Source: Pseudomonas putida (GTDB lineage: Bacteria > Pseudomonadota > Gammaproteobacteria > Pseudomonadales > Pseudomonadaceae). From it: a stretch of DNA of 64,000 bases. The notes beneath the pieces are model-generated. The model saw only the letters and a list, made by a program, of their open reading frames with translations. It was not told the DNA's origin and made no database searches. The stretch lies in contig NZ_CP011789.1 of assembly GCF_001636055.1 (NCBI RefSeq), positions 5,208,001-5,272,000 on the forward strand. The letters run 5' to 3'. Each line of letters opens with the position of its first letter. Within the stretch, counting starts at the first letter, position 1. A program made the translations under genes and the position numbers. This document shows, piece after piece, positions 1 through 64,000 of this stretch.

Positions 1-1
1 A

Positions 2-2431
2 TCAGAACCCTACACTGGCCTGCACATAGAAAGTGCGCGGCTCACCCACGTACAACCCCGCGTTGTTGTCGCTGGAACGGGTGTAGTACTGCTTGTCGAA
101 GATGTTCTTCACCCCCGCCGCCAGCTTCAGGTTCGACAGCTGCGGGCCGAAGTCATAACCACCACGCGCATGCCAGGTCACATAGCCCGGAATGTTGCCG
201 TACTGTCCATCGGCGCTCGGCTGGGTGATGTAGTTGCCGGTGAAGCTGCCGTCGGCATTGACCCCGGTGCCCGGTGCGCGCTGCTTGGATTGGGCATAGG
301 CATCCAGGTTCCAGGTCCAGCGGTTGATCTGGTAACGCAGCCCGGCCGTGGCCACCTGGCGCGAGTAGAACGGCAGGTCGCGGCCCTTGAAGCCAGGGAT
401 CTCACCTTCATAGGTGGCACGGGTGTAGGTGAAGCCGGCGTTGGCCGACAGGCCGTCCAGTCGCGGATCCAGGCCGGCCAGGTCATAGCGCACCGATGCC
501 TCGATACCCTGGTGCTTGGTCGCGCCCAGGTTGGTCCAGCCCACGTCGTTGCTGATGTACTGCAGTTCGTCGTCGAAGTCGATGTAGAACGCAGTCAGCT
601 CGCCAGCGAAGTGGCCGTCGTCATAGCGGGTACCGATCTCGTAGGTCTTGGCTTTCTCCGGCTCCAGGCCGTTGGCGGTGTTGTCACCCGAGCCGCCCTG
701 GCCCAGCTGGAAGTACTGCAGGCTACCGAACGAGGTCTCGTAATTGGCGAACAATTTCCACGCCTCGGACATGTGGTACATCACGCTCAGGGCCGGCAGC
801 GGCTCGTTGCTGGTGATGCTGCGGTTCTTCTCCGGCACCGGGCGGTTGTTGGTGTCCAGCACCGGACGGTCGCGCCAATCGGTGTTGATGTGCTCGAAGC
901 GGATGCCTGGGGTGATGGTCCAGTTGCCAACGTCGATCTTGTCATCGATGTAGTAGGCACTGGCCTCGGTACCGCCAGTACGGTCCTGGTAGACGTGGCC
1001 ATCGGAGGTCGGGGTGACGGTCGGCACGTTGTCGATCAGCGCCAGGCGTGATGCCTGCTCGCGCATGGTTTCCTTCAGGTAGCGATAACCGACGCTGACT
1101 TCCTGGGTCACAGGCCCGGTGAAGAAGACCCGCGACACGCGTGGCTCGATACCGAAGGTGGTGTAGTTACGCGGGAACGACGACAGGGTGCGCTGGTCGC
1201 GGGCGGCAATGGCGCTGCCGCGGAAGCTGTCGGTGTAGTAGGTCAGCACTTCGAATTGAGTGGCTTCGTCGAGCTGGCGCTGCCACTTGAACGAGACGTC
1301 CTTGCGACGGCCGCTGAAGTAGTCGTAGTCGCGTACCGACTGGTAAGGATCGCGGTCGAACTGCGCCTGGGTCAGGCCACCGGGCATGTCGGCGCGGCCG
1401 TCATAGTAGTGGAAGTTGAGCCAGAACTCGTCGCTGTCGGTGGGTGCCCAGTGGGTCTTGAGCAGCACGTCATCGATGTCGTTGTCGTTGTTGCTGCGGC
1501 GGTAGCCGTTACCGTTGACGCCGGAGTACAGCAACGCGACGCCGATGCCGTTGTCGGCAGTACCGCCGACGAAGGCCGACTCGGTGTGTTTCCAGCCACC
1601 GTACCTGGAGGTTTCCAGGGTGGTGCCCAGCTCGGCCGTGGCTTTTTCAGGGATCGCCCGGGTGACGAAGTTGATGACCCCGCCGACGTTCTGCGGGCCA
1701 TAACGCACCGAGCCTGCACCGCGGACCACGTCGATGCTGTCGAGGTTGCCCGAGGAGATCGGCGCCATCGACAACTGCGGCTGGCCATAAGGAGCAAAGG
1801 CCGCCGGCACGCCGTCGATCAGCACGGTCGAGCGTGGCGACAGGCGCGAGGTCAGGCCGCGCACCCCGACGTTGAGCGACAGATCACTGCCGCCGGTGCC
1901 GTTGGAGTCCTGTACCTGCACACCCGGGATACCACGCAGCGCGTCGCGCACGTTCATGGTGCCCTGCTCGACCATTTCCTGGCGGCGCACCACGGTACGC
2001 GCACCGGGGTGGTTCTGCACCACGGTCTGGTCGGCATCGCCCAACCAGTCACCCACCACCTTCACATCCGTAGGCGCCAGTTCCAGGCTACCGGTGGTCA
2101 AGGTGCCAGCGCTCTGCACCGGCTTGACCACCACGGTGTCCTGGGACATCTCGTAGGTCAGCCCGCTGCCTTGCAGCAACTGTTGCAGTGCCTGCTCGGG
2201 GGCCAGATTACCGGACACCGCCGGCGCCTGTTTGCCGGCCACCAGGTCCGGGCTGAAGAACAGTTGCAGGTTGGTCTGCTGGCCAAGCTGGGCCAAGGCC
2301 TGGGCCAGCGGTTGGGCCTGGATCTGGATGGCGGCCGGGGCCTGGGCGGCATAACCGTGGGTGGCAGCGGCGCTGACCGCCAGGGCTAGCGCCAGGCGGC
2401 GCAGATGAAGCAGGGGCTTGTTGTTGTTCAC
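2..2431 (-). CDS. fecA: FecA-type TonB-dependent ferric siderophore/citrate receptor
   Basis: Outer-membrane receptor of 809 aa. A signal peptide ending near AATHGYA-A is followed by an STN (secretin/TonB N-terminal) signalling domain at about residues 30-105. The plug (about 125-260, with GVRGL and the VVRGAGSVRYGPQ segment) and a 22-strand barrel ending in Phe come next (ASVGF). The STN domain marks a transducing receptor that reports ligand binding to a FecR anti-sigma factor, and fecR and fecI lie directly upstream on the same strand. The best family fit is FecA (ferric dicitrate), but the true ligand cannot be read from sequence. The stop codon sits at the window edge and the gene is complete. 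Confidence 0.9.
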   Translation of the reverse strand: MNNNKPLLHLRRLALALAVSAAATHGYAAQAPAAIQIQAQPLAQALAQLGQQTNLQLFFSPDLVAGKQAPAVSGNLAPEQALQQLLQGSGLTYEMSQDTVVVKPVQSAGTLTTGSLELAPTDVKVVGDWLGDADQTVVQNHPGARTVVRRQEMVEQGTMNVRDALRGIPGVQVQDSNGTGGSDLSLNVGVRGLTSRLSPRSTVLIDGVPAAFAPYGQPQLSMAPISSGNLDSIDVVRGAGSVRYGPQNVGGVINFVTRAIPEKATAELGTTLETSRYGGWKHTESAFVGGTADNGIGVALLYSGVNGNGYRRSNNDNDIDDVLLKTHWAPTDSDEFWLNFHYYDGRADMPGGLTQAQFDRDPYQSVRDYDYFSGRRKDVSFKWQRQLDEATQFEVLTYYTDSFRGSAIAARDQRTLSSFPRNYTTFGIEPRVSRVFFTGPVTQEVSVGYRYLKETMREQASRLALIDNVPTVTPTSDGHVYQDRTGGTEASAYYIDDKIDVGNWTITPGIRFEHINTDWRDRPVLDTNNRPVPEKNRSITSNEPLPALSVMYHMSEAWKLFANYETSFGSLQYFQLGQGGSGDNTANGLEPEKAKTYEIGTRYDDGHFAGELTAFYIDFDDELQYISNDVGWTNLGATKHQGIEASVRYDLAGLDPRLDGLSANAGFTYTRATYEGEIPGFKGRDLPFYSRQVATAGLRYQINRWTWNLDAYAQSKQRAPGTGVNADGSFTGNYITQPSADGQYGNIPGYVTWHARGGYDFGPQLSNLKLAAGVKNIFDKQYYTRSSDNNAGLYVGEPRTFYVQASVGF

Positions 2432-2539
2432 GTCTTCGATCAGTCCTGAAAGTCGGGATGAATGCCAACCGCATGCAAATGTAAATGCTTGGCAGTTGCA
2501 GCTGGCGGGGAAGACGAACGAGGCGAAAAAAACCTGAAT

Positions 2540-3523
2540 TTATTTCGCGATTATTTCGCTGGAGCCGTCGGAGTGGGTTTTCACGGCCACCGGCAGGATG
2601 TTCGGCAGGGCCCGCAGCAGCGCATCCGGATCGTCGGTGCTGAAGGTGCTGGAAAGGCGCAGGTTGGCAACCTTGCCCGGTGCGACATACAGCGGATGGC
2701 GGCGGTAGCGCGAGACTTCACTGACCACTTCGGCGAGGGTGGCGTTATCGAACACCAGCTTGCCCTGGCGCCAGGCGGTGAGCGTGGCGGCGTTGATCGT
2801 GTAGGGCGCGGCGACCTTGCCCTGGTGGTCGATATGCGCGCCCTGCCCTGCCCCCAACTGCGCCAGCGAGCCCGCCGCGCCCTCGACCTTCACCGCCCCC
2901 TGCTCGACGGCAACCCGGGTCAGGCCGTTGTCCTGACGCACGTCGAAACGGGTGCCGGTAACGGTGACGCTGCCTTGCGCGGTATCGACCACGAACGGTC
3001 GGCTGCTGTCGTGGGCGACGCTGAACATCGCCTCGCCGGCCAGCAGCCGCAGTTGCCGGCGCCCGGCGCTGAACGCAACGTCGATGCGCGTGGCACTGTT
3101 GAGCTCCAGGCGCGAGCCGTCCGGGAGCTCGAACAGGCGCCGCTCGCCCGCCTGCGTGGCGAGCACCTCGTGGTGGTTCATTTGCTGGTACTGCCAGCCG
3201 CCCCAACCCAGGCCAAGCGCAGCCAGCGCCACCCCCGCGGCCAGGGCCTGGCGCAGCAGGCGCCTGCGCGGCAGTTGGCGCACTGGCTCTGGTTCCCACA
3301 AGGCTTCGAGGCGCTCGGGAGGGATGAAATCGGCTGCACACCACAACCTGCCGAGCAGTTCGTATTCCTGCCGGTGCTCGGGGCGCTCGTCCAGCCAATG
3401 CTGCAGACGCTCGCGCAGGGCGCTGTCATCGGGCGCGTCCTGCATGCGAACAAACCAGGCGGCGGCCTGTTCGCGCGGGTTGTCGGCGCCTTGCTGATTC
3501 ATCGAAAGGGTCTCCTGACTCAT
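2540..3523 (-). CDS. fecR: FecR-family anti-sigma factor / signal transducer
   Basis: Protein of 327 aa. The N-terminal cytoplasmic anti-sigma domain (DUF4880-like, residues 10-55, with WFVRMQ and WLDERPEHRQEYE) is followed by one transmembrane segment near residues 90-110 (LAAGVALAALGLGWGGW). The periplasmic FecR domain (about 120-220, LPDGSRLELNSATRIDV) and an STN-like C-terminus come next. It holds or activates the FecI sigma factor in response to the FecA STN domain. Its start overlaps the fecI stop by 4 bp (ATGA), which implies translational coupling. A second ATG seven codons in is an alternative start. Confidence 0.92.
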   Translation of the reverse strand: MSQETLSMNQQGADNPREQAAAWFVRMQDAPDDSALRERLQHWLDERPEHRQEYELLGRLWCAADFIPPERLEALWEPEPVRQLPRRRLLRQALAAGVALAALGLGWGGWQYQQMNHHEVLATQAGERRLFELPDGSRLELNSATRIDVAFSAGRRQLRLLAGEAMFSVAHDSSRPFVVDTAQGSVTVTGTRFDVRQDNGLTRVAVEQGAVKVEGAAGSLAQLGAGQGAHIDHQGKVAAPYTINAATLTAWRQGKLVFDNATLAEVVSEVSRYRRHPLYVAPGKVANLRLSSTFSTDDPDALLRALPNILPVAVKTHSDGSSEIIAK

Positions 3524-4008
3524 CTGGTAGTCACGTCCAGGTGCTCACGCAGATGTCGGAGCGTGCGAATCATATACTTTTCGACCATGTTCTTGGTCAA
3601 ACCCATGCGCTCGGCGATCTCGGCCTGGGTCAAGCCTTCGAGCTTCTGCCAGATGAACACCCGCCGACAGTTGACCGGCAGTTGCGCCAGCGCCCGCTCG
3701 ACCGTGTCGGCCAACTCCAGCGCGTGCATATAGGCTTCCGGGTCGCCGCCATGGCCGGTGCCTTCATCGAACAGTTCAATTTCCAGGGCCTGACGGCGGT
3801 CTTCGCGACGGAAACCATCCACCGCAATATTGCGCGCGGTCTGGTGCAGATAGGCGCGCGGCTGCTCGACCTGCTCGCGCGGATTTTCCAGTACGCGGAC
3901 GAAGGCATCGTGGGCGAGATCCTCGGCCTGCTGACGACTGCGCAACTTGCGCGTCCAGGTGCCGATCAGCTCGTGATAGTGGTCGAGAAAGCCTTTGTGT
4001 CCGGACAC
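3520..4008 (-). CDS. fecI: FecI-family ECF sigma factor
   Basis: Extracytoplasmic-function sigma factor, 162 aa from a GTG start. Region 2 (AEDLAHDAFVRVLE, about residues 30-45) and region 4 helix-turn-helix (LTQAEIAERMGL, about 130-142) are clear. The open frame extends 61 codons further upstream, but that part (GHAERVHPCRN...) does not look like a sigma factor, so I start at VSGHKGF as in other Pseudomonas FecI proteins. The ribosome-binding site is weak. It is expected to direct transcription of the downstream fecA. A Fur-box-like sequence lies 40-60 bp upstream, which would give iron repression. Confidence 0.88.
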   Translation of the reverse strand: MSGHKGFLDHYHELIGTWTRKLRSRQQAEDLAHDAFVRVLENPREQVEQPRAYLHQTARNIAVDGFRREDRRQALEIELFDEGTGHGGDPEAYMHALELADTVERALAQLPVNCRRVFIWQKLEGLTQAEIAERMGLTKNMVEKYMIRTLRHLREHLDVTTR

Positions 4009-4046
4009 GGTCTGGCTCGTCAGGGAGGCGGGGACAAGAAGTCGCA

Positions 4047-4065
4047 AATAGTAATACTTCTTATT
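4047..4065 (-). promoter_or_regulatory. candidate Fur box upstream of fecI
   Basis: On the minus strand a 19-mer (AATAAGAAGTATTACTATT) matches 11 of 19 positions of the classical Fur consensus. It sits about 40 bp upstream of the fecI GTG, where iron-responsive fecI promoters are normally controlled. No binding data; position and match only. Confidence 0.4.
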
Positions 4066-4388
4066 AAAAGCGGCAAATCGGCGTGTGCCTGTTCGACCGA
4101 GGGCATTTTTTCGCCTTGGTAACAAAAAATTTATCGATGGATTCCGGCACGGATGTACCCGCTCTGCGTGGCCATAAATATGAACACCCAAGTGCTTTTC
4201 GCGAACGAGTACGGCGCCGCCAAAACACCGTGACGCCTATGAAAACGGGTTCGCTGGCGAACGGGCCGACATGCTCCATTCCACAATTCTTTACGCTGGA
4301 ATTGGCCTGGGGAACATCTGCCGGTCACACGAGTCGGTTATTCAAATGGCTGCTCGTCGATTGCACCGGAACACGCCGGGATTGCGGG

Positions 4389-4417
4389 TTGATTCTGCAT
4401 TCCTCACGCCCTAAAGT
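4389..4417 (+). promoter_or_regulatory. candidate sigma70 promoter for speC
   Basis: TTGATT (4389-4394) and TAAAGT (4412-4417) separated by 17 bp, upstream of speC. It would produce a 5' leader of roughly 190 nt. It is one plausible promoter judged by eye only. Confidence 0.35.
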
Positions 4418-4614
4418 GCGCGCCGAACGTCCATGCTGGAAACGATCCATCCGGCTCAAGTACTGACGACGAGACAGCAAGGCCGCCGCTTTTTACAGCG
4501 ACCTTTTTGCTTTCGGCGACATGCCTTGGGAAGTAGGCGAACCAAAGTGGGGATACGGAGGACGTTCAGTTTGCAGCCACTTATCTTTTCAGTTTGCCCA
4601 TGGAGTCCCTAAGC

Positions 4615-5778
4615 ATGTCGATCCAGGTCGAAGACTATTTCGCGCGCGATACCTTCCAGAAAATGAAGGCGTTCGCCGACAAGCAGGAAACCCCGTTCGT
4701 ACTCATCGACACCCAGATGATCAGCCAGGCCTACGACGACCTGCGCGCGGGCTTCGAATTCGCCAAAGTCTACTACGCAGTCAAGGCCAACCCGGCGGTC
4801 GAGATCATCGACCTGCTCAAGGATAAAGGCTCGAGCTTCGACATCGCCTCGATCTACGAGCTGGACAAGGTGCTGGGCCGTGGTGTCAGCGCCGACCGCA
4901 TCAGCTACGGCAACACCATCAAGAAGTCCAAGGACATCCGCTACTTCTACGAGAAGGGCGTGCGTCTCTACGCCACCGACTCCGAAGCCGACCTGCGCAA
5001 CATCGCCAAGGCCGCGCCGGGCTCGAAGGTGTACGTGCGTATCCTCACCGAAGGCTCGACCACTGCCGACTGGCCGCTGTCGCGTAAATTCGGTTGCCAG
5101 ACCGACATGGCCATGGACCTGCTGATCCTGGCCCGCGACCTGGGGCTGGTGCCCTACGGCATCTCCTTTCACGTCGGTTCCCAGCAGCGCGACATCAGCG
5201 TCTGGGACGCGGCCATCGCCAAGGTCAAGGTGATCTTCGAGCGCCTGAAGGAAGAAGACGGCATCGAGCTGAAGCTGATCAACATGGGCGGCGGCTTCCC
5301 GGCCAACTACATCACCCGCACCAACAGCCTGGAAACCTACGCCGAAGAGATCATCCGCTTCCTCAAGGAAGACTTCGGTGACGACCTCCCGGAAATCATC
5401 CTGGAGCCGGGCCGTTCGCTGATCGCCAACGCCGGTATCCTGGTCAGCGAAGTGGTGTTGGTGGCGCGCAAGTCGCGCACCGCGGTCGAGCGCTGGATCT
5501 ACACCGACGTGGGCAAGTTCTCCGGCCTGATCGAAACCATGGACGAAGCCATCAAGTTCCCGATCTGGACCGAGAAGAAAGGTGAAGCCGAAGAAGTGGT
5601 GATCGCCGGCCCGACCTGCGACAGCGCCGATATCATGTACGAGAACTACAAGTACGGCCTGCCGCTGAACCTGGCCATTGGCGACCGCCTGTACTGGCTG
5701 TCGACTGGTGCCTACACCACCAGCTACAGCGCGGTGGAGTTCAACGGTTTCCCGCCGCTGAAGGCGTTCTACCTGTAA
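4615..5778 (+). CDS. speC: ornithine decarboxylase, alanine-racemase fold (PLP)
   Basis: Makes putrescine from L-ornithine in the cytoplasm (polyamine synthesis). Length is 387 aa, the usual length of the Pseudomonas SpeC family. The PLP lysine lies in YYAVKANP (about residues 52-59). The phosphate-binding GGGFP loop, the EPGRS motif and the C-terminal CDSAD segment with the conserved active-site Cys are present. I start at ATG 4615, where GGAG lies 9 nt upstream, rather than the in-frame ATG seven codons earlier. It lies between the fec and piu iron modules, which is conserved synteny in P. putida relatives. A perfect hairpin follows the stop. Confidence 0.94.
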   Translation: MSIQVEDYFARDTFQKMKAFADKQETPFVLIDTQMISQAYDDLRAGFEFAKVYYAVKANPAVEIIDLLKDKGSSFDIASIYELDKVLGRGVSADRISYGNTIKKSKDIRYFYEKGVRLYATDSEADLRNIAKAAPGSKVYVRILTEGSTTADWPLSRKFGCQTDMAMDLLILARDLGLVPYGISFHVGSQQRDISVWDAAIAKVKVIFERLKEEDGIELKLINMGGGFPANYITRTNSLETYAEEIIRFLKEDFGDDLPEIILEPGRSLIANAGILVSEVVLVARKSRTAVERWIYTDVGKFSGLIETMDEAIKFPIWTEKKGEAEEVVIAGPTCDSADIMYENYKYGLPLNLAIGDRLYWLSTGAYTTSYSAVEFNGFPPLKAFYL

Positions 5779-5783
5779 TACCC

Positions 5784-5807
5784 GAACGGGGCCGCAAGGC
5801 CCCGTTC
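5784..5807 (+). terminator. hairpin after speC
   Basis: Perfect 10-bp GC-rich stem with a GCAA tetraloop five bases after the speC stop. There is no long T-run, so termination strength is uncertain. Confidence 0.6.
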
Positions 5808-5820
5808 TCGTTCGTGTCGT

Positions 5821-5912
5821 CCTGTACTGGCCCCTTCGCGGGTACAGCGCCAGATTTCAATGTGGCGCGGTCCCTGTGGGAGCGGGTTTACCCGCGAAGA
5901 GGCCAGTACAGG
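5821..5912. repeat. REP element pair (inverted)
   Basis: A Pseudomonas REP sequence (CCTGTGGGAGCGGG...CCCGCG, 5873-5904). In addition, the 24-nt ends of the interval (5821-5844 and 5889-5912) are inverted copies with one mismatch. It lies between the convergent speC and Sel1 genes and probably acts as a bidirectional terminator or BIME. Confidence 0.75.
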
Positions 5913-5917
5913 CGACA

Positions 5918-6667
5918 TCATTCTTCGCGCCGCTCCAGTTCCTCGGCATAGCGCGCGGCAAAGCTCATCAGCACCGGCCCTGCGTTCTGTAACGTCACCA
6001 ATGCACTGCGCAGAAAGCTCAGGTTGCCCTCCCCTCGCGCCCGCTCGAACCATGGCGCAGCCTCGGCGACCTCACCTCGCTCCACCAGCACCAGCGCCAA
6101 ACTGAACATTCCGCGAAAATCCCCCGCCTCGGCCGAACGCCGATACCAGCGCACCGCCCGCACCGGGCTCGCGGTCGTGGCGATGCCCTGCTCCAGATAA
6201 CGTCCGTACAGGTTCATCGACTTGGCATGCCCCATATGCGCCGCCTTCTCGTAGCAGAACAGCGCCTGCGCCTGGTTCACCGGCACTCCACGTCCGGTCG
6301 CCAGCAGGTTGCCCAGATTGTAGAGGCCCCACTCGGAGTCGGCATCGGCGGCCTGTGCGTAATGGATGGCCGCCTGGGTCAGGTCGATCTCCCCACCCCA
6401 GCCGTGCTCCAGGCAACGCCCCAGCATGTTGAAGGCCATGGCATTGCCAGCCTGCGCGGCAATGGCAAACCAATGCCGCGCCAAGCGTTCATCCTGTTCG
6501 ATACCGTGCCCGTCGAGCAGGATCTGCCCAAGCAATGCCTGCGCCTCGACCACACCTTGCCCCGCTGCGGCAAGAATCGCCTGGGCGGCCTTGCCAGGGC
6601 TGTGCTCAAGCATGGCCTTGAGCCCGGCGACATCGACCACGTCCTCACGGCGCAACTGATACGACAT
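5918..6667 (-). CDS. Sel1-repeat (tetratricopeptide-like) protein
   Basis: Protein of 249 aa built from Sel1-like repeats (LLGQILLDGHGIEQDERLAR, MLGRCLEHGWGGEIDLTQA, NLGNLLATGRGVPVNQAQA and further copies), with no signal peptide. Sel1 repeats are protein-protein interaction scaffolds and no enzymatic function is implied. The start is ATG 6667 with GGAGG 7 nt upstream. It overlaps nothing critical and directly follows piuC on the same strand, so the two are probably co-transcribed. The same piuC-Sel1 pairing occurs in P. aeruginosa (PA4515-PA4516). Confidence 0.88.
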   Translation of the reverse strand: MSYQLRREDVVDVAGLKAMLEHSPGKAAQAILAAAGQGVVEAQALLGQILLDGHGIEQDERLARHWFAIAAQAGNAMAFNMLGRCLEHGWGGEIDLTQAAIHYAQAADADSEWGLYNLGNLLATGRGVPVNQAQALFCYEKAAHMGHAKSMNLYGRYLEQGIATTASPVRAVRWYRRSAEAGDFRGMFSLALVLVERGEVAEAAPWFERARGEGNLSFLRSALVTLQNAGPVLMSFAARYAEELERREE

Positions 6668-6669
6668 GC

Positions 6670-7350
6670 TCAAACCTCCGCCCAGCGACGCAACAGGTTG
6701 TGGTAGGTGCCGGTCAGTTGCAGCAGCGACGGATGATCGGGCACATCGGCACCGAGCTGGCGTATGGCGTTGTCCATCTCGAACAGCAGCGTGCGCTGGC
6801 CATCGTCGCGCACCAGGCTCTGGGTCCAGAAGAACGCCGCGTAACGCTCGCCACGGGTCACCGGGTTGACCTTGTGCAGGCTGGTGCCTGGATACAGCAC
6901 CATGTCGCCTGCCGCCAGCTTGACCTGCTGCACACCGTAGGTGTCCTGGATCACCAGTTCGCCGCCGTCGTAGCTGTCCGGCTCACTGAGAAACAGCGTG
7001 GACGAAAGGTCGGTGCGCACCCGCTCGGGGCTGCCCTTGGGCTGGCGCAATGCATTGTCGATGTGGAAGCCGAAGTTGCCACCCTCGCGGTAGCAATTGA
7101 CCAGCGGCGGGAACACCTTGTGCGGCAACGCCGCCGACATGAACAGCGAATTGCGCCATAGCCGGTCGATCAGCGCGCTGCCGATCTCCTTGGCCAGGGC
7201 GTGGCCTTCGGGCAGTTGCAGGTTGTGCTTGGCCTTGGCCGACTGGTAGCCGGCAGTGACCTTGCCATCAGCCCAGTCAGCCTGTTCCAGCGCCTGGCGG
7301 ATGCGGGAAATCTCGTCGGCGTCGAACAGGCCGGGGATGTGCAGAAGCAT
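6670..7350 (-). CDS. piuC: PKHD-type Fe(II)/2-oxoglutarate dioxygenase PiuC
   Basis: Protein of 226 aa from ATG 7350 (MLLHIPGLF), the typical PiuC length. The longer open frame upstream has no family similarity. The double-stranded beta-helix iron ligands are visible: His96-x-Asp98 (FGFHID) and distal His159 (GTSLHK). The 2-oxoglutarate-binding Arg169 (GERYAAFFW) is also present. It sits divergent from the piuA receptor and is iron-regulated in relatives. Its substrate is unknown; a role in siderophore-dependent iron uptake is inferred from context. Confidence 0.92.
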
Positions 7351-7512
7351 GCGCGGGTTACCTGGCAGAGGGCAAAGGCCCCAATGATATTGATTGCCTT
7401 TTGCGACAGGCAAGTGCCGTTTGGGCAATCACTTTGATACAGATGGCGGGCGCAGACGCATGAACCCGGAAAAACCGTAAGGGCAAAATGTAAAGATTGT
7501 AAGTTTCTTGCG

Positions 7513-7535
7513 AATGGTAACGAGTCTCAATTGTT
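7513..7535 (+). promoter_or_regulatory. candidate Fur box between piuC and piuA
   Basis: In the 246-bp divergent region (7351-7596), an AT-rich stretch contains GGTAACGAGTCTCAATTGT, about 10 of 19 matches to the Fur consensus. It lies 60-85 bp upstream of the piuA start and could serve both divergent genes. Confidence 0.4.
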
Positions 7536-7596
7536 ACTTACAATTGCTTACATTAACATCCGCGGCCTTCACACCTTGGGGAAGGTCAAAAACAAC

Positions 7597-9885
7597 ATGC
7601 GCCATGTACCATCCGCTGTCAGCTCTCCACGCCTGCTCACCTGCGCCATCGGCGTCGCCATCAGCGCGACCTCGGCCTATGCCGCCGACCCCGCAGCCCA
7701 GCCCGTGACGCTCGACGCCACCAGCGTCAACGGCAAGGCCGAACAGGCGAGCACCGAGTACAAGGTCGAGAAAGCCTCCTCGCAGAAATACACTGCGCCG
7801 CTGGTGGACACCCCGCGCTCGGTCACGGTGATCCCGCAGCAGGTGATCAAGGACACCAACGCCCTGAGCCTGCAGGATGCACTGCGTACCGTACCAGGTA
7901 TCACCTTCGGTGCCGGCGAAGGCGGCAACCCGCAAGGCGACCGCCCCTTCATCCGCGGCTTTGACGCCCAGGGCGATACCTACCTGGACGGCGTGCGCGA
8001 CACGGGTGCACAGACACGCGAGATCTTCGCCATCGAATCGGTGGAAGTGGCCAAGGGCCCGAACTCTGCGATTGGCGGGCGCGGCGCGGCAGGCGGCACC
8101 ATCAACCTGGTGAGCAAGCGCGCCCACCTGGGCAACTCGCTCGACGGCGCCTGGACCTGGGGCAGCGACCAGACCCAGCGCTACACCTTCGATGGCAACT
8201 ACCAGTTCAGCGACAGCGTGGCCGGGCGCCTCAACCTGATGACCCACGAGAGCAACGTCGCCGGGCGCGACAAGGTCAATTACGACCGCTGGGGCATCGC
8301 CCCGTCGCTGGCCTTCGGCCTGGGCACCCCGACCCGCGTCAACCTCGACTACTACCACCTGGAAAGCGACGACCTGCCGGATTCGGGCATCCCCTACACC
8401 GTACCGGCCGGCGGCACCGGCGCCCGTACCTCGGCCAACCCGAGCAAGCCTTACGCAGGTGGCGACCACGACAACTTCTACGGCCTGACCGGCCGCGACT
8501 TCCGCAAGTCGCGGGTAGACATCGCCACCATCGCCGTCGAACACGACCTGTCGGACTCGCTGACCATCAAGAACACCCTGCGCCACGGCAACAGCATGCA
8601 GGACTACATCCTCACCCAGCCGGACGACAGCAAGGGCAACGTCAACAACGGCAGTGTCTGGCGCCGCGCCAATACCCGCGTAGGCAATACCGCCACTACC
8701 ACCAACCAGACCGACCTGTTCGGCGAGTTCTACCTGGGCGGCCTGAAGAACAGCTTCTCCACCGGCATCGAACTGAGCCGCGAAGAAAGCGAACGGTCCT
8801 CCTACAACGTCAACACCGACACCACGCCAGCCTCGCCCGGCAACGCCAGCACCAACTGCACCCCGGGCATGATCGTCTCCAGCGGTTACAACTGCACCTC
8901 GCTGAGCAACCCCAACCCGGACGACCCGTGGAACGGCGCGATCTCGCGCAACTACGCAGGCACCACCACCAACAGCAAGACCCGCGCGCTGTACGTCTTC
9001 GACACCCTCGAACTGACCCCGCAGTGGCTGCTGAACATGGGCCTGCGCTACGACCACTTCGACACCGACTACAAGACCTACACCGCAGCCGGCGCCACCA
9101 CAGCCAAGGGCCGCGACAAGAGCGAGTTCCTCACCGGCCAGTTGGGCCTGGTGTGGAAACCGGCCGACAACGGCAGCATCTACGTGTCCTACGCCACCTC
9201 CGCCACGCCACCGGGCGCGATGCTCGGCGAAGGCCAGGAAGGCAACCCGCTGCCGGGCACCCCGGACCGTTCGGGCAACCTGCTGTCCAGCGACCTGGAA
9301 CCCGAAGAAACCACCAACTACGAGATCGGTACCAAGTGGGACCTGCTTGACCAGCGCTTGTCCCTGGCCGCTGCGCTGTTCCGCACCGAAAAGGAAAACG
9401 CCCGCGTCCAGGTGAACACCACCACCTACGAGAACGTCGGCGAAACTCGCGTGCAGGGCATCGAGCTGTCGGCCAGCGGCAAGCTCACCGACAAGTGGCA
9501 GGTGTTCGCCGGCTACACCTATATGCAGGCACGCCAGATCGACGGTGGCCCGCTGGGCAAGGCCAACGACGGCAACCAGCTGCCGAATACGCCGAACAAC
9601 AGCGCCAGCCTCTGGACCACCTACGCCATCACACCGAAGCTGACCGTTGGCGGCGGCGCCTTCTATGTGGATGACGTGTATGGCAGCGTGGCCAACACCA
9701 CCATGGTCGACAGCTACGTGCGCTACGACGCCATGGCAGCGTACAAGCTGACCAAGAACGTCGATCTGCAACTGAACGTGCAGAACCTGACCAACGAGGT
9801 GTACTACGACAAGGCCTTCTCCACCCACTTCGCCAACCAGGCGGCCGGGCGTACGGCGCTGCTGACCACCAGCGTGCATTTCTGA
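7597..9885 (+). CDS. piuA: Fiu/PiuA-type catecholate siderophore TonB receptor
   Basis: Outer-membrane receptor of 762 aa. The signal peptide (MRHVPSAVSSPRLLTCAIGVAISATSAYA-A) supports starting at ATG 7597 rather than the in-frame ATG at 7531. The plug holds TPRSVTVIPQQVI and DALRTVPGITFGAGEGGNP. The barrel ends in TSVHF with a terminal Phe. There is no STN domain, so unlike the fecA product it should not signal through an anti-sigma factor. Length and motifs match E. coli Fiu and P. aeruginosa PiuA, which import monocatechols and catechol-conjugated siderophores. A Fur-like site is upstream and the PepSY-flavodoxin reductase gene is downstream. Confidence 0.92.
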   Translation: MRHVPSAVSSPRLLTCAIGVAISATSAYAADPAAQPVTLDATSVNGKAEQASTEYKVEKASSQKYTAPLVDTPRSVTVIPQQVIKDTNALSLQDALRTVPGITFGAGEGGNPQGDRPFIRGFDAQGDTYLDGVRDTGAQTREIFAIESVEVAKGPNSAIGGRGAAGGTINLVSKRAHLGNSLDGAWTWGSDQTQRYTFDGNYQFSDSVAGRLNLMTHESNVAGRDKVNYDRWGIAPSLAFGLGTPTRVNLDYYHLESDDLPDSGIPYTVPAGGTGARTSANPSKPYAGGDHDNFYGLTGRDFRKSRVDIATIAVEHDLSDSLTIKNTLRHGNSMQDYILTQPDDSKGNVNNGSVWRRANTRVGNTATTTNQTDLFGEFYLGGLKNSFSTGIELSREESERSSYNVNTDTTPASPGNASTNCTPGMIVSSGYNCTSLSNPNPDDPWNGAISRNYAGTTTNSKTRALYVFDTLELTPQWLLNMGLRYDHFDTDYKTYTAAGATTAKGRDKSEFLTGQLGLVWKPADNGSIYVSYATSATPPGAMLGEGQEGNPLPGTPDRSGNLLSSDLEPEETTNYEIGTKWDLLDQRLSLAAALFRTEKENARVQVNTTTYENVGETRVQGIELSASGKLTDKWQVFAGYTYMQARQIDGGPLGKANDGNQLPNTPNNSASLWTTYAITPKLTVGGGAFYVDDVYGSVANTTMVDSYVRYDAMAAYKLTKNVDLQLNVQNLTNEVYYDKAFSTHFANQAAGRTALLTTSVHF

Positions 9886-9915
9886 CCTGAACGCCCTGGC
9901 GTCTGCCAGGGCCCC

Positions 9916-10005
9916 ATCGCGGGACAAGCCCGCTCCTACAGGGACACCACAATCCTCAAACCTGTGGAACACCTGTGGGAGCGGGCTTGCCCGCGAAGAG
10001 GCCGG
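9916..10005. repeat. two inverted REP elements
   Basis: REP copies at 9916-9943 and 9972-10005 in opposite orientation, between piuA and the downstream reductase gene. They may attenuate read-through. The rest of the 238-bp gap (9886-10123) holds one further hairpin but no gene. Confidence 0.75.
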
Positions 10006-10123
10006 TGCAGTCGAGCACTAGACAGAACGCCCCCCGCCCCGATCATTCCTGTGAGCGGGGCTTTTACGTATCAAGGCATAATGCACGCCGCGCGGTCTGT
10101 GGCAGCAACACAAGGTGATCGAT

Positions 10124-12679
10124 GTGCTGAAGAAGTCGCTGTTCCAATTGCACTGGTTCTTTGGCATCACCGCCGGCCTGGTGCTGGCGCTGATGGGCAT
10201 CACCGGTGCGATCTGGTCGTTCCAGGAAGAACTGCTGCGCCTGTTCAACGCCGATGTGCTCAAGGTCGAGGTGCGCCAGGAGGGTGTGCTGCCGCTGCCG
10301 GAACTGGTGCGCCGCGCGGAACTGGCCCAGGGTGACAAGGTGGCGATGCTCTGGGTCGATACCCACGCCGACACTGCCGCACGCCTCTTCTTCACCCCGC
10401 CGCCCGGCGAACGCCGCGGTGAGCTGCGTTATGCCGACCCGTACACTGGCGAGCTCAAGGGTGAAGTGACGGGCCTGGGCTTCTTCAACCTCATGTTGCA
10501 GTTGCACCGTTTCCTGGCCATGGGCGATACCGGCCGGCAGATCACCGGTGCCTGCACCCTGATGCTGATCTTCTTCTGCCTCTCCGGCCTGTACCTGCGC
10601 TGGCCGCGCCGGGCCCTGAACTGGCGGGTCTGGCTGAGCTTCGACTGGGCCAAGAAAGGCCGCGCCTTCAACTGGGACCTGCACGCGGTTGCCGGGACCT
10701 GGTGCCTGCTGTTCTACCTGCTGTTTGCCCTGACTGGCCTGTTCTGGTCCTACGACTGGTACCGCGAGGGCCTGAACAAACTGCTCGCCGACAAACCCGC
10801 AGCCGGCGAGCAGCATCAGCGCGGCGCAGGTCGCGGCCGGCCCGGGCCACAAGCAGCGGATGCCAAGGCAGCGCCGCTGGTGGTCGACTACGACGCCATC
10901 TGGAGCAATCTGAAGGATGCCGCAGGCCCACGCCTTGCCAGCTACAACCTGCGCCTGCCACCTGGCGGCGGCCAGCCGGCGACGCTGTTCTACCTGCTCG
11001 ATGACTCGGCCCACGAGCGCGCCTTCAACACCGTGACGCTTGACCCCGCCACCGGCCAGATCAAACGTCACGAGCGCTACACCGACAAGTCGTTCAAAGC
11101 CCAACTGCTACAGAGCGTCTACGCCCTGCACGTGGGCAGCTATTTCGGTTTGCCGGGCAGGATCATCCTCACCATCGCCAGCCTGACCATGCCGCTGTTC
11201 TTCGTCACCGGCTGGCTGCTGTATCTCGATCGCCGCCGCAAGAAGCGCCAGGTCCGTGCCGCCCGAGGCTCGGTCGACACCGCCAACGCCAGCGGCGACA
11301 GCTGGCTGATCGGCTTCGCCAGCCAGAGTGGCCTGGCCGAGCAACTGGCCTGGCAGAGCGCGGGGCAGTTGCAGGCGGCGGGCTTGCCGGTACAGGTGCG
11401 CTCGCTCGCCGAGCTGGGCGAGGACGAGCTGCGCCAGGCCCGTCGCGCGCTGTTCGTGGTCAGCACCTTCGGTGACGGCGAGGCGCCTGACAGCGCCCGC
11501 GGCTTCGAGCGCAAGGTGCTGGGCCAGCCCTGGGCCCTGCAACACCTGAACTACGCCCTGCTCGCCCTGGGCGATCGACAGTATCCGCATTTCTGCGGTT
11601 TCGCCCGGCGTTTGCAGGCCTGGCTGGCCGAGCGTGGCGCGACCACCGCGTTCAGCCCGATCGAAGTCGACAGTGCCGACCAGAACGCCCTGCAACAATG
11701 GCAGCAGGCCCTGGGGCAACTGACCGGCGCACGTCCGCTCGCCGCCTGGCAACCGCCCAGCTACGGCAACTGGCGCCTGGTAGGACGGGAGCGCCTCAAC
11801 CCCGGTAGCCAGGGCGCACCGGTGTACTTGCTGGGCCTGAGTGCCGAACACCCAAGCGTCTGGGACGCTGGCGACCTGGTCGAGGTGCTGCCCCGCCACA
11901 GCCAGGCGCGGATCGATGCCTTCCTGCAAGGGTTGGGGCTCGATGCGAATCTGCCGGTGCAACTTGAGGGTCTTGTCGAGCCGCTTGGCCAGGCGCTGGC
12001 CAGTCGCCAGTTGCCAACCAGCCGCGAGCATCTGGTCGGCCTGCACGCCCAGGCCCTGGTCGATTCGCTGATTCCACTCGGTGCCCGCGAATACTCCATC
12101 GCCTCGATCGCCAGCGACGGCGTGCTGGAACTGATCGTGCGCCAGGAGCGTCATGCCGATGGCAGCCTCGGGCTGGGCTCCGGCTGGCTGACCGAATACC
12201 TGCCCATGGACGGCCATGCCAGCCTGCGTCTGCGCCGCAACAGCAGCTTCCACCTGCCGGCCGCCTCGGTACCGATGGTGCTGATCGGCAACGGTACTGG
12301 CCTGGCAGGCCTGCGCAGCCTGCTCAAGGCCCGGATCGCGAGTGGTGAGCAGCGCAACTGGCTGCTGTTCGGCGAACGCAACCGCGCCCACGACCTGCTC
12401 TGCGGCCGCGAGCTGCAAGGCTGGCTGGACAGCGGCGATCTGGCACGATTGGACCTGGCGTTCTCGCGAGACCAGGCGGAAAAGGTGTATGTGCAGGATG
12501 TGCTGTTGCAGCAAGGCGAAGAGCTGCGCCGCTGGATCGACGAGGGTGCCTGTGTGTATGTCTGCGGCAGCCTGCAGGGGATGGCAGGCGGCGTGGATGC
12601 AGCGCTGAAGGGGCTTCTGGGTGAAGAGCTCGTCGAGCGGCTGATCGAGGATGGGCGCTATCGGCGGGATGTGTACTGA
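10124..12679 (+). CDS. PepSY / flavodoxin / FAD-NAD(P) reductase fusion (sulfite-reductase-flavoprotein-like)
   Basis: Protein of 851 aa. The N-terminal PepSY-associated membrane region (residues 1-370) has four hydrophobic helices: [17 protein letters not shown] near 12, [16 protein letters not shown] near 145, [16 protein letters not shown] near 190 and [22 protein letters not shown] near 345. A flavodoxin domain (about 388-525, [10 protein letters not shown] and [10 protein letters not shown]) and a C-terminal FAD/NAD(P)H ferredoxin-reductase module (about 545-851, REYSIAS and [11 protein letters not shown]) follow. The likely role is inner-membrane electron delivery to reduce periplasmic ferrisiderophores imported by PiuA. 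Start GTG 10124 is chosen because AAGG lies 8 nt upstream; GTG 10115 is possible. Confidence 0.9.
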
Positions 12680-12698
12680 CCAGCGCCTGATGTATCGG

Positions 12699-12780
12699 TC
12701 TTTTCGCGGGCAAGCCCGCTCCCACAGGTAAAGCATTGAGTAACGCTTTACCTGTGGGAGCGGGCTTGCCCGCGAAAAGA
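12699..12780. repeat. perfect 36-bp inverted REP pair between convergent genes
   Basis: Arms 12699-12734 and 12745-12780 are exact reverse complements, separated by 10 bases. The core is the Pseudomonas REP. It lies between the convergent reductase gene and the omega-amidase gene, so it probably acts as a bidirectional terminator. Confidence 0.85.
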
Positions 12781-12791
12781 GCACTGCAGTT

Positions 12792-13583
12792 TCAATGCAG
12801 CTCGAAGGTGTCGGCATCCAGGTTCGCCGGGAACTTGGCCCGATACGCCGCCAGGTCAGCGGCGCTCAACACCGCGCTGAACACCCCGTCGGCCTCCCCC
12901 GCACTCAGCAGGCTCTCGCCCTGGAAGTCCAGCACCTGGCTGTCCCCCGAATAGGCAAAGCCTTTGCCGTCGGTCCCCACCCGATTCACCGCAGCCACGT
13001 AGCACAGGTTCTCGATCCCCCGCGCCGGCAGCAGCCGGTTCCAGTGCTGGCGCCGCGCGGCCGGCCAGTTCGCCGTGTACAGCAGCAGGTCGGTGTCCTG
13101 GGCGTCGCGGCTCCACACCGGGAAGCGCAGGTCGTAGCAGATCAGCGGGCGAACTCGCCAGCCCTTGAGCTCGAACTGCACCTGGCGCTCGCCAGGCGTG
13201 TAGTGCTTGTGTTCACCTGCCATGCGGAACAGGTGGCGCTTGTCGTAATGCAGCACCTCGCCGTCCGGTCGCGCCCACAGCAGGCGATTGCGATGGCTGC
13301 CGTCGGCAGCCTGGATGATCACACTGCCGGTGATCACCGCATCGATCTTCTTTGCCTGTGCCTTGAGCCACTTGTAGGTCGGACCCTGCTCGGGCTCGGC
13401 AAGGCGTTCGGACTCCATCGAGAAGCCGGTGGTGAACATCTCCGGCAGGATCACCAGGTCAGCGCCACGGGCCTGCTCCAGCAATACCTCGAAATGCGCA
13501 TGGTTGCCCTCGCGGTCATGCCAGGCCAGGGTGGTCTGCACCAGGGCGAGCTTCAGGTTCGGCAGTTGACTCAGATCGCGCAT
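12792..13583 (-). CDS. yafV: omega-amidase, nitrilase superfamily (YafV/NIT2-like)
   Basis: Carbon-nitrogen hydrolase of 263 aa with the Glu-Lys-Cys triad in order: E in LPEMFTTGF, K in HYDKRHLF and C in LICYDLRFP. YafV-type omega-amidases hydrolyse 2-oxoglutaramate or 2-oxosuccinamate. Its start overlaps the end of the upstream aminotransferase gene by 13 bp. The pair fits the glutamine transaminase / omega-amidase route, where the transaminated glutamine product is hydrolysed, as in methionine salvage. Confidence 0.9.
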   Translation of the reverse strand: MRDLSQLPNLKLALVQTTLAWHDREGNHAHFEVLLEQARGADLVILPEMFTTGFSMESERLAEPEQGPTYKWLKAQAKKIDAVITGSVIIQAADGSHRNRLLWARPDGEVLHYDKRHLFRMAGEHKHYTPGERQVQFELKGWRVRPLICYDLRFPVWSRDAQDTDLLLYTANWPAARRQHWNRLLPARGIENLCYVAAVNRVGTDGKGFAYSGDSQVLDFQGESLLSAGEADGVFSAVLSAADLAAYRAKFPANLDADTFELH

Positions 13584-14719
13584 AGTTTTTCCGCCGCCTG
13601 ACGCAGCGTCTCCTCACGTTTGGCAAAGCACAGGCGCACCAGGCGTTGCTCGGGGATGGGGCGCTGGTAGAACACCGACACCGGGATGGTCGCCACGCCG
13701 TGTTCGCGGGTCAGCCACAGGGCCATCTCCACATCATTGAGGTCGGGACGGATCGCCGAGTAGTCCACCAACTGGAAATAGGTACCCGCGGTGCGGGTGA
13801 AGGCAAATCGCGATGTTTGCAGCAGGTCGCAGAACAGGTCGCGCTTGGCCTGGTAGAAGCCTGGCAGTTCGTCGATATGCTCCGGGTGTTCGGCCATGAA
13901 GTCGGCCAGCGCCCATTGCAGCGGCGTCACGCCGCAGAAGTTGACGTACTGGTGGACCTTGCGCAGCTCGGCGCTCAGCGCAGGCGGTGCAATCACATAG
14001 CCGGTCTTCCAGCCGGTGACGTGGTAGGTCTTGCCGAACGAGCTGACCACGAAGGCCCTCGCATACAGCTGCGGATGAGCCAGCACGCTGGCATGGCGTA
14101 TGCCATCGTAGACCAGGTGCTCGTAGACCTCGTCGCTCACCAGGTAGATGTCGCGCTCGGCAATCAAGGCGGCAAGCTGGTCGAGGTCTTCACGGGTGAT
14201 CAGGGCGCCGCTGGGGTTGTGCGGCGAGTTGAGGATGACCATGCGCGTGCGCGGGGTCAGGGCATCGCTGAACTTCTGCCAGTCGATGCGAAAATCGCCA
14301 TCGCTCAGTTGCACATGCACGCAGCGACCACCGGCCAGCTCTACCGACGGCTCGTAGCTGTCGTACGACGGGTCGAAGACGATCACCTCATCGCCAGCCT
14401 GGATCACCGCCTGGATCGCACAGAAGATCGCCTCGGTGGCGCCCGGCGTGATGGTCACTTCCTGATCGGCGTCCACCTGGGCGCCATAAAGCCGGGCGAT
14501 TTTCGCCGCGACCTGCTGCCGCAACACCGGCAACCCGGTCATCGGCGCGTACTGGTTGTTGCCAGCGGCCACGTGTCGGCCGACCGCATCGAGCAGCGGC
14601 TGCGGGCCATTGAAATCGGGGAAACCCTGGGACAGGTTGAGCGCGCCGGTTTGCGCGGCGAGCTGGGACATGGTGGTGAAGATGGTCGTGCCGACGTTCG
14701 GCAGTTTGCTGCGGATCAT
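13571..14719 (-). CDS. ybdL: methionine/glutamine aminotransferase, PLP class I (YbdL-like)
   Basis: Class I/II PLP aminotransferase of 382 aa. The PLP lysine is in SSFGKTYHVTGWK, with NSPHNPSGALIT and the conserved SDEVYEHLVYDG upstream. The C-terminal substrate-carboxylate Arg is in RLCFAKREETL. It resembles E. coli YbdL, which transaminates methionine and aromatic amino acids. It is coupled to the downstream omega-amidase gene, suggesting removal of 2-oxo-4-methylthiobutyrate or glutamine-derived keto acids. Confidence 0.9.
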   Translation of the reverse strand: MIRSKLPNVGTTIFTTMSQLAAQTGALNLSQGFPDFNGPQPLLDAVGRHVAAGNNQYAPMTGLPVLRQQVAAKIARLYGAQVDADQEVTITPGATEAIFCAIQAVIQAGDEVIVFDPSYDSYEPSVELAGGRCVHVQLSDGDFRIDWQKFSDALTPRTRMVILNSPHNPSGALITREDLDQLAALIAERDIYLVSDEVYEHLVYDGIRHASVLAHPQLYARAFVVSSFGKTYHVTGWKTGYVIAPPALSAELRKVHQYVNFCGVTPLQWALADFMAEHPEHIDELPGFYQAKRDLFCDLLQTSRFAFTRTAGTYFQLVDYSAIRPDLNDVEMALWLTREHGVATIPVSVFYQRPIPEQRLVRLCFAKREETLRQAAEKLCAI

Positions 14720-14815
14720 GGAGCCCTCTTTCCTGCGGGGTGGTCCGGCACGGGGTGGAGTCCGAGCATAGCGGATCGGGCAGGCAGGAAAAAGGTTGAA
14801 ACATTTAAAGGCTCA

Positions 14816-14902
14816 TTCGTGGGCAAGCCCGCTCCACAGGTCGCTCACAGATCTCAATGCCTGTGCGTTACCCAGTGGGAGCGGGCTTGCCCGCGAAGAA
14901 GC
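14816..14902. repeat. REP element pair (inverted)
   Basis: REP copies at 14816-14840 and 14875-14902 in opposite orientation, between ybdL (leftward) and the 3' end of der. Confidence 0.75.
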
Positions 14903-14913
14903 AGACGCGAGAA

Positions 14914-16377
14914 TCAGCGCTTGTCTTTGCGCTTCTTCTCAGCCTTCTTGTGGTGCGACATCAAGCGACGCTTCTTGTTGACCTGGCGATCGGTGAGGGT
15001 GTTCTTGTTGCCCTCGTAGGGGTTTTCGCCGCCCTTGTACTCGATGCGGATCGGCGTACCGACCAGCTTCAGCACACGGCGGTAGGTGTTTTCCAGGTAA
15101 CGCGAATAGGAACGCGGGATCTTGTCGGTCTGGTTACCGTGAATCACGATCAGCGGCGGGTTGGCGCCACCGAGGTGGGCATAGCGCAGCTTGATCCGAC
15201 GACCATTGACCAGCGGCGGCTGGTGCTCGCTGATCGCATCTTCGAGGATCTGGGTCAGGCGGCTGGTCGGCCAGCGGGTGACCGCCGACTTGAACGCGGC
15301 CTGCACCGACTTGTACAGGTGGCCAACGCCAGTGCCGTGCAGAGCGGAGATGAAGTGGATATCGGCAAAGTCGACGAAGAACAGCCGGCGCTCCAGCTCG
15401 GTCTTCACGTAGTCGCGCTCGCCCGGCTCCATGCCGTCCCACTTGTTCAGGGCAATGACGATGGCACGGCCGGCGTCCAGGGCGAAGCCCAGCAGGTTCA
15501 GGTCATGGTCGACCACACCCTCGCGCGCGTCCATGACGAAGATCACCACGTTGGCGTCCTTGATCGCCTGCAGCGTCTTGACCACCGAGAACTTCTCGAC
15601 TTCCTCGTGGATCTTGCCGCGTTTGCGCACCCCGGCAGTGTCGATGAAGGTGTACTTCTCGCCATCACGCTCGAACGGGATGTAGATGCTGTCACGGGTG
15701 GTGCCCGGCTGATCGTAGACCACCACGCGCTCTTCACCGAGCATGCGGTTGACCAGCGTGGACTTGCCGACGTTGGGGCGACCAATGATGGCGATCTTGA
15801 TGCCATCCTTCTCGCTCGGGCCGGGGATACGCACCGCTTCCTCGCCTTCGGCGACCTCGGCATCCAGCGCTTCCTCGACCTGGTCGCGCGGGATGTGGCC
15901 AAGCACGGCTTCCATCAGCGCATTGATACCACGGCCTTGCGAGCCAGCGACCGGAATGGCGTTGCCCATACCCAGCGGCGAGAACTCGGCGCGGGCGACA
16001 TCGGCATCGATGTTGTCGATCTTGTTGGCGACCAGGATCGCCTCTTTGTTCCGCTTGCGCAGGTGCTCGGCGATCATCTGGTCAGCGGCGGTCATGCCGG
16101 CGCGGGCATCGACCAGGAACAGCACATAGTCCGCTTCTTCGATGGCCATCAGCGACTGCTCGGCCATCTTCTCGTCCATGCCCACTTCGTCACCGGTGAT
16201 ACCGCCGGTGTCGATGAGGATGAACGAACGACCCTGCCAACTGGCATCGCCGTACTGGCGGTCACGGGTCAGGCCCGACAGGTCGCCGACGATGGCATCG
16301 CGGGTCTTGGTCAGGCGGTTGAACATGGTGGATTTGCCGACGTTCGGCCGTCCCACCAGGGCGATTACGGGAACCAT
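14914..16377 (-). CDS. der: ribosome-assembly GTPase Der (EngA)
   Basis: Protein of 487 aa with two tandem G domains, each opening with GRPNVGKST (about residues 8-16 and 200-208). NKxD motifs ([15 protein letters not shown]) and a C-terminal KH-like domain rich in Lys/Arg ([20 protein letters not shown]) follow. It acts in 50S subunit maturation and is essential in most bacteria. The start is ATG 16377 with GGAGAG upstream; an ATG four codons earlier overlaps the SD sequence. It follows bamB. Confidence 0.97.
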
Positions 16378-16403
16378 GCGGCTCTCCATTCGTGAATTCT
16401 TGA

Positions 16404-16433
16404 AAATGCAAAGGCCGCTGCAAGGCAGCGGCC
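16404..16433 (-). terminator. terminator after bamB
   Basis: Minus-strand 8-bp GC stem (16413-16433, loop 5 nt) followed by TTTGCATTTT, between bamB and der. Confidence 0.55.
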
Positions 16434-16494
16434 GGAGTTCGGGCGGCGCTTCCTGCGCCGCAGCCTGAAACCGATGACGGTCTCAAGCATAGCT

Positions 16495-17637
16495 TCAGCG
16501 GATGGTCAGTGCCTCGAGCTTGCCGCTGTTGCCATAGACATAGATGGTGTCGCCGACCACCAGGGGACGGGCGCGCAGGCCATCGCTGTCGATACGCTCA
16601 CGGCCGACGAAGCGACCATCGACCTGGCTGAGCAGGTGCAGGTAACCCTCGAAGTCACCCACCGCGACATAGCTGGAGAACACTTCCGGTGCCGACAGTT
16701 GGCGACGGGCCATGGAATCGTTGGTCCACAGCGCCGAAGACGAACGCTCATCGACGCTCTCGACGGTGCCCGAAGCCTCGCTCACGTAGACGTTGCCAAA
16801 GCCCTGGGCGACACCGACGTAGCTGGAGGCATCGCGCTGCCACAGTACACGGCCGCTTTCCAGATCCAGGCCCGCGACGCGACCCTGGTAGCTGGTGACG
16901 TACAGGGTACCACCGGACAGCAGCAAGCCACCGTCGATGTCCACCACGCGGTCCAGCTCGGAACGGCCTTGCGGCACGGCCACGCGGGCTTCCCACACCG
17001 GCACGCCGTTCTGCGTGTCGACCGCAATCACCTTGCCGGTGGACAGGCCAGCCACCGCCAGGCGGTTGGTGACGATCGGCGCGCCGGTACCACGAAGAGT
17101 GAGTACCGCAGGCGAGCTCTCGTAGATCCAGCGGCGATCACCGGTGCTGAAGTCCAGGCCGATCAGACGGTCGTCCTGGGTCTGCACCACAACCACATCA
17201 CCGTTGGTCGCCGGCGGAGCCAGCACTTCGCTGGTGACGCGCGAGCGCCAGCGCTCTTCACCGGTGCTGGAGTCCAGGGCGATGACTTCACCCTTCAGAG
17301 TGCCCATCATCAACAGGCCGTAACCCACGCCGACAGCGCCGGAAACCGGCACCTCCAGGTCCTTCTTCCACACCACGTCACCGTTGCTGCGGTTCAGGGC
17401 GAAGACCTTGCCGTTGACGTCGGCAGCGTAGATGCGGTCGTTCTCGATGGCCGGCACCAGGGTGTTGTACTTGTCACCCTGGCCGTCACCGATCGAACGG
17501 CTCCACTGTTTCTTGAGCACCACCTCTTCGGTGAACTTGGTCAGTTCGGCCGGGGGCAGTTCCTTCTTGCTGTTGCTGCTGCAACCCGCGGCCAGCACGG
17601 CCAGGGCGAGCACTGCTGCTTGTTTCCAACCGGTCAC
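16495..17637 (-). CDS. bamB: outer-membrane assembly lipoprotein BamB
   Basis: BAM-complex lipoprotein of 380 aa with a lipobox (LAVLAAGC). Its eight-bladed beta-propeller has PQQ-like repeats such as GKVFALNRSNGDVVWKKD and GRVAGLDLESGRVLWQRD. The start is GTG 17637, where AGGGGA lies 8 nt upstream inside the end of yfgM; the frame extends nine codons further without support. It cooperates with BamA in inserting beta-barrel proteins. It is preceded by yfgM, as in most gamma-proteobacteria. Confidence 0.95.
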   Translation of the reverse strand: MTGWKQAAVLALAVLAAGCSSNSKKELPPAELTKFTEEVVLKKQWSRSIGDGQGDKYNTLVPAIENDRIYAADVNGKVFALNRSNGDVVWKKDLEVPVSGAVGVGYGLLMMGTLKGEVIALDSSTGEERWRSRVTSEVLAPPATNGDVVVVQTQDDRLIGLDFSTGDRRWIYESSPAVLTLRGTGAPIVTNRLAVAGLSTGKVIAVDTQNGVPVWEARVAVPQGRSELDRVVDIDGGLLLSGGTLYVTSYQGRVAGLDLESGRVLWQRDASSYVGVAQGFGNVYVSEASGTVESVDERSSSALWTNDSMARRQLSAPEVFSSYVAVGDFEGYLHLLSQVDGRFVGRERIDSDGLRARPLVVGDTIYVYGNSGKLEALTIR

Positions 17638-17638
17638 T

Positions 17639-18280
17639 TCACGCGTCCCCTTTGGCCAGGTCATCCAGCTTCAGTTGCAGGCCACCGATCGCGGCGTCGT
17701 CGGACAGCGCGGCCTTGGCTTTTTCATACGCACCGTGGGCATCGTCGGCACGGCCCAACTGGACCAGCAAGTCACCCTTGAGCTCCTCGCGGCTGGCCAG
17801 GAACGCCTTGTCGGCGTCACCGTCGAGCAGCTTGAGGGCCTCCTCGGCCTTGTCCTGGGCAGCGAGCACACGGGCCAGACGCTGGCGCGCGATCTCGCCG
17901 AGGGTGGCATCGGCCGGTTTGTCCATCACGCTCTTGAGCTCGGCGGCGGCATCGTCCAGCTTGCCGCTGTCGACCGCGACCTTGGCCACGAACAGGCTGC
18001 CGTACTGGGCATAGGCCGAACCGCCAAATTCGCTCTTGAGCTTGCCGGACAATTCGGCGACCTTGGTCGCATCCGGCTTGCCGTCAGGCGTCAGGGTAGT
18101 TTCCAGCAACGCCTGGTACAGCGCCGAAGCGCCTTGCGACTGGTTGCTCTGGTACTTGTGCCAGGCCTGCCAGCCCATCACCACCGCGGCGGCGAGCAGG
18201 GCACCGGTCAGCAGCGGCTTGCCGTTGCGGTTCCACCAGTCCTTGGCTGCGGCCAGGCCATCATCATCGGTACTCGACAC
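17639..18280 (-). CDS. yfgM: YfgM/YcgM-type tetratricopeptide membrane protein (SecYEG ancillary)
   Basis: Protein of 213 aa from GTG 18280 with GGAG 7 nt upstream. It has a short cytoplasmic N-terminus (DDDGLAAAKDWWNRNGKP), one transmembrane helix at about residues 24-42 (LLTGALLAAAVVMGWQAW) and a periplasmic TPR-like domain (Pfam TPR_21 type). YfgM binds SecYEG and PpiD and helps hand substrates to periplasmic chaperones. It sits between hisS and bamB; the bamB start lies 1 bp past its stop. Confidence 0.93.
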   Translation of the reverse strand: MSSTDDDGLAAAKDWWNRNGKPLLTGALLAAAVVMGWQAWHKYQSNQSQGASALYQALLETTLTPDGKPDATKVAELSGKLKSEFGGSAYAQYGSLFVAKVAVDSGKLDDAAAELKSVMDKPADATLGEIARQRLARVLAAQDKAEEALKLLDGDADKAFLASREELKGDLLVQLGRADDAHGAYEKAKAALSDDAAIGGLQLKLDDLAKGDA

Positions 18281-18319
18281 CCCAATACTCCTTTTCAGCA
18301 ATTCGGCTGTTTGACCGCT

Positions 18320-19606
18320 TCACGCCTGCGCGAGAGCAGCTTGCAGGTGCTCGGCCAGAGCATCCCAGGCAATGTTCTGTTGTTCGCCCTGGCCACGCAG
18401 GGGCTTGAAACCTACCACTTGTTGCGCCAGCTCGTCGTCCCCCAGGATCAGGGCGAACAGCGCCCCGCTCTTGTCGGCCTTCTTGAACTGGTTCTTGAAG
18501 TTGCCACCACCGGCGTTGACCGCCAGGCGCAGGCCCGGCAAGCGATCGCGCAGTTGCTCGCTGATCTTCAGGCCCGCCAGCTCCGCCTGCTCGCCGAAGG
18601 CGCACAGATAGACATCCAGCGTGCGGCTGATCGACTCGGGCACCTTGCCCAGCGTCTCGATCAGCAACAGCAGGCGCTCGATACCCATGGCGAAGCCCAC
18701 GCCAGCCGTCGGCTTGCCGCCCATCTGCTCGACCAGGCCATCGTAGCGGCCACCAGCGCAGACAGTGCCCTGGGCACCGAGCTTGTCGGTCACCCACTCG
18801 AACACGGTCTTGCTGTAGTAGTCCAGGCCACGCACCAGCTTGGTGTTGATCACGAACGGGATTCCGGCAGCGTCCAGGCGGGCCTTCACGCCCTCGAAGT
18901 GCACGCGGGACTCTTCGTCCAGGTACTCTTCGAGCTTCGGAGCGCCCACCAGGGCGGCCTGGGTGCCTTCGTTCTTGCTGTCGAGGATGCGCAGCGGGTT
19001 GCTCTGCAAACGACGCTTGCTGTCGTCGTCCAGCTGATCGATACGTTCGCTGAGGAACTCGACCAGCGCGTCGCGATAGCGCGCACGGGCTTCGCTGGTG
19101 CCCAGGCTGTTGAGCTCGAGCGTGACCGCGTCCTGGATACCCAGGCGCGCCCAGAGGCGCCAGGTGAGCATGATCAGTTCGGCGTCGATGTCCGGACCGG
19201 CCAGGTTGAATACCTCGACGCCGATCTGGTGGAACTGGCGATAGCGCCCCAGTTGCGGGCGCTCGTGGCGGAACATCGGGCCGACATACCAGAGTTTCTG
19301 GACCTGGCCGTTGCCGATGATGCCGTGCTCGAGCACAGCACGCACACAGGCGGCAGTGCCTTCGGGACGCAAGGTCAGCGAGTCCTTGTTGTCCTGGAAG
19401 GTATACATCTCTTTTTCGACGATATCGGTGACTTCACCGATCGAGCGCTTGAACAGCTCGGTGAACTCGACGATCGGCGTGCGGATCTGGCTGTAGCCGT
19501 AGCCGTCCAGCAGGCCGGCCACGGTGCCTTCGAAGTAGCGCCACAGGGGCGACTGCTCGGGCAGGATGTCGTTCATGCCACGGATGGCTTGCAGCGATTT
19601 GCTCAC
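18320..19606 (-). CDS. hisS: histidyl-tRNA synthetase
   Basis: Class II aminoacyl-tRNA synthetase of 428 aa, typical length. Motif 2 ([21 protein letters not shown]), the histidine-A motif [15 protein letters not shown] and motif 3 ([11 protein letters not shown]) are all intact. The C-terminal anticodon-binding domain ([14 protein letters not shown] onward) is present. It is in the conserved ispG-hisS-yfgM-bamB-der arrangement. Confidence 0.97.
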
Positions 19607-19630
19607 GAAAAGTCCTTACGAATCTGTCTA

Positions 19631-20740
19631 TCAGCCGCGGGCGATAAGCGCCGCGTCGGCCTCGACCTTCTCGGCCGCTTTCTGGCGGATGAGCTTTTCC
19701 AGCTCATCGACCAGGTTGTCATTGGTCAGCTTCTGCGCCGGCTTGCCATCGATGTACACCAGGTTGGGGGTGCCACCGGTCAGGCCGACGTGGGATTCCT
19801 TGGCTTCGCCCGGGCCGTTGACCACGCAGCCGATCACCGCGACGTCCAGCGGCACCAGCAGGTCTTCCAGGCGCCCTTCAAGCTCGTTCATGGTCTTGAC
19901 CACATCGAAATTCTGCCGCGAACAGCTCGGGCAGGCGATGAAGTTGATGCCACGCGAGCGCAGGTGCAGCGACTTGAGGATGTCGTAGCCGACCTTCACT
20001 TCCTCGACCGGATCGGCAGCAAGGGAGATGCGAATGGTATCGCCAATGCCTTCGGCGAGCAGCATACCGAGGCCGACGGCGGATTTCACCGTCCCCGAGC
20101 GCAGACCACCGGCTTCGGTGATGCCCAGGTGCAGCGGCTGCACGATCTGCCTGGCCAGCAGGCGGTAGGCTTCGACGGCCATGAACACGTCGGAGGCCTT
20201 GACGCTGACCTTGAAGTCCTGGAAGTCGAGGCGGTCAAGGTGCTCGACATGGCGCAGCGCCGACTCGACCAGCGCAGCCGGGGTCGGTTCGCCGTACTTC
20301 TTCTGCAGGTCTTTTTCCAGCGAGCCGGCATTGACGCCGATGCGAATCGGGATGCCACGGTCGCGAGCGGCATCGACCACCGCGCGTACGCGGTCTTCAC
20401 GGCCGATGTTGCCCGGGTTGATGCGCAGGCAGTCAACACCAAGCTCGGCGACGCGCAGGGCAATCTTGTAGTCGAAATGGATGTCGGCGACCAATGGCAC
20501 GCTGACCAGTTGCTTGATCTTGCCGAAGGCTTCGGCCGCGTCCATGTCTGGCACCGAGACGCGGACGATGTCGACACCGGCATCGACCAGGCGCTGGATC
20601 TGCCCAACGGTGGCGGCGACATCATTGGTGTCGGTGTTGGTCATGCTCTGTACCGCGATGGGTGCATCACCACCCACCGGCACATTGCCGACCCAGATTT
20701 TGCGGGATTCGCGACGTTTGATCGGAGATTCGCCGTGCAT
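19631..20740 (-). CDS. ispG: 4-hydroxy-3-methylbut-2-enyl diphosphate synthase (flavodoxin)
   Basis: MEP-pathway enzyme of 369 aa converting methylerythritol cyclodiphosphate to HMBPP. A TIM barrel with [14 protein letters not shown] and [11 protein letters not shown] is followed by the 4Fe-4S cysteines in [10 protein letters not shown] and [14 protein letters not shown]. It follows rodZ with a 3-bp gap. Confidence 0.97.
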
Positions 20741-20743
20741 GAC

Positions 20744-21751
20744 TTACTGTCCCAACTTCAGGCGAGCGGTCTCGCCACTGGTGAACGGGGCGACATCGAC
20801 GGCCTGACCGTTGTAGCTGACCTGAGCGCCGCGGGCAAAGCCCAGGCGGACCGCGAACGGCGGCTTGCCGGTCAGTTCCAGGCTGTCACCCTTGCGCTTG
20901 ATCGCGCTGAACAGCACCTTGCCGTTGCCGTCGGTGACCTGGGTCCAGCAATCGGCGGTGAATTGAATGGCGACCTTGCCATCGCCAGCAGCCACCACGG
21001 CAGGCTCGGCAGCAGCGGGAGCGGTCGGTGCGGCGTGGGTGGCAGGCGCGGTCGGTGCGGGCGTGGTGGCCGGCGTGTGGGTCTGGGCAGAAGCCTGGGC
21101 AACCGGAGCGGCTGGAGCGGCGGCTGATGCCGAGGTGGCCGGGTCGCTCTGCACAGGCGCCTCGGCGGCGGGTTCGGTCGGAGCCTGCTCAAGCGGCAGT
21201 GGCGCGCTTTCAGGCTGCTGGCCAGCAGTCACGGCCTGGTCTTCCGGCTCGTCGAGCGGGTGGATCTGGGTGGTACCGTCGGCGCTTTCGACCTCGACAT
21301 GCTCCAGGGCGATCTTGGCCAGGTCCTTGCCACGCAGGCTGCTCTGGTCCTGCCACCAGAAGAAGCCGCCACCGACCACAGCCACCAGCAGCAACAGGCT
21401 GACGACACGCAGAATGTTGTGCGACAGGCGCACCGGCTCCTCGATACGACCAAGGGCGTGCACTTCGCTGCCCTTGGCGTGAGTCCCGGTGATCTGGTCG
21501 AAAGCCTCGACGAGCGGCGCCTGGTCCATGTCCATGAGCTTGGCGTAGGCGCGGATATAGCCGCGCGCGAACGTGTGTCCGGGAAGCTTGTCGAAGGCGC
21601 CGGTTTCCAGGTTGTTCAGCGAAGTGACCGTGAGATTCAGCTTACGGGCGACCTCGGCCTGCGACCAGTTCCGGTTCTCGCGGGCCTGGCGCAAGACATC
21701 ACCGGGATTCTGCTGAATCGCTGCTGCTGCTTCGGGGTGCGCGGCTTTCAT
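20744..21751 (-). CDS. rodZ: cytoskeletal cell-shape protein RodZ
   Basis: Protein of 335 aa with an N-terminal helix-turn-helix (RENRNWSQAEVARKLNLTV, residues 20-45). A transmembrane helix (ILRVVSLLLLVAVVGGGFFWW, about 115-135) is followed by a long Ala/Pro/Thr-rich periplasmic linker of low complexity (about 190-260) and a C-terminal DUF4115 beta domain. It links MreB to the cell-wall elongation machinery. It overlaps pilW by 4 bp. Confidence 0.94.
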   Translation of the reverse strand: MKAAHPEAAAAIQQNPGDVLRQARENRNWSQAEVARKLNLTVTSLNNLETGAFDKLPGHTFARGYIRAYAKLMDMDQAPLVEAFDQITGTHAKGSEVHALGRIEEPVRLSHNILRVVSLLLLVAVVGGGFFWWQDQSSLRGKDLAKIALEHVEVESADGTTQIHPLDEPEDQAVTAGQQPESAPLPLEQAPTEPAAEAPVQSDPATSASAAAPAAPVAQASAQTHTPATTPAPTAPATHAAPTAPAAAEPAVVAAGDGKVAIQFTADCWTQVTDGNGKVLFSAIKRKGDSLELTGKPPFAVRLGFARGAQVSYNGQAVDVAPFTSGETARLKLGQ

Positions 21752-22509
21752 CGTTGCTCCGACAGGTATTGCTGATATTCCGGCGTACCGGGATAAAGTC
21801 GTTGTAATTTCTTGCCCAGCTCGGCCGCGGTGCCGTGCTCTTCGAAGACTCGGGCGAGGCGGCTGCCCAACAACAGACTGCGGGCTTCATGATCGCCTTG
21901 CTGGCTGAAACGTTCGTAGTAGTCCCGGGCCGGCACATAATGCCTGTTTTCGTAGGACAACTCAGCCATTTCCAGCAGCGCTCGTGGTTGCCGTTGATTG
22001 AGCCGCAGGGCCTTGTCCAGGTATTCGTGCGCCTGCTCGCGGCGCCCCTGCTTGAGTGCGGTCAGGCCAAGGTTCTCGTACACCCGGGAGCGCTCAGGAT
22101 ACAGGGTATCGGCGGCGGCTTGGCGAAACATCTGCTCTGCCAGGCGAAAATGCCCTTGAGCATATAGGAAACTGCCGTAGTTGTTGCGAATCCGCGTGTC
22201 ATCCGGGCGTTGCGACAAGGCTTCGCGGAAATGGCCATCGGCCAGATCGGGCTCGCCCTGGGCCTGAAAGACCAGGCCCAGGGCGGCGTGTGCATCGGCA
22301 TCACGGCTGTTCAACGCAAGCGCCCTTGCCAGCGGGGCCTTGGCTTGTTCAGTCATGCCTTGTTGCAAATACCCCAAGCCCAACTGCACGTAGGCACGCC
22401 CTGCCTCCGCCCTGCCCTGTCGGCTGGAAAGCGGATCACCTGCACCGCCGGACACGCAGCCGGCCAGCAGCAAAAGCGACAGGATCGACAGCGCGGCGCG
22501 CAGGGTCAT
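21748..22509 (-). CDS. pilW: type IV pilus biogenesis lipoprotein PilW/PilF
   Basis: Lipoprotein of 253 aa with lipobox LLLLAGC and about six TPRs (AYVQLGLGYLQQGMTEQAKAP and following). It is the pilotin that assembles the PilQ secretin in the outer membrane and is called PilF in P. aeruginosa. The order rlmN-pilW-rodZ is conserved in Pseudomonas. Confidence 0.92.
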   Translation of the reverse strand: MTLRAALSILSLLLLAGCVSGGAGDPLSSRQGRAEAGRAYVQLGLGYLQQGMTEQAKAPLARALALNSRDADAHAALGLVFQAQGEPDLADGHFREALSQRPDDTRIRNNYGSFLYAQGHFRLAEQMFRQAAADTLYPERSRVYENLGLTALKQGRREQAHEYLDKALRLNQRQPRALLEMAELSYENRHYVPARDYYERFSQQGDHEARSLLLGSRLARVFEEHGTAAELGKKLQRLYPGTPEYQQYLSEQR

Positions 22510-22521
22510 CGGCGGAGTCCG

Positions 22522-23670
22522 TCAGTGGCGCGCAGCGCTGTCTTGCAGCTCGCTGCCATCGGCGTTGATCTGGCGCACGGCGATGTAGCGTTCGCTGCGG
22601 CGGGTGCGGTCCATTACCTGCCCCACCAACTGGCCACAGGCCGCGTCGATATCTTCGCCGCGGGTGGTGCGGGTGGTGACGTTGAAGCCGCCGTGGTGCA
22701 GCAGATCCTGGAAGCGACGGATCGCATTGTTGCTGGGGCGCTCGTAACCGGAGTGCGGGAACGGGTTGAACGGAATCAGGTTGATCTTGCACGGCACGTC
22801 ACGCAGCAATTCGATCATCTGCGCGGCATGCTCAGGCTGATCGTTGACGTCCTTGAGCAAGGTGTACTCGATGGTGAGCACCCGCTTGCCACCGAGCGTG
22901 GACATGTAGCCCATGCAGGACTCGAGCAGCATCTTGAGCGGGTACTTCTTGTTGATCGGGACCAACTGGTTGCGCAGCGCGTCGTTGGGCGCATGCAGCG
23001 ACAACGCCAGCGACACGTCGATGTGCTTGGCCAGCTCGTTGATCATCGGCACGACACCCGAGGTGGACAGGGTGACGCGACGCTTGGAAATGCCATAGCC
23101 CAGATCGTCCATCATGATCTTCATCGCGGCGATGACATTGTCGAAGTTCAGCAAGGGCTCGCCCATGCCCATCATGACCACGTTGGTGATAGCGCGGTCG
23201 ATCTTGGCGGGGACGGTCCCGAAAGATTTGTTGGCAAGCCACACCTGGCCAATCACTTCGGCGGCGGTGAGGTTGCTGTTGAAGCCTTGCTTGCCGGTGG
23301 AGCAGAAACTGCAGTCCAGGGCACAGCCGGCTTGCGACGAAACGCAGAGGGTACCGCGGTCGTCGGTGGGAATGTAGACGGTCTCGACGCAGCTGCCGGA
23401 GGCAACGCGGACTACCCATTTACGGGTACCGTCAGCGGAAATGTCCTCGCTGACCACTTCCGGGGGGCGAATCTCGGCAACGGCCTTGAGCTTTTCGCGC
23501 AAGACCTTGCCAACGTTGGTCATGTCCGCAAAGTCGGACACGCCAAAATGGTGAATCCATTTCATCACCTGACCGGCACGGAAGCGCTTCTCCCCGATCG
23601 AGTCGAAGAACTGTTCCATTTCCGGCAGGGTCAGCCCCAACAGGTTGATTTTGCCAGTAGATGTCGTCAT
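22522..23670 (-). CDS. rlmN: dual-specificity 23S rRNA/tRNA m2A methyltransferase RlmN
   Basis: Radical-SAM enzyme of 382 aa. The CxxxCxxC cluster motif is in [17 protein letters not shown] (about residues 112-120). The GMGEPLLN motif and the second conserved Cys region near the C-terminus ([12 protein letters not shown]) are present. It methylates A2503 of 23S rRNA and A37 of some tRNAs at C2. Confidence 0.96.
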
Positions 23671-23698
23671 GGATTCACCCTCACTCGTAAGCTTTCGC

Positions 23699-24124
23699 TT
23701 AGCGAGTGGTTACCTCGGTAGCAGCGAAGAAGTAAGCGATTTCGCGAGCTGCAGCGGCTTCGGAGTCCGAACCGTGAACGGCGTTGGCGTCGATCGACTC
23801 GGCGAAGTCGGCACGGATGGTGCCTGGAGCGGCTTCTTTAGGGTTGGTGGCGCCCATCAGCTCACGGTTCAGAGCGATGGCGTTCTCGCCTTCCAGCACC
23901 TGGACAACGACCGGGCCGGAAGTCATGAAGGCAACCAGATCACCGAAGAAGCCACGAGCGCTGTGCTCGGCGTAGAAGCCTTCGGCTTCGGCCTTGGACA
24001 GTTGCTTGATTTTCGAAGCGACGATTTTCAGGCCAGCTTCTTCGAAGCGAGTGGTGATCTTGCCGATGACGTTCTTGGCAACTGCGTCAGGCTTGATGAT
24101 GGAGAAAGTACGTTGAACAGCCAT
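23699..24124 (-). CDS. ndk: nucleoside diphosphate kinase
   Basis: Protein of 141 aa with the catalytic His in NAVHGSDS (about residue 117) and the starter motif [14 protein letters not shown]. It exchanges gamma-phosphates between nucleoside di- and triphosphates. Length is typical. The codons are highly optimised, as expected of an abundant protein. Confidence 0.97.
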
Positions 24125-24151
24125 GGAAAACTCCAGAATTTGAGTGTTGCG

Positions 24152-24182
24152 AAAAATTAAACCCGCGAATTATACGCGGGTT
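24152..24182 (-). terminator. terminator at the end of the isc operon
   Basis: Minus-strand stem of 8 bp (24159-24182, loop about 7 nt) followed by TTTAATTTTT, just after iscX and before ndk. Confidence 0.7.
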
Positions 24183-24211
24183 CCAGGGGATTGCCTAACC
24201 TGCAGAGACGC

Positions 24212-24412
24212 TCAGTCGGCTTCTTCGATCCAGGCCGCCTGGATGGCCTCGAGCACTTTCTCACCGCCGCGTGACGGATCGTCGCTGAACTCTGGCAAAG
24301 CCAGCACCCAACGGTGCAGATCGACGAAATTCACATATTTAGGATCGACGTCCGGCTTGCTTTCCGCAAGCTGGATGGCGATCTCAAGTACATCAATCCA
24401 TTTCAGGCTCAT
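24212..24412 (-). CDS. iscX: Fe-S cluster assembly protein IscX (YfhJ)
   Basis: Acidic protein of 66 aa from MSLKWIDVLEIA, the standard IscX size. It is the last gene of the isc operon, 10 bp after fdx. It binds IscS and iron and modulates cysteine desulfurase activity. The frame extends 26 codons upstream into fdx, without family similarity. Confidence 0.94.
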   Translation of the reverse strand: MSLKWIDVLEIAIQLAESKPDVDPKYVNFVDLHRWVLALPEFSDDPSRGGEKVLEAIQAAWIEEAD

Positions 24413-24422
24413 GCTGAAAACC

Positions 24423-24764
24423 TCAGTGCGGCGCTTCGGCAGCGTGGTTGAGCGAGTATTTCGGAATCTCGATGGTGATGTCTTCATCACCCACGATCAC
24501 CTGGCACGCCAGGCGAGACTGCGCTTCCAGGCCCCAGGCCTTGTCCAGCATGTCTTCTTCCAGCTCGTCGGCTTCTTCCAGCGAGTCGAAACCTTCACGC
24601 ACGATGCAGTGACAGGTGGTGCAGGCACACACGCCACCGCAGGCGCTTTCCATCTCGATATGGTGCTCGTGGGCCAGCTCCAGGATGTTGGTCCCTGGCT
24701 CCACTTCGACCACCAGCCCATCCGGGCAGAACTTCTCATGCGGCAGGAAAATCACCTGGGGCAT
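24423..24764 (-). CDS. fdx: ISC-type [2Fe-2S] ferredoxin
   Basis: Ferredoxin of 113 aa with the cluster cysteines in SACGGVCACTTCHC and a distal Cys in ACQVIVGDED. It donates electrons during Fe-S assembly on IscU. It follows hscA with a 3-bp gap. Confidence 0.95.
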   Translation of the reverse strand: MPQVIFLPHEKFCPDGLVVEVEPGTNILELAHEHHIEMESACGGVCACTTCHCIVREGFDSLEEADELEEDMLDKAWGLEAQSRLACQVIVGDEDITIEIPKYSLNHAAEAPH

Positions 24765-24767
24765 CGG

Positions 24768-26630
<1,863 letters not shown>

Positions 26631-26673
26631 GCTTATCTGAATACCTTAGGCGTCATCACGGGCAACGCCGGGG

Positions 26674-27195
26674 TTAATCGTCGAGGCGCTCTTCGAGTTG
26701 GCGCACTTCTTGGGCGAGCTTGTCGAGAAACTGCATGCGGCGCATCAGGCGCTCGGCCCTGTCGCGCTCGGCAGCTTGATCCCAGCAGGCGGCGAAATCC
26801 TCGTTGAGCGTGTCCTGGGCGACCTTCAGGCGCTTCTTGAACACGGCAACACCGTCGAGGTCGGCTTCGTCCTGCAGCTCTTCGAGTTCTTCGCGCCACT
26901 GCATCTGCTGCAGCAGGAAGTCGGGGTCGTGGACCGTGACTTCCTGGGGCACTTCATGACCGCTGACGGCCAGCAGATAACGCGCGCGACGCGGCGCGCT
27001 GCGCAGCGTCTGGTAGGCGTCGTTGAGTGCTGCGGACTTTTCCAGGGCGACACGCTGCTCACGCTCGGAGGCGTCGGCGAAGCGGTCCGGATGGACCTCG
27101 CGGGCCAGCTCACGATAACGGGTGGCCAGCTTGTCGAGGTCCAGGCGAAAGCCCGGCTGCAGGTCGAACAGGGCGAAATGGCAAGGAGTACCCAC
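26674..27195 (-). CDS. hscB: co-chaperone HscB (J-domain)
   Basis: Protein of 173 aa from GTG 27195 ([16 protein letters not shown]). The N-terminal J-domain carries the HPD triad ([11 protein letters not shown]). The C-terminal three-helix domain binds IscU. It stimulates HscA ATPase. The open frame extends 13 codons upstream toward iscA; standard length and similarity favour the GTG. Confidence 0.94.
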
Positions 27196-27203
27196 GTCAA
27201 GCC

Positions 27204-27527
27204 TCAGACATTGAAGCTTTCGCCGCAGCCACACTCACCGCGCACGTTGGGGTTGTTGAACTTGAAGCCTTCGTTCAACCCTTCCTTGACGAAATCCAGC
27301 TCGGTGCCATCGAGATACACCAGGCTCTTCGGGTCGATGATGACCTTCACGCCATGGTTCTCGAACACCTGGTCCTCGTCGGCCAGCTCGTCGACGAACT
27401 CCAGCACGTAGGCCAGGCCCGAGCAGCCGGTGGTGCGCACGCCCAGGCGGATGCCCTCACCCTTGCCGCGCCCGTCGAGGGAGCGGCGAATGTGGTTGGC
27501 GGCGGCTTCTGTCATGCTGATAGCCAT
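27204..27527 (-). CDS. iscA: A-type Fe-S carrier IscA
   Basis: Protein of 107 aa with the three conserved cysteines of A-type carriers: C in [10 protein letters not shown] and CGCG near the C-terminus ([11 protein letters not shown]). It delivers or stores clusters for apo-targets. It is between iscU and hscB. Confidence 0.96.
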
Positions 27528-27551
27528 CGGAACTCCTTACCTCGCGGCGAC

Positions 27552-27938
27552 TTAGATCAAGCCTTTCTTCTGCTTGTAATCGCGAACGGCTGCCTTGATG
27601 GCATCTTCGGCGAGTACCGAGCAGTGGATCTTGACCGGCGGCAACGCCAGTTCTTCGGCCAGCTGAGTGTTCTTGATGGTTTCGGCTTCGTCCAGGGTCT
27701 TGCCCTTCATCCACTCGGTGGCCAGGGAGCTGGAGGCGATGGCCGAACCGCAGCCGTAGGTCTTGAACTTGGCATCTTCGATGATGCCTTGCTCGTTGAC
27801 CTTGATCTGCAGACGCATCACGTCACCGCAAGCCGGGGCGCCGACCATGCCGGTACCGACGTCCGGATCTTCGGCGTCCATCTTGCCGACGTTGCGCGGG
27901 TTTTCGTAGTGGTCGATGACCTTTTCACTGTATGCCAT
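27552..27938 (-). CDS. iscU: Fe-S cluster scaffold IscU
   Basis: Protein of 128 aa with cysteines in GAPACGDVMRL, YGCGSAIASS and IHCSVLAEDA. It also carries the Asp of the first motif and the LPPVKIHC chaperone-recognition motif. It assembles [2Fe-2S] clusters from IscS sulfur. Confidence 0.97.
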   Translation of the reverse strand: MAYSEKVIDHYENPRNVGKMDAEDPDVGTGMVGAPACGDVMRLQIKVNEQGIIEDAKFKTYGCGSAIASSSLATEWMKGKTLDEAETIKNTQLAEELALPPVKIHCSVLAEDAIKAAVRDYKQKKGLI

Positions 27939-27984
27939 GGTGCAATTCCTTCCTCATCAGGGAGCCGCTCTTGCTGGCGACTGC

Positions 27985-29199
27985 TTAGTGGGCGGCCCAC
28001 TCGATCTTGGAGATGTCGACGCCGTCTTTGTACATGTCCCACAGCGGCGACAGTTCACGCAGTTTGTTCACGGCCTTGCAGACTTCCTGCGCGGCGTAGT
28101 CGACTTCTTCTTCAGTGGTGAAGCGACCGAAGGAGAAGCGGATCGAGCTGTGCGCCAGCTCGTCGTTGCGGCCCAGGGCGCGCAGTACATAAGACGGCTC
28201 GAGCGACGCGGAGGTGCAGGCCGAACCGGAAGAGACGGCGATGTCCTTGAGCGACATCAGCAGCGACTCGCCTTCGACGTAGTTGAAGCTCAGGTTCAGG
28301 TTGTGCGGAACGCGCTGGGTCTGGCTGCCGTTGACGTACAGCTCTTCAAGGTCGGAGACCTGCTTGAAGAAGCGGTCGCTCAACGCCTTGATGCGCACGT
28401 TTTCAGCGGCCATTTCCTGCTTGGCGATGGCGAAGGCCTCGCCCATGCCCACGATCTGGTGGGTCGGCAGGGTGCCCGAACGCATGCCGCGCTCATGACC
28501 ACCGCCGTGAATGATGGCTTCCAGGCGCACACGCGGCTTGCGGCTGACGTACAACGCGCCGATGCCCTTCGGGCCGTAGACCTTGTGCGCCGAGAACGAC
28601 ATCAGGTCGACCTTGGTCTTCTGCACGTCGATTTCGACCTTGCCGGCCGACTGAGCGGCATCGACGTGGAACAGCACGCCGCGCGAGCGGGTCAGTTCAC
28701 CGATGGCGGCGATATCGTTGATCGAGCCGACTTCGTTGTTCACATGCATCAGCGAGACGAGAATGGTGTCGTCGCGCAGCACTGCCTCGACCATCGCCGG
28801 GGTGACGATGCCGTCTTCACCGGGTTCGAGGTAGGTGACTTCGAAACCTTCGCGCTCGAGCTGGCGAGCGGTGTCGAGGACCGCCTTGTGCTCGATCTTG
28901 GAGGTGATGATGTGCTTGCCCTTGGTCTGATAGAAGTGCGCGACACCCTTGAGCGCGAGGTTGTCGGACTCGGTGGCACCGCTGGTCCAGACGATTTCGC
29001 GCGGGTCGGCATTGATCAGCTCGGCGACCTGGCGGCGGCCATTCTCGACCGCCTCTTCAGCGCGCCAGCCGAACACGTGGGAACGCGAGGCCGGGTTACC
29101 GAAGTTTCCGTCGACCAGCAGGCAGTCGGCCATCTTCTGGGCGACGCGGGGATCGACCGGGGTGGTCGCGGAGTAATCGAGGTAGATCGGCAACTTCAT
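27985..29199 (-). CDS. iscS: cysteine desulfurase IscS
   Basis: PLP enzyme of 404 aa from ATG 29199 ([18 protein letters not shown]). The PLP lysine is in [12 protein letters not shown] and the active-site loop Cys in [14 protein letters not shown]. It supplies persulfide sulfur for Fe-S clusters and tRNA thiolation. The C-terminal EWAAH tail needed for IscU contact is intact. The 14-codon upstream extension of the frame is not family-like. Confidence 0.97.
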
Positions 29200-29240
29200 T
29201 GAGTATCTCCTATCAGGCGTTGGCGTCGCTCGTCGCTGCA

Positions 29241-29732
29241 TCAGTCGACGGCGGACGTCTCAATCTTGTCCAGCTGGGCAACGCGACCGGCGACTCGACG
29301 CAGGTCCTGGCGCTGGGCGACTTCCTGCACCTCACGGCGCATGACGAGGTCGGACAGGCTGATGCCGCTGAGGAATTCGTGGATCTGCTGGCTGAGGTCG
29401 CACCACAGGTGGTGGGTCAGGCAGGTATCACCGGCGTGGCAATCCCCGAGGCCTTGGCAGCGAGTGGCGTCTACCGACTCGTTGACCGCGTCGATTACCT
29501 GCGCCACCTGGATGGTTTCCATGCCCCGCGACAGCTGGTAGCCGCCACCCGGACCGCGCACGCTGGATACCAGGCTGCTGCGGCGCAGCTTGGCGAACAG
29601 CTGTTCCAGATAGGAGAGGGAGATGCCCTGGCGCTCGGAAATGTCGGCCAAGGATACCGGCCCATGCTGCGCGTGCAACGCCAGGTCGAGCATGGCGGTG
29701 ACGGCGTAACGGCCTTTGGTAGTCAATCGCAT
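29241..29732 (-). CDS. iscR: Rrf2-family Fe-S regulator IscR
   Basis: Protein of 163 aa from ATG 29732 ([17 protein letters not shown]). It has an N-terminal winged helix-turn-helix and the cluster-binding [16 protein letters not shown] motif (three Cys plus His). As a holo-protein it represses its own operon. It is the first gene of iscR-S-U-A-hscB-hscA-fdx-iscX. Confidence 0.97.
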
Positions 29733-29764
29733 GGCTATGGGTACCACGGGAGTTACAGGATGTG

Positions 29765-29801
29765 TGCGAGTATGCGATTCCCGAGCATTTAAGTCAACTA
29801 T
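29765..29801 (-). promoter_or_regulatory. isc operon promoter with type 1 IscR site
   Basis: Minus-strand TTGACT (29792-29797) and CATACT separated by 17 bp. The overlapping sequence ATAGTTGACT...CGGGAAT resembles the type 1 [2Fe-2S]-IscR operator of E. coli iscR. It lies about 35 bp upstream of the iscR ATG and fits negative autoregulation. Confidence 0.7.
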
Positions 29802-29860
29802 AAGACCTAGTGCTTTAGTCGGGTTTGCATGCGGGAAGCGGGCGCGATGATAGCAGACAA

Positions 29861-29880
29861 GGGGCGCGAGCACACGCCCC
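29861..29880 (-). terminator. weak hairpin after cysE
   Basis: Six-bp GC stem (GGGGCG/CGCCCC) 20 bp beyond the cysE stop on the minus strand, followed by TTGTCTGCT. It could terminate cysE transcription upstream of iscR. Confidence 0.4.
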
Positions 29881-29899
29881 GTGTATCAGCCGGGCGTAA

Positions 29900-30685
29900 T
29901 CAATGCGACGGAGTGTCGCTCTGCGCAGCCTGCTTGACCTCGGCGAAGTCTTCTTCCGGCAGCGCCGGCAGGGCCTTGGCACAGTAGTCACTGCCCAGGT
30001 TGGTCAGCGCCCCGCACATGCCCTCCAGGCGCTCGTCGACCGCCTGCAGGTGGTCGAGCATCTGGCCGATGGCGCGCGCCACCGGGTCGGGCATGTCGCC
30101 ACTGACGCCGTAGGCATCGAAGCCGATCTTCTCGGCCATGGCCTTGCGCTTGGCCTCGACCTCGCTGTCTTCGGTCTTGACGATGATCCGCCCCGGGATC
30201 CCGACTGCCGTGGCGCCGGCCGGCACGGCCTTGGTCACCACCGCATTGGAGCCGATCTTGGCCCCGGCGCCAACCGTGAACGGGCCGAGCACCTTGGCGC
30301 CCGCCCCCACCACTACGCCGTTTTCCAGGGTCGGGTGTCGCTTGCCCTTGTTCCAGCTGGTGCCGCCGAGGGTAACGCCCTGGTAGAGCGTCACGTCATC
30401 GCCGATCTCGGCGGTCTCGCCGATGACGATGCCCATGCCATGATCGATGAAGAAGCGCCGGCCAATGGTGGCGCCCGGGTGGATCTCGATGCCGGTCATC
30501 CAGCGCCCGAAGTTCGACACCAGGCGCGCCAGCCACTTGAAGTCGCGCTTCCACAGGGCATTGCCCAGGCGATGCAGCCAGATGGCATGCATCCCCGGGT
30601 AGCAGGTCAGTACCTCGAAGGCATTGCGCGCCGCCGGGTCACGATGAAACACACTCTGGATATCTTCACGCAGACGCTCGAACAT
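29900..30685 (-). CDS. cysE: serine O-acetyltransferase
   Basis: Protein of 261 aa that makes O-acetylserine for cysteine synthesis. The N-terminal helical region is followed by a left-handed beta-helix of hexapeptide repeats ([37 protein letters not shown]). The catalytic His is in IDHGMG. A C-terminal tail of roughly 80 residues goes beyond the hexapeptide domain. Placement next to iscR, the sulfur-cluster operon, is conserved in Pseudomonas. Confidence 0.95.
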
Positions 30686-30690
30686 TGTTT

Positions 30691-31449
30691 CTAGTCCTTC
30701 CGCTTGTGCGCATCACCCCGTGCGACCTTCTGGGTCTCGGTGAGGATGCCGCGCAAAATGCTCATTTCCGAACGGTTGACCGAGCTGCGCCCATACAACC
30801 GGCGCAGGCGCGCCATCAGGTGCTTGGGCTTCTCAGGGTCAAGGAAGCTGATGTCCACCAGGGTCTTTTCCAGGTGTTCGTAGAACAGCTCCATTTCGTC
30901 CAGGGTGGCCAGCTCATCGCTGGCATCGACCTTCTCGACCTTCGCCGGCGTACCTTGCGCCGCCAGCCATGCTGTGCGCACCTCGTAGGCGAGCACCTGG
31001 ACCGCGGCGGCAAGATTCAGCGAGCTGAAATCGGGGTTCGATGGAATGTGCACGTGGAAGTGACATCGCTGCAGTTCGTCATTGGTCAGGCCTGCGTGTT
31101 CACGACCAAACACCAGGGCGATCTCCTCGCCAGCGGCCGCACGCGCGACGCTCTGCACCCCGCATTCGCGCGGGTCGAGCATCGGCCACGGCATGCTGCG
31201 GTCACGGGCGCTGGTACCAATCGCCAGGCTGCAACCGGCCAGCGCCTGCTCGAGCGTATCGACCACGATGGCGCCGTCCAGCACATCGTCGGCACCAGAG
31301 GCGCGGGCACTGGCGTCGGCCGCGGGGAAATCCAGTGGCTGAACCAGCACCAGGCGCGACAAGCCCATGTTTTTCATGGCACGAGCAGCGCCGCCGATGT
31401 TGCCGGGGTGGCTGGTATTGACCAGAACAACACGAATATTCTGCAGCAA
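30691..31449 (-). CDS. trmJ: tRNA (cytidine/uridine-2'-O)-methyltransferase TrmJ
   Basis: SPOUT-class methyltransferase of 252 aa. It has N-terminal [19 protein letters not shown], the SAM-binding knot motif [16 protein letters not shown], and a C-terminal extension (residues 165-252) typical of TrmJ. It methylates position 32 of several tRNAs. It lies 5 bp upstream of cysE on the same strand and divergent from suhB. Confidence 0.94.
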
Positions 31450-31600
31450 GGTGTCGAGCTCACGGATGCCTATAAAGGGGGGAACGATCTTACCTAAGCG
31501 ACGGGCGTAACGCCACGAATGCGAATGTCACCCTTCTGCCGGAACAGTTTTCTGATAGACTAGGCTGCTTTCTTCTTTAACATCTCCAGGTGAAACGCCC

Positions 31601-32419
31601 ATGCAGCCTATGCTGAATATCGCCCTGCGCGCCGCTCGCAGCGCCAGTGAACTGATTTTCCGCTCCATCGAACGCCTGGACAGCATCAAGGTCGACGAGA
31701 AAGAGGCCAAGGATTACGTCTCCGAGGTCGATCGCGCCGCCGAGCAGACCATCGTCAACGCCCTGCGCAAGGCTTACCCGAACCACTCGATCCAGGGTGA
31801 AGAGACTGGCCTGCACGCCGGCTCCGGTGAGGAAGGCAAGGACTACCTGTGGATCATCGATCCACTGGATGGCACCACCAACTTCCTGCGTGGCGTTCCG
31901 CACTTCGCGGTCAGCATCGCCTGCAAATACCGCGGCCGTCTCGAGCACGCGGTCATCGTCGACCCGGTCCGCCAGGAAGAATTCACCGCCAGCCGCGGTC
32001 GTGGCGCCCAGCTCAACGGTCGTCGCCTGCGTGTCAGCTCGCGCACCAGCCTGGAAGGCGCCCTGCTGGGTACCGGCTTCCCGTTCCGCGACAGCCAGAT
32101 GGCTGACCTGGACAACTACCTCGGCATGTTCCGCGCCCTCACCGGCCAGACCGCCGGCATCCGCCGCGCAGGTTCCGCCGCCCTGGACCTGGCCTACGTT
32201 GCCGCTGGTCGTTTCGACGCCTTCTGGGAGTCGGGCCTGTCCGAGTGGGACATGGCGGCAGGCGTACTGCTGATCCAGGAAGCGGGCGGCCTGGTGAGCG
32301 ACTTCAACGGTGGCCACGACTTCCTCGACAAAGGCCACATCGTTGCCGGCAACATCAAGTGCTTCAAAGCGGTACTGACCGCCATCCAGCCGCACCTGCC
32401 GGAAAACCTGAAGCGCTGA
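31601..32419 (+). CDS. suhB: inositol-1-monophosphatase family protein SuhB
   Basis: Protein of 272 aa. The metal-binding motifs are GEETG, IDPLDGTTNFLRG and WDMAAGVLLIQEAGG. In enterics SuhB also acts in rRNA transcription antitermination. It is divergent from trmJ and followed by a strong terminator. Confidence 0.95.
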   Translation: MQPMLNIALRAARSASELIFRSIERLDSIKVDEKEAKDYVSEVDRAAEQTIVNALRKAYPNHSIQGEETGLHAGSGEEGKDYLWIIDPLDGTTNFLRGVPHFAVSIACKYRGRLEHAVIVDPVRQEEFTASRGRGAQLNGRRLRVSSRTSLEGALLGTGFPFRDSQMADLDNYLGMFRALTGQTAGIRRAGSAALDLAYVAAGRFDAFWESGLSEWDMAAGVLLIQEAGGLVSDFNGGHDFLDKGHIVAGNIKCFKAVLTAIQPHLPENLKR

Positions 32420-32436
32420 GCCAGGGCTTCGGATGC

Positions 32437-32467
32437 AAAAAAAGCACCCCTCGGGGTGCTTTTTTTG
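32437..32467 (+). terminator. rho-independent terminator after suhB
   Basis: AAAAAAAGCACCCC-TCG-GGGGTGC followed by eight Ts; a clear intrinsic terminator. Confidence 0.9.
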
Positions 32468-32516
32468 TGCCTGCTTTCCGTGGTTCTGCTGGCCCGCGAT
32501 GAGGCCAGCATCCTGA

Positions 32517-33065
32517 TCACTGCCCGGGCTGCGCCTGGCTCAGGACCAGCTTGCCGTTCTTGTCCAGCGGAATGGTCGAACCTGGCTCGTGGTCCATCTT
32601 CACCACACCAGCCTGGTCACCGATGGTGTACTTCACGGTGTAGCCCACCACCTTGTCGCTGATGTCGTTGACCGTGTTGCAGCGCGTTTGCGTGGTGGTG
32701 TAGGTGTCACGCTCCTGCATGCCTTCCTGCACCTTGTTACCGGCATAACCACCACCCACCGCACCTGCGACCGTGGCGATCTTCTTGCCGGTGCCGCCAC
32801 CGATCTGGTTACCCAGCAGGCCACCGGCCAGGGCGCCCACCACGGTACCGGCGATCTGGTGCTGGTCCTGCACCGGACGCTGGCGCGTCACGGTCACGTC
32901 CTTGCACACTTCGCGCGGTGTCTTCACCTGCTGCTTGATCGGTTGTACGTCAGTGACCTGGGCGTATTCCGGCCCTTTGTTCACCAAGCTGTAGGTCGCC
33001 ACAGCACCTCCGGCTGTAACACCGACAGCACCCAGAACCGCACCCACCAGCATTGATTTGTTCAC
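32517..33065 (-). CDS. glycine-zipper 2TM domain protein
   Basis: Protein of 182 aa from GTG 33065 with AGGAG 7 nt upstream. An N-terminal hydrophobic segment (MLVGAVLGAVGVTAGGAVATYSL) is followed by a Gly-zipper stretch (GTVVGALAGGLLGNQIGGGTG, with AGAVGGGYAGNKVQEG after it, about residues 82-118). It belongs to the Rick_17kDa/glycine-zipper family of envelope proteins and has no lipobox. It is monocistronic. Exact function unknown; envelope integrity is an inference. Confidence 0.8.
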   Translation of the reverse strand: MNKSMLVGAVLGAVGVTAGGAVATYSLVNKGPEYAQVTDVQPIKQQVKTPREVCKDVTVTRQRPVQDQHQIAGTVVGALAGGLLGNQIGGGTGKKIATVAGAVGGGYAGNKVQEGMQERDTYTTTQTRCNTVNDISDKVVGYTVKYTIGDQAGVVKMDHEPGSTIPLDKNGKLVLSQAQPGQ

Positions 33066-33121
33066 GTGGAATCTCCTGATCATACCCGCGGGACATTGCC
33101 CGCCTTCTCCCTGCCTTGGAG

Positions 33122-33155
33122 CAAAAAAAAAGGCGCGAGTTCAACACTCGCGCCT
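33122..33155 (-). terminator. terminator after secF
   Basis: Ten-bp stem (33131-33140 / 33146-33155) followed on the minus strand by eight Ts. On the plus strand it has a weaker T-rich tail. Confidence 0.75.
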
Positions 33156-33186
33156 CTCTTTACGCCAAACGGCGTAGGACAAGCCC

Positions 33187-34095
33187 TTACGGCCGGTCGT
33201 CCACACCCTCGGCCTTGACCGGCGGGATCAGGTCTTCACTGTTCAGGTTCAGCCAGATCAGCACCACGTTGGCGATGTAGATCGACGAGTAGGTACCCGC
33301 CATGACGCCCAGGAACAGCGCCAGCGAGAAGCCGAACAGGTTGTCGCCACCGAAGAACAGCAGCGCAGCAATCGCCAGCAAGGTCGACACCGAGGTGGCG
33401 ATGGTGCGCAGCAGGGTCTGGGTGGTCGAGACGTTGATGTTCTCGATCAGCGACGCCTTGCGCATGACGCGGAAGTTCTCACGCACGCGGTCGAACACGA
33501 CGATGGTGTCGTTGAGCGAGTAGCCGATGATCGCCAGCACTGCCGCCAGCACCGTCAGGTCGAAGGTGATCTGGAAGAACGAGAGGATGCCCACGGTCAC
33601 GATCACGTCGTGCACCAGCGAGACGATCGCCCCCACCGCGAACTTCCACTGGAAGCGGAACGCCAGGTAGATCAGTACCCCGCCCAGCGCCAGCAGCATG
33701 CCCAGGCCGCCCTGGTCACGCAGTTCTTCACCGACCTGCGGGCCGACGAACTCGACACGCTTGACGGTGGCCGGGTTGTCCCCGCCCACTTTCTGCAGCG
33801 CCTGGGCAACCTGATTGCCCAGTTGCGGGTCATCGCCAGGCATGCGCACCAGCAGGTCGGTGGTGGCACCGAAGCTCTGCACGATGGCCTCGTGGAAGCC
33901 GGACTCGACCAGCTCGGCACGCACCGCCTTGAGGTCGGCCGGACGCTCGTAGGTCAGCTCGATGAGCGTACCGCCGGTGAAGTCCAGGCCGAAGTTCAAG
34001 CCCTTGTGCCACCAGCTGAACAGCGCCAGTACGGTCAGCAGGACAGTGACGGCGAACGCAACGTTGCGCACGCCCATGAAGTTGATGGTTTTCAT
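33187..34095 (-). CDS. secF: protein translocase subunit SecF
   Basis: Protein of 302 aa from MKTINFMGVRN with six transmembrane helices. Conserved GLDFTGGTLIEL, a large periplasmic loop and DTIVVFDRVREN are present. It works with SecD and YajC in the late, proton-motive-force-driven steps of Sec export. The frame extends 15 codons upstream into the secD-secF gap. Confidence 0.96.
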   Translation of the reverse strand: MKTINFMGVRNVAFAVTVLLTVLALFSWWHKGLNFGLDFTGGTLIELTYERPADLKAVRAELVESGFHEAIVQSFGATTDLLVRMPGDDPQLGNQVAQALQKVGGDNPATVKRVEFVGPQVGEELRDQGGLGMLLALGGVLIYLAFRFQWKFAVGAIVSLVHDVIVTVGILSFFQITFDLTVLAAVLAIIGYSLNDTIVVFDRVRENFRVMRKASLIENINVSTTQTLLRTIATSVSTLLAIAALLFFGGDNLFGFSLALFLGVMAGTYSSIYIANVVLIWLNLNSEDLIPPVKAEGVDDRP

Positions 34096-34105
34096 CGCAG
34101 CTCCC

Positions 34106-35971
34106 TCAAACCCACAGCTTCTTGATGTCACGCCCGCCACAGGTCAGGTTGACCATTGCGCGGGTCACCATGACGGCGGTGAACATCGAGGTGAAAATCC
34201 CGAGGGACATGGTGACCGCGAAGCCCTTGACCGGGCCGGTACCCATGGCGAACAGGATGCCGCCGACCAGCAGGCTGGTCAGGTTGGCGTCGATGATCGC
34301 GGTGTAGGCACGGTTGAAGCCTTCGTGGATGGCGCGCTGCACCGACATGCCGTTTTTCAGCTCCTCGCGAATCCGCGAGAAGATCAGCACGTTGGCGTCG
34401 ACCGCCATACCCATGGTCAACACGATACCGGCGATACCCGGCAGCGTCAGGGTCGCGCCCAACAGCGACATCAGCGCCAGCAGCAGCACCATGTTGCCCG
34501 CCAGGGCGACGGTGGCGATCACGCCGAAGCCACGGTAGATGGCGATGATGAACAGCGAGACGAACAACATGCCCCACAGCGATGCATCGACACCCTTGGT
34601 GATGTTGTCGGCACCCAGGCTTGGGCCGATGGTACGTTCTTCGGCGAAGTACATCGGTGCGGCCAGACCACCGGCACGCAGCAGCAGGGCCAGTTCGGAC
34701 GACTCACCCTGGCCGTTCAGGCCGGTAATACGGAACTGGCTGCCCAGCGGCGACTGGATGGTCGCCAGGCTGATGATCTTCTTCTCTTCCTGGAAGCTCT
34801 GTACCGCCACTTCCTTCTCGACGCCGTCGACGGTCTGCTTGACGTAGCGGGTCACCGGCTTCTGCTCGATGAAGATCACCGCCATGCTGCGACCGACGTT
34901 GCTGCGCGTGGCGCGGCTCATCAACTCGCCACCGTGGCCATCCAGGCGGATGTTCACCTGCGGACGACCGTGCTCGTCGAAGCTCGCCTGGGCATCGGTA
35001 ACCTGGTCACCGGTGATGATCAAGCCACGCTCGACCGCAGCCGAACGGTTGCCGTCACGGAACTCGAAGACCTCGGTGGTCGCTTTCGAAGCACCTGGCT
35101 CAGCGCCGAAGCGGAACTCCAGATTGGCCGTCTTGCCGAGGATACGCTTGGCTTCGGCAGTGTCCTGCACGCCCGGCAGCTCGACCACGATACGGTTGGC
35201 GCCCTGGCGCTGAACCAGCGGCTCGGCCACGCCCAGCTCGTTCACACGGTTGCGGACGGTGGTCAGGTTCTGCTTGATGGAGTATTCGCGGATTTCGGCG
35301 ACCTTGGCCTGGGTCAGCGCCAGACGCAGCACGGAGAGCTCGTTGCGCTCGGTGGTGGTGATGTCGAAATCATTGAAATTCTTGCGGACCAGGGCACGTG
35401 CCTGTTCGCGAGTAGCATCGTCGGCGAAGCCCAGCATGATGCTGCCGTCCTGCTGGGGCAGGCTACGGTAGCGCACGCGCTCTTTGCGCAGCAGGGTCTT
35501 CACTTCGCCGTCGTAGACCTTCAGGCGGGCGCTCATGGCCTTGTCCATGTCCACTTCCAGCAGGAAGTGCACACCACCGGACAGGTCCAGGCCCAGCTTC
35601 ATCGGGCTGGCACCCAGGTTGCGCAGCCACTGCGGGGTGGTCTGGGCCAGGTTCAGTGCGACGACGTAGTCGTCACCCAAGGTCTTGCGCACCACATCCT
35701 TGGCCGGCAGTTGGTCTTCCTGGTTGGTCAGGCGCACCAGCGCACTGCCCTTCTCGCCCAGGCTGCCACCCTTGACGGTGATACCGGCATCGGCCAGCGC
35801 CTTGGTGGCGCGGTCGAGGTCGGCCTGGCTCACGTGCAGCGCGGAACTTGCACCGCTGATCTGCACCGCCGGGTCATCCGGGTAGAGGTTGGGAGCGGAA
35901 TAAATAAAGCCGACCGCCAGTACCACCAGGATCAGCAGGTATTTCCACAGAGGGTATTTGTTCAGCATCAC
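34106..35971 (-). CDS. secD: protein translocase subunit SecD
   Basis: Protein of 621 aa with an N-terminal TM helix (LLILVVLAVGFIYSAPNLYP), the LGLDLSGGVHFLLEVDM motif, the P1 periplasmic domain and five C-terminal helices. The GMAVDANVLIFSRIREE motif is intact. Order yajC-secD-secF. Confidence 0.97.
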   Translation of the reverse strand: MMLNKYPLWKYLLILVVLAVGFIYSAPNLYPDDPAVQISGASSALHVSQADLDRATKALADAGITVKGGSLGEKGSALVRLTNQEDQLPAKDVVRKTLGDDYVVALNLAQTTPQWLRNLGASPMKLGLDLSGGVHFLLEVDMDKAMSARLKVYDGEVKTLLRKERVRYRSLPQQDGSIMLGFADDATREQARALVRKNFNDFDITTTERNELSVLRLALTQAKVAEIREYSIKQNLTTVRNRVNELGVAEPLVQRQGANRIVVELPGVQDTAEAKRILGKTANLEFRFGAEPGASKATTEVFEFRDGNRSAAVERGLIITGDQVTDAQASFDEHGRPQVNIRLDGHGGELMSRATRSNVGRSMAVIFIEQKPVTRYVKQTVDGVEKEVAVQSFQEEKKIISLATIQSPLGSQFRITGLNGQGESSELALLLRAGGLAAPMYFAEERTIGPSLGADNITKGVDASLWGMLFVSLFIIAIYRGFGVIATVALAGNMVLLLALMSLLGATLTLPGIAGIVLTMGMAVDANVLIFSRIREELKNGMSVQRAIHEGFNRAYTAIIDANLTSLLVGGILFAMGTGPVKGFAVTMSLGIFTSMFTAVMVTRAMVNLTCGGRDIKKLWV

Positions 35972-36033
35972 GCCGCCCGTTCAAGACGCGGGGCGCTTTG
36001 CGCGCCCCGACTGGAAAAAATGAAACCGGTAAC

Positions 36034-36369
36034 TCAGATAGCCTTGAGCGTACCTTTTGGCAGGGTCGCGGCGATGGCGCCCTTCTGGAACTTCAGCTCG
36101 ACGTTGTCGGACACTTCCAGCACCACGAAGTCGTCGGAAACCTTGACGATCTTGCCGGCGATACCGCCGTTGGTGACCACTTCGTCACCCTTCTGCAGGG
36201 CGCCGAGCAGGTTCTTCTGCTCTTTGGCACGCTTGGCCTGTGGGCGCCAGATCATCAGGTAGAAGATGACCAGGAAACCGACCAGGAAGATCCACTCGAA
36301 GCCAGTACCGGCTGGGCCGGCGGCAGGGGCTGCAGCGTCCGCGTAAGCGGCGGGAATCAGAAAGCTCAT
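36034..36369 (-). CDS. yajC: Sec translocase accessory protein YajC
   Basis: Protein of 111 aa with one TM helix (FEWIFLVGFLVIFYLMIW, about residues 24-41), then RPQAKRAKEQKNLLGALQKGDEVVTNGGI, typical of YajC. It forms the SecDF-YajC complex. Confidence 0.96.
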   Translation of the reverse strand: MSFLIPAAYADAAAPAAGPAGTGFEWIFLVGFLVIFYLMIWRPQAKRAKEQKNLLGALQKGDEVVTNGGIAGKIVKVSDDFVVLEVSDNVELKFQKGAIAATLPKGTLKAI

Positions 36370-36410
36370 GTAGCACTCCAGTTGCTGAATTTAGTTATGT
36401 GTGCGAACAG

Positions 36411-38590
<2,180 letters not shown>

Positions 38591-38698
38591 GATCGTGTTC
38601 GGCTTGGCAGGGCCGGGAAGTTTAGCCCAATGCATGAAAATTGACCATGAAAGCCGATTGACCGACTGCAGGAGCCTCTCTATACTGCGGCGCCACAA

Positions 38699-38783
38699 GC
38701 CCTGATGGCGGAATTGGTAGACGCGGCGGATTCAAAATCCGTTTTCGAAAGGAGTGGGAGTTCGAGTCTCCCTCGGGGCACCA
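38699..38783 (+). tRNA. tRNA-Leu (anticodon CAA)
   Basis: 85-nt class II tRNA. The acceptor stem GCCCTGA pairs with TCGGGGC, with discriminator A and encoded CCA. The anticodon loop TTCAAAA gives anticodon CAA (codon UUG). The long variable arm lies between GTTTTCGAAAGGAG and the T-arm GGGAGTTCGAGTCTCCC. It is divergent from queA. Confidence 0.95.
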
Positions 38784-38791
38784 AGATCCAG

Positions 38792-38820
38792 AAAAAACCG
38801 ACCTTATGGTCGGTTTTTTT
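38792..38820 (+). terminator. terminator after tRNA-Leu
   Basis: AAAACCGACC-TTAT-GGTCGGTTTT with flanking A6 and T7 runs. It functions on both strands, so it may also end the lysE-like transcript. Confidence 0.88.
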
Positions 38821-38870
38821 GTGGGCGGGATTCAGACCGACGTTTTCGGGGCAGCGAACCGCCGCCCACC

Positions 38871-39491
38871 TCAACGCCGACTCAACGCCAAACGCGCCGC
38901 AAACAATACAAACACCATTCCAGTCACCCGGTCCATCCACTGGATCACTTTCCCTTTGCGCAGCACACCCGCCATGGATTGTGTCGCACTGATCAACCCC
39001 ACCGCCCAGATCAACCCCAGCAGCACATGAATGCCCACAAGCCCGAAGGTCCATGCAATCAATGGCTGGCCTTGCGGAATGAATTGCGGCAGGAACGACA
39101 CATAGAAAATCCCGACCTTGGGATTGAGCAGATTGCCCATCATGCCCTTGAGGAACCAATTCGCTGCCGGTCGCCCCTCGGCCTCGGCAGGCGCCAGCGA
39201 CTGGCGTGGGCGCAGGAGCATGTTCACGCCCAACCATGCCAGATAGGCAGCGCCACAGTACTTGAAGATGTCGTACGCCAGCTCGGAGACGGCGATCAAT
39301 GCGCCAAGGCCGAAGGCGACCGCTGCGCCCCAGAGCAGGCAGCCGGCGTTGATGCCCAGGGCCGCGCGCAGTCCCTGCTTGCGCCCCTCCACAGCAGAGG
39401 TTCTGAGGATCAAGGCGGTGTCGAGGCCGGGGGTTACCGTCAGCAGGGTAGCGGCGAGCGTGAAGGCAATCAGATTGTCGGCGATGGACAT
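38871..39491 (-). CDS. LysE/RhtB-family amino-acid exporter
   Basis: Protein of 206 aa with about six TM helices. The family signature TPGLDTALILRTSAVEGRKQG is at residues 20-40 and GAAYLAWLGVNMLLR at about 80. It exports amino acids or their derivatives; substrate unknown. It stands alone between the tRNA terminator and the structured leader region. Confidence 0.88.
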   Translation of the reverse strand: MSIADNLIAFTLAATLLTVTPGLDTALILRTSAVEGRKQGLRAALGINAGCLLWGAAVAFGLGALIAVSELAYDIFKYCGAAYLAWLGVNMLLRPRQSLAPAEAEGRPAANWFLKGMMGNLLNPKVGIFYVSFLPQFIPQGQPLIAWTFGLVGIHVLLGLIWAVGLISATQSMAGVLRKGKVIQWMDRVTGMVFVLFAARLALSRR

Positions 39492-39860
39492 GGGTGGTCA
39501 GCCTGGAAGGAAGTTGCCCTAGATTAGCTTGAGCGACGCTTTTTCGTTGTGGATAAGTGGCTCGATTTTCAGTTTTTCCCCATTCCCTGTAGTCCGTTTC
39601 CCAAACATACTCTCGACCGCCTAAAGCCGTTGCGGTGCCATGGGGCGCGTTCTAGTCTCGCCCGGTCGTTGCTCATCAACGACCGGCTTTGACAGGCCGC
39701 ATGCTCAAGTCCAAACGGCTGGCCTCAATGGCAGCTGTACGTGGGGCACATTCGTGTGCGCCGGGTTCTTGAGCCTCCGGTCTGTCAACCCACGTACGGT
39801 TGCCTCCATTCGTTTGACAGCGATGGTCCGCAACTCCTGAAAACGGCTCAAGGATTTACC
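39492..39860. other. intergenic region upstream of small-protein pair (369 bp)
   Basis: No coding sequence with support. The right part (39655-39860) contains an extended set of inverted repeats described separately as a candidate structured RNA. The left part carries the promoter region of the divergent lysE-like gene. Confidence 0.5.
39655..39860 (+). ncRNA. candidate structured leader RNA
   Basis: Three nested or adjacent stems can be read directly. One is a perfect 10-bp hairpin (39662-39671 with 39677-39686). Another is a 16-bp long-range stem with two G-U pairs (39730-39745 with 39789-39804). Inside the latter is a 5-bp stem capped by TTCG (39746-39750 with 39755-39759). TTTGACAG occurs at 39688-39695 and again near 39813, and CTGTCAA at 39782-39788 could compete for pairing. 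The structure ends just before the ATG at 39861. It does not match a riboswitch class I can name. Confidence 0.55.
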
Positions 39861-40094
39861 ATGTTAAAGATCGTCCCCGATCCCCCCTTCGCCCCCGAAA
39901 ATCCCCACGCCCTCGAAGACCTCGTCCTCCAACTCATCGAACACCTCACCTGCGCCCTCGCCATCACTCACCACAGCAGCCTCCTCACCCTCGGCACTCC
40001 CGCGCAATCGCTGACCATCGCCACCGCCCACGAAGTCGATGCCGCCCTGACGCTGGCGGAAACCGCACTGAGCAGGATCCAGGTCCGTCACTGA
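39861..40094 (+). CDS. small Pseudomonas protein (DUF6124-like)
   Basis: Protein of 77 aa starting MLKIVPDPPFAPENPHALED. The mid-region LVLQLIEHLTCALAITHHSS is helical and amphipathic; no signal peptide or metal motif. It resembles the short proteins that Pseudomonas genomes encode upstream of DUF3077 proteins. AAGGA lies 6-10 nt upstream of the ATG. Function unknown. Confidence 0.65.
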   Translation: MLKIVPDPPFAPENPHALEDLVLQLIEHLTCALAITHHSSLLTLGTPAQSLTIATAHEVDAALTLAETALSRIQVRH

Positions 40095-40107
40095 AGGAGC
40101 ATCGGAG

Positions 40108-40365
40108 ATGAGCGATACCACTGCAGGCGTCACCGGGTTCGGCTACGGCGATGGCGACAAGCCGCTGTTCCGGGTCGAACCTGGACATGATTCGAAACTG
40201 GCAATGGAACAGGCCTCGGCAATGATGGCCTGCGCCAAGCGCATGACCTTGCTCGCCTCCACCGACGGCGAGGCCGACCTGGGCTGGGCCGCACACTTGC
40301 TGTGCGACATGGTCAAGGCGGTGATGGATGACGTGGAGATAGGACGCGGGCGGGAAAGCCGCTAG
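40108..40365 (+). CDS. DUF3077-family small protein
   Basis: Protein of 85 aa. LFRVEPGHDSKLAMEQASAMM and the helix AADLGWAAHLLCDM-like segment (residues 56-72) are characteristic of the Pseudomonas DUF3077 family. It lies 13 bp after the preceding small gene with GAAGGAG upstream, so the two are co-transcribed behind the structured leader. Function unknown. Confidence 0.75.
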   Translation: MSDTTAGVTGFGYGDGDKPLFRVEPGHDSKLAMEQASAMMACAKRMTLLASTDGEADLGWAAHLLCDMVKAVMDDVEIGRGRESR

Positions 40366-40426
40366 GTCAGAGCAGCATTGTCGATAGGCTGGGGCTGCAC
40401 GTAGCCCCAGCATTGAATCGAATCGG

Positions 40427-40882
40427 CTACACAGGCTGTGATTCAGTCGCTTGAGCGAACCGCTGGCTTCGCACCAACAGTACCAAACTCCACACTTTGA
40501 CGGCTTCCGCGACAACTCCCAGCAGAAAAAGCAGCCAGGGTGCCGGAGTAACAAGGACGTTGGGCCATAGGAAGGCGATAGGTATCGAGGGAAGCAGGAT
40601 CATTCGAAATGGCGCCTGGGCCAGGCCGACATAGGCCGCAGCACGCACGCCTTTGATAAACAGCAAACCACTGGCGACTACCGAGAGATGCACCGCTACG
40701 CCTGTAAGGCCGATAAATAATGCCAGCTCGCCATGCTCGCGTGACAAGGCCACAATGCTTTGCAGATCATCCCAAAATGGAATCCGACCACGGCGAATAC
40801 TGCCGAATGCGTAGAGCACGATGATGAGCGTATCCATCGCGCCCCAGCATAATTGGGTGCATCGCTGATGCCGATCATTCAT
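40427..40882 (-). CDS. hypothetical multi-pass membrane protein
   Basis: Protein of 151 aa if started at MNDRHQRCTQ (ATG 40882); the open frame extends to 41029. Four hydrophobic helices are visible: TLIIVLYAFG; ALFIGLTGVAVHLSVVASGLLFI; MILLPSIPIAFLW; and PWLLFLLGVVAEAVKVWSLVLLV. I do not recognise the family. The ribosome-binding site is weak and the start uncertain. It follows hipA on the same strand. Confidence 0.55.
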   Translation of the reverse strand: MNDRHQRCTQLCWGAMDTLIIVLYAFGSIRRGRIPFWDDLQSIVALSREHGELALFIGLTGVAVHLSVVASGLLFIKGVRAAAYVGLAQAPFRMILLPSIPIAFLWPNVLVTPAPWLLFLLGVVAEAVKVWSLVLLVRSQRFAQATESQPV

Positions 40883-40929
40883 CAGGGCCAAAAGCTTCTC
40901 CTTTTTCCCACACAATCCACCACCAAGAC

Positions 40930-42147
40930 TCAGCCCAGAATCCTCCGTGCGCTGGTCGCATCGCGCGCCAGCTCCAACACCTTGCCTTGCAGAAAGTCCG
41001 CGTAGTACTCCTTCAACTCGTCGGCCCAACCAGCAACCAGGTCAAGGATACCTTCCGCCTCATCCTGCGCGAGCCCGAAGTGCTGCCGTTGGCTAAGCAG
41101 ATTCGCGCGCGACACCCGCGCCCCATCCAGTCCGACGCTCATGGACAGATATTTCGCAGGCCCCTCATCCAGGATCGGCAGCACGTCGTACATGGGCGAA
41201 AGTCGCCATCCATCGTTGATGAAAATGACGGCGTGGTTGCGGGGATGGTCGTCCGCGTTGCCGACCAGGGCGTTATAGGCCATGCGCATGTACAGCTCAC
41301 GCAGATCCTGATCCGGCACGCCACGACGATGCATTTCGTTGGCCAGGCGAGCGTACGAACGGGCCTGGAGATCCAGCAGCGTCCAATCCGTCTTCAGCAA
41401 GGTCAGGCCACTGAGCATCGGGACTCGCCGGAAGACGCCGTCCACGTACCGACGATCAAAGCGCTCTACCAGCAAGGTCGGCCCCTTTCCATCCAGGTAC
41501 AGCGAGGTGTTGGCGACGCGCATGCCTTTCATGGCGGCGAAGGTCATGCAGGCATGCTCTACCGGGGCCAGCTCATATTGGTCAAAGCGATCATGCGGCT
41601 TGGCCAGAATGAGTTTTCCGTCACCCTGGAACGTGCGCTTCGGACGGGCTCCTCCAGCCGATGAGCGCTGGTCTCGCACGCCCAGGGTTCTGGCGGTCTC
41701 TTCATCGATGTCCTGGTCGTAGACGACATCGCAGGCTTCGATGAACTTGTCCAACCCCGACAGCCGTGGCAGTGGCTTTTGGCCGACACCGATAGGTGGG
41801 GTTTTGTCGCGCCCGGTCATCAGGTTTCCCGCGCGATCGCTGTTGGGCGAATCGATCAGCAGGTCATAACGTGTGATCGGGTCACGCTTGAGGCGCTGGA
41901 GCAGCCTCTCGCCCCAGCCATCTGGCAGGGCGTCGTCGATAAAGCCCGGAACCCCGTGATTACTGGCGACGCTGAAGACTTGATCCGACAAGGGGTAGTG
42001 GAAAGGGTCGGGCACCCATACCTTCGAGTCCAGCACGGCGGGCGAATAGACGAACTCGCCAGGGCGGTTGCCATTCAAGGTCAGGCGCCCAAGCGTCAGA
42101 ACCTCACCGGTCTGGGGGTGCTCCATGTAGATGTAGGCACTGGGCAT
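40930..42147 (-). CDS. hipA: HipA-type toxin, Ser/Thr kinase
   Basis: Protein of 405 aa. The HipA N-terminal domain with FGFIDDALPDGWGE-like segment (FIDDALPDGWGERLL, 69-83) is followed by the P-loop-like SSAGGARPK (162-170) and ATP-contacting Lys183 (LAKP). Catalytic-loop NADDHPRN (297-304) and metal-binding Asp321 (SPMYDV) complete the kinase. All key residues are present, so it should be active. E. coli HipA phosphorylates glutamyl-tRNA synthetase; this target is not established here. It overlaps the upstream hipB by 1-3 bp (TGATG). Confidence 0.9.
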   Translation of the reverse strand: MPSAYIYMEHPQTGEVLTLGRLTLNGNRPGEFVYSPAVLDSKVWVPDPFHYPLSDQVFSVASNHGVPGFIDDALPDGWGERLLQRLKRDPITRYDLLIDSPNSDRAGNLMTGRDKTPPIGVGQKPLPRLSGLDKFIEACDVVYDQDIDEETARTLGVRDQRSSAGGARPKRTFQGDGKLILAKPHDRFDQYELAPVEHACMTFAAMKGMRVANTSLYLDGKGPTLLVERFDRRYVDGVFRRVPMLSGLTLLKTDWTLLDLQARSYARLANEMHRRGVPDQDLRELYMRMAYNALVGNADDHPRNHAVIFINDGWRLSPMYDVLPILDEGPAKYLSMSVGLDGARVSRANLLSQRQHFGLAQDEAEGILDLVAGWADELKEYYADFLQGKVLELARDATSARRILG

Positions 42148-42467
42148 CAGAAGTCCTCCGGCTTGGCGCGGCGTCTACGCGCTCGGCGGCCACTGGTCTC
42201 GTCCTTCAACTCAACGAAGGAGACTGAAGCATCCTCCAGAGGACGGAAAACCTTGTCTGTAAGACCAAGGTTCCACAACACGAGCATCAACGATCTGACA
42301 CTGACGGATGGATCACCACGTTCGATGCGACGCAGCATCTTCTCGGTAACGCCGAGTCTACTGACGACATCCAGTTGCCGGACACCCTGCTCCAGGCGTG
42401 CCGTTTTGACCAGAAGCCCTATACGCTGGAGGCTTGCTTCACAATCTACCGGAAAAAATCTTTCCAT
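42147..42467 (-). CDS. hipB: HipB-type Xre-family antitoxin
   Basis: Protein of 106 aa with an HTH (IGLLVKTARLEQGVRQLDVVS then RLGVTEKMLRRIERGDP, residues 16-52). It has a basic C-terminal tail (GRRARRRRAKPEDF). It is expected to neutralise HipA and repress its own promoter through the palindromic operator upstream. The start is ATG 42467. Confidence 0.85.
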   Translation of the reverse strand: MERFFPVDCEASLQRIGLLVKTARLEQGVRQLDVVSRLGVTEKMLRRIERGDPSVSVRSLMLVLWNLGLTDKVFRPLEDASVSFVELKDETSGRRARRRRAKPEDF

Positions 42468-42481
42468 AAGCGGCTAAATAT

Positions 42482-42522
42482 GTCCGACTAGTTTAAATAA
42501 ACGGACGATTAAATCCGTTTAT
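42482..42522 (-). promoter_or_regulatory. palindromic operator of hipBA
   Basis: Perfect 9-bp inverted repeat ATAAACGGA / TCCGTTTAT (42497-42505 and 42514-42522, 8-bp spacer). A second GTCCG...CGGAC pair starts at 42482, and a degenerate CGGA...TCCG copy lies at 42569-42583. The repeats lie 15-55 bp upstream of hipB, where HipB autoregulatory sites are found. Confidence 0.65.
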
Positions 42523-42680
42523 CCATAGGGTTGGGTACGCCTAAGCATAGCTGAGGAGCCTGCTTATCGAAAACAATCGGATGATTGGCTTCCGTTTATT
42601 TCTGAGCTGCGCGGGTCAAAAGAGGTCGACCTGCTGAGCAAACTCAAAACCAACACATAGCAGCTATGCAATTGCGGGTG

Positions 42681-43736
42681 TCACACCAGCGCCCCATACC
42701 GCCCCGCCACCACAATCCGATTCCGCCCCGCACTCTTGGCCTGATACAGCGCCATATCCGCCTCATGCAACCAGGCCTCGGCGCTCTGCAGATGCCCGCC
42801 AAAAGGCGCGACGCCGATGCTCAGGCTCAACCCCTGCTCCGGCAATTCAGGATGGCGATAACACTCCACCGCCTCGCGCAGTCGCTCGAGCACTTCCTCG
42901 GCCTGGGCCACGCTGACGCCGGGCAGCATCACGCAGAACTCGTCACCGCCATAGCGCGCCACCGGGTCGCTCTTGCGCAGGTGGGTCGGCAGGAAGGCGC
43001 TGAGGGTGCGCAGGATGTCGTCGCCCATCAGATGGCCGTGACGGTCGTTGATCTGCTTGAAATGGTCGATGTCGATCAGTGCCAGCACATTGGCCTGATT
43101 GTCGCGGCGGCAACGCTGGAATTCGCGCAGCAGCAGGTCTTTCCAGGCGCCGTGGTTGATCAGCCCGGTGAGGCTGTCGGTCTGGCTCAGCCGCGAGAGA
43201 GTGCGTTTGTGCAGGGCGAGCTGGACGGTGACCTGATAGCAGATCAGCCCGATGGCCATGGGGTAGATCAGCAGTATCGGCAGGCAGGCGAGCATCTGTG
43301 CCTGGCTGGTAGGCGGGAATAGCGGTGGCGCGTACAACCAGAGCCCCAGGCCAATGCCCAGCGCCTGGGCGAGGAAGGTCTTGCCGAGCATGTGCCAGCC
43401 GCCAGCGGCGATCTTGTCCATGGCGATCATCGACAGGATGATCACGCTCGGCAGGGGGTTGAGCCCCATGACACCAGCCCAGCAGCCTCCAGCGAAGCCA
43501 TCGAACACCAGGTTGCGCTGCTCGGCGCGAAAGGGCTGCTTCGACAACCGGGCCAGCTGATAAGCGACGTGCGGCCAGACGAAGCCGTGCAGCGCGAGCA
43601 AGGCCCAGGTCCACCAGGCCGGCTGCAGCGGCCAGATGCCGATCAGCACACAGAAGAACCCAAGCCCGGTGCCGATGGCGCGGGGTGGGTACATGCGTTT
43701 GGCGAAGGAAAGACCCTTACCCGTTCGCTCGATCAT
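42681..43736 (-). CDS. diguanylate cyclase (MASE2-like + GGDEF)
   Basis: Protein of 351 aa from MIERTGKGLSFAKRMYPPRAIG. The N-terminal MASE2-like membrane region (six helices, to about residue 175) precedes a GGDEF domain with the intact catalytic motif RYGGDEFCV. There is no EAL domain. A possible inhibitory RxxD site is not evident. It makes c-di-GMP and resembles AdrA-type cyclases. The open frame begins 13 codons upstream at a GTG. Confidence 0.9.
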   Translation of the reverse strand: MIERTGKGLSFAKRMYPPRAIGTGLGFFCVLIGIWPLQPAWWTWALLALHGFVWPHVAYQLARLSKQPFRAEQRNLVFDGFAGGCWAGVMGLNPLPSVIILSMIAMDKIAAGGWHMLGKTFLAQALGIGLGLWLYAPPLFPPTSQAQMLACLPILLIYPMAIGLICYQVTVQLALHKRTLSRLSQTDSLTGLINHGAWKDLLLREFQRCRRDNQANVLALIDIDHFKQINDRHGHLMGDDILRTLSAFLPTHLRKSDPVARYGGDEFCVMLPGVSVAQAEEVLERLREAVECYRHPELPEQGLSLSIGVAPFGGHLQSAEAWLHEADMALYQAKSAGRNRIVVAGRYGALV

Positions 43737-43994
43737 CGAGGGCTCACCGAAAAAATGGACTGTCCTTGAATGCACCGGACAGGCAGCCAGGCGGGAAAAT
43801 GCCCTGGGGGTCGGCGTTCGAGCATTGTGCCACTATCGAAAACAGGACTTCAAACGTGCTGGACGAAATACACTAACCGTCGGGTTAATTCCGTCTCGAC
43901 CTCGCGAGAAACACGTCCGGTAACATCCAGTCCACCGAACCTTGCCCCGCCCCCGACGTCGGATCCTTCATCCGCTCCACGAAGAGATCCCTGC

Positions 43995-44885
43995 GTGAAA
44001 AACTACCTCGTGCGCAAGTACCGCCTGGTCCTAAAGACCTTCAACTACATCGGCTGGTCGCTGCTGTGGCTGCTGGTGTGGGACATCCTGGTCACCATCG
44101 ATTTCATGCTGTTCTTCAACAGCAAGTTCAGCCTGCCGCTGATCCCACTGACGCTGCTGGGTTCGGCCCTTGTAGTGCTGGTGAGCTTTCGCAACAGCAG
44201 TGCCTACAACCGCTGGTGGGAAGCGCGCACGCTGTGGGGGGCGATGGTCAACAGTTCTCGCAGCTTCGCACGGCAGGTGCTGACGCTGGTGGACGATCCG
44301 GATGACGGGCTCAATCCGGTCAAGGCGACCTTGCTGCGTCGGCATGTGGCCTATGTGAACTGCCTGGCGGCGCACCTGAAGAACGAGCCGTGCCCGCCGG
44401 AACTGATGGCGTTCATCCCCCATCACGAGTTCGAGCGGCGCAATGGCTCGAACAACTTCGCCAATGACATTCTGGCCGGCTCCGCCGCCTTGCTGGCAGG
44501 CGAATACAAGGCTGGGCGGCTGGACAGCATTCGCCTGGCGCGGCTGGAGTCGACGCTGGTAGACCTGTCCAACGCCCAGGGCGGGATGGAGCGGATCGCC
44601 AATACACCGCTGCCCTACCCCTACGTGTATTTTCCGCGGTTGTTCATCACGCTGTTCTGCGTGATCGTGCCGATCGGGCTGGTCGAGTCGCTGGAGTGGT
44701 TCACGCCGCTGGCTTCGACAGTGGTGGGGTTCATGCTGCTGGCGATCGAGCGGATCGGCACCGACCTGCAGAGCCCGTTTCGACGCAGCGAGCACCAGAT
44801 TCCGATGGACACGATCTGCGAGACCATCGAACGGAACCTGGAATCGATGCAGCGCGAGGCGCAGTGTGGGGAGTGGGTGGACTGA
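43995..44885 (+). CDS. bestrophin-family membrane protein (YneE-like)
   Basis: Protein of 296 aa from GTG 43995 (KNYLVRKYRLV follows). Signature SFRNSSAYNRWWEARTLWG (bestrophin RFP-like region) and LFITLFCVIVPIGLVESLEW are present, and the C-terminus is cytoplasmic. Bacterial bestrophins form pentameric cation or anion channels. The gene is divergent from the cyclase, with the 258-bp gap (43737-43994) holding both promoters. The frame runs upstream to 43770 without support. Confidence 0.88.
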   Translation: MKNYLVRKYRLVLKTFNYIGWSLLWLLVWDILVTIDFMLFFNSKFSLPLIPLTLLGSALVVLVSFRNSSAYNRWWEARTLWGAMVNSSRSFARQVLTLVDDPDDGLNPVKATLLRRHVAYVNCLAAHLKNEPCPPELMAFIPHHEFERRNGSNNFANDILAGSAALLAGEYKAGRLDSIRLARLESTLVDLSNAQGGMERIANTPLPYPYVYFPRLFITLFCVIVPIGLVESLEWFTPLASTVVGFMLLAIERIGTDLQSPFRRSEHQIPMDTICETIERNLESMQREAQCGEWVD

Positions 44886-44900
44886 GGTCGACCCATTCAC

Positions 44901-45668
44901 CTACGCCCGCACATAGCGCTGGCGCAGCACATCACTGAAGGCATCCACCAGCAACACCAGCACCAGCATGCCGATGATCACCGTGCTGGCCTGGGCTTCC
45001 TGGAACAGGCTGAGGGTGGTGTAGAGCATCTGCCCCAGCCCGCCCGCGCCGACGAAGCCCAGCACACTGGCCATGCGGATGTTGTTCTCCCAGCGATACA
45101 GGCTGTAGGCCAGCAACTGCGGCCACAGATTGGGCAAGGTGCCAAAGCAGAACGCCGCGACCTGGCTCCCGCCCTGTAAACGAATCGCCGCCGCCGGCTC
45201 TGCCGGGGCATTCTCCAGCGCCTCGGCGAACAGGCGCCCCAGCACGCCAGCGGTATGCAGCGCCAGGGCCAGGGTGCCGGCATTTGGCCCGAGCCCGGCT
45301 GCCAGCACGGTCAAGGCCGCCCACACCAGCTCAGGAATAGCCCGCAGGGCATTGAGCAGCAAGCGCGCCGCACCCTGTAGCGGCCAGCCGAAGCGCCCGG
45401 CCGCAGGCAATGCCAACAGCAGGCCGAGCAGCATCGCCAGCAAGGTGCCCAGCCCGGACATGGCGAGGGTCTCCAGCGCACCGCGCGCCACTGCACGCAG
45501 GTGCTCGGAAGAAAGATCGGGGCTCAGGAAACGCGAGGCGTACTCGCCCATCTGCGCCAGGCCACCATTGCCGTTGACCGACGCAAGGTCGAGTTCCAGG
45601 TAGGCGAACGACGACACCACCGCCGCAACGATGGCGACGATCACCAGCAGGTTGATCGCCCGGTTCAT
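44901..45668 (-). CDS. ABC transporter permease, putative selenate/phosphonate type (2)
   Basis: Protein of 255 aa from ATG 45668, PhnE/BPD_transp family. About six TM helices; the EAA-like loop is ALENAPAEPAAAIRLQGGSQ and is followed by FVGAGGLGQMLY. It overlaps the upstream permease by 4 bp. It is the last gene of a four-gene ABC operon: substrate-binding protein, ATPase, permease, permease. Confidence 0.9.
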   Translation of the reverse strand: MNRAINLLVIVAIVAAVVSSFAYLELDLASVNGNGGLAQMGEYASRFLSPDLSSEHLRAVARGALETLAMSGLGTLLAMLLGLLLALPAAGRFGWPLQGAARLLLNALRAIPELVWAALTVLAAGLGPNAGTLALALHTAGVLGRLFAEALENAPAEPAAAIRLQGGSQVAAFCFGTLPNLWPQLLAYSLYRWENNIRMASVLGFVGAGGLGQMLYTTLSLFQEAQASTVIIGMLVLVLLVDAFSDVLRQRYVRA

Positions 45669-46492
45669 GTCAGCCTCCCGCGCAACACGCGGCTCAACAC
45701 ATCGGCCAGGGTCACCAGTACGAGAAACGCCAGCAGCATGCTCGCCACCTCGGCGCCAGCGAACATGCGCATCGACAGGTCGATCTGCTGCCCCAGCCCA
45801 CCGGCACCGACAAAGCCCATCACCACCGAAGCTCGCACCGCGCATTCCCAGCGGTAGACCGTGTAAGACACAACCTCCGCCGCCGCCACCGGCAGGATGC
45901 CATAGCAGAACGCACTCAGCCGCCCGCTGCCGGCCTGCATCAAGGCATGAGCCGGGCGCTGGTCCACCGACTCGAAGATCTCGGCATAGACCTTGCCAAG
46001 CATGCCGCTGTAGGTGATGGCGATGGCCAGTACCCCCGCTGTCGGCCCCAGCCCCACGGCGCGCACGAACAACAACGCCCAGACGATCTCCGGCACGCTG
46101 CGCAGGAACACCAGCAGGCCGCGTACCGGCATGCGCACCAGCCGCGACCAAGGCCCCGGGCGACCGGCGCGGGATGCCGCCCTTAACGACAATGCCCGGC
46201 TGCCCAGCAGGCTGGCCGGGATGGCCAGCAGCAATGCCAGGGTCATGCCGGCAGTGGCCACGGCAAGCGTCTGCAGGGTGGCTTCGAACAGCAACGCCAG
46301 AAACTCCCGATCATGGGCAGGCGGCCAGAAGGCGCCAACGAAGCTTGCCATCTGTCGACGGTTCTCGGCCTGCAACAGCACCCCAGGGTCGAGTTCGCTC
46401 AACTGCAACCCCGGCCACAACAGGGCCAGGCACAACAGGGTCAGCAACAGGCGTGGCAGCGCCGCTGGGTCGCGGGCATCGGTCTTCAGCAT
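45665..46492 (-). CDS. ABC transporter permease, putative selenate/phosphonate type (1)
   Basis: Protein of 275 aa, PhnE family, with EAA-like loop SVDQRPAHALMQAGSGR and FVGAGGLGQQIDLS. It is longer at its N-terminus than its partner and forms the second membrane subunit. It overlaps the ATPase gene by 7 bp. Confidence 0.9.
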   Translation of the reverse strand: MLKTDARDPAALPRLLLTLLCLALLWPGLQLSELDPGVLLQAENRRQMASFVGAFWPPAHDREFLALLFEATLQTLAVATAGMTLALLLAIPASLLGSRALSLRAASRAGRPGPWSRLVRMPVRGLLVFLRSVPEIVWALLFVRAVGLGPTAGVLAIAITYSGMLGKVYAEIFESVDQRPAHALMQAGSGRLSAFCYGILPVAAAEVVSYTVYRWECAVRASVVMGFVGAGGLGQQIDLSMRMFAGAEVASMLLAFLVLVTLADVLSRVLRGRLT

Positions 46493-47280
46493 CGCGGAAT
46501 CTGCACCGTCAGCGTCGGCCCCACGGTCGTCGGCGACGCCAGTTGCTCATTGGCGTAGAGGGCGTCGAGCAAGGCATCGGTCACCGCCGCTGCCGAGCAA
46601 TCGAACACCACACGCCCTTCGCGGATACCAATCACCCGGGGAAAATGCGCGAGCGCCAGCTCCACCGCATGCAGGCTGGCGACCAGTGTCACGCCATGGG
46701 TTTGCGCGTGGCGATTGAGCAGGGCCAGGCTGTGATCAGCCAGCACCGGGTCCATCGCCGAGACCGGTTCGTCGGCCAGCAGTACTTCAGGTTGCTGGTA
46801 CAGCGCACGGGCGATACCCACCCTTTGCAACTGGCCACCAGACAACTGCCCGCACTGCACGAACAGCTTGTCGGCCAGCCCCAGCTCCGCCAGCACCTGT
46901 CGCGCGCCCGGCACATCGCTGGGGTGCAGCAGATTGAGCAGGCCGCGCAAGGTGCCCCACTGGCCAAGACGCCCGGCCAATACGGCGGTGACCACCCGCT
47001 GGCGCGGCGGCAACGGCGGTGCCTGATGCACCAGCGCGACCCGCGCCCGCAGGCGTTGTCGCGCACCTGCCGACAGAGCCCAGGGCTGGTCGCCAAGCAA
47101 TTCCAGGTGCCCGGCGCCGGGCTGCACGGCCGTAGCCATCAGGTGCAGCAGGCTGGACTTGCCCGCCCCCGACGGCCCGATCACCGCCACCCGCTCGCCC
47201 TTGTCGATGCGCAGACTCACGTCTTCGAGGGCGCGTACCTGGCCGTGCCGAAGCCCTGCCGCGTGCAGTTGAATACTCAC
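46486..47280 (-). CDS. ABC transporter ATP-binding protein (PhnC-like, putative selenate)
   Basis: Protein of 264 aa with Walker A GPSGAGKSSLLHL (about 34-46), signature LSGGQLQRVGIARAL, Walker B VLLADEPVSAMDP and the switch His in ASLHAVELAL. All nucleotide-site residues are present. It overlaps the binding-protein gene by 4 bp. Confidence 0.92.
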   Translation of the reverse strand: MSIQLHAAGLRHGQVRALEDVSLRIDKGERVAVIGPSGAGKSSLLHLMATAVQPGAGHLELLGDQPWALSAGARQRLRARVALVHQAPPLPPRQRVVTAVLAGRLGQWGTLRGLLNLLHPSDVPGARQVLAELGLADKLFVQCGQLSGGQLQRVGIARALYQQPEVLLADEPVSAMDPVLADHSLALLNRHAQTHGVTLVASLHAVELALAHFPRVIGIREGRVVFDCSAAAVTDALLDALYANEQLASPTTVGPTLTVQIPRC

Positions 47281-48131
47281 TTGAGCAAGCCGGCCTCACG
47301 GGCAGCCTGTTCGGTGCCGGCGTAGTTTTCGGGTTTGGTCTCGATGAAGCGGCTGGCCGCCTGCAGGTCGAGGATCGCCTTGTGCTCAGGCTTGGCCGGG
47401 TCGAGGGCGAGGAACGCCTGCTTGATCTTGTCTTTCAGGGCCGGGTCCATGTTGCCGCGCACGGTCCAGTTGTAGTCGTAGTAGGTCGGCGTGGTGGCGA
47501 ACACTTTCACCTTGCTGGTGTCGACCTTGCCCGCATCGACCAGCTTCTGCCAGACACTGGCGTTGAGTACGCCAGCATCGACCTTGCCCGCCTGAACCCA
47601 GGCCACGGTGGCGTCGTGCGCGCCGGAATAGGCAACCCGACTGAAGTAGCTCTCAGGCTTGATGTTGTCTTGCTTGAGCATGAAATAGCGCGGCATCAGG
47701 CTGCCGGAGGTCGAGGAAATCGAGCCGAAGGCGAAGGTCTTGCCCTTGAGGTCGGCCAGGCTCTTCACGTCCGGGTTGGCGGTGATGAACTTGCTGGTGA
47801 ACTGCGCGTCCTGCTCGCGCTGCACCAGCGGTGTGGCGGTCGGGTCCTTCAGGTGCACCTGGACGAAGGTGAAGCCACCCAGCCAGGCAAGGTCCAGTCG
47901 ATTGCTGGCCAGCGACTCGACCACCGCCGGGTAGTCGGCGACCGGTACGAACTGCACCTTCATGCCCAGTTGCTGCTCGAGGTATTCACCCAGCGGCTTG
48001 AACTTGCGCAGCAATTCGGTCGGCGCTTCGTCGGGAATCGCGCTGACCCGCAACGTGTCGGCGGCCTGTGCGATGACGGCGCAGCAGGACAGCACGAGGC
48101 CGGCGGCGAGCGCCAAGGGGCGTTTGAGCAT
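47277..48131 (-). CDS. putative selenate ABC transporter substrate-binding protein
   Basis: Protein of 284 aa from ATG 48131 with GGAG 7 nt upstream; signal peptide [24 protein letters not shown]. It belongs to the PhnD-like fold ([33 protein letters not shown]). The family is the one assigned by NCBI as putative selenate-binding because of its recurrent pairing with selD. That pairing holds here: selD starts divergently 124 bp away. Phosphonate or phosphite is the alternative ligand. Confidence 0.85.
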
Positions 48132-48255
48132 GGGAGTTCTCCGGTTCAATAGCGGGGAAAGTGCCGGCGACGCACCGACTGCGGGAATTATAAGAGCCGA
48201 TGGCGCAAAGGCCAGCTTTGCTACAATCGCGCAACAATTGGACCCCGAGGTACCT

Positions 48256-49290
48256 ATGAGCGAGCCGATTCGCCTGACCCAGTACAGCCACGGCGCAGGC
48301 TGTGGCTGCAAGATCTCCCCCAAGGTGCTGGATGTGATCCTTGCCGAAAGCGGCAGCCAGGCGCTGGACCCCAAGCTCTGGGTCGGCAACGCCTCGCGTG
48401 ACGACGCTGCCGTGTACGCCCTGGACGACGAGCGCGGGGTGGTCTCGACCACCGACTTCTTCATGCCCATCGTCGACGATCCGTACGACTTCGGCCGTAT
48501 CGCCGCGACCAACGCCATCAGCGACATCTACGCCATGGGCGGCGACCCGCTGATGGCCATCGCCATCCTCGGCTGGCCAGTCAACGTGTTGTCGCCTGAA
48601 GTTGCCCGCGAGGTGATCCGTGGTGGGCGTGCGGTCTGCGCCGAAGCGGGCATTCCACTGGCCGGCGGCCACTCCATCGATGCGCCCGAGCCGATCTTCG
48701 GCCTCGCGGTGACCGGCGTGGTCGGCAAGCGCAATCTCAAGCGCAACGACACCGCGACCGTCGGCTGCACGCTGTACCTGACCAAGCCTCTGGGGATCGG
48801 CATCCTTACCACTGCCGAGAAAAAATCCAAGCTGCGGGAACAGGACCAAGGCCTGGCGCGCGACTGGATGTGCACCCTGAACACACCCGGCAGCCGCTTC
48901 GGCAAGCTCGACGGGGTCAAGGCCATGACCGACGTGACCGGCTTCGGCCTGCTCGGCCATCTGGTCGAAGTCGCCGAAGGCAGCGGTCTCACCGCGCGCC
49001 TGCAGTTCGATGCGGTACCGCGCCTGCCGGGTGTCGAGCACTACCTGGCCGAGGGCTGCATCCCCGGCGGTACCCTGCGCAACCACGAAAGCTATGGCCA
49101 CAAGATCGGTGCCCTTAGCGATGAACAGAAGCACCTGCTGTGCGACCCGCAGACCAGCGGTGGCTTGCTGGTGGCGGTGAGCCCAGAGGGTCAGGCGGAG
49201 TTTCTGGCGATCGCCGCTGAACTGGGCCTGGATCTGGCGCCGATCGGCACGCTGGTCGAGCGACAGACCTACGCAGTCGAGGTGATTTGA
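48256..49290 (+). CDS. selD: selenophosphate synthase SelD
   Basis: Protein of 344 aa from ATG 48256 (GAGG 7 nt upstream). The catalytic Cys16 and Lys19 are in GAGCGCK, so it is a cysteine form, not selenocysteine. [10 protein letters not shown] and [15 protein letters not shown] hold the metal-binding Asp residues. It makes selenophosphate from selenide and ATP. No selA, selB or selC is visible in the window. The next gene, mnmH, uses the product for tRNA 2-selenouridine. Confidence 0.96.
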
Positions 49291-50393
49291 TGCGCCCCGA
49301 CTGCACCGACTTCAAACAGCTGTTCCTCGACGATGCGCCGATGATGGACATGCGCGCACCGGTCGAGTTTGCCAAGGGCGCCTTCCCCAGCGCCATCAAC
49401 CTGCCGCTGATGAACGACCAGGAGCGGCAGAAGGTTGGCACCTGCTACAAGCACCAGGGCCAAAGCGCAGCCATCGCCCTGGGGCACCAACTGGTCAGCG
49501 GCGCGGTCAAGCAGGCGCGCCTGGAGGCCTGGGCCGCATTCGCCCAGGCCCATCCCCAGGGGTATCTTTACTGTTTTCGTGGCGGCCTGCGCTCGCAGAT
49601 CGTCCAGGGCTGGCTGAAAGAGGTGGGCATCGACTATCCGCGGGTCAAAGGCGGTTACAAGGCCCTGCGGACCTTCCTGATGGACACCACCCAACAGGCG
49701 GTCGAGCAATGTGACTTCGTGCTGCTGGGCGGCCTGACCGGCACCGGCAAGACCGACGTGCTGCTGCAACTGGACAACGTGCTCGACCTCGAAGGCCACG
49801 CCAACCACCGCGGCTCCAGCTTCGGCAAGCGCGCCACCGTGCAACCGGCACCGATCGATTTCGAGAACCGCCTGGCCATCGACGTGCTGAAAAAACGCGC
49901 GCGGGGCGTGCAGCAGTTCGTGCTGGAGGACGAGGGGCGGATGGTCGGCAGCTGCTCGGTGCCGCTGGCGCTGTACCAAGGCATGCAGCAGTATCCGCTG
50001 GTGTGGTTGGAGGACAGTTTTGCCAATCGCGTCGAGCGCATCCTGCGCGACTACGTGATCAACCTGTGTGCCGAATTCGTTGCCCTGCATGGCGAAGAGG
50101 ATGGGCGCCGCCTGTTTGCCGAGCGCCTGCGTCAAAGCATGGGCAATATCCACAAGCGTCTGGGGGGCGAACGCTTCCAGCGGCTGTATGGGCTGCTGGA
50201 GCAGGCGCTGCAAGTGCAGTTGCACAGCGGTGAGGTGGACCTGCACCGAGGCTGGATCGAGGGTTTGCTCAACGAGTACTACGACCCGATGTATGCGTAC
50301 CAGCGTGAGGCGAAGTCGGGCAGGATCGAGTTTGCCGGTGATGCACTCGAGGTGCGGGAGTACTTGAAAGCACGGGCGATGCGCCGGCGCTGA
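49290..50393 (+). CDS. mnmH: tRNA 2-selenouridine synthase MnmH (SelU)
   Basis: Protein of 367 aa. The N-terminal rhodanese domain has the catalytic Cys in [10 protein letters not shown] (about residue 96). The P-loop [11 protein letters not shown] (about 150) starts the ATPase-like domain. It converts 5-substituted 2-thiouridine-34 to 2-selenouridine via a geranylated intermediate. The start overlaps the selD stop (TGATG), so the pair is translationally coupled. Confidence 0.95.
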
Positions 50394-50408
50394 TTGCTCC
50401 GCGGGGCA

Positions 50409-50539
50409 TGGCACCGGCTTTGCCGGTGCGGTACCTCTAGGAGCAGCGGTTCGCCGCTGCGACTTGTCCCGCGAACACGGGCGTAGCCCGTGCCAGGCAG
50501 TGCGGTGTATTTTTCGCGGGCAAGCCCGCTCCTACAGGG
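50409..50539. repeat. tandem hairpins and REP after mnmH
   Basis: Three successive GC-rich hairpins (50411-50429, 50444-50461 and a smaller one near 50476-50492) are followed by a REP copy (50511-50539). No long T-run; together they probably terminate mnmH and the convergent gene. Confidence 0.65.
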
Positions 50540-50550
50540 TTCGAGACCGT

Positions 50551-50940
50551 TCACTGTCCGGGGCTGAGAATCCGCTCCAGCTCCGCGGCGCGCTCGCGGG
50601 TCATGTCCAGTACGCACATGCCGCCTTCGAGTTGCGCCATGGTCCCGCCGCTGGCCTGGACATGGAACTTGCAGTTCTTGTCACGAAAGCTGATCCAGTC
50701 GCGCTGCACTTCACGCAGGCTTTTCTGCTGCGGCGCATCGAGCTTGCCGAGCAACTGCTTGTAGACACGGTTGAGGCGGTCGTCCTGCAGCTTGGTTTCA
50801 TCCTTGATGCAGGCGCTCATCGCAACGGTGCTGGAGGCCTTGTCCATGCATTTGGTATAGGTGGGGGAGTTCTCGTCGGCCTGGGCCTGCGAGACGAACA
50901 TCAGCGCGGCAACGACGGCTGCCAGGGAATGCTTGAACAT
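50551..50940 (-). CDS. LprI-like (DUF1311) secreted protein
   Basis: Protein of 129 aa with a signal peptide (MFKHSLAAVVAALMFVSQAQA-D). The mature part has four Cys (YTKCMD, SACIKDE, NCKFH, GMCVLD) and the family core LDAPQQKSLREVQRDWISFRDKNC. It is the lysozyme-inhibitor LprI N-terminal domain family; periplasmic. Inhibitor activity is not established for this copy. Confidence 0.85.
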   Translation of the reverse strand: MFKHSLAAVVAALMFVSQAQADENSPTYTKCMDKASSTVAMSACIKDETKLQDDRLNRVYKQLLGKLDAPQQKSLREVQRDWISFRDKNCKFHVQASGGTMAQLEGGMCVLDMTRERAAELERILSPGQ

Positions 50941-51027
50941 CGAAGAGAACCCTCTGATCGGAAAGATTGCCAGCCTAGCAGCAAGTGCGCCGCATGGCCC
51001 CTGTGACCCTGTGAAATCGGACCTGTC

Positions 51028-51945
51028 CTACGCGCGCGAATGCCAGCCCCGACAATGGGCAAGGATCAGCTCGCGCAACCACTGATGCCCAGCATCGCCC
51101 TCGCGCCGGGCATGCCAGGCCTGGGCAAAGCTGAACGCGCTGATCGGCAGCGGCGGCTCGAATACGCGCAGGGCCTTGTCTGGCGGGCTTGCTGCCAGGC
51201 TGCGCCGGGCCACGGTCAACACCAGATCGGTCCCGGCCAGCACGGTCTGGGCCACCCCCCAATGCGGGAGCGTGAGGGCAATGCGCCGACGGACGCCGAG
51301 GGCCTTGAGTGCCTGGTCGATCTCGTTGTCGATACCGGGGCGTACTGCCACCAGCACATGCGGACGCGCCAGCCAGGCGTCGAGGGTCAGGTTGCCGCGC
51401 ACCGGCAAGGTGCCGCGATCGGCCACGCAGACGAACGACTCGTCGAACAAACCCTGCTCATGGATCTCCGAGGGCAACTCGGGGAACACCCCAAGCGCCA
51501 GGTCGACCTCCCCGTCGATCAACTGCCCGAGCATCGCTTCGCGGCTGCCCTGGGAGATGACCAGATCGATCTGCGGCGCCACGCTGCGCAACTCGCGCAT
51601 CAGCGCAGGGAGGACCACCTGGGCGCCGTAGTCGGACATCGCCAGGCGAAAGGTGCGGCGCGCCCTGCCCGGCTCGAACCCCGGGCTGCCCAGCAGCCCG
51701 TCGAGCTGCGCCAGTGCCTGCTGCAATGGGTCGCGCAGGGCCTGCGCGCGGGGGCTGAGCACCAGGCGTGCGCCACGACGCACCAGCAGCGGGTCGGCGA
51801 AGATATCGCGCAGTTGCGCCAAGGCATGGCTCACCGCCGGCTGGCTGCGGTGCAGTCGGATAGCTGCGCGGGACACGTGCTGCTCGCTGAGCAGTGCATG
51901 CAGGGTCAGCAGCAGGTTGAGGTCGATGCGACGCAAATCATCCAT
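51028..51945 (-). CDS. LysR-family transcriptional regulator
   Basis: Protein of 305 aa with an N-terminal winged HTH (MDDLRRIDLNLLLTLHALL then EQHVSRAAIRLHRSQPAVSHAL, residues 1-45). A periplasmic-binding-like effector domain (about 95-295) follows. It is divergent from the DMT-type transporter gene, which it may regulate. Ligand unknown. Confidence 0.92.
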   Translation of the reverse strand: MDDLRRIDLNLLLTLHALLSEQHVSRAAIRLHRSQPAVSHALAQLRDIFADPLLVRRGARLVLSPRAQALRDPLQQALAQLDGLLGSPGFEPGRARRTFRLAMSDYGAQVVLPALMRELRSVAPQIDLVISQGSREAMLGQLIDGEVDLALGVFPELPSEIHEQGLFDESFVCVADRGTLPVRGNLTLDAWLARPHVLVAVRPGIDNEIDQALKALGVRRRIALTLPHWGVAQTVLAGTDLVLTVARRSLAASPPDKALRVFEPPLPISAFSFAQAWHARREGDAGHQWLRELILAHCRGWHSRA

Positions 51946-52035
51946 ATGACGAATAAAGCCTGTGCAGAATTCGAATTTCCATCATTTAAGCGCATACAGG
52001 AGACTGGGCCAAGGTTATCCACAGGAGTTCACGCC

Positions 52036-52515
52036 ATGCCCAAGGTCATTGCCTTGTCTGCCACCCTTCCCTTGCTCATCGCCCTGCTCGCCGGGGCGGC
52101 GGTGCCTTTTCAGGCTGGCAGCAATGCCGCATTGGGGCGCTTGCTCGGGCACCCGTTGTGGGCAGCGGGGGTTTCGCTGCTGGTCAGCCTGATGATGCTG
52201 GTGCCGGCGCTGCTGCTGATGCGCGCGCCCATGCCACAGCTGCAGAACCTGGCCCAGGCACCCTGGTGGGCCTGGCTGGGGGGCGTCGCCGGGGTGATCT
52301 ACATCACCGCCGCGTTGGTGCTGACGCCACGCCTGGGCGCGGCGGGGTTCATCGTCTGCGTGATCGCCGGACAGGTGCTGTCGTCGTTGCTGATCGACCA
52401 GTTCGGCTTGATGGGCCTGCCGGAGAAACCCGTGAACCTGCCACGGCTGTTGGGGGTGGCGATGATCGTTGGGGGCATGCTGGTGGTGCAGTGGGGCACG
52501 GCACGCAGCGCCTGA
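52036..52515 (+). CDS. YdcZ-type DMT transporter (DUF606)
   Basis: Protein of 159 aa with five hydrophobic helices. PFQAGSNAALGRLLGHPLWA and WAWLGGVAGVIYITAALVL are typical of the DMT YdcZ family. AGGAG lies 8 nt upstream of the ATG. It is paired with the divergent LysR gene; the 90-bp gap must hold both promoters. Substrate unknown. Confidence 0.85.
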   Translation: MPKVIALSATLPLLIALLAGAAVPFQAGSNAALGRLLGHPLWAAGVSLLVSLMMLVPALLLMRAPMPQLQNLAQAPWWAWLGGVAGVIYITAALVLTPRLGAAGFIVCVIAGQVLSSLLIDQFGLMGLPEKPVNLPRLLGVAMIVGGMLVVQWGTARSA

Positions 52516-52525
52516 GCCCAGACCG

Positions 52526-53077
52526 CTACAGGCTGTGTGCAGGCTCGGGCGGCATCAGCACCTGATCCACCTCGAAGCGCAGCGAGGGCATTTGCGTGGC
52601 GGCATACAGCATCACGCCGAGCGCTGCGATCAGGGCCACGTCCAGCCAGTTCCAACCCGGCATGTCGTCGGCCTTGCGGGCCTTCCAGCACCACCAGGCC
52701 TGACCTGCGCAGAAAGTCAGGATCGACAGCGACCACAGGTAGAACCCGGCCCCGAAACCTGTGACATCGTGGAACGCGTAGCTGCGGTTGTCGGGCAGCC
52801 GCTCAACGCCGAGGCTGCTTGCCGCCAGATATAGCGCCAGCAGGCCGAACAGCAGCGACAGCCGCCGCAAGCGCCGATGGCTCAGGATCGCCAGCGCCAG
52901 CAGGGGGTTGGCGAACCACTGATACAGCTCGAATGCCACGCCCCAGGGGCCGTAGAGCAGCATCTGCAAAGCAGGCATATGCTGCTCGGCGCCCATCAGG
53001 GCGCCATCGAAAAACAGGCCAAGCAGGTAAAGCAGCAGGCTGATGCTGATGTAGTAGGCTGGCAACCGGAGCTCCAT
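52526..53077 (-). CDS. hypothetical multi-pass membrane protein
   Basis: Protein of 183 aa if started at MELRLPAYYISI (ATG 53077); an ATG 13 codons upstream also reads in frame. Five hydrophobic segments (YYISISLLLYLLGLFF, LLALAILSHRR, LLFGLLALYLAASSLG, GAGFYLWSLSILTFCAGQ, WLDVALIAALGVMLYA). Family not recognised. The GNAT gene ends 39 bp upstream of the start. Confidence 0.6.
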   Translation of the reverse strand: MELRLPAYYISISLLLYLLGLFFDGALMGAEQHMPALQMLLYGPWGVAFELYQWFANPLLALAILSHRRLRRLSLLFGLLALYLAASSLGVERLPDNRSYAFHDVTGFGAGFYLWSLSILTFCAGQAWWCWKARKADDMPGWNWLDVALIAALGVMLYAATQMPSLRFEVDQVLMPPEPAHSL

Positions 53078-53115
53078 CGGATCGGGCGAAACCCCGACCT
53101 TACCGCACCCGCGCA

Positions 53116-53679
53116 TCAGACGACAGGCGGTTCCAGCAACAACCCGTAGATCCCCGAGTCGGACAACTCGCCCGCCACGCACCAACGGGCACGCAAGGTG
53201 CCTTCGAGGACGAAGCCCTGGCGCTCCAGGGTGCGCGCCGAGCCTTGGTTGCGCGGGTCGATCTCCGCCTCCAGGCGGCGCATGTGCAGGGTATGGGCCA
53301 GGTAGTCGATGAAGCAGGTCAGCGCCTCGTCCATGTAACCCCGGCCTTGCACCGCCTTGGCCAGGCAGTAGCCGATCTCGCCGCGACGCGAATCGTCATC
53401 GAGATTGAACAACTGGACCATGCCGATCAGTTCGCCGTTGTCGCGACGGTACATGCCGAGCTTGAGCAGATTGCCGGCGGCATAGGCTTCGCGGTCGGCG
53501 GCCAGGGCGCTTTCGGCCTCGGCCAGTTCCTGCCAAGGGGCGTGGTGCCAGAAACGCATGACCTCAGGATCAGCCATGATCGTCAGCCACTGCGCGGCAT
53601 CGCCGTGACGCATGGGGCGCAGCTGCAGGCGCGGGCTGTCCAGGCACAGGTCGCTGGGGAAACTGCGGGGGTGGGTCAC
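53116..53679 (-). CDS. GNAT-family N-acetyltransferase (RimJ/RimL-like)
   Basis: Protein of 187 aa from GTG 53679 with AAGGAG 7 nt upstream. LDSPRLQLRPMRHGDAAQW and the acetyl-CoA site EIGYCLAKAVQGRGYMDEAL (about residues 107-126) are diagnostic; NQGSARTLERQGFVLEG follows. It may acetylate an alpha-amino group of a protein or a small molecule. It lies directly downstream of the hydrazine-type cluster on the same strand, with an 81-bp gap; membership of the cluster is unproven. Confidence 0.85.
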   Translation of the reverse strand: MTHPRSFPSDLCLDSPRLQLRPMRHGDAAQWLTIMADPEVMRFWHHAPWQELAEAESALAADREAYAAGNLLKLGMYRRDNGELIGMVQLFNLDDDSRRGEIGYCLAKAVQGRGYMDEALTCFIDYLAHTLHMRRLEAEIDPRNQGSARTLERQGFVLEGTLRARWCVAGELSDSGIYGLLLEPPVV

Positions 53680-53760
53680 TCCAGGGCTCCTTCGCACAGA
53701 TGTAGATCAACACGTTAGCCTAGCGTCAGCGTCAAGGATGGAACAGTCGCTCCCGACGGG

Positions 53761-55140
53761 CTAGAGCATCGCCAGCAGTCGTGTCCAGCGTGCCTCCTCG
53801 AGTCGCGGGTTCATAACGCACAGGCGCATGACTGTCTGCCCCTGCCACTCACTTGGCACCACCAGGGCAATTCCCTCCTGCAAGCACCGTTGCGCCCAAT
53901 CGTCGTAGTCCGGTGCCTGCCAGCCCAGACGCCTAAACAGGATGACACTCAGCCCTGACGCCTCGATCAACTCCAGTCGTGGATGCTCGGCGATACACGC
54001 CCGCAACCGCTCGGTGAGGGCCAGGACCTGCTCCAGGGTGTCCTGATAAGCACGGGTACCATGTACCGCCAACGAAAACCAAAGCGGTACCCCCCGGGCG
54101 CGCCGGGACAGATGAAACGCGTAGTGCATCGGGTTGCAGGCTTGCGAGGCGTTGATCCGATCAAGGTACACGGCATCCTGGGTGAAGGCGGCGGGCACTT
54201 CCTCGGGCGCGGCGTACAGCAACGCACAACAGTCGTAGGGGACGAACAGGCCCTTGTGCGGATCGATGATCAGCGAGTCGGCGAGCTCGATCCCCTGAAA
54301 GCGATCTCGCACACTCGCAGCGCAGAGAAATGCTCCGCCGTAGGCCGCATCCACATGCAACCATATCTGCTGCTGGCGTGCGATGCGCCCAATCCCAGAC
54401 AGCTCGTCGATCTGCCCGGTATTGGTCGAGCCCGCCACCGCCACCACCGCCACCACGTGTTCAGAACGCCCCTCGGCGGCCAGTGCGGCCAAGGACTGCG
54501 CCAAGTTCGCGGCAGTCATCCGGCCAAGCGCATCGGCGGCCACTGTCACCACCTCGAGGTCCAGCAGGCCGGCACTCACGACGATGGAAGAATGCGCGCC
54601 CTCGGTGGCCAGCAACACTCCGTCACGCTCTCCTCCCCGTGCCCGATAGCGTTGCCGAGCCGCAACCAGCGCAGAGAAGTTGCCAGCCGTTCCGCCACTG
54701 ACGAAGCAGCCTGCGGCCTGGGCAGGCAAACCGGCAAGATCGGCCAGCCAGCGCAGGGCCTGGTTCTCGGCCCAGATCAAACCCGCCCCGCCCAGCCAGC
54801 CCGAGCCAATCATGCCGCTGGCCGACAGCAGCCCATCCATCAATGCCGCTTCCGGTGTCGGCGCCGAGCCGATGTAGGCCAGATAACCTGGGTGATCAGT
54901 GGGCACACCCTGACGGCTGAGCACTTCAGTGAAGAGCTTCAGCGATGCCTGCAAGCCGAGGCCCTGTGCCGTGATGCAGGCACCGACCTGGGTTTGCAGG
55001 GTCGCAGCCGAGGCGGGTGCCGCCATCGGCGCACGCTGGCCGAGCAGCGCCTGACGCATCGCCTCCAGCATCAGCTCAAGCGATTCATGCGTCAGGCCGG
55101 CGTCGCCGATGCCGGGCAGTGCGGGGTTTGGTGCGCGCAT
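53761..55140 (-). CDS. PLP-dependent group II decarboxylase
   Basis: Protein of 459 aa from ATG 55140 (MRAPNPALPGIGDAG), AAGGA about 10 nt upstream. Motifs: FVSGGTAGNFSAL (148-160), the PLP-ring Asp264 in LHVDAAYGGAF, and PLP Lys296 in IDPHKGLFVPYDCC. The fold is that of aromatic-amino-acid, glutamate and 2,4-diaminobutyrate decarboxylases; substrate not predictable. It is the last gene of the cluster, two bases after the ligand-binding-like gene. It could decarboxylate a pathway amino or hydrazino acid (inference). Confidence 0.88.
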   Translation of the reverse strand: MRAPNPALPGIGDAGLTHESLELMLEAMRQALLGQRAPMAAPASAATLQTQVGACITAQGLGLQASLKLFTEVLSRQGVPTDHPGYLAYIGSAPTPEAALMDGLLSASGMIGSGWLGGAGLIWAENQALRWLADLAGLPAQAAGCFVSGGTAGNFSALVAARQRYRARGGERDGVLLATEGAHSSIVVSAGLLDLEVVTVAADALGRMTAANLAQSLAALAAEGRSEHVVAVVAVAGSTNTGQIDELSGIGRIARQQQIWLHVDAAYGGAFLCAASVRDRFQGIELADSLIIDPHKGLFVPYDCCALLYAAPEEVPAAFTQDAVYLDRINASQACNPMHYAFHLSRRARGVPLWFSLAVHGTRAYQDTLEQVLALTERLRACIAEHPRLELIEASGLSVILFRRLGWQAPDYDDWAQRCLQEGIALVVPSEWQGQTVMRLCVMNPRLEEARWTRLLAML

Positions 55141-55142
55141 GT

Positions 55143-55958
55143 TCAGGACATCCTTGTAAGCAGAGAGGCGGCGCTTCGATAATCGCGCCGCACCAGGGTA
55201 AAACCGGCATGCCGGTGCTCGCCGGCCTGGAAGTCGGGGTGGCTGCGCAGGTACTCGGCAACGCTTCGTCCCTGGGCGATGGCGGTCTCGACGTGACCGA
55301 GCGCCAGGCGTACGCACGTGCCGAAGTCCGGAGTAGCGTGTGGGCACAGCGTCGACAACTCGTAGCCCTCGAGCAGCACATCGAACTCATCGATCACACA
55401 GTCGTCAGGCAGCAGGTACAGAGTGTCGGAGCGGCCATGTAGGCGGATCTGCTGTGCAACCTTGACGTGTGAGCCCATCAACGCATGGATCGGCGGCCCG
55501 GCGCGCGGCTGCGGCACCTGACCAACGCCAGCCCGCAGCGACTGTGCCAGGCGCTCGCCGTAGACCGAGCCATCCGACCAGACCTCTTCGAGGTACCCTG
55601 ATGCACTGGCAAGGTACTCCAGCATCGCTGCGACCTGCTGCCTCTCGCTTGCACACAGCCGGTACGCACCGACGGCCTGACACAGGTCTGGCGCCGTGGC
55701 GGCGGGCAGCAACAAGGGCACGCCCGCCGCCTGATACAAAGCACCCGCGACACGCGCGCACTCGCTGTTGAAATGCCCGACCACCGCACTCACACCGGCC
55801 TCCAGCAAACGCCGGGCAGCGACCAACGCCAAGGCCGGATCGGCGCCATCGTCCGCCCAGCACACTCGCAGCGTCGTGCCACTGGCGGCCCGGCGCAACC
55901 ACCGACCATAGGCCGCACGCGGGCCGGTGAATGGACCTACTATGCCGACCTGTTCCAC
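55143..55958 (-). CDS. LivK/AmiC-like ligand-binding protein lacking a signal peptide
   Basis: Protein of 271 aa beginning at a GTG that touches the stop of the cupin-MetRS gene (TGAGTG). It has the periplasmic-binding-protein type 1 fold: VGIVGPFTGPRAAYG at residue 4, LALVAARRLLEAGVSAVVGHFNSE (about 44-67), GVPLLLPAATAPDL and SDTLYLLPDDCVIDEFDVLLEGY. LivK-type solute receptors are about 370 aa and exported. This one starts directly at the first beta-strand, so it should stay in the cytoplasm, and it is about 100 residues short. It may be an AmiC-like sensor or a binding/carrier protein for a pathway intermediate. Confidence 0.75.
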   Translation of the reverse strand: MEQVGIVGPFTGPRAAYGRWLRRAASGTTLRVCWADDGADPALALVAARRLLEAGVSAVVGHFNSECARVAGALYQAAGVPLLLPAATAPDLCQAVGAYRLCASERQQVAAMLEYLASASGYLEEVWSDGSVYGERLAQSLRAGVGQVPQPRAGPPIHALMGSHVKVAQQIRLHGRSDTLYLLPDDCVIDEFDVLLEGYELSTLCPHATPDFGTCVRLALGHVETAIAQGRSVAEYLRSHPDFQAGEHRHAGFTLVRRDYRSAASLLTRMS

Positions 55959-57962
55959 TCAGGCACGCTCCGGCATCAACCGTTCCAGCGTCTTGGCGCA
56001 CATCGTCGGTAGCCGCAAGCCACCTTGGCAGGGGAGCACCTGGGTTGCATCGAAGAATGCGCAAGCCTTGGCGGCATCCTGCTCAGGGGCTTCCAGGCCG
56101 AGCCATTCGGCCAACTGCTGGGCGAGGTCAGGTGCCAACGGCGCCAGCGCATGGGCCAGCCAACGTGCAGTCAAGGCCTGAAGCGCCACAGCAGTGCGGG
56201 CATGATTGGACCAAGGCCCCTGCCCTGTATCCACCAGGTAGACCTGGGCCAGGCCGAAACGCGCCACACGGTCGATCACCTGGGCCACTTGCTCGGCCAT
56301 GCGCCGTGGCGAGAAGCTATCGAGCGACGCCGCCTGGCGATAGCTCTGCATCCATTGGCACAGTTCGTCGTAGTAGGCCTTGTGGTCTGCCAACCAAGCG
56401 CCCGGCTCCGGCACCTTGCCTGCCTGTCGCGCCAGGCTGCGCTGCAGGCTCTCGGTCCAGTCGGACAACTGCTGGGCGAACAAGGTGTTGATCCGCTCGC
56501 TGATCCGGGCCACGGTGAAGTCGCTGCGAACACCCTCGGGACGGGTCAGCATCAGCGCCATGCGGGCGTAGTCGCGTCCCGCCTCGGCCAGGAAGTCCTT
56601 GCCCCAGATCAGGTGGCGACGGCTGGTAGAGAACTTGCTGCCATCGAGGTCAAGCAGTTCGTTGACCACGTGATGACCCGGCGGTGTGAGCCCCAGCGCC
56701 AGATACACCGCGGGGAACAACAGCGTGTGGTAGTAGGCGTTGTCGAAGCCATAGCAGTGAACGATATCCATCGCCCCCGAATAGCACTGGGCGGCTCGCG
56801 CCAAACGATCCTGGCCGGCGACCGGCAACTCGCCGGCAGCCCACAGGTAACCGAAGGCCATTTCGAACCACACATACAGGATCTGGTCCTGGAACCCTGG
56901 CAGGCGGTGCCGTATACCCCAGTCGCTGCGGTGGCTGATGCAGATATCGGGCAGGCCCTGGACAAGCATGGAATGGCACAGCTGATAGACATGTGCCGGC
57001 ATGCTCGCCGTCTGTACATACTGGGCCAGTTCATCGGCCAGCGCGCTCAGGCGGAAGAACAGGCGCGGCTCGATCTTCAGCTGGGGCTGGCGACCATCGC
57101 GCTTGACCCGTGGCTGGGACAGGTCGACGCACTGGTTAGGCCGGCCACAGGCTTCGCAGGCGTTGCCATCACTGCTCTCGCCGCAATGCGGGCAGCCGCC
57201 ATGAATGAACGCCTCGTGCAAGGCATCACCGCGGTCGTCGACGAATACCGGGGTGTCCTTGGCATAGATCAGGCCTTTGTCATGCAGGCGTTGCAGGTAC
57301 TGATGCACGAAATCGGCATAGGCACCCTGGTTGTCCGGGGTGATGAAAAGGTCCATGTCGATGCCGAACATGCCCCAGGTGTGGCGGATCGCTTCGGCAT
57401 AGTGCTCGGCGCAGTCGACGGCTGTGCGGCCTTCCTTCGCCGCGCAGGTGACCACATAGGTCTGGTTGTCATCCCGGCCACTGCCATAGAACGCCTTTGC
57501 CCCTGCACCTGCCAGAACGCGCTTGAGCACGTCGCCCGCAACATAGGGGCCGCTGAGATGGCCAAGGTGCAGGTCGCCATTGGGCGTGGGAGGAGTGGCG
57601 AAAATCAGTGTGTCGCGCACAGGCTGCACGGCCACCGGGTTCGCGGTACCGGCATCCCAGTACAGCGAGTGAAACTGCAGGGGTGCGTCTTCACTGAGGT
57701 TGTGCACGGTGTGCGATTCGAAGCGCTGGCAATGAACGGCGTCACCCGCCGTTACTTGCAGCGATTCGTTCGCGGTACGCACCACGCCATGCCCGGCGGT
57801 GAACACGAAGATTTCATCTTCGAAATGATTGTGCGCCTGGCTCTGCTCGCCTGGCGCCAAGGTACACCCCATCAGGTTGAGGTTCGAGCCTGGCAACTCG
57901 ACGGCACGGGCGTGGACATTGTAGAAGCGCTTGGCAGGGGAAAACATGTTGATCTTCTTCAC
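55959..57962 (-). CDS. cupin::MetRS-like didomain hydrazine synthetase (Spb40-like)
   Basis: Protein of 667 aa from GTG 57962 (KKINMFSP follows); the frame continues 10 codons to GTG 57992 with no SD. The cupin domain spans residues 1-110, with metal ligands His44, His46, Glu50 (AHNHFEDE) and His87 (HTVHNLS). The MetRS-like domain follows: HLGH (132-135, class I HIGH), a four-Cys zinc knuckle (Cys257, 260, 269, 272) and KFSTS (443-447, class I KMSKS). This architecture is known from Spb40 (s56-p1) and the formycin, pyrazofurin and triacsin clusters. There the synthetase half activates an amino acid onto N6-hydroxylysine and the cupin rearranges the ester to an N-N bond. It is not the housekeeping MetRS. 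Confidence 0.88.
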   Translation of the reverse strand: MKKINMFSPAKRFYNVHARAVELPGSNLNLMGCTLAPGEQSQAHNHFEDEIFVFTAGHGVVRTANESLQVTAGDAVHCQRFESHTVHNLSEDAPLQFHSLYWDAGTANPVAVQPVRDTLIFATPPTPNGDLHLGHLSGPYVAGDVLKRVLAGAGAKAFYGSGRDDNQTYVVTCAAKEGRTAVDCAEHYAEAIRHTWGMFGIDMDLFITPDNQGAYADFVHQYLQRLHDKGLIYAKDTPVFVDDRGDALHEAFIHGGCPHCGESSDGNACEACGRPNQCVDLSQPRVKRDGRQPQLKIEPRLFFRLSALADELAQYVQTASMPAHVYQLCHSMLVQGLPDICISHRSDWGIRHRLPGFQDQILYVWFEMAFGYLWAAGELPVAGQDRLARAAQCYSGAMDIVHCYGFDNAYYHTLLFPAVYLALGLTPPGHHVVNELLDLDGSKFSTSRRHLIWGKDFLAEAGRDYARMALMLTRPEGVRSDFTVARISERINTLFAQQLSDWTESLQRSLARQAGKVPEPGAWLADHKAYYDELCQWMQSYRQAASLDSFSPRRMAEQVAQVIDRVARFGLAQVYLVDTGQGPWSNHARTAVALQALTARWLAHALAPLAPDLAQQLAEWLGLEAPEQDAAKACAFFDATQVLPCQGGLRLPTMCAKTLERLMPERA

Positions 57963-57972
57963 GGTCGTCTCT

Positions 57973-59037
57973 CTATCCTTGAGTGATTTCACGAGCGAGG
58001 GTCATGGCAGCGTAAGGCGCCATCTTGAAGCCACCGCCGCTGAAGCCTGAGGCCAGCAATACCCCATCCGGCAGGCCAGGCTGCTGGCCGAGCACGGCGA
58101 TCGGTTGGGTGCTGTAGCAGTCGCTGTGGCACAACGCGCCATCCATCTGGGCATGGCGTAACCACGGGAAACGCAGTTGGCCGCGCTCGCGGGTACGCTG
58201 CACATGCGCAGGATCGGCCGGGGCGTAGGCGTGGCTGGCCGGTACCCGCTGCCCAGTAGGATGGCCCACATAGAACCCCTGGGTCAGCGGGCACCAACGG
58301 CCGTTCAGATCGTGCTCGTCGTCGATAAAGCACGGCGCCGTCAGCAATGCTGCCTCACCTTTGAAACGGGTGACCTGGATGTGCTGGTTCCACAGGCCAA
58401 ACGCCTGCCCGAACTGCGTCTGCACAAATTCTGCAGTCGCGTTCCCCATCGCCAGCACCACATGCGTGGCTGCATGCTCGCCGGCAGTGGTCTGCACGCC
58501 GACTACCCGTCCCCCGGCGCCATCGAGGTTCAGGCCCTGCACGCGCACGGCATCACGGTAGACACCACCGTTGGCAATCCCCGCGCCGACCAGGTATTCC
58601 AGGGTAGGACGTGCCTGCATATAGCCCGAGCCCGGTTCAAACAGCGCTTGCTCGGCGCTGATCGCAAAGCCTGGATAATGCGCCGCCAGTTGCTCTGGCC
58701 CGACCAGCTCGGCAGGCACGTCGTGCTCGGTGAGCCAGTCGTGCATGCGCGCCAGGGCTGCGGGCTCGGCGAAATGCAGGTAGCCGGTGCGGGCGAATGG
58801 CACCTGCGCCGTGTCCGCCAACTGCCGGTAGAAGTGATACCCCTGCGCCGCAGCAGCAGTGGCTGCTGCGTGACTGTGAGCGACCCGCACGATACACCCG
58901 GAAGCGCCGGTGATGCCGCACCCCAGCGGCTTCTCGTCGATCAGAAGGCAGCGCTTGCCCATATCGCCGAAGATCTTGAAACAGGTGGCGCCGATGATCC
59001 CGGCGCCGACGATGATTACGTCAAACGGCTTGCTCAT
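57973..59037 (-). CDS. FAD-dependent amine/D-amino-acid oxidase-type enzyme
   Basis: Protein of 354 aa of the DAO family. The FAD Rossmann motif GAGIIG is at residues 11-16, and the second FAD contact region GVLLASGFSGGGFKMAPY lies near the C-terminus. It resembles glycine/sarcosine oxidases. It overlaps the N-hydroxylase stop by 17 bp and ends 11 bp before the cupin-MetRS GTG. In the homologous triads (Spb39, ForL) the FAD enzyme oxidises the hydrazine-linked lysine adduct and frees a hydrazino acid plus aminoadipate semialdehyde; that role here is inferred. Confidence 0.85.
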   Translation of the reverse strand: MSKPFDVIIVGAGIIGATCFKIFGDMGKRCLLIDEKPLGCGITGASGCIVRVAHSHAAATAAAAQGYHFYRQLADTAQVPFARTGYLHFAEPAALARMHDWLTEHDVPAELVGPEQLAAHYPGFAISAEQALFEPGSGYMQARPTLEYLVGAGIANGGVYRDAVRVQGLNLDGAGGRVVGVQTTAGEHAATHVVLAMGNATAEFVQTQFGQAFGLWNQHIQVTRFKGEAALLTAPCFIDDEHDLNGRWCPLTQGFYVGHPTGQRVPASHAYAPADPAHVQRTRERGQLRFPWLRHAQMDGALCHSDCYSTQPIAVLGQQPGLPDGVLLASGFSGGGFKMAPYAAMTLAREITQG

Positions 59038-60340
59038 ACTGCCTCCGCGTCAGGCTGGCACACAGGTCGTCGACAATTTCGCCCGCACGAATGGCCATGT
59101 TGGAGATCAATGTGGCGCTCAGGCCATGCGAAGACTCGGCAATGCCGGTGGAGTAAAGCAGCGGCGCCGCTTCACCCTTGAAGGTCAGCCGATAGTGGCG
59201 CGACAGCCAGGCGCCACCTTCGTCCTTGACCAGTCGCGCGGCAAGCCCGCTGCACAGCAGGTCGGCGATGTTGCGTGGGCGAAATCCCGTTGCGCAGATC
59301 AGGTAGTCGCAGGCGATGCTCTGCACGTCACCACTGAGCTGTCGGCTGAACGTCACTTGCAGCTCATTCCCATGAGTGCTCGCCATCTGGAAACGACTCA
59401 GACGCTCCAGCACCAGGCGTTGCTGGCCGGTGACTTCATCGTCATACCACTGCCGGTAGAGCTTCTCGATCAGCGCCAGGTCCACTGCGGCGTAATTGGT
59501 AGAGGCGTGGACTCGCAGGACATGCTGGCGCACGTGGGGTGGCGCGGCATGGAAATCGTCGACGGCGTCGGCGTCGAAGATCTGGTTGACGAAGGGGCTG
59601 TCGTCGGCAGGCGTGTAGCCGTAGCGACCGAGGATTGCTGTCACCCGCAACGATGGGTAGGTCTCCAGCAGGTACTCCACCGCCTCGGCGGCGCTTTGTC
59701 CTCCTCCGACTACTACACAATGCCCGTCAGCCTTGGGCGGGGTTTCCTGCAAGTGCTTCAGCAAATGATGAACATGGGTAATGCGTGCGTCGGCGTGCAG
59801 GCCTTCCGGCAAGCGCGGCTCCAACCCCAGAGAGTGCACCACGGACCGGGTCAGCAGCGAGGTGGTGGTATCACCTACGCGCATCTCGATGCGCAACAGT
59901 GCTGCACCGTCGTCGCTGACACCGCCTTCGACGATGCGTATCACCTGGTGCCCGTAGTACACCTGATCACTGAACTCGGCCGCGCACCAGCTCAGATAGT
60001 CATGGAACTCCACGCGGGCAGGGAAGAAGTCCTTGCGGTTGCAGAACGCTGCAATCCTGCCCTTGCTGTGCAGGTAATTGACAAAGGTGAAGTGGCTGCG
60101 CGGGTTGCGGAAGCTGACCAGATCCTTGAGGAAGGACACCTGCATCGTCGCATTCTTGAACAGCATGCCCTTGTGCCAGGCAAAGCCGGGGGCGCTGTCG
60201 ACGAACGCGACATCCAGTTGCGGTGCCATTTCCTGGAGTGCGATGGCGAGTGCGATGTTCGAAGGGCCGAACCCGATGCCCACCACATCGTGAACCTTGT
60301 GCTCGCAAGGGCTTCTGGCCAAGTCTGTTGCAAAACTCAT
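59021..60340 (-). CDS. flavin-dependent lysine/ornithine N-monooxygenase
   Basis: Protein of 439 aa from ATG 60340 (GGGAG 5 nt upstream). FAD site GIGFGPSN (21-28), substrate-loop region FLKDLVSFRNPRSHFTF (70-86), NADPH site GGGQSAAE (212-219) and the ATGF motif (350-353) identify the IucD/SidA/PvdA class of amine N-hydroxylases. No siderophore NRPS or IucA/C gene is nearby. The neighbours are the oxidase and the cupin-MetRS, so L-lysine N6-hydroxylation for hydrazine formation is the likeliest role; ornithine cannot be excluded. Confidence 0.9.
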   Translation of the reverse strand: MSFATDLARSPCEHKVHDVVGIGFGPSNIALAIALQEMAPQLDVAFVDSAPGFAWHKGMLFKNATMQVSFLKDLVSFRNPRSHFTFVNYLHSKGRIAAFCNRKDFFPARVEFHDYLSWCAAEFSDQVYYGHQVIRIVEGGVSDDGAALLRIEMRVGDTTTSLLTRSVVHSLGLEPRLPEGLHADARITHVHHLLKHLQETPPKADGHCVVVGGGQSAAEAVEYLLETYPSLRVTAILGRYGYTPADDSPFVNQIFDADAVDDFHAAPPHVRQHVLRVHASTNYAAVDLALIEKLYRQWYDDEVTGQQRLVLERLSRFQMASTHGNELQVTFSRQLSGDVQSIACDYLICATGFRPRNIADLLCSGLAARLVKDEGGAWLSRHYRLTFKGEAAPLLYSTGIAESSHGLSATLISNMAIRAGEIVDDLCASLTRRQYEQAV

Positions 60341-60444
60341 GTGAACTCCCTGTCTACAGAATTTCGGGCTGAGCGAGGCCACGGGAAGGTCATTACGCGA
60401 TGACAGTCCCGGGGGCCGGTTGGTTTTGCCTGAACGGTTGAGGG

Positions 60445-61440
60445 CTAGCCGAAGACGAAGGCGTCCGTCAGGTTGAGCGCCTGAAGCTGCGCGATATCTG
60501 CCTCCAATGCCTCGGCGCTGCTGTTACGCAGGAACACCGTGCAGCCATAGGTGGTACCGTCGGTGGTGGTCTGCACCCACTGGCCTGTCGGCGGCGCCAG
60601 GAAATAGTGGCTGAAGCTCGACAGCGCCCGCACCTGTTGATCGAAACGCATCGCCAGGACACGCCCAGGCCGGGTGATCACGAACGAGTAGTCGGCCACC
60701 GCCTGCGCAGCGCTCGCGACGTCAACTACCGGGCGCTTCTGCCAGAGATCCTGCTGGCTGGGCCAACCGCCAAGCTGGCATAGCTCAGGTAGTGGCGTAC
60801 TGGCCAGCCGTGGCGCCAGCTTGACCAGACGCGGCCCCTGCGCAGTGATCACCACTTCAGCGTGCAGTGGCCCGTACAGCAGGCCCAGGCCAGAGGCCAG
60901 CCGCGCTAGACGCGGCACCAGATCAGCAGGCAAGGCAGCGGGGGGCAAACTGGTTACCGCGGTGAGAATGCGCCGCGCCAGCCAGTCCTGGGTGTGGCAA
61001 CGCCACGCGTCACTGACCTGGAATTGCCCCTCCTCCAGTACCCCATTGATGAACACCGTGTAACCGGCTTCATGGCGGTGGACCAGCAAAGGCCCTGGCA
61101 CAACCTGCAACCCCGCTTCGGCAGCCGCGATGCCGTGCTCGCCCAGCAACACGGCGCAGCCCCGAGAGTGCGGTGAAATCGCCGGACGCACGACCCAATC
61201 GCCTTGCGTATATCCCGACAGCTCGGCGCAGGAGCCAAGCACCTGAGCGCTGAACGCCAGCCCTGGGTCGAGACGACTGAGCGCGCGATACTGCTCGCAC
61301 TTGTCGTAGAACACCGCAGGGTCGCAATCGGCGCGAAAGTACCCGGCTTCGATATTCTCCGGCATCACCTCACGCAGTTGCAGGTCATCGCTGGCCAGCC
61401 GGTACGCGGCGCGCGCAGGCGAATCGTAGGCCGGTTTCAT
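60445..61440 (-). CDS. divergent ATP-grasp-fold protein
   Basis: Protein of 331 aa. Segments recall the ATP-grasp fold: WVVRPAIS (82-89, lysine-loop region) and HRHEAGYTVFINGV (121-134). GPLHAEVVITAQGPRLVKLAPRLAS (190-214) corresponds to the usual Glu...EINPR metal site. The metal-site residues read K and A (KLAPR) where E and N are typical, and the N-terminal pre-ATP-grasp domain is short. Its function may be amide-bond ligation or a non-catalytic role. It overlaps the upstream SDR by 4 bp. A 104-bp gap (60341-60444) separates it from the hydroxylase. Confidence 0.6.
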   Translation of the reverse strand: MKPAYDSPARAAYRLASDDLQLREVMPENIEAGYFRADCDPAVFYDKCEQYRALSRLDPGLAFSAQVLGSCAELSGYTQGDWVVRPAISPHSRGCAVLLGEHGIAAAEAGLQVVPGPLLVHRHEAGYTVFINGVLEEGQFQVSDAWRCHTQDWLARRILTAVTSLPPAALPADLVPRLARLASGLGLLYGPLHAEVVITAQGPRLVKLAPRLASTPLPELCQLGGWPSQQDLWQKRPVVDVASAAQAVADYSFVITRPGRVLAMRFDQQVRALSSFSHYFLAPPTGQWVQTTTDGTTYGCTVFLRNSSAEALEADIAQLQALNLTDAFVFG

Positions 61441-62165
61441 TCGCCCAGTTCCGCACGGGTCGGGCCGCGAAAGTGCACGGCGTCGATATGGCAGTTGCGC
61501 GGCTGGGTCAGCACGAAGCGCATGGTTTCCCAGATGGAGCGGCCATTGAGCAACCGACCGGCAGGATCAACCGTTTCCTCGAGTCCGGTCACCTCGAAGT
61601 CTGGCGGATAGAATCCGGTGACGCGGATGTTCTCGGCAGCCAGATGGTGGGTCATGTTCTGGCAGAAGCCGCTCAGGCCATGCTTGGCGGCAAAGAACGC
61701 CGGATGCGCCACCGAATTGGTGAACTGTGGCACACCGCACACCGATACCATGGCCACGATATCTGCCGCAGCAGAACGTCGCAGGCTTGGCAGCAACGCA
61801 CGCGTCAGGGTGATCGAGCCGGTGAGCCCGGAATTGATGGTGCTGACAATGTCCTCGTCGCTGTCATCCTCGCCGAGCGGGCCTTCAAGCCACTGCGCAG
61901 CGCTGAGCACCAGGATATCCACAGGTCGCGCATCGGCTTGCAGCGCTTGGACGAAATCCCGTACCGAGGCAGGATCGGCGATATCACAGGCATACGCACG
62001 CGCCGAGCCACCCTCACCCTGGATGATCTCGCAGGTGGCCTGAGCGCTTTGCAACTGGCGCGCGCACAGGTCGACATGGGCGCCCTCGCGGGACAGCCAG
62101 ACCGACACGGCCTGTCCAAAGTCACGGCCACCACCGGTGACCACCACACGTTTGTCTTTCAGCAT
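61437..62165 (-). CDS. divergent short-chain dehydrogenase-like protein lacking the catalytic Tyr
   Basis: Protein of 242 aa from ATG 62165 (AGGAG 8 nt upstream). SDR fold is clear (VVVTGGGRDFGQA, ACDIADPASV, LTRALLPSLRR). The YxxxK motif reads FFAAK, with Phe at the catalytic Tyr position. The glycine motif has Asp at its third Gly (TGGGRDFG) and NNAG reads SAAQ. The fold is likely kept while the standard reductase chemistry is lost or altered. It is 14 bp after the intact SDR. Confidence 0.8.
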   Translation of the reverse strand: MLKDKRVVVTGGGRDFGQAVSVWLSREGAHVDLCARQLQSAQATCEIIQGEGGSARAYACDIADPASVRDFVQALQADARPVDILVLSAAQWLEGPLGEDDSDEDIVSTINSGLTGSITLTRALLPSLRRSAAADIVAMVSVCGVPQFTNSVAHPAFFAAKHGLSGFCQNMTHHLAAENIRVTGFYPPDFEVTGLEETVDPAGRLLNGRSIWETMRFVLTQPRNCHIDAVHFRGPTRAELGE

Positions 62166-62179
62166 CGTTGCGACTCCTG

Positions 62180-62881
62180 TCAAAGGCCCGGATGTGGAAC
62201 CGTGCGGCTACCTGAGGCATTTTCCTGGTAAAGCTGCCCGACGATGTAGTCGGCAGCATGTTCGGCCCACAACTGCGGTGCGATATAGTTTTGGTGTTCA
62301 TCAGGCAAGCACACCGAGAGCATCTGGGTATTGACCCCGTTACCCGGATCCAGAGCGATGGCGTTCACACCGTTGGGCAGGTCTGCAGCGAGTGAACCGA
62401 TCAACCCTTCTACAGCGAACTTGCTCGCGCAATACGGCCCCAACCCCCAAGAGGCCGAACGCCCCCAGCCGGAGCTGATGGCGATGAACAAGCCCTGGCC
62501 GCGGTCGAGCATCATCGGCAGGAAGGCATGCATCGTATTGACCACACCCAGCACGTTCACATCCAGTACCCGTGCCCATTCCTGCTCGGCGATTTCCCAG
62601 GCCGGTTGCCGTGGGTTGATGACCCCGGCGTTGCACACCACGATGTCCACCCCGCCGTCACGCATGACAGTCCTGGCGAACTCGCGCATCTCGTGAGCCT
62701 CGGTCACCGAGGCGTTGAACAGCGCCGGATTGTCAGTGGATGCAGACTGCGCCTCGGCCGACAGCTGACAGCCGAAGACCTGGTGTCCACGGGACGCCAG
62801 CGCCTGGCTGAGAGCTTTGCCCAGCCCACGGCTGACGCCAGTGACGACGATGCGTAATGGCCGATGTCGATGGTCGCTCAT
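62180..62881 (-). CDS. short-chain dehydrogenase/reductase (intact)
   Basis: Protein of 233 aa from ATG 62881 (AGGAGG 4 nt upstream). Nucleotide motif TGVSRGLG, structural VCNAG, catalytic Ser in ISSGWG and YCASK are complete. The cofactor preference is not obvious. It overlaps the HAD stop by 4 bp (ATGA). It would reduce or oxidise a carbonyl or alcohol of the pathway, substrate unknown. Confidence 0.88.
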   Translation of the reverse strand: MSDHRHRPLRIVVTGVSRGLGKALSQALASRGHQVFGCQLSAEAQSASTDNPALFNASVTEAHEMREFARTVMRDGGVDIVVCNAGVINPRQPAWEIAEQEWARVLDVNVLGVVNTMHAFLPMMLDRGQGLFIAISSGWGRSASWGLGPYCASKFAVEGLIGSLAADLPNGVNAIALDPGNGVNTQMLSVCLPDEHQNYIAPQLWAEHAADYIVGQLYQENASGSRTVPHPGL

Positions 62882-63612
62882 GAGTCCTCCTGGATAGTCT
62901 GTGCGACAAGATTGAAGCGCGTGATCGGTGCATCCGGCTGCAGGTTCTCGACCTCCCCCGCCCAATGCCCGACGGGCCAGCACTGGCTCAGGGCATCACG
63001 CTTGACCAGGGCGTGGCCACTGACAAACAGAAACGGCACATTGCAGACGATGGCAGCTTCGGCATCGGCGATCGCGTCACCGAGAAACACCGTTTCGCCG
63101 GGTGTGCAGTCGTACTGTTCAAGCAATGTGCGGATCGCTGCTGCCTTGGCTACCGGGGAGCCGATGATGCGCGCCAGATAGTGGTCCATGCCGTTGGCTG
63201 CCAGCGCCAGATTGATTTCCTTTTCATTGCCACCGCTGATCACCACGCATTTCACCGCGCAGTCCGCCAGTTGCTGCAACAGCGTTGCGGCACCGGCCAC
63301 CGGTGGCGCCGCGCTGTAGTGTTGTTGCAGGTAGTGCTCGTAACGGGCAATGCTGGTGCTGACGAAGTCCGCTTCGGCGGCCGTGCCGGCCAATGACTCG
63401 AAAGCCTCGAAGTGCCAACGCCGCGAACGCCCGAAGTTGAGCTTGAAACTGACCTTGCAGCGCTCGCGCAGTGCCGACGGATAGGCGGCCAGGGCGTGTT
63501 CGACGGCCGCCAGCTTCACACCGTTGGAGTCCAGCAACACACCATCGCAGTCGAAGAACACGAGTTTGCTGCCTGCCAGCCTGTCACCCAGCCTGGCCTG
63601 ATTGATTCGCAT
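62878..63612 (-). CDS. HAD-family hydrolase
   Basis: Protein of 244 aa from ATG 63612; a GTG three codons earlier sits 0 bp after the aldolase stop. Motif I VFFDCDGVLLDS (nucleophile Asp), motif II ISGG, and motif IV FLGDAIADAEAA are present. It is of the phosphatase/phosphonatase-like subclass with a helical cap. It is expected to dephosphorylate a small molecule of the pathway. Confidence 0.87.
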   Translation of the reverse strand: MRINQARLGDRLAGSKLVFFDCDGVLLDSNGVKLAAVEHALAAYPSALRERCKVSFKLNFGRSRRWHFEAFESLAGTAAEADFVSTSIARYEHYLQQHYSAAPPVAGAATLLQQLADCAVKCVVISGGNEKEINLALAANGMDHYLARIIGSPVAKAAAIRTLLEQYDCTPGETVFLGDAIADAEAAIVCNVPFLFVSGHALVKRDALSQCWPVGHWAGEVENLQPDAPITRFNLVAQTIQEDS

Positions 63613-63621
63613 GGCCCGCAC

Positions 63622-64000
63622 TCACATGTAGTGGTTGAGAATACTCGGGTCGTACTTGCCTGCCCCCGCGTGCCCGGCGATGCGCCCGAGAATATCGATG
63701 CGCTCGAGTGCCGAAAGCGGCGCACCTTCGAACAACTTCTGCGCATAGGTCGGGTGCACGTTGTGTTTTGCCTGGCAGCGGTAGGTCGGCGAGTAGCCCC
63801 AGTTGGCCTCTTGTCGCAGCGGCTCGATGTGCTCGGCGAGAAACCGCTCGCAGGACGCCATTTCCTGCTGGCCGGGCTTGAGCAAGGCCAAGGTCTCGGT
63901 CGGCGCATTGCCCGCACCGCGACCGATGCCGGCGAAGGTTCCGTCGACGTAACGAGCTCCGGCTTGCAGTGCCGCATGCGTGTTGGCAACTGCCAGCCCA
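63622..64000 (-). CDS. HMGL-like (DRE-TIM) aldolase, partial
   Basis: The 3' end (125 codons) of a gene that continues past the window. Read upstream of its internal TTG, the frame gives GLAVANTHAALQAGARYVDG then TFAGIGRGAGNAPTETLALL. This is the conserved C-terminal half of the metal-dependent pyruvate aldolases related to 4-hydroxy-2-oxovalerate aldolase. It ends NHYM and its stop abuts the HAD gene. It is the earliest visible gene of the operon; the N-terminal half and promoter lie outside. Confidence 0.8.
   Translation of the reverse strand, partial: GLAVANTHAALQAGARYVDGTFAGIGRGAGNAPTETLALLKPGQQEMASCERFLAEHIEPLRQEANWGYSPTYRCQAKHNVHPTYAQKLFEGAPLSALERIDILGRIAGHAGAGKYDPSILNHYM

Follow-up and report, generated by a model that had tools for sequence, protein, structure and literature searches.

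A twelve-gene Pseudomonas putida operon with a hydrazine-synthetase triad, of the por cluster type and probably linking N5-hydroxy-L-ornithine to glycine

The window, a stretch of 64,000 nucleotides of Pseudomonas putida DNA, runs at its end into an operon of 12 genes encoding DapA-like and RhaM-like proteins, an HMGL aldolase, a HAD protein, two short-chain dehydrogenases (SDRs), an ATP-grasp-like protein, a flavin N-hydroxylase (NMO), a DAO-family oxidase (DAO), a two-domain hydrazine synthetase (HS), a periplasmic-binding-protein-like protein (PBP) and a PLP decarboxylase (Table 1). It is probable, in our judgement, that the operon joins N5-hydroxy-L-ornithine to glycine via an N-N bond by the steps proposed below, and it likely builds a natural product yet to be named. 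Judged by its sequence, it is a new member of the cluster type reported as por. The DapA-like and RhaM-like genes lie fully outside the window, as do about two thirds of the HMGL aldolase gene.

Table 1. Genes of the operon, in window positions or, where marked, in positions of locus L003
Feature	Position	Strand	Remarks
DapA-like	L003:13036-13947		beyond window end; Pfam of L007 orthologue
RhaM-like	L003:12641-13213 (ORF)		beyond window end; likely 125-126 codons; Pfam of L007 orthologue
DRE-TIM aldolase (HMGL-like, 4-hydroxy-2-oxovalerate-aldolase-like), 3' part	63622..64000	-	whole gene L003:11622-12698, about 700 bases past window end
HAD-family phosphatase-like protein	62878..63621	-	
SDR1 short-chain dehydrogenase	62180..62983	-	later start favoured by homology
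SDR2 short-chain dehydrogenase	61437..62183	-	
ATP-grasp-like protein	60445..61440	-	without N-terminal domain
NMO flavin N-hydroxylase	59021..60382	-	Pfam Lys_Orn_oxgnase E 8.3e-100; predicted L-ornithine N5-hydroxylase; likely start 60340
DAO-family FAD oxidase	57973..59037	-	Pfam DAO E 4.5e-34; predicted oxidation of hydrazine adduct, as Spb39/Apy10
HS	55959..57992	-	677-codon frame; N-terminal zinc-type cupin + MetRS-like domain; likely start 57962 (667 aa)
Type I PBP-like protein	55143..55958	-	signal-less, amino-acid-binding fold, HS-linked
PLP decarboxylase (diaminobutyrate/ornithine-lysine decarboxylase type)	53761..55347	-	later start favoured by homology

The NMO, DAO and HS genes adjoin one another on the minus strand, and the triad is real and intact. 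The original prediction had placed an N-hydroxylase, a DAO oxidase and a cupin/MetRS-like protein at 55959..60340, and both the coordinates and the Pfam matches agree with it (for HS, Cupin_2 at 2.5e-10 followed by tRNA-synt_1g at 4.8e-71). These limits are the HS stop and the homology-supported NMO start (439-aa form); as the extent of the run they are too short, since nine further genes belong to it. A hydrazine-synthetase triad with tailoring genes in a Pseudomonas operon is what the gene content points to. The HS start is probably 10 codons inside the longest frame, the orthologues in loci L005, L006, L007 and L011 being 667 aa long. Across all 12 genes dN/dS was 0.03-0.27 in comparisons with L005 and L007 (the L007 ratios are rough, with dS >1 in every case), which indicates that the operon genes are not chance frames. 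Within the window, the cluster has a GC content of 63.7% and positions 1-53000 one of 63.4%; past the window edge, over RhaM, DapA and the greater part of HMGL, it is 60.7%. No foreign-DNA signature was seen in the base composition of the cluster. A promoter scan of the space upstream of DapA found 1 site with 1.1 expected, and a terminator-like hairpin was located 3' of the autotransporter gene upstream of DapA (2 found, 1.1 expected).

HS carries the cupin and the MetRS-like domain in one protein, which is an architecture of the hydrazine-synthetase family, where the two domains stand in a single protein or in an adjacent pair. Among the 120 homologues counted from the matches listed (of 1165), cupin residues His56, Glu60 and His94 (677-aa numbering) are kept in all and His54 in 119; the ATP-site motifs HxGH and KFST are present in 120/120, and the Leu of HLGH in 113. 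In RHS1, Glu69 is essential (E69A is inactive) and His103, His65 and Asp63 bind zinc. The phmmer alignment to RHS1 (PDB 5UQP) sets E60 opposite E69 and H94 opposite H103, with a numbering offset of 3 inferred from the residues named in the RHS1 paper. As printed, it also sets His56 opposite His64 and Asn55 opposite Asp63, and moving one gap brings His56 onto His65 and His54 onto Asp63. Three stretches of the MetRS-like domain, which we take from MetRS residues to lie at the amino-acid pocket, are identical in the window and L007 proteins but also in those of L008 and L009 and are non-discriminating.

All 12 genes are collinear, in the same order and on the same strand, with a locus of P. orientalis DSM 17489 (L007), at 59-90% protein identity (NMO 79%, HS 73%). 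The same 12-gene collinearity was found in four of the seven related loci examined (L005, L006, L007 and L011), while the other three have in common with the operon only NMO, HS and PBP, plus DAO in two of them. The por cluster, published in JACS 2022 and described in a 2024 review (PMC11705231), comes from the same strain; there, the specificity of Por9 is worded as toward N5-hydroxyornithine, which we read as ornithine hydroxylation, and Por11 joins N5-hydroxyornithine or N4-hydroxy-DABA with glycine to give an N-N product. The genome of DSM 17489 has one HS; what else matched was a MetRS at 25% and a fragment at 27%. When numbering begins one gene before DapA, NMO-DAO-HS become genes 9-10-11, as in Por9 and Por11. 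On the basis of the single HS and the gene numbering, L007 is likely the published por cluster. An ELFV-dehydrogenase gene stands ahead of the set in L007, with no match in L003, L004, L005, L006 or L011, and the por locus differs from the window operon in species and in flanks. That the cluster type was already in print as por had escaped the original prediction. Its suggestion of a possibly undescribed product has held up, as the product of the orthologous cluster is listed as unknown in the review (PMC11705231). No Pseudomonas hydrazine product and no Pantoea cluster came up in literature searches.

Lysine had been the expected substrate, and a lysine-plus-glycine reaction of the Spb38-40 type would give hydrazinoacetic acid, with the lysine carbons lost as aminoadipate semialdehyde. 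The operon does resemble Spb38-Spb39-Spb40 (s56-p1) and Tri26-28 (triacsin), likened here by description, in its NMO, DAO-type oxidase and cupin/MetRS-like synthetase. Those systems use lysine, whereas ornithine is predicted for the window operon; their partner, glycine, is also the one reported for Por11 in the review (PMC11705231). Among PDB entries the NMO scores highest against MbtG, a lysine N6-hydroxylase (355 bits), followed by KtzI (335) and PvdA (276); sequence alone does not decide between ornithine and lysine. Against lysine, N5-hydroxyornithine and glycine are what PMC11705231 reports for Por9 and Por11, which we take the P. orientalis orthologues to be. The NMO, moreover, clusters with other HS/PBP-linked NMOs (99/98 support, in a tree with one PvdA row and a long-branch warning) and is only 26-30% identical to the NMOs found in the HS clusters of Mesorhizobium, Rhizobium and S. 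lavendulae. The 12-gene collinearity with the HS locus of P. orientalis DSM 17489 favours ornithine plus glycine, and we regard the use of lysine as unlikely. Hydrazinoacetic acid could also come from an Spb39-type cut of the ornithine adduct. Negamycin, a hydrazide of methylhydrazinoacetic acid, was dropped as a product, methyltransferase and aminomutase being absent from the annotated operon genes.

We give almost no credence to a didomain protein that is a MetRS variant or resistance copy, accompanied by a siderophore hydroxylase. MetRS profiles match the C-terminal domain of HS, and the NMO shares 38-41% identity with the PvdA of the genome; however, the MetRS equivalog models stay below cut-off (e.g., 245 of 587 and 220 of 336 bits), a separate true MetRS, 25% identical to HS, is encoded elsewhere, and the three MetRS rows part from the 45 HS rows with 100/100 support in a tree that also carries a long-branch warning. 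PvdA itself is encoded by another gene (650 bits to PDB 3s5w) and falls outside the NMO group. The didomain protein did not group with true MetRS, nor the hydroxylase strictly with siderophore enzymes, the two outcomes that the original prediction had named against itself, and the separate MetRS together with both tree splits led us to reject this reading. It is quite improbable as well that the triad makes a hydrazine while the aldolase, HAD, SDR, RhaM and DapA genes form a separate sugar or surface-polysaccharide-type module merely adjoining it. The best solved-structure match of the HMGL protein is the "putative aldolase" 3dxi, and aldolases of this kind are common in surface-sugar clusters. 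Three alphaproteobacterial loci carry HS and NMO without the module, which suggests that it is unneeded for the N-N step itself, but module and triad stand together in the window, L005, L006, L007, L011 and a Streptomyces plasmid.

In the ornithine pathway that we prefer, the side-chain nitrogen of L-ornithine would be hydroxylated by NMO, the MetRS-like domain would activate glycine with ATP and form an ester on the hydroxylamine oxygen, and the zinc cupin, with Glu60 as key residue, would convert this ester to N5-(carboxymethylamino)-L-ornithine. The ester-to-cupin mechanism is in print for RHS1/PyrN, according to PMC11705231, and we infer that this mechanism, the Por substrate pair and the N-N product apply to the operon; the later steps and the final product are likewise proposed. 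DAO would oxidise the adduct, at a guess on the glycine side as with Apy10, leaving 2-amino-5-hydrazinylpentanoate; the glycine-side cut is proposed because one gene of the operon encodes an ornithine/lysine/DABA-type PLP decarboxylase. The enzyme families of Apy9-Apy10-Apy11 (actinopyridazinone) are those of the operon, and after the action of their oxidase the hydrazine stays on the diamino-acid side (PMC11705231). Their substrates differ, however, being DABA and alanine. Actinopyridazinone reportedly involves a carrier-protein ring closure, going by the title of one paper. The DapA-like and HMGL-like aldolases of pyruvate type, HAD and the SDRs would likely provide a small oxo acid as partner of the hydrazine and adjust it, and the signal-less amino-acid-binding protein would likely serve to hold a small cytosolic amino acid or hydrazino acid.

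Two of the accompanying proteins are unusual. Besides lacking the N-terminal domain, the ATP-grasp-like protein shows two replacements, Lys for the conserved Glu close to the C-terminal E-x-[N/A] motif and Arg for a conserved Lys; we take the replaced residues to be the metal-site and ATP-site ones of ATP-grasp ligases. Both replacements occur in 8/8 ATP-grasp-like rows and in the Streptomyces row; all four full-length ATP-grasp rows keep both Lys and Glu. The "ligase" appears to be a degenerate ATP-grasp kept by selection. Its structure model supports no more than part of an ATP-grasp fold, since the C-terminal third is of low quality (mean pLDDT 62) and the best Foldseek match has a TM of about 0.4 (E 1.1e-8). 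A signal-less amino-acid-binding-protein-like gene is close to HS in 11 of the 14 loci read, its fold being assigned from among the folds listed for the PBP; the PBP-like family, predicted to be cytosolic, occurs near hydrazine synthetases in three phyla. A PBP search of 369 genomes of the class at 1e-15 returned only the genome itself, and one of plasmids at 1e-8 returned none, though a relative on the Streptomyces plasmid is seen by direct comparison. A literature search for a substrate-binding protein in hydrazine-synthetase clusters found none.

This plasmid, NZ_CP109439.1 of Streptomyces sp. NBC_01483, carries 11 of the 12 gene types of the Pseudomonas operon at about 991,900-1,002,900. 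Identities are 43% for NMO, 34% for DAO, 55% for DapA, 37% for HMGL, 34% for HAD, 40 and 44% for the SDRs, 33% for the ATP-grasp-like protein and 40% for PBP; RhaM is recognised by Pfam rhaM (E 2.3e-16), and HS is present in a divergent form, matched as three pieces in three frames. The block DapA-RhaM-HMGL-HAD-SDR-SDR-ATP-grasp is found again, after NMO-DAO. PBP shares its frame with a second DAO domain, and an asparagine-synthase-like gene adjoins it. The PLP decarboxylase, the argument for a retained ornithine chain, had no match in 41.6 kb of the plasmid.

Pyridazomycin bears a carboxamide; making it would take an amidotransferase, which the annotated genes of the Pseudomonas operon do not include. 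Its believed precursors in Streptomyces violaceoniger, ornithine, oxaloacetate and glycine (PMC7347517), fit the reported HS pair and the pyruvate-type aldolases of the operon. A possible, if doubtful, reading is that the por-type set is a pyridazine pathway, in which HS would join ornithine and glycine, the oxidase would free or activate the ornithine-side hydrazine, and the aldolases would bring about its condensation with a unit derived from oxaloacetate or pyruvate, giving a pyridazinium. In Streptomyces, the version with the asparagine-synthase-like gene would then give pyridazomycin or a close relative with the carboxamide, and the Pseudomonas version, with its PLP decarboxylase, a decarboxylated relative; a non-catalytic ATP-grasp and a cytosolic amino-acid-binding protein (oxidase-fused in Streptomyces) would be non-covalent carriers of the reactive hydrazine.

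The N-N chemistry is already in print, with the por-type product listed as unknown in the 2024 review (PMC11705231). The eleven gene types shared by Pseudomonas and the Streptomyces plasmid narrow the pathway to a conserved core and suggest a testable product class, ornithine-derived pyridazines. The comparison also brings out two unusual parts, an HS-near family of predicted cytosolic binding proteins and a degenerate ATP-grasp under selection. Since Pseudomonas hosts are easily grown and knocked out, it could become possible to test directly where pyridazomycin-type rings come from.

The three genes that the original prediction read as a hydrazine-forming triad, a flavin N-hydroxylase (NMO), a DAO-family FAD oxidase (DAO) and a cupin/MetRS-like didomain hydrazine synthetase (HS), are present, adjacent and intact on the minus strand of the window. 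The same-strand gene run around them extends beyond the right window edge into stretch L003 (L003 coordinate + 52000 = window coordinate) and, judged by strand, overlap and spacing, its 12 genes probably form one operon. No membrane transporter or DNA-binding regulator was found among the 12 by family matches. Upstream lies a very large autotransporter-type frame with PATR repeats and an autotransporter beta-domain in its C-terminal part. Elsewhere in the window, a PhnCDE-like ABC transporter is divergent to selD and mnmH; its binding protein matches TIGR04553, 'putative selenate ABC transporter substrate-binding protein' (370 bits, cut-off 250), and this is likely a locus for selenium uptake and use.

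Operon genes in transcription order, with their relatives on the Streptomyces plasmid, and other loci
Order	Feature	Location	Strand	Streptomyces relative (%)
1	DapA-like	L003:13036-13947	-	55
2	RhaM-like (ORF, likely ~126 codons)	L003:12641-13213	-	37
3	HMGL-type aldolase	L003:11622-12698	-	37
4	HAD	window 62878-63621	-	34
5	SDR1	window 62180-62983	-	44
6	SDR2	window 61437-62183	-	40
7	ATP-grasp-like	window 60445-61440	-	33
8	NMO	window 59021-60382	-	43
9	DAO	window 57973-59037	-	34
10	HS	window 55959-57992	-	
11	PBP-like	window 55143-55958	-	40
12	PLP decarboxylase	window 53761-55347	-	
	Autotransporter-type frame	L003 14593-19833 and L004 3-8678		
	Selenium locus	window 44901-50393		
	P. orientalis HS frame	L007:10013-12016		
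	Salinarimonas HS locus	L008 8272-12855		
	Pantoea ananatis plasmid HS cluster	L032 5693-13744		
	Streptomyces por-type set	L037 11496-26453		

The didomain protein matches Pfam Cupin_2 and tRNA-synt_1g. Grouping with true methionyl-tRNA synthetases, which would have spoken against the prediction, was not seen: no MetRS equivalog model reached its cut-off (e.g. 245/587 and 220/336 bits), and in a 48-row tree (three MetRS, eight HS from the loci and 37 homologues out of the 120 listed) MetRS split from HS at 100/100. The HS of the Pseudomonas orientalis (por) type all lay on one side of a branch relative to MetRS; row L025 was long, and its join with P0119 drew a warning from the tool. This genome encodes its MetRS proper at another site, and that protein is 25% identical to the didomain. 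The search found 1165 homologues, and all of the 120 that were listed keep the cupin residues His56, Glu60 and His94 and the ATP-site motifs HxGH and KFST; His54 is kept in 119. A passage of Zhao et al. 2021 (PMC8664883) gives Asp63, His65, Glu69 and His103 as the zinc ligands of RHS1 (PDB 5UQP), with activity lost when any of them is changed to alanine. With phmmer, Glu60 and His94 lie opposite RHS1 Glu69 and His103, the RHS1 chain numbers being shifted by 3, as inferred from the residues named in the paper; His56 is opposite His65 only with one gap moved, and Asp63 is then opposite His54.

By sequence alone the substrate of NMO may be lysine or ornithine, because its best solved relatives are, in order, MbtG, a lysine enzyme, and then KtzI and PvdA, both ornithine enzymes. 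In a 17-row tree, for which the tool warned of long branches, it grouped with the other por NMOs (100/99), joined next (99/98) by NMOs beside HS genes linked to a periplasmic-binding-protein-like (PBP) gene in Alphaproteobacteria and on the Streptomyces plasmid. The genome's PvdA (650 bits to 3s5w) fell outside this group, and the hydroxylase thus did not group with that siderophore enzyme.

A scan of genome contigs with HS gave seven loci. All 12 genes are collinear in four of them: P. entomophila COR5, 'Pantoea sp.' Cy-639, P. atagonensis and P. orientalis DSM 17489, the strain of the por cluster. The other three, from Alphaproteobacteria, have NMO, HS and PBP in common with the window, and two of these have DAO. 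The Salinarimonas locus, with matches to NMO, HS and PBP and none to DAO, shows that members of the PBP-linked group can lack the oxidase. The operon proteins are 59-90% identical to their P. orientalis orthologues. That genome has one HS, and its further matches are a MetRS (25%) and a fragment (27%); a TAG in the HS match stands ahead of the point where an intact frame of 667 codons begins. Counting one gene ahead of DapA, NMO, DAO and HS occupy positions 9, 10 and 11. In a section of the review PMC11705231, the specificity of Por9, the hydroxylase, is worded as toward N5-hydroxyornithine, which we read as ornithine hydroxylation; Por11, the HS, couples glycine with N5-hydroxyornithine or N4-hydroxy-DABA, and the product is given as unknown. 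The collinear set, the single HS, the numbering and the reported chemistry together make it quite probable that the window operon is a por-type cluster, with ornithine and glycine as the predicted pair. The hydrazine interpretation was right in kind, but its assumed novelty is probably wrong, as the cluster type is already reported, and so is the expectation of lysine as substrate. In section 15 of the review, WP_057724699.1 stands as the accession of the Streptomyces Apy10; this number is one above Por9's WP_057724698.1 and looks like the accession of Por10.

Three stretches of the MetRS-like domain, which judged by MetRS residues would line the amino-acid pocket, are identical in the window and P. 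orientalis HS. They do not help in telling substrates apart, because they are equally identical in two alphaproteobacterial HS (L008 and L009).

At <=1e-100, HS was found in 7 of 398 genomes of the genus, six at 73-100% (the window's own included) and one, L025, with a distant HS-like gene at 37% that is not por-type by identity. One of the matches is P. orientalis, at coordinates identical to those of its HS match above, which places the window's genome in this genus. A phylum survey of 398 genomes (1e-60) matched the own genome only, and with so few matches the cluster looks rare and patchy. Over the 12 genes dN/dS was 0.03-0.27 in two comparisons, a rough range as dS exceeds 1 against P. 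orientalis.

The plasmid search with HS found 25 records, of which 20 were listed and six read. Of the 12 genes, 11 have relatives in a stretch of ~11 kb on the linear plasmid NZ_CP109439.1 of Streptomyces sp. NBC_01483; the PLP decarboxylase had no match in the 41.6 kb read. The tblastn match of RhaM falls in part on the overlap with DapA, and Pfam rhaM gives E 2.3e-16 there; HS was matched as three pieces in three reading frames. A second DAO domain lies in the same frame as the PBP domain, Pfam naming the DAO part only, and an asparagine-synthase-like gene follows. No annotated features overlap this stretch. A plasmid of Pantoea ananatis, conjugative by its typing, has a split HS cluster (order NMO-cupin-MetRS-FAD oxidoreductase-MFS-ATP-grasp-substrate-binding protein-GNAT), and further Pantoea and Klebsiella plasmids are among the records listed.

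Homologues of the ATP-grasp-like protein numbered ten at 1e-5 among 7997 scored candidates; a plasmid search with either such protein returned the Streptomyces record only. The N-terminal domain of ATP-grasp proteins is missing. Four full-length ATP-grasp proteins carry V/L/M-E-x-[A/N]-x-R at a site that reads V-K-x-[A/S/T]-x-R in the Streptomyces row as well as in three por-type rows; these rows also replace the ATP-site xxKP by xxRP. Both changes (E to K, K to R) are present in all eight rows of alignment A1, at what are presumably the metal- and ATP-binding sites of the family. The gene is constrained (dN/dS 0.21-0.22), and we take its product to be a putatively repurposed protein rather than an active ligase.

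A pyridazine is a serious but tentative guess for the product of the por-type set, because the ornithine/glycine pair is among the believed precursors of pyridazomycin, the set has two aldolases of pyruvate-type families and the Streptomyces set has in addition an amidotransferase-type gene. Pyridazomycin is believed to derive from ornithine, oxaloacetate and glycine (in a part of PMC7347517), and the por HS, too, is reported with ornithine and glycine (in a part of PMC11705231). The best solved match of the DapA-like aldolase is YagE, and that of the HMGL aldolase a putative aldolase, then 4-hydroxy-2-oxovalerate aldolases. Among the open-access titles and abstracts listed, in which 2025-26 work is possibly missing, none named a product of a Pseudomonas HS cluster. 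The window operon adds a member to a cluster type already in print, for which the review gives the product as unknown, and two of the accessory genes are unusual and conserved.
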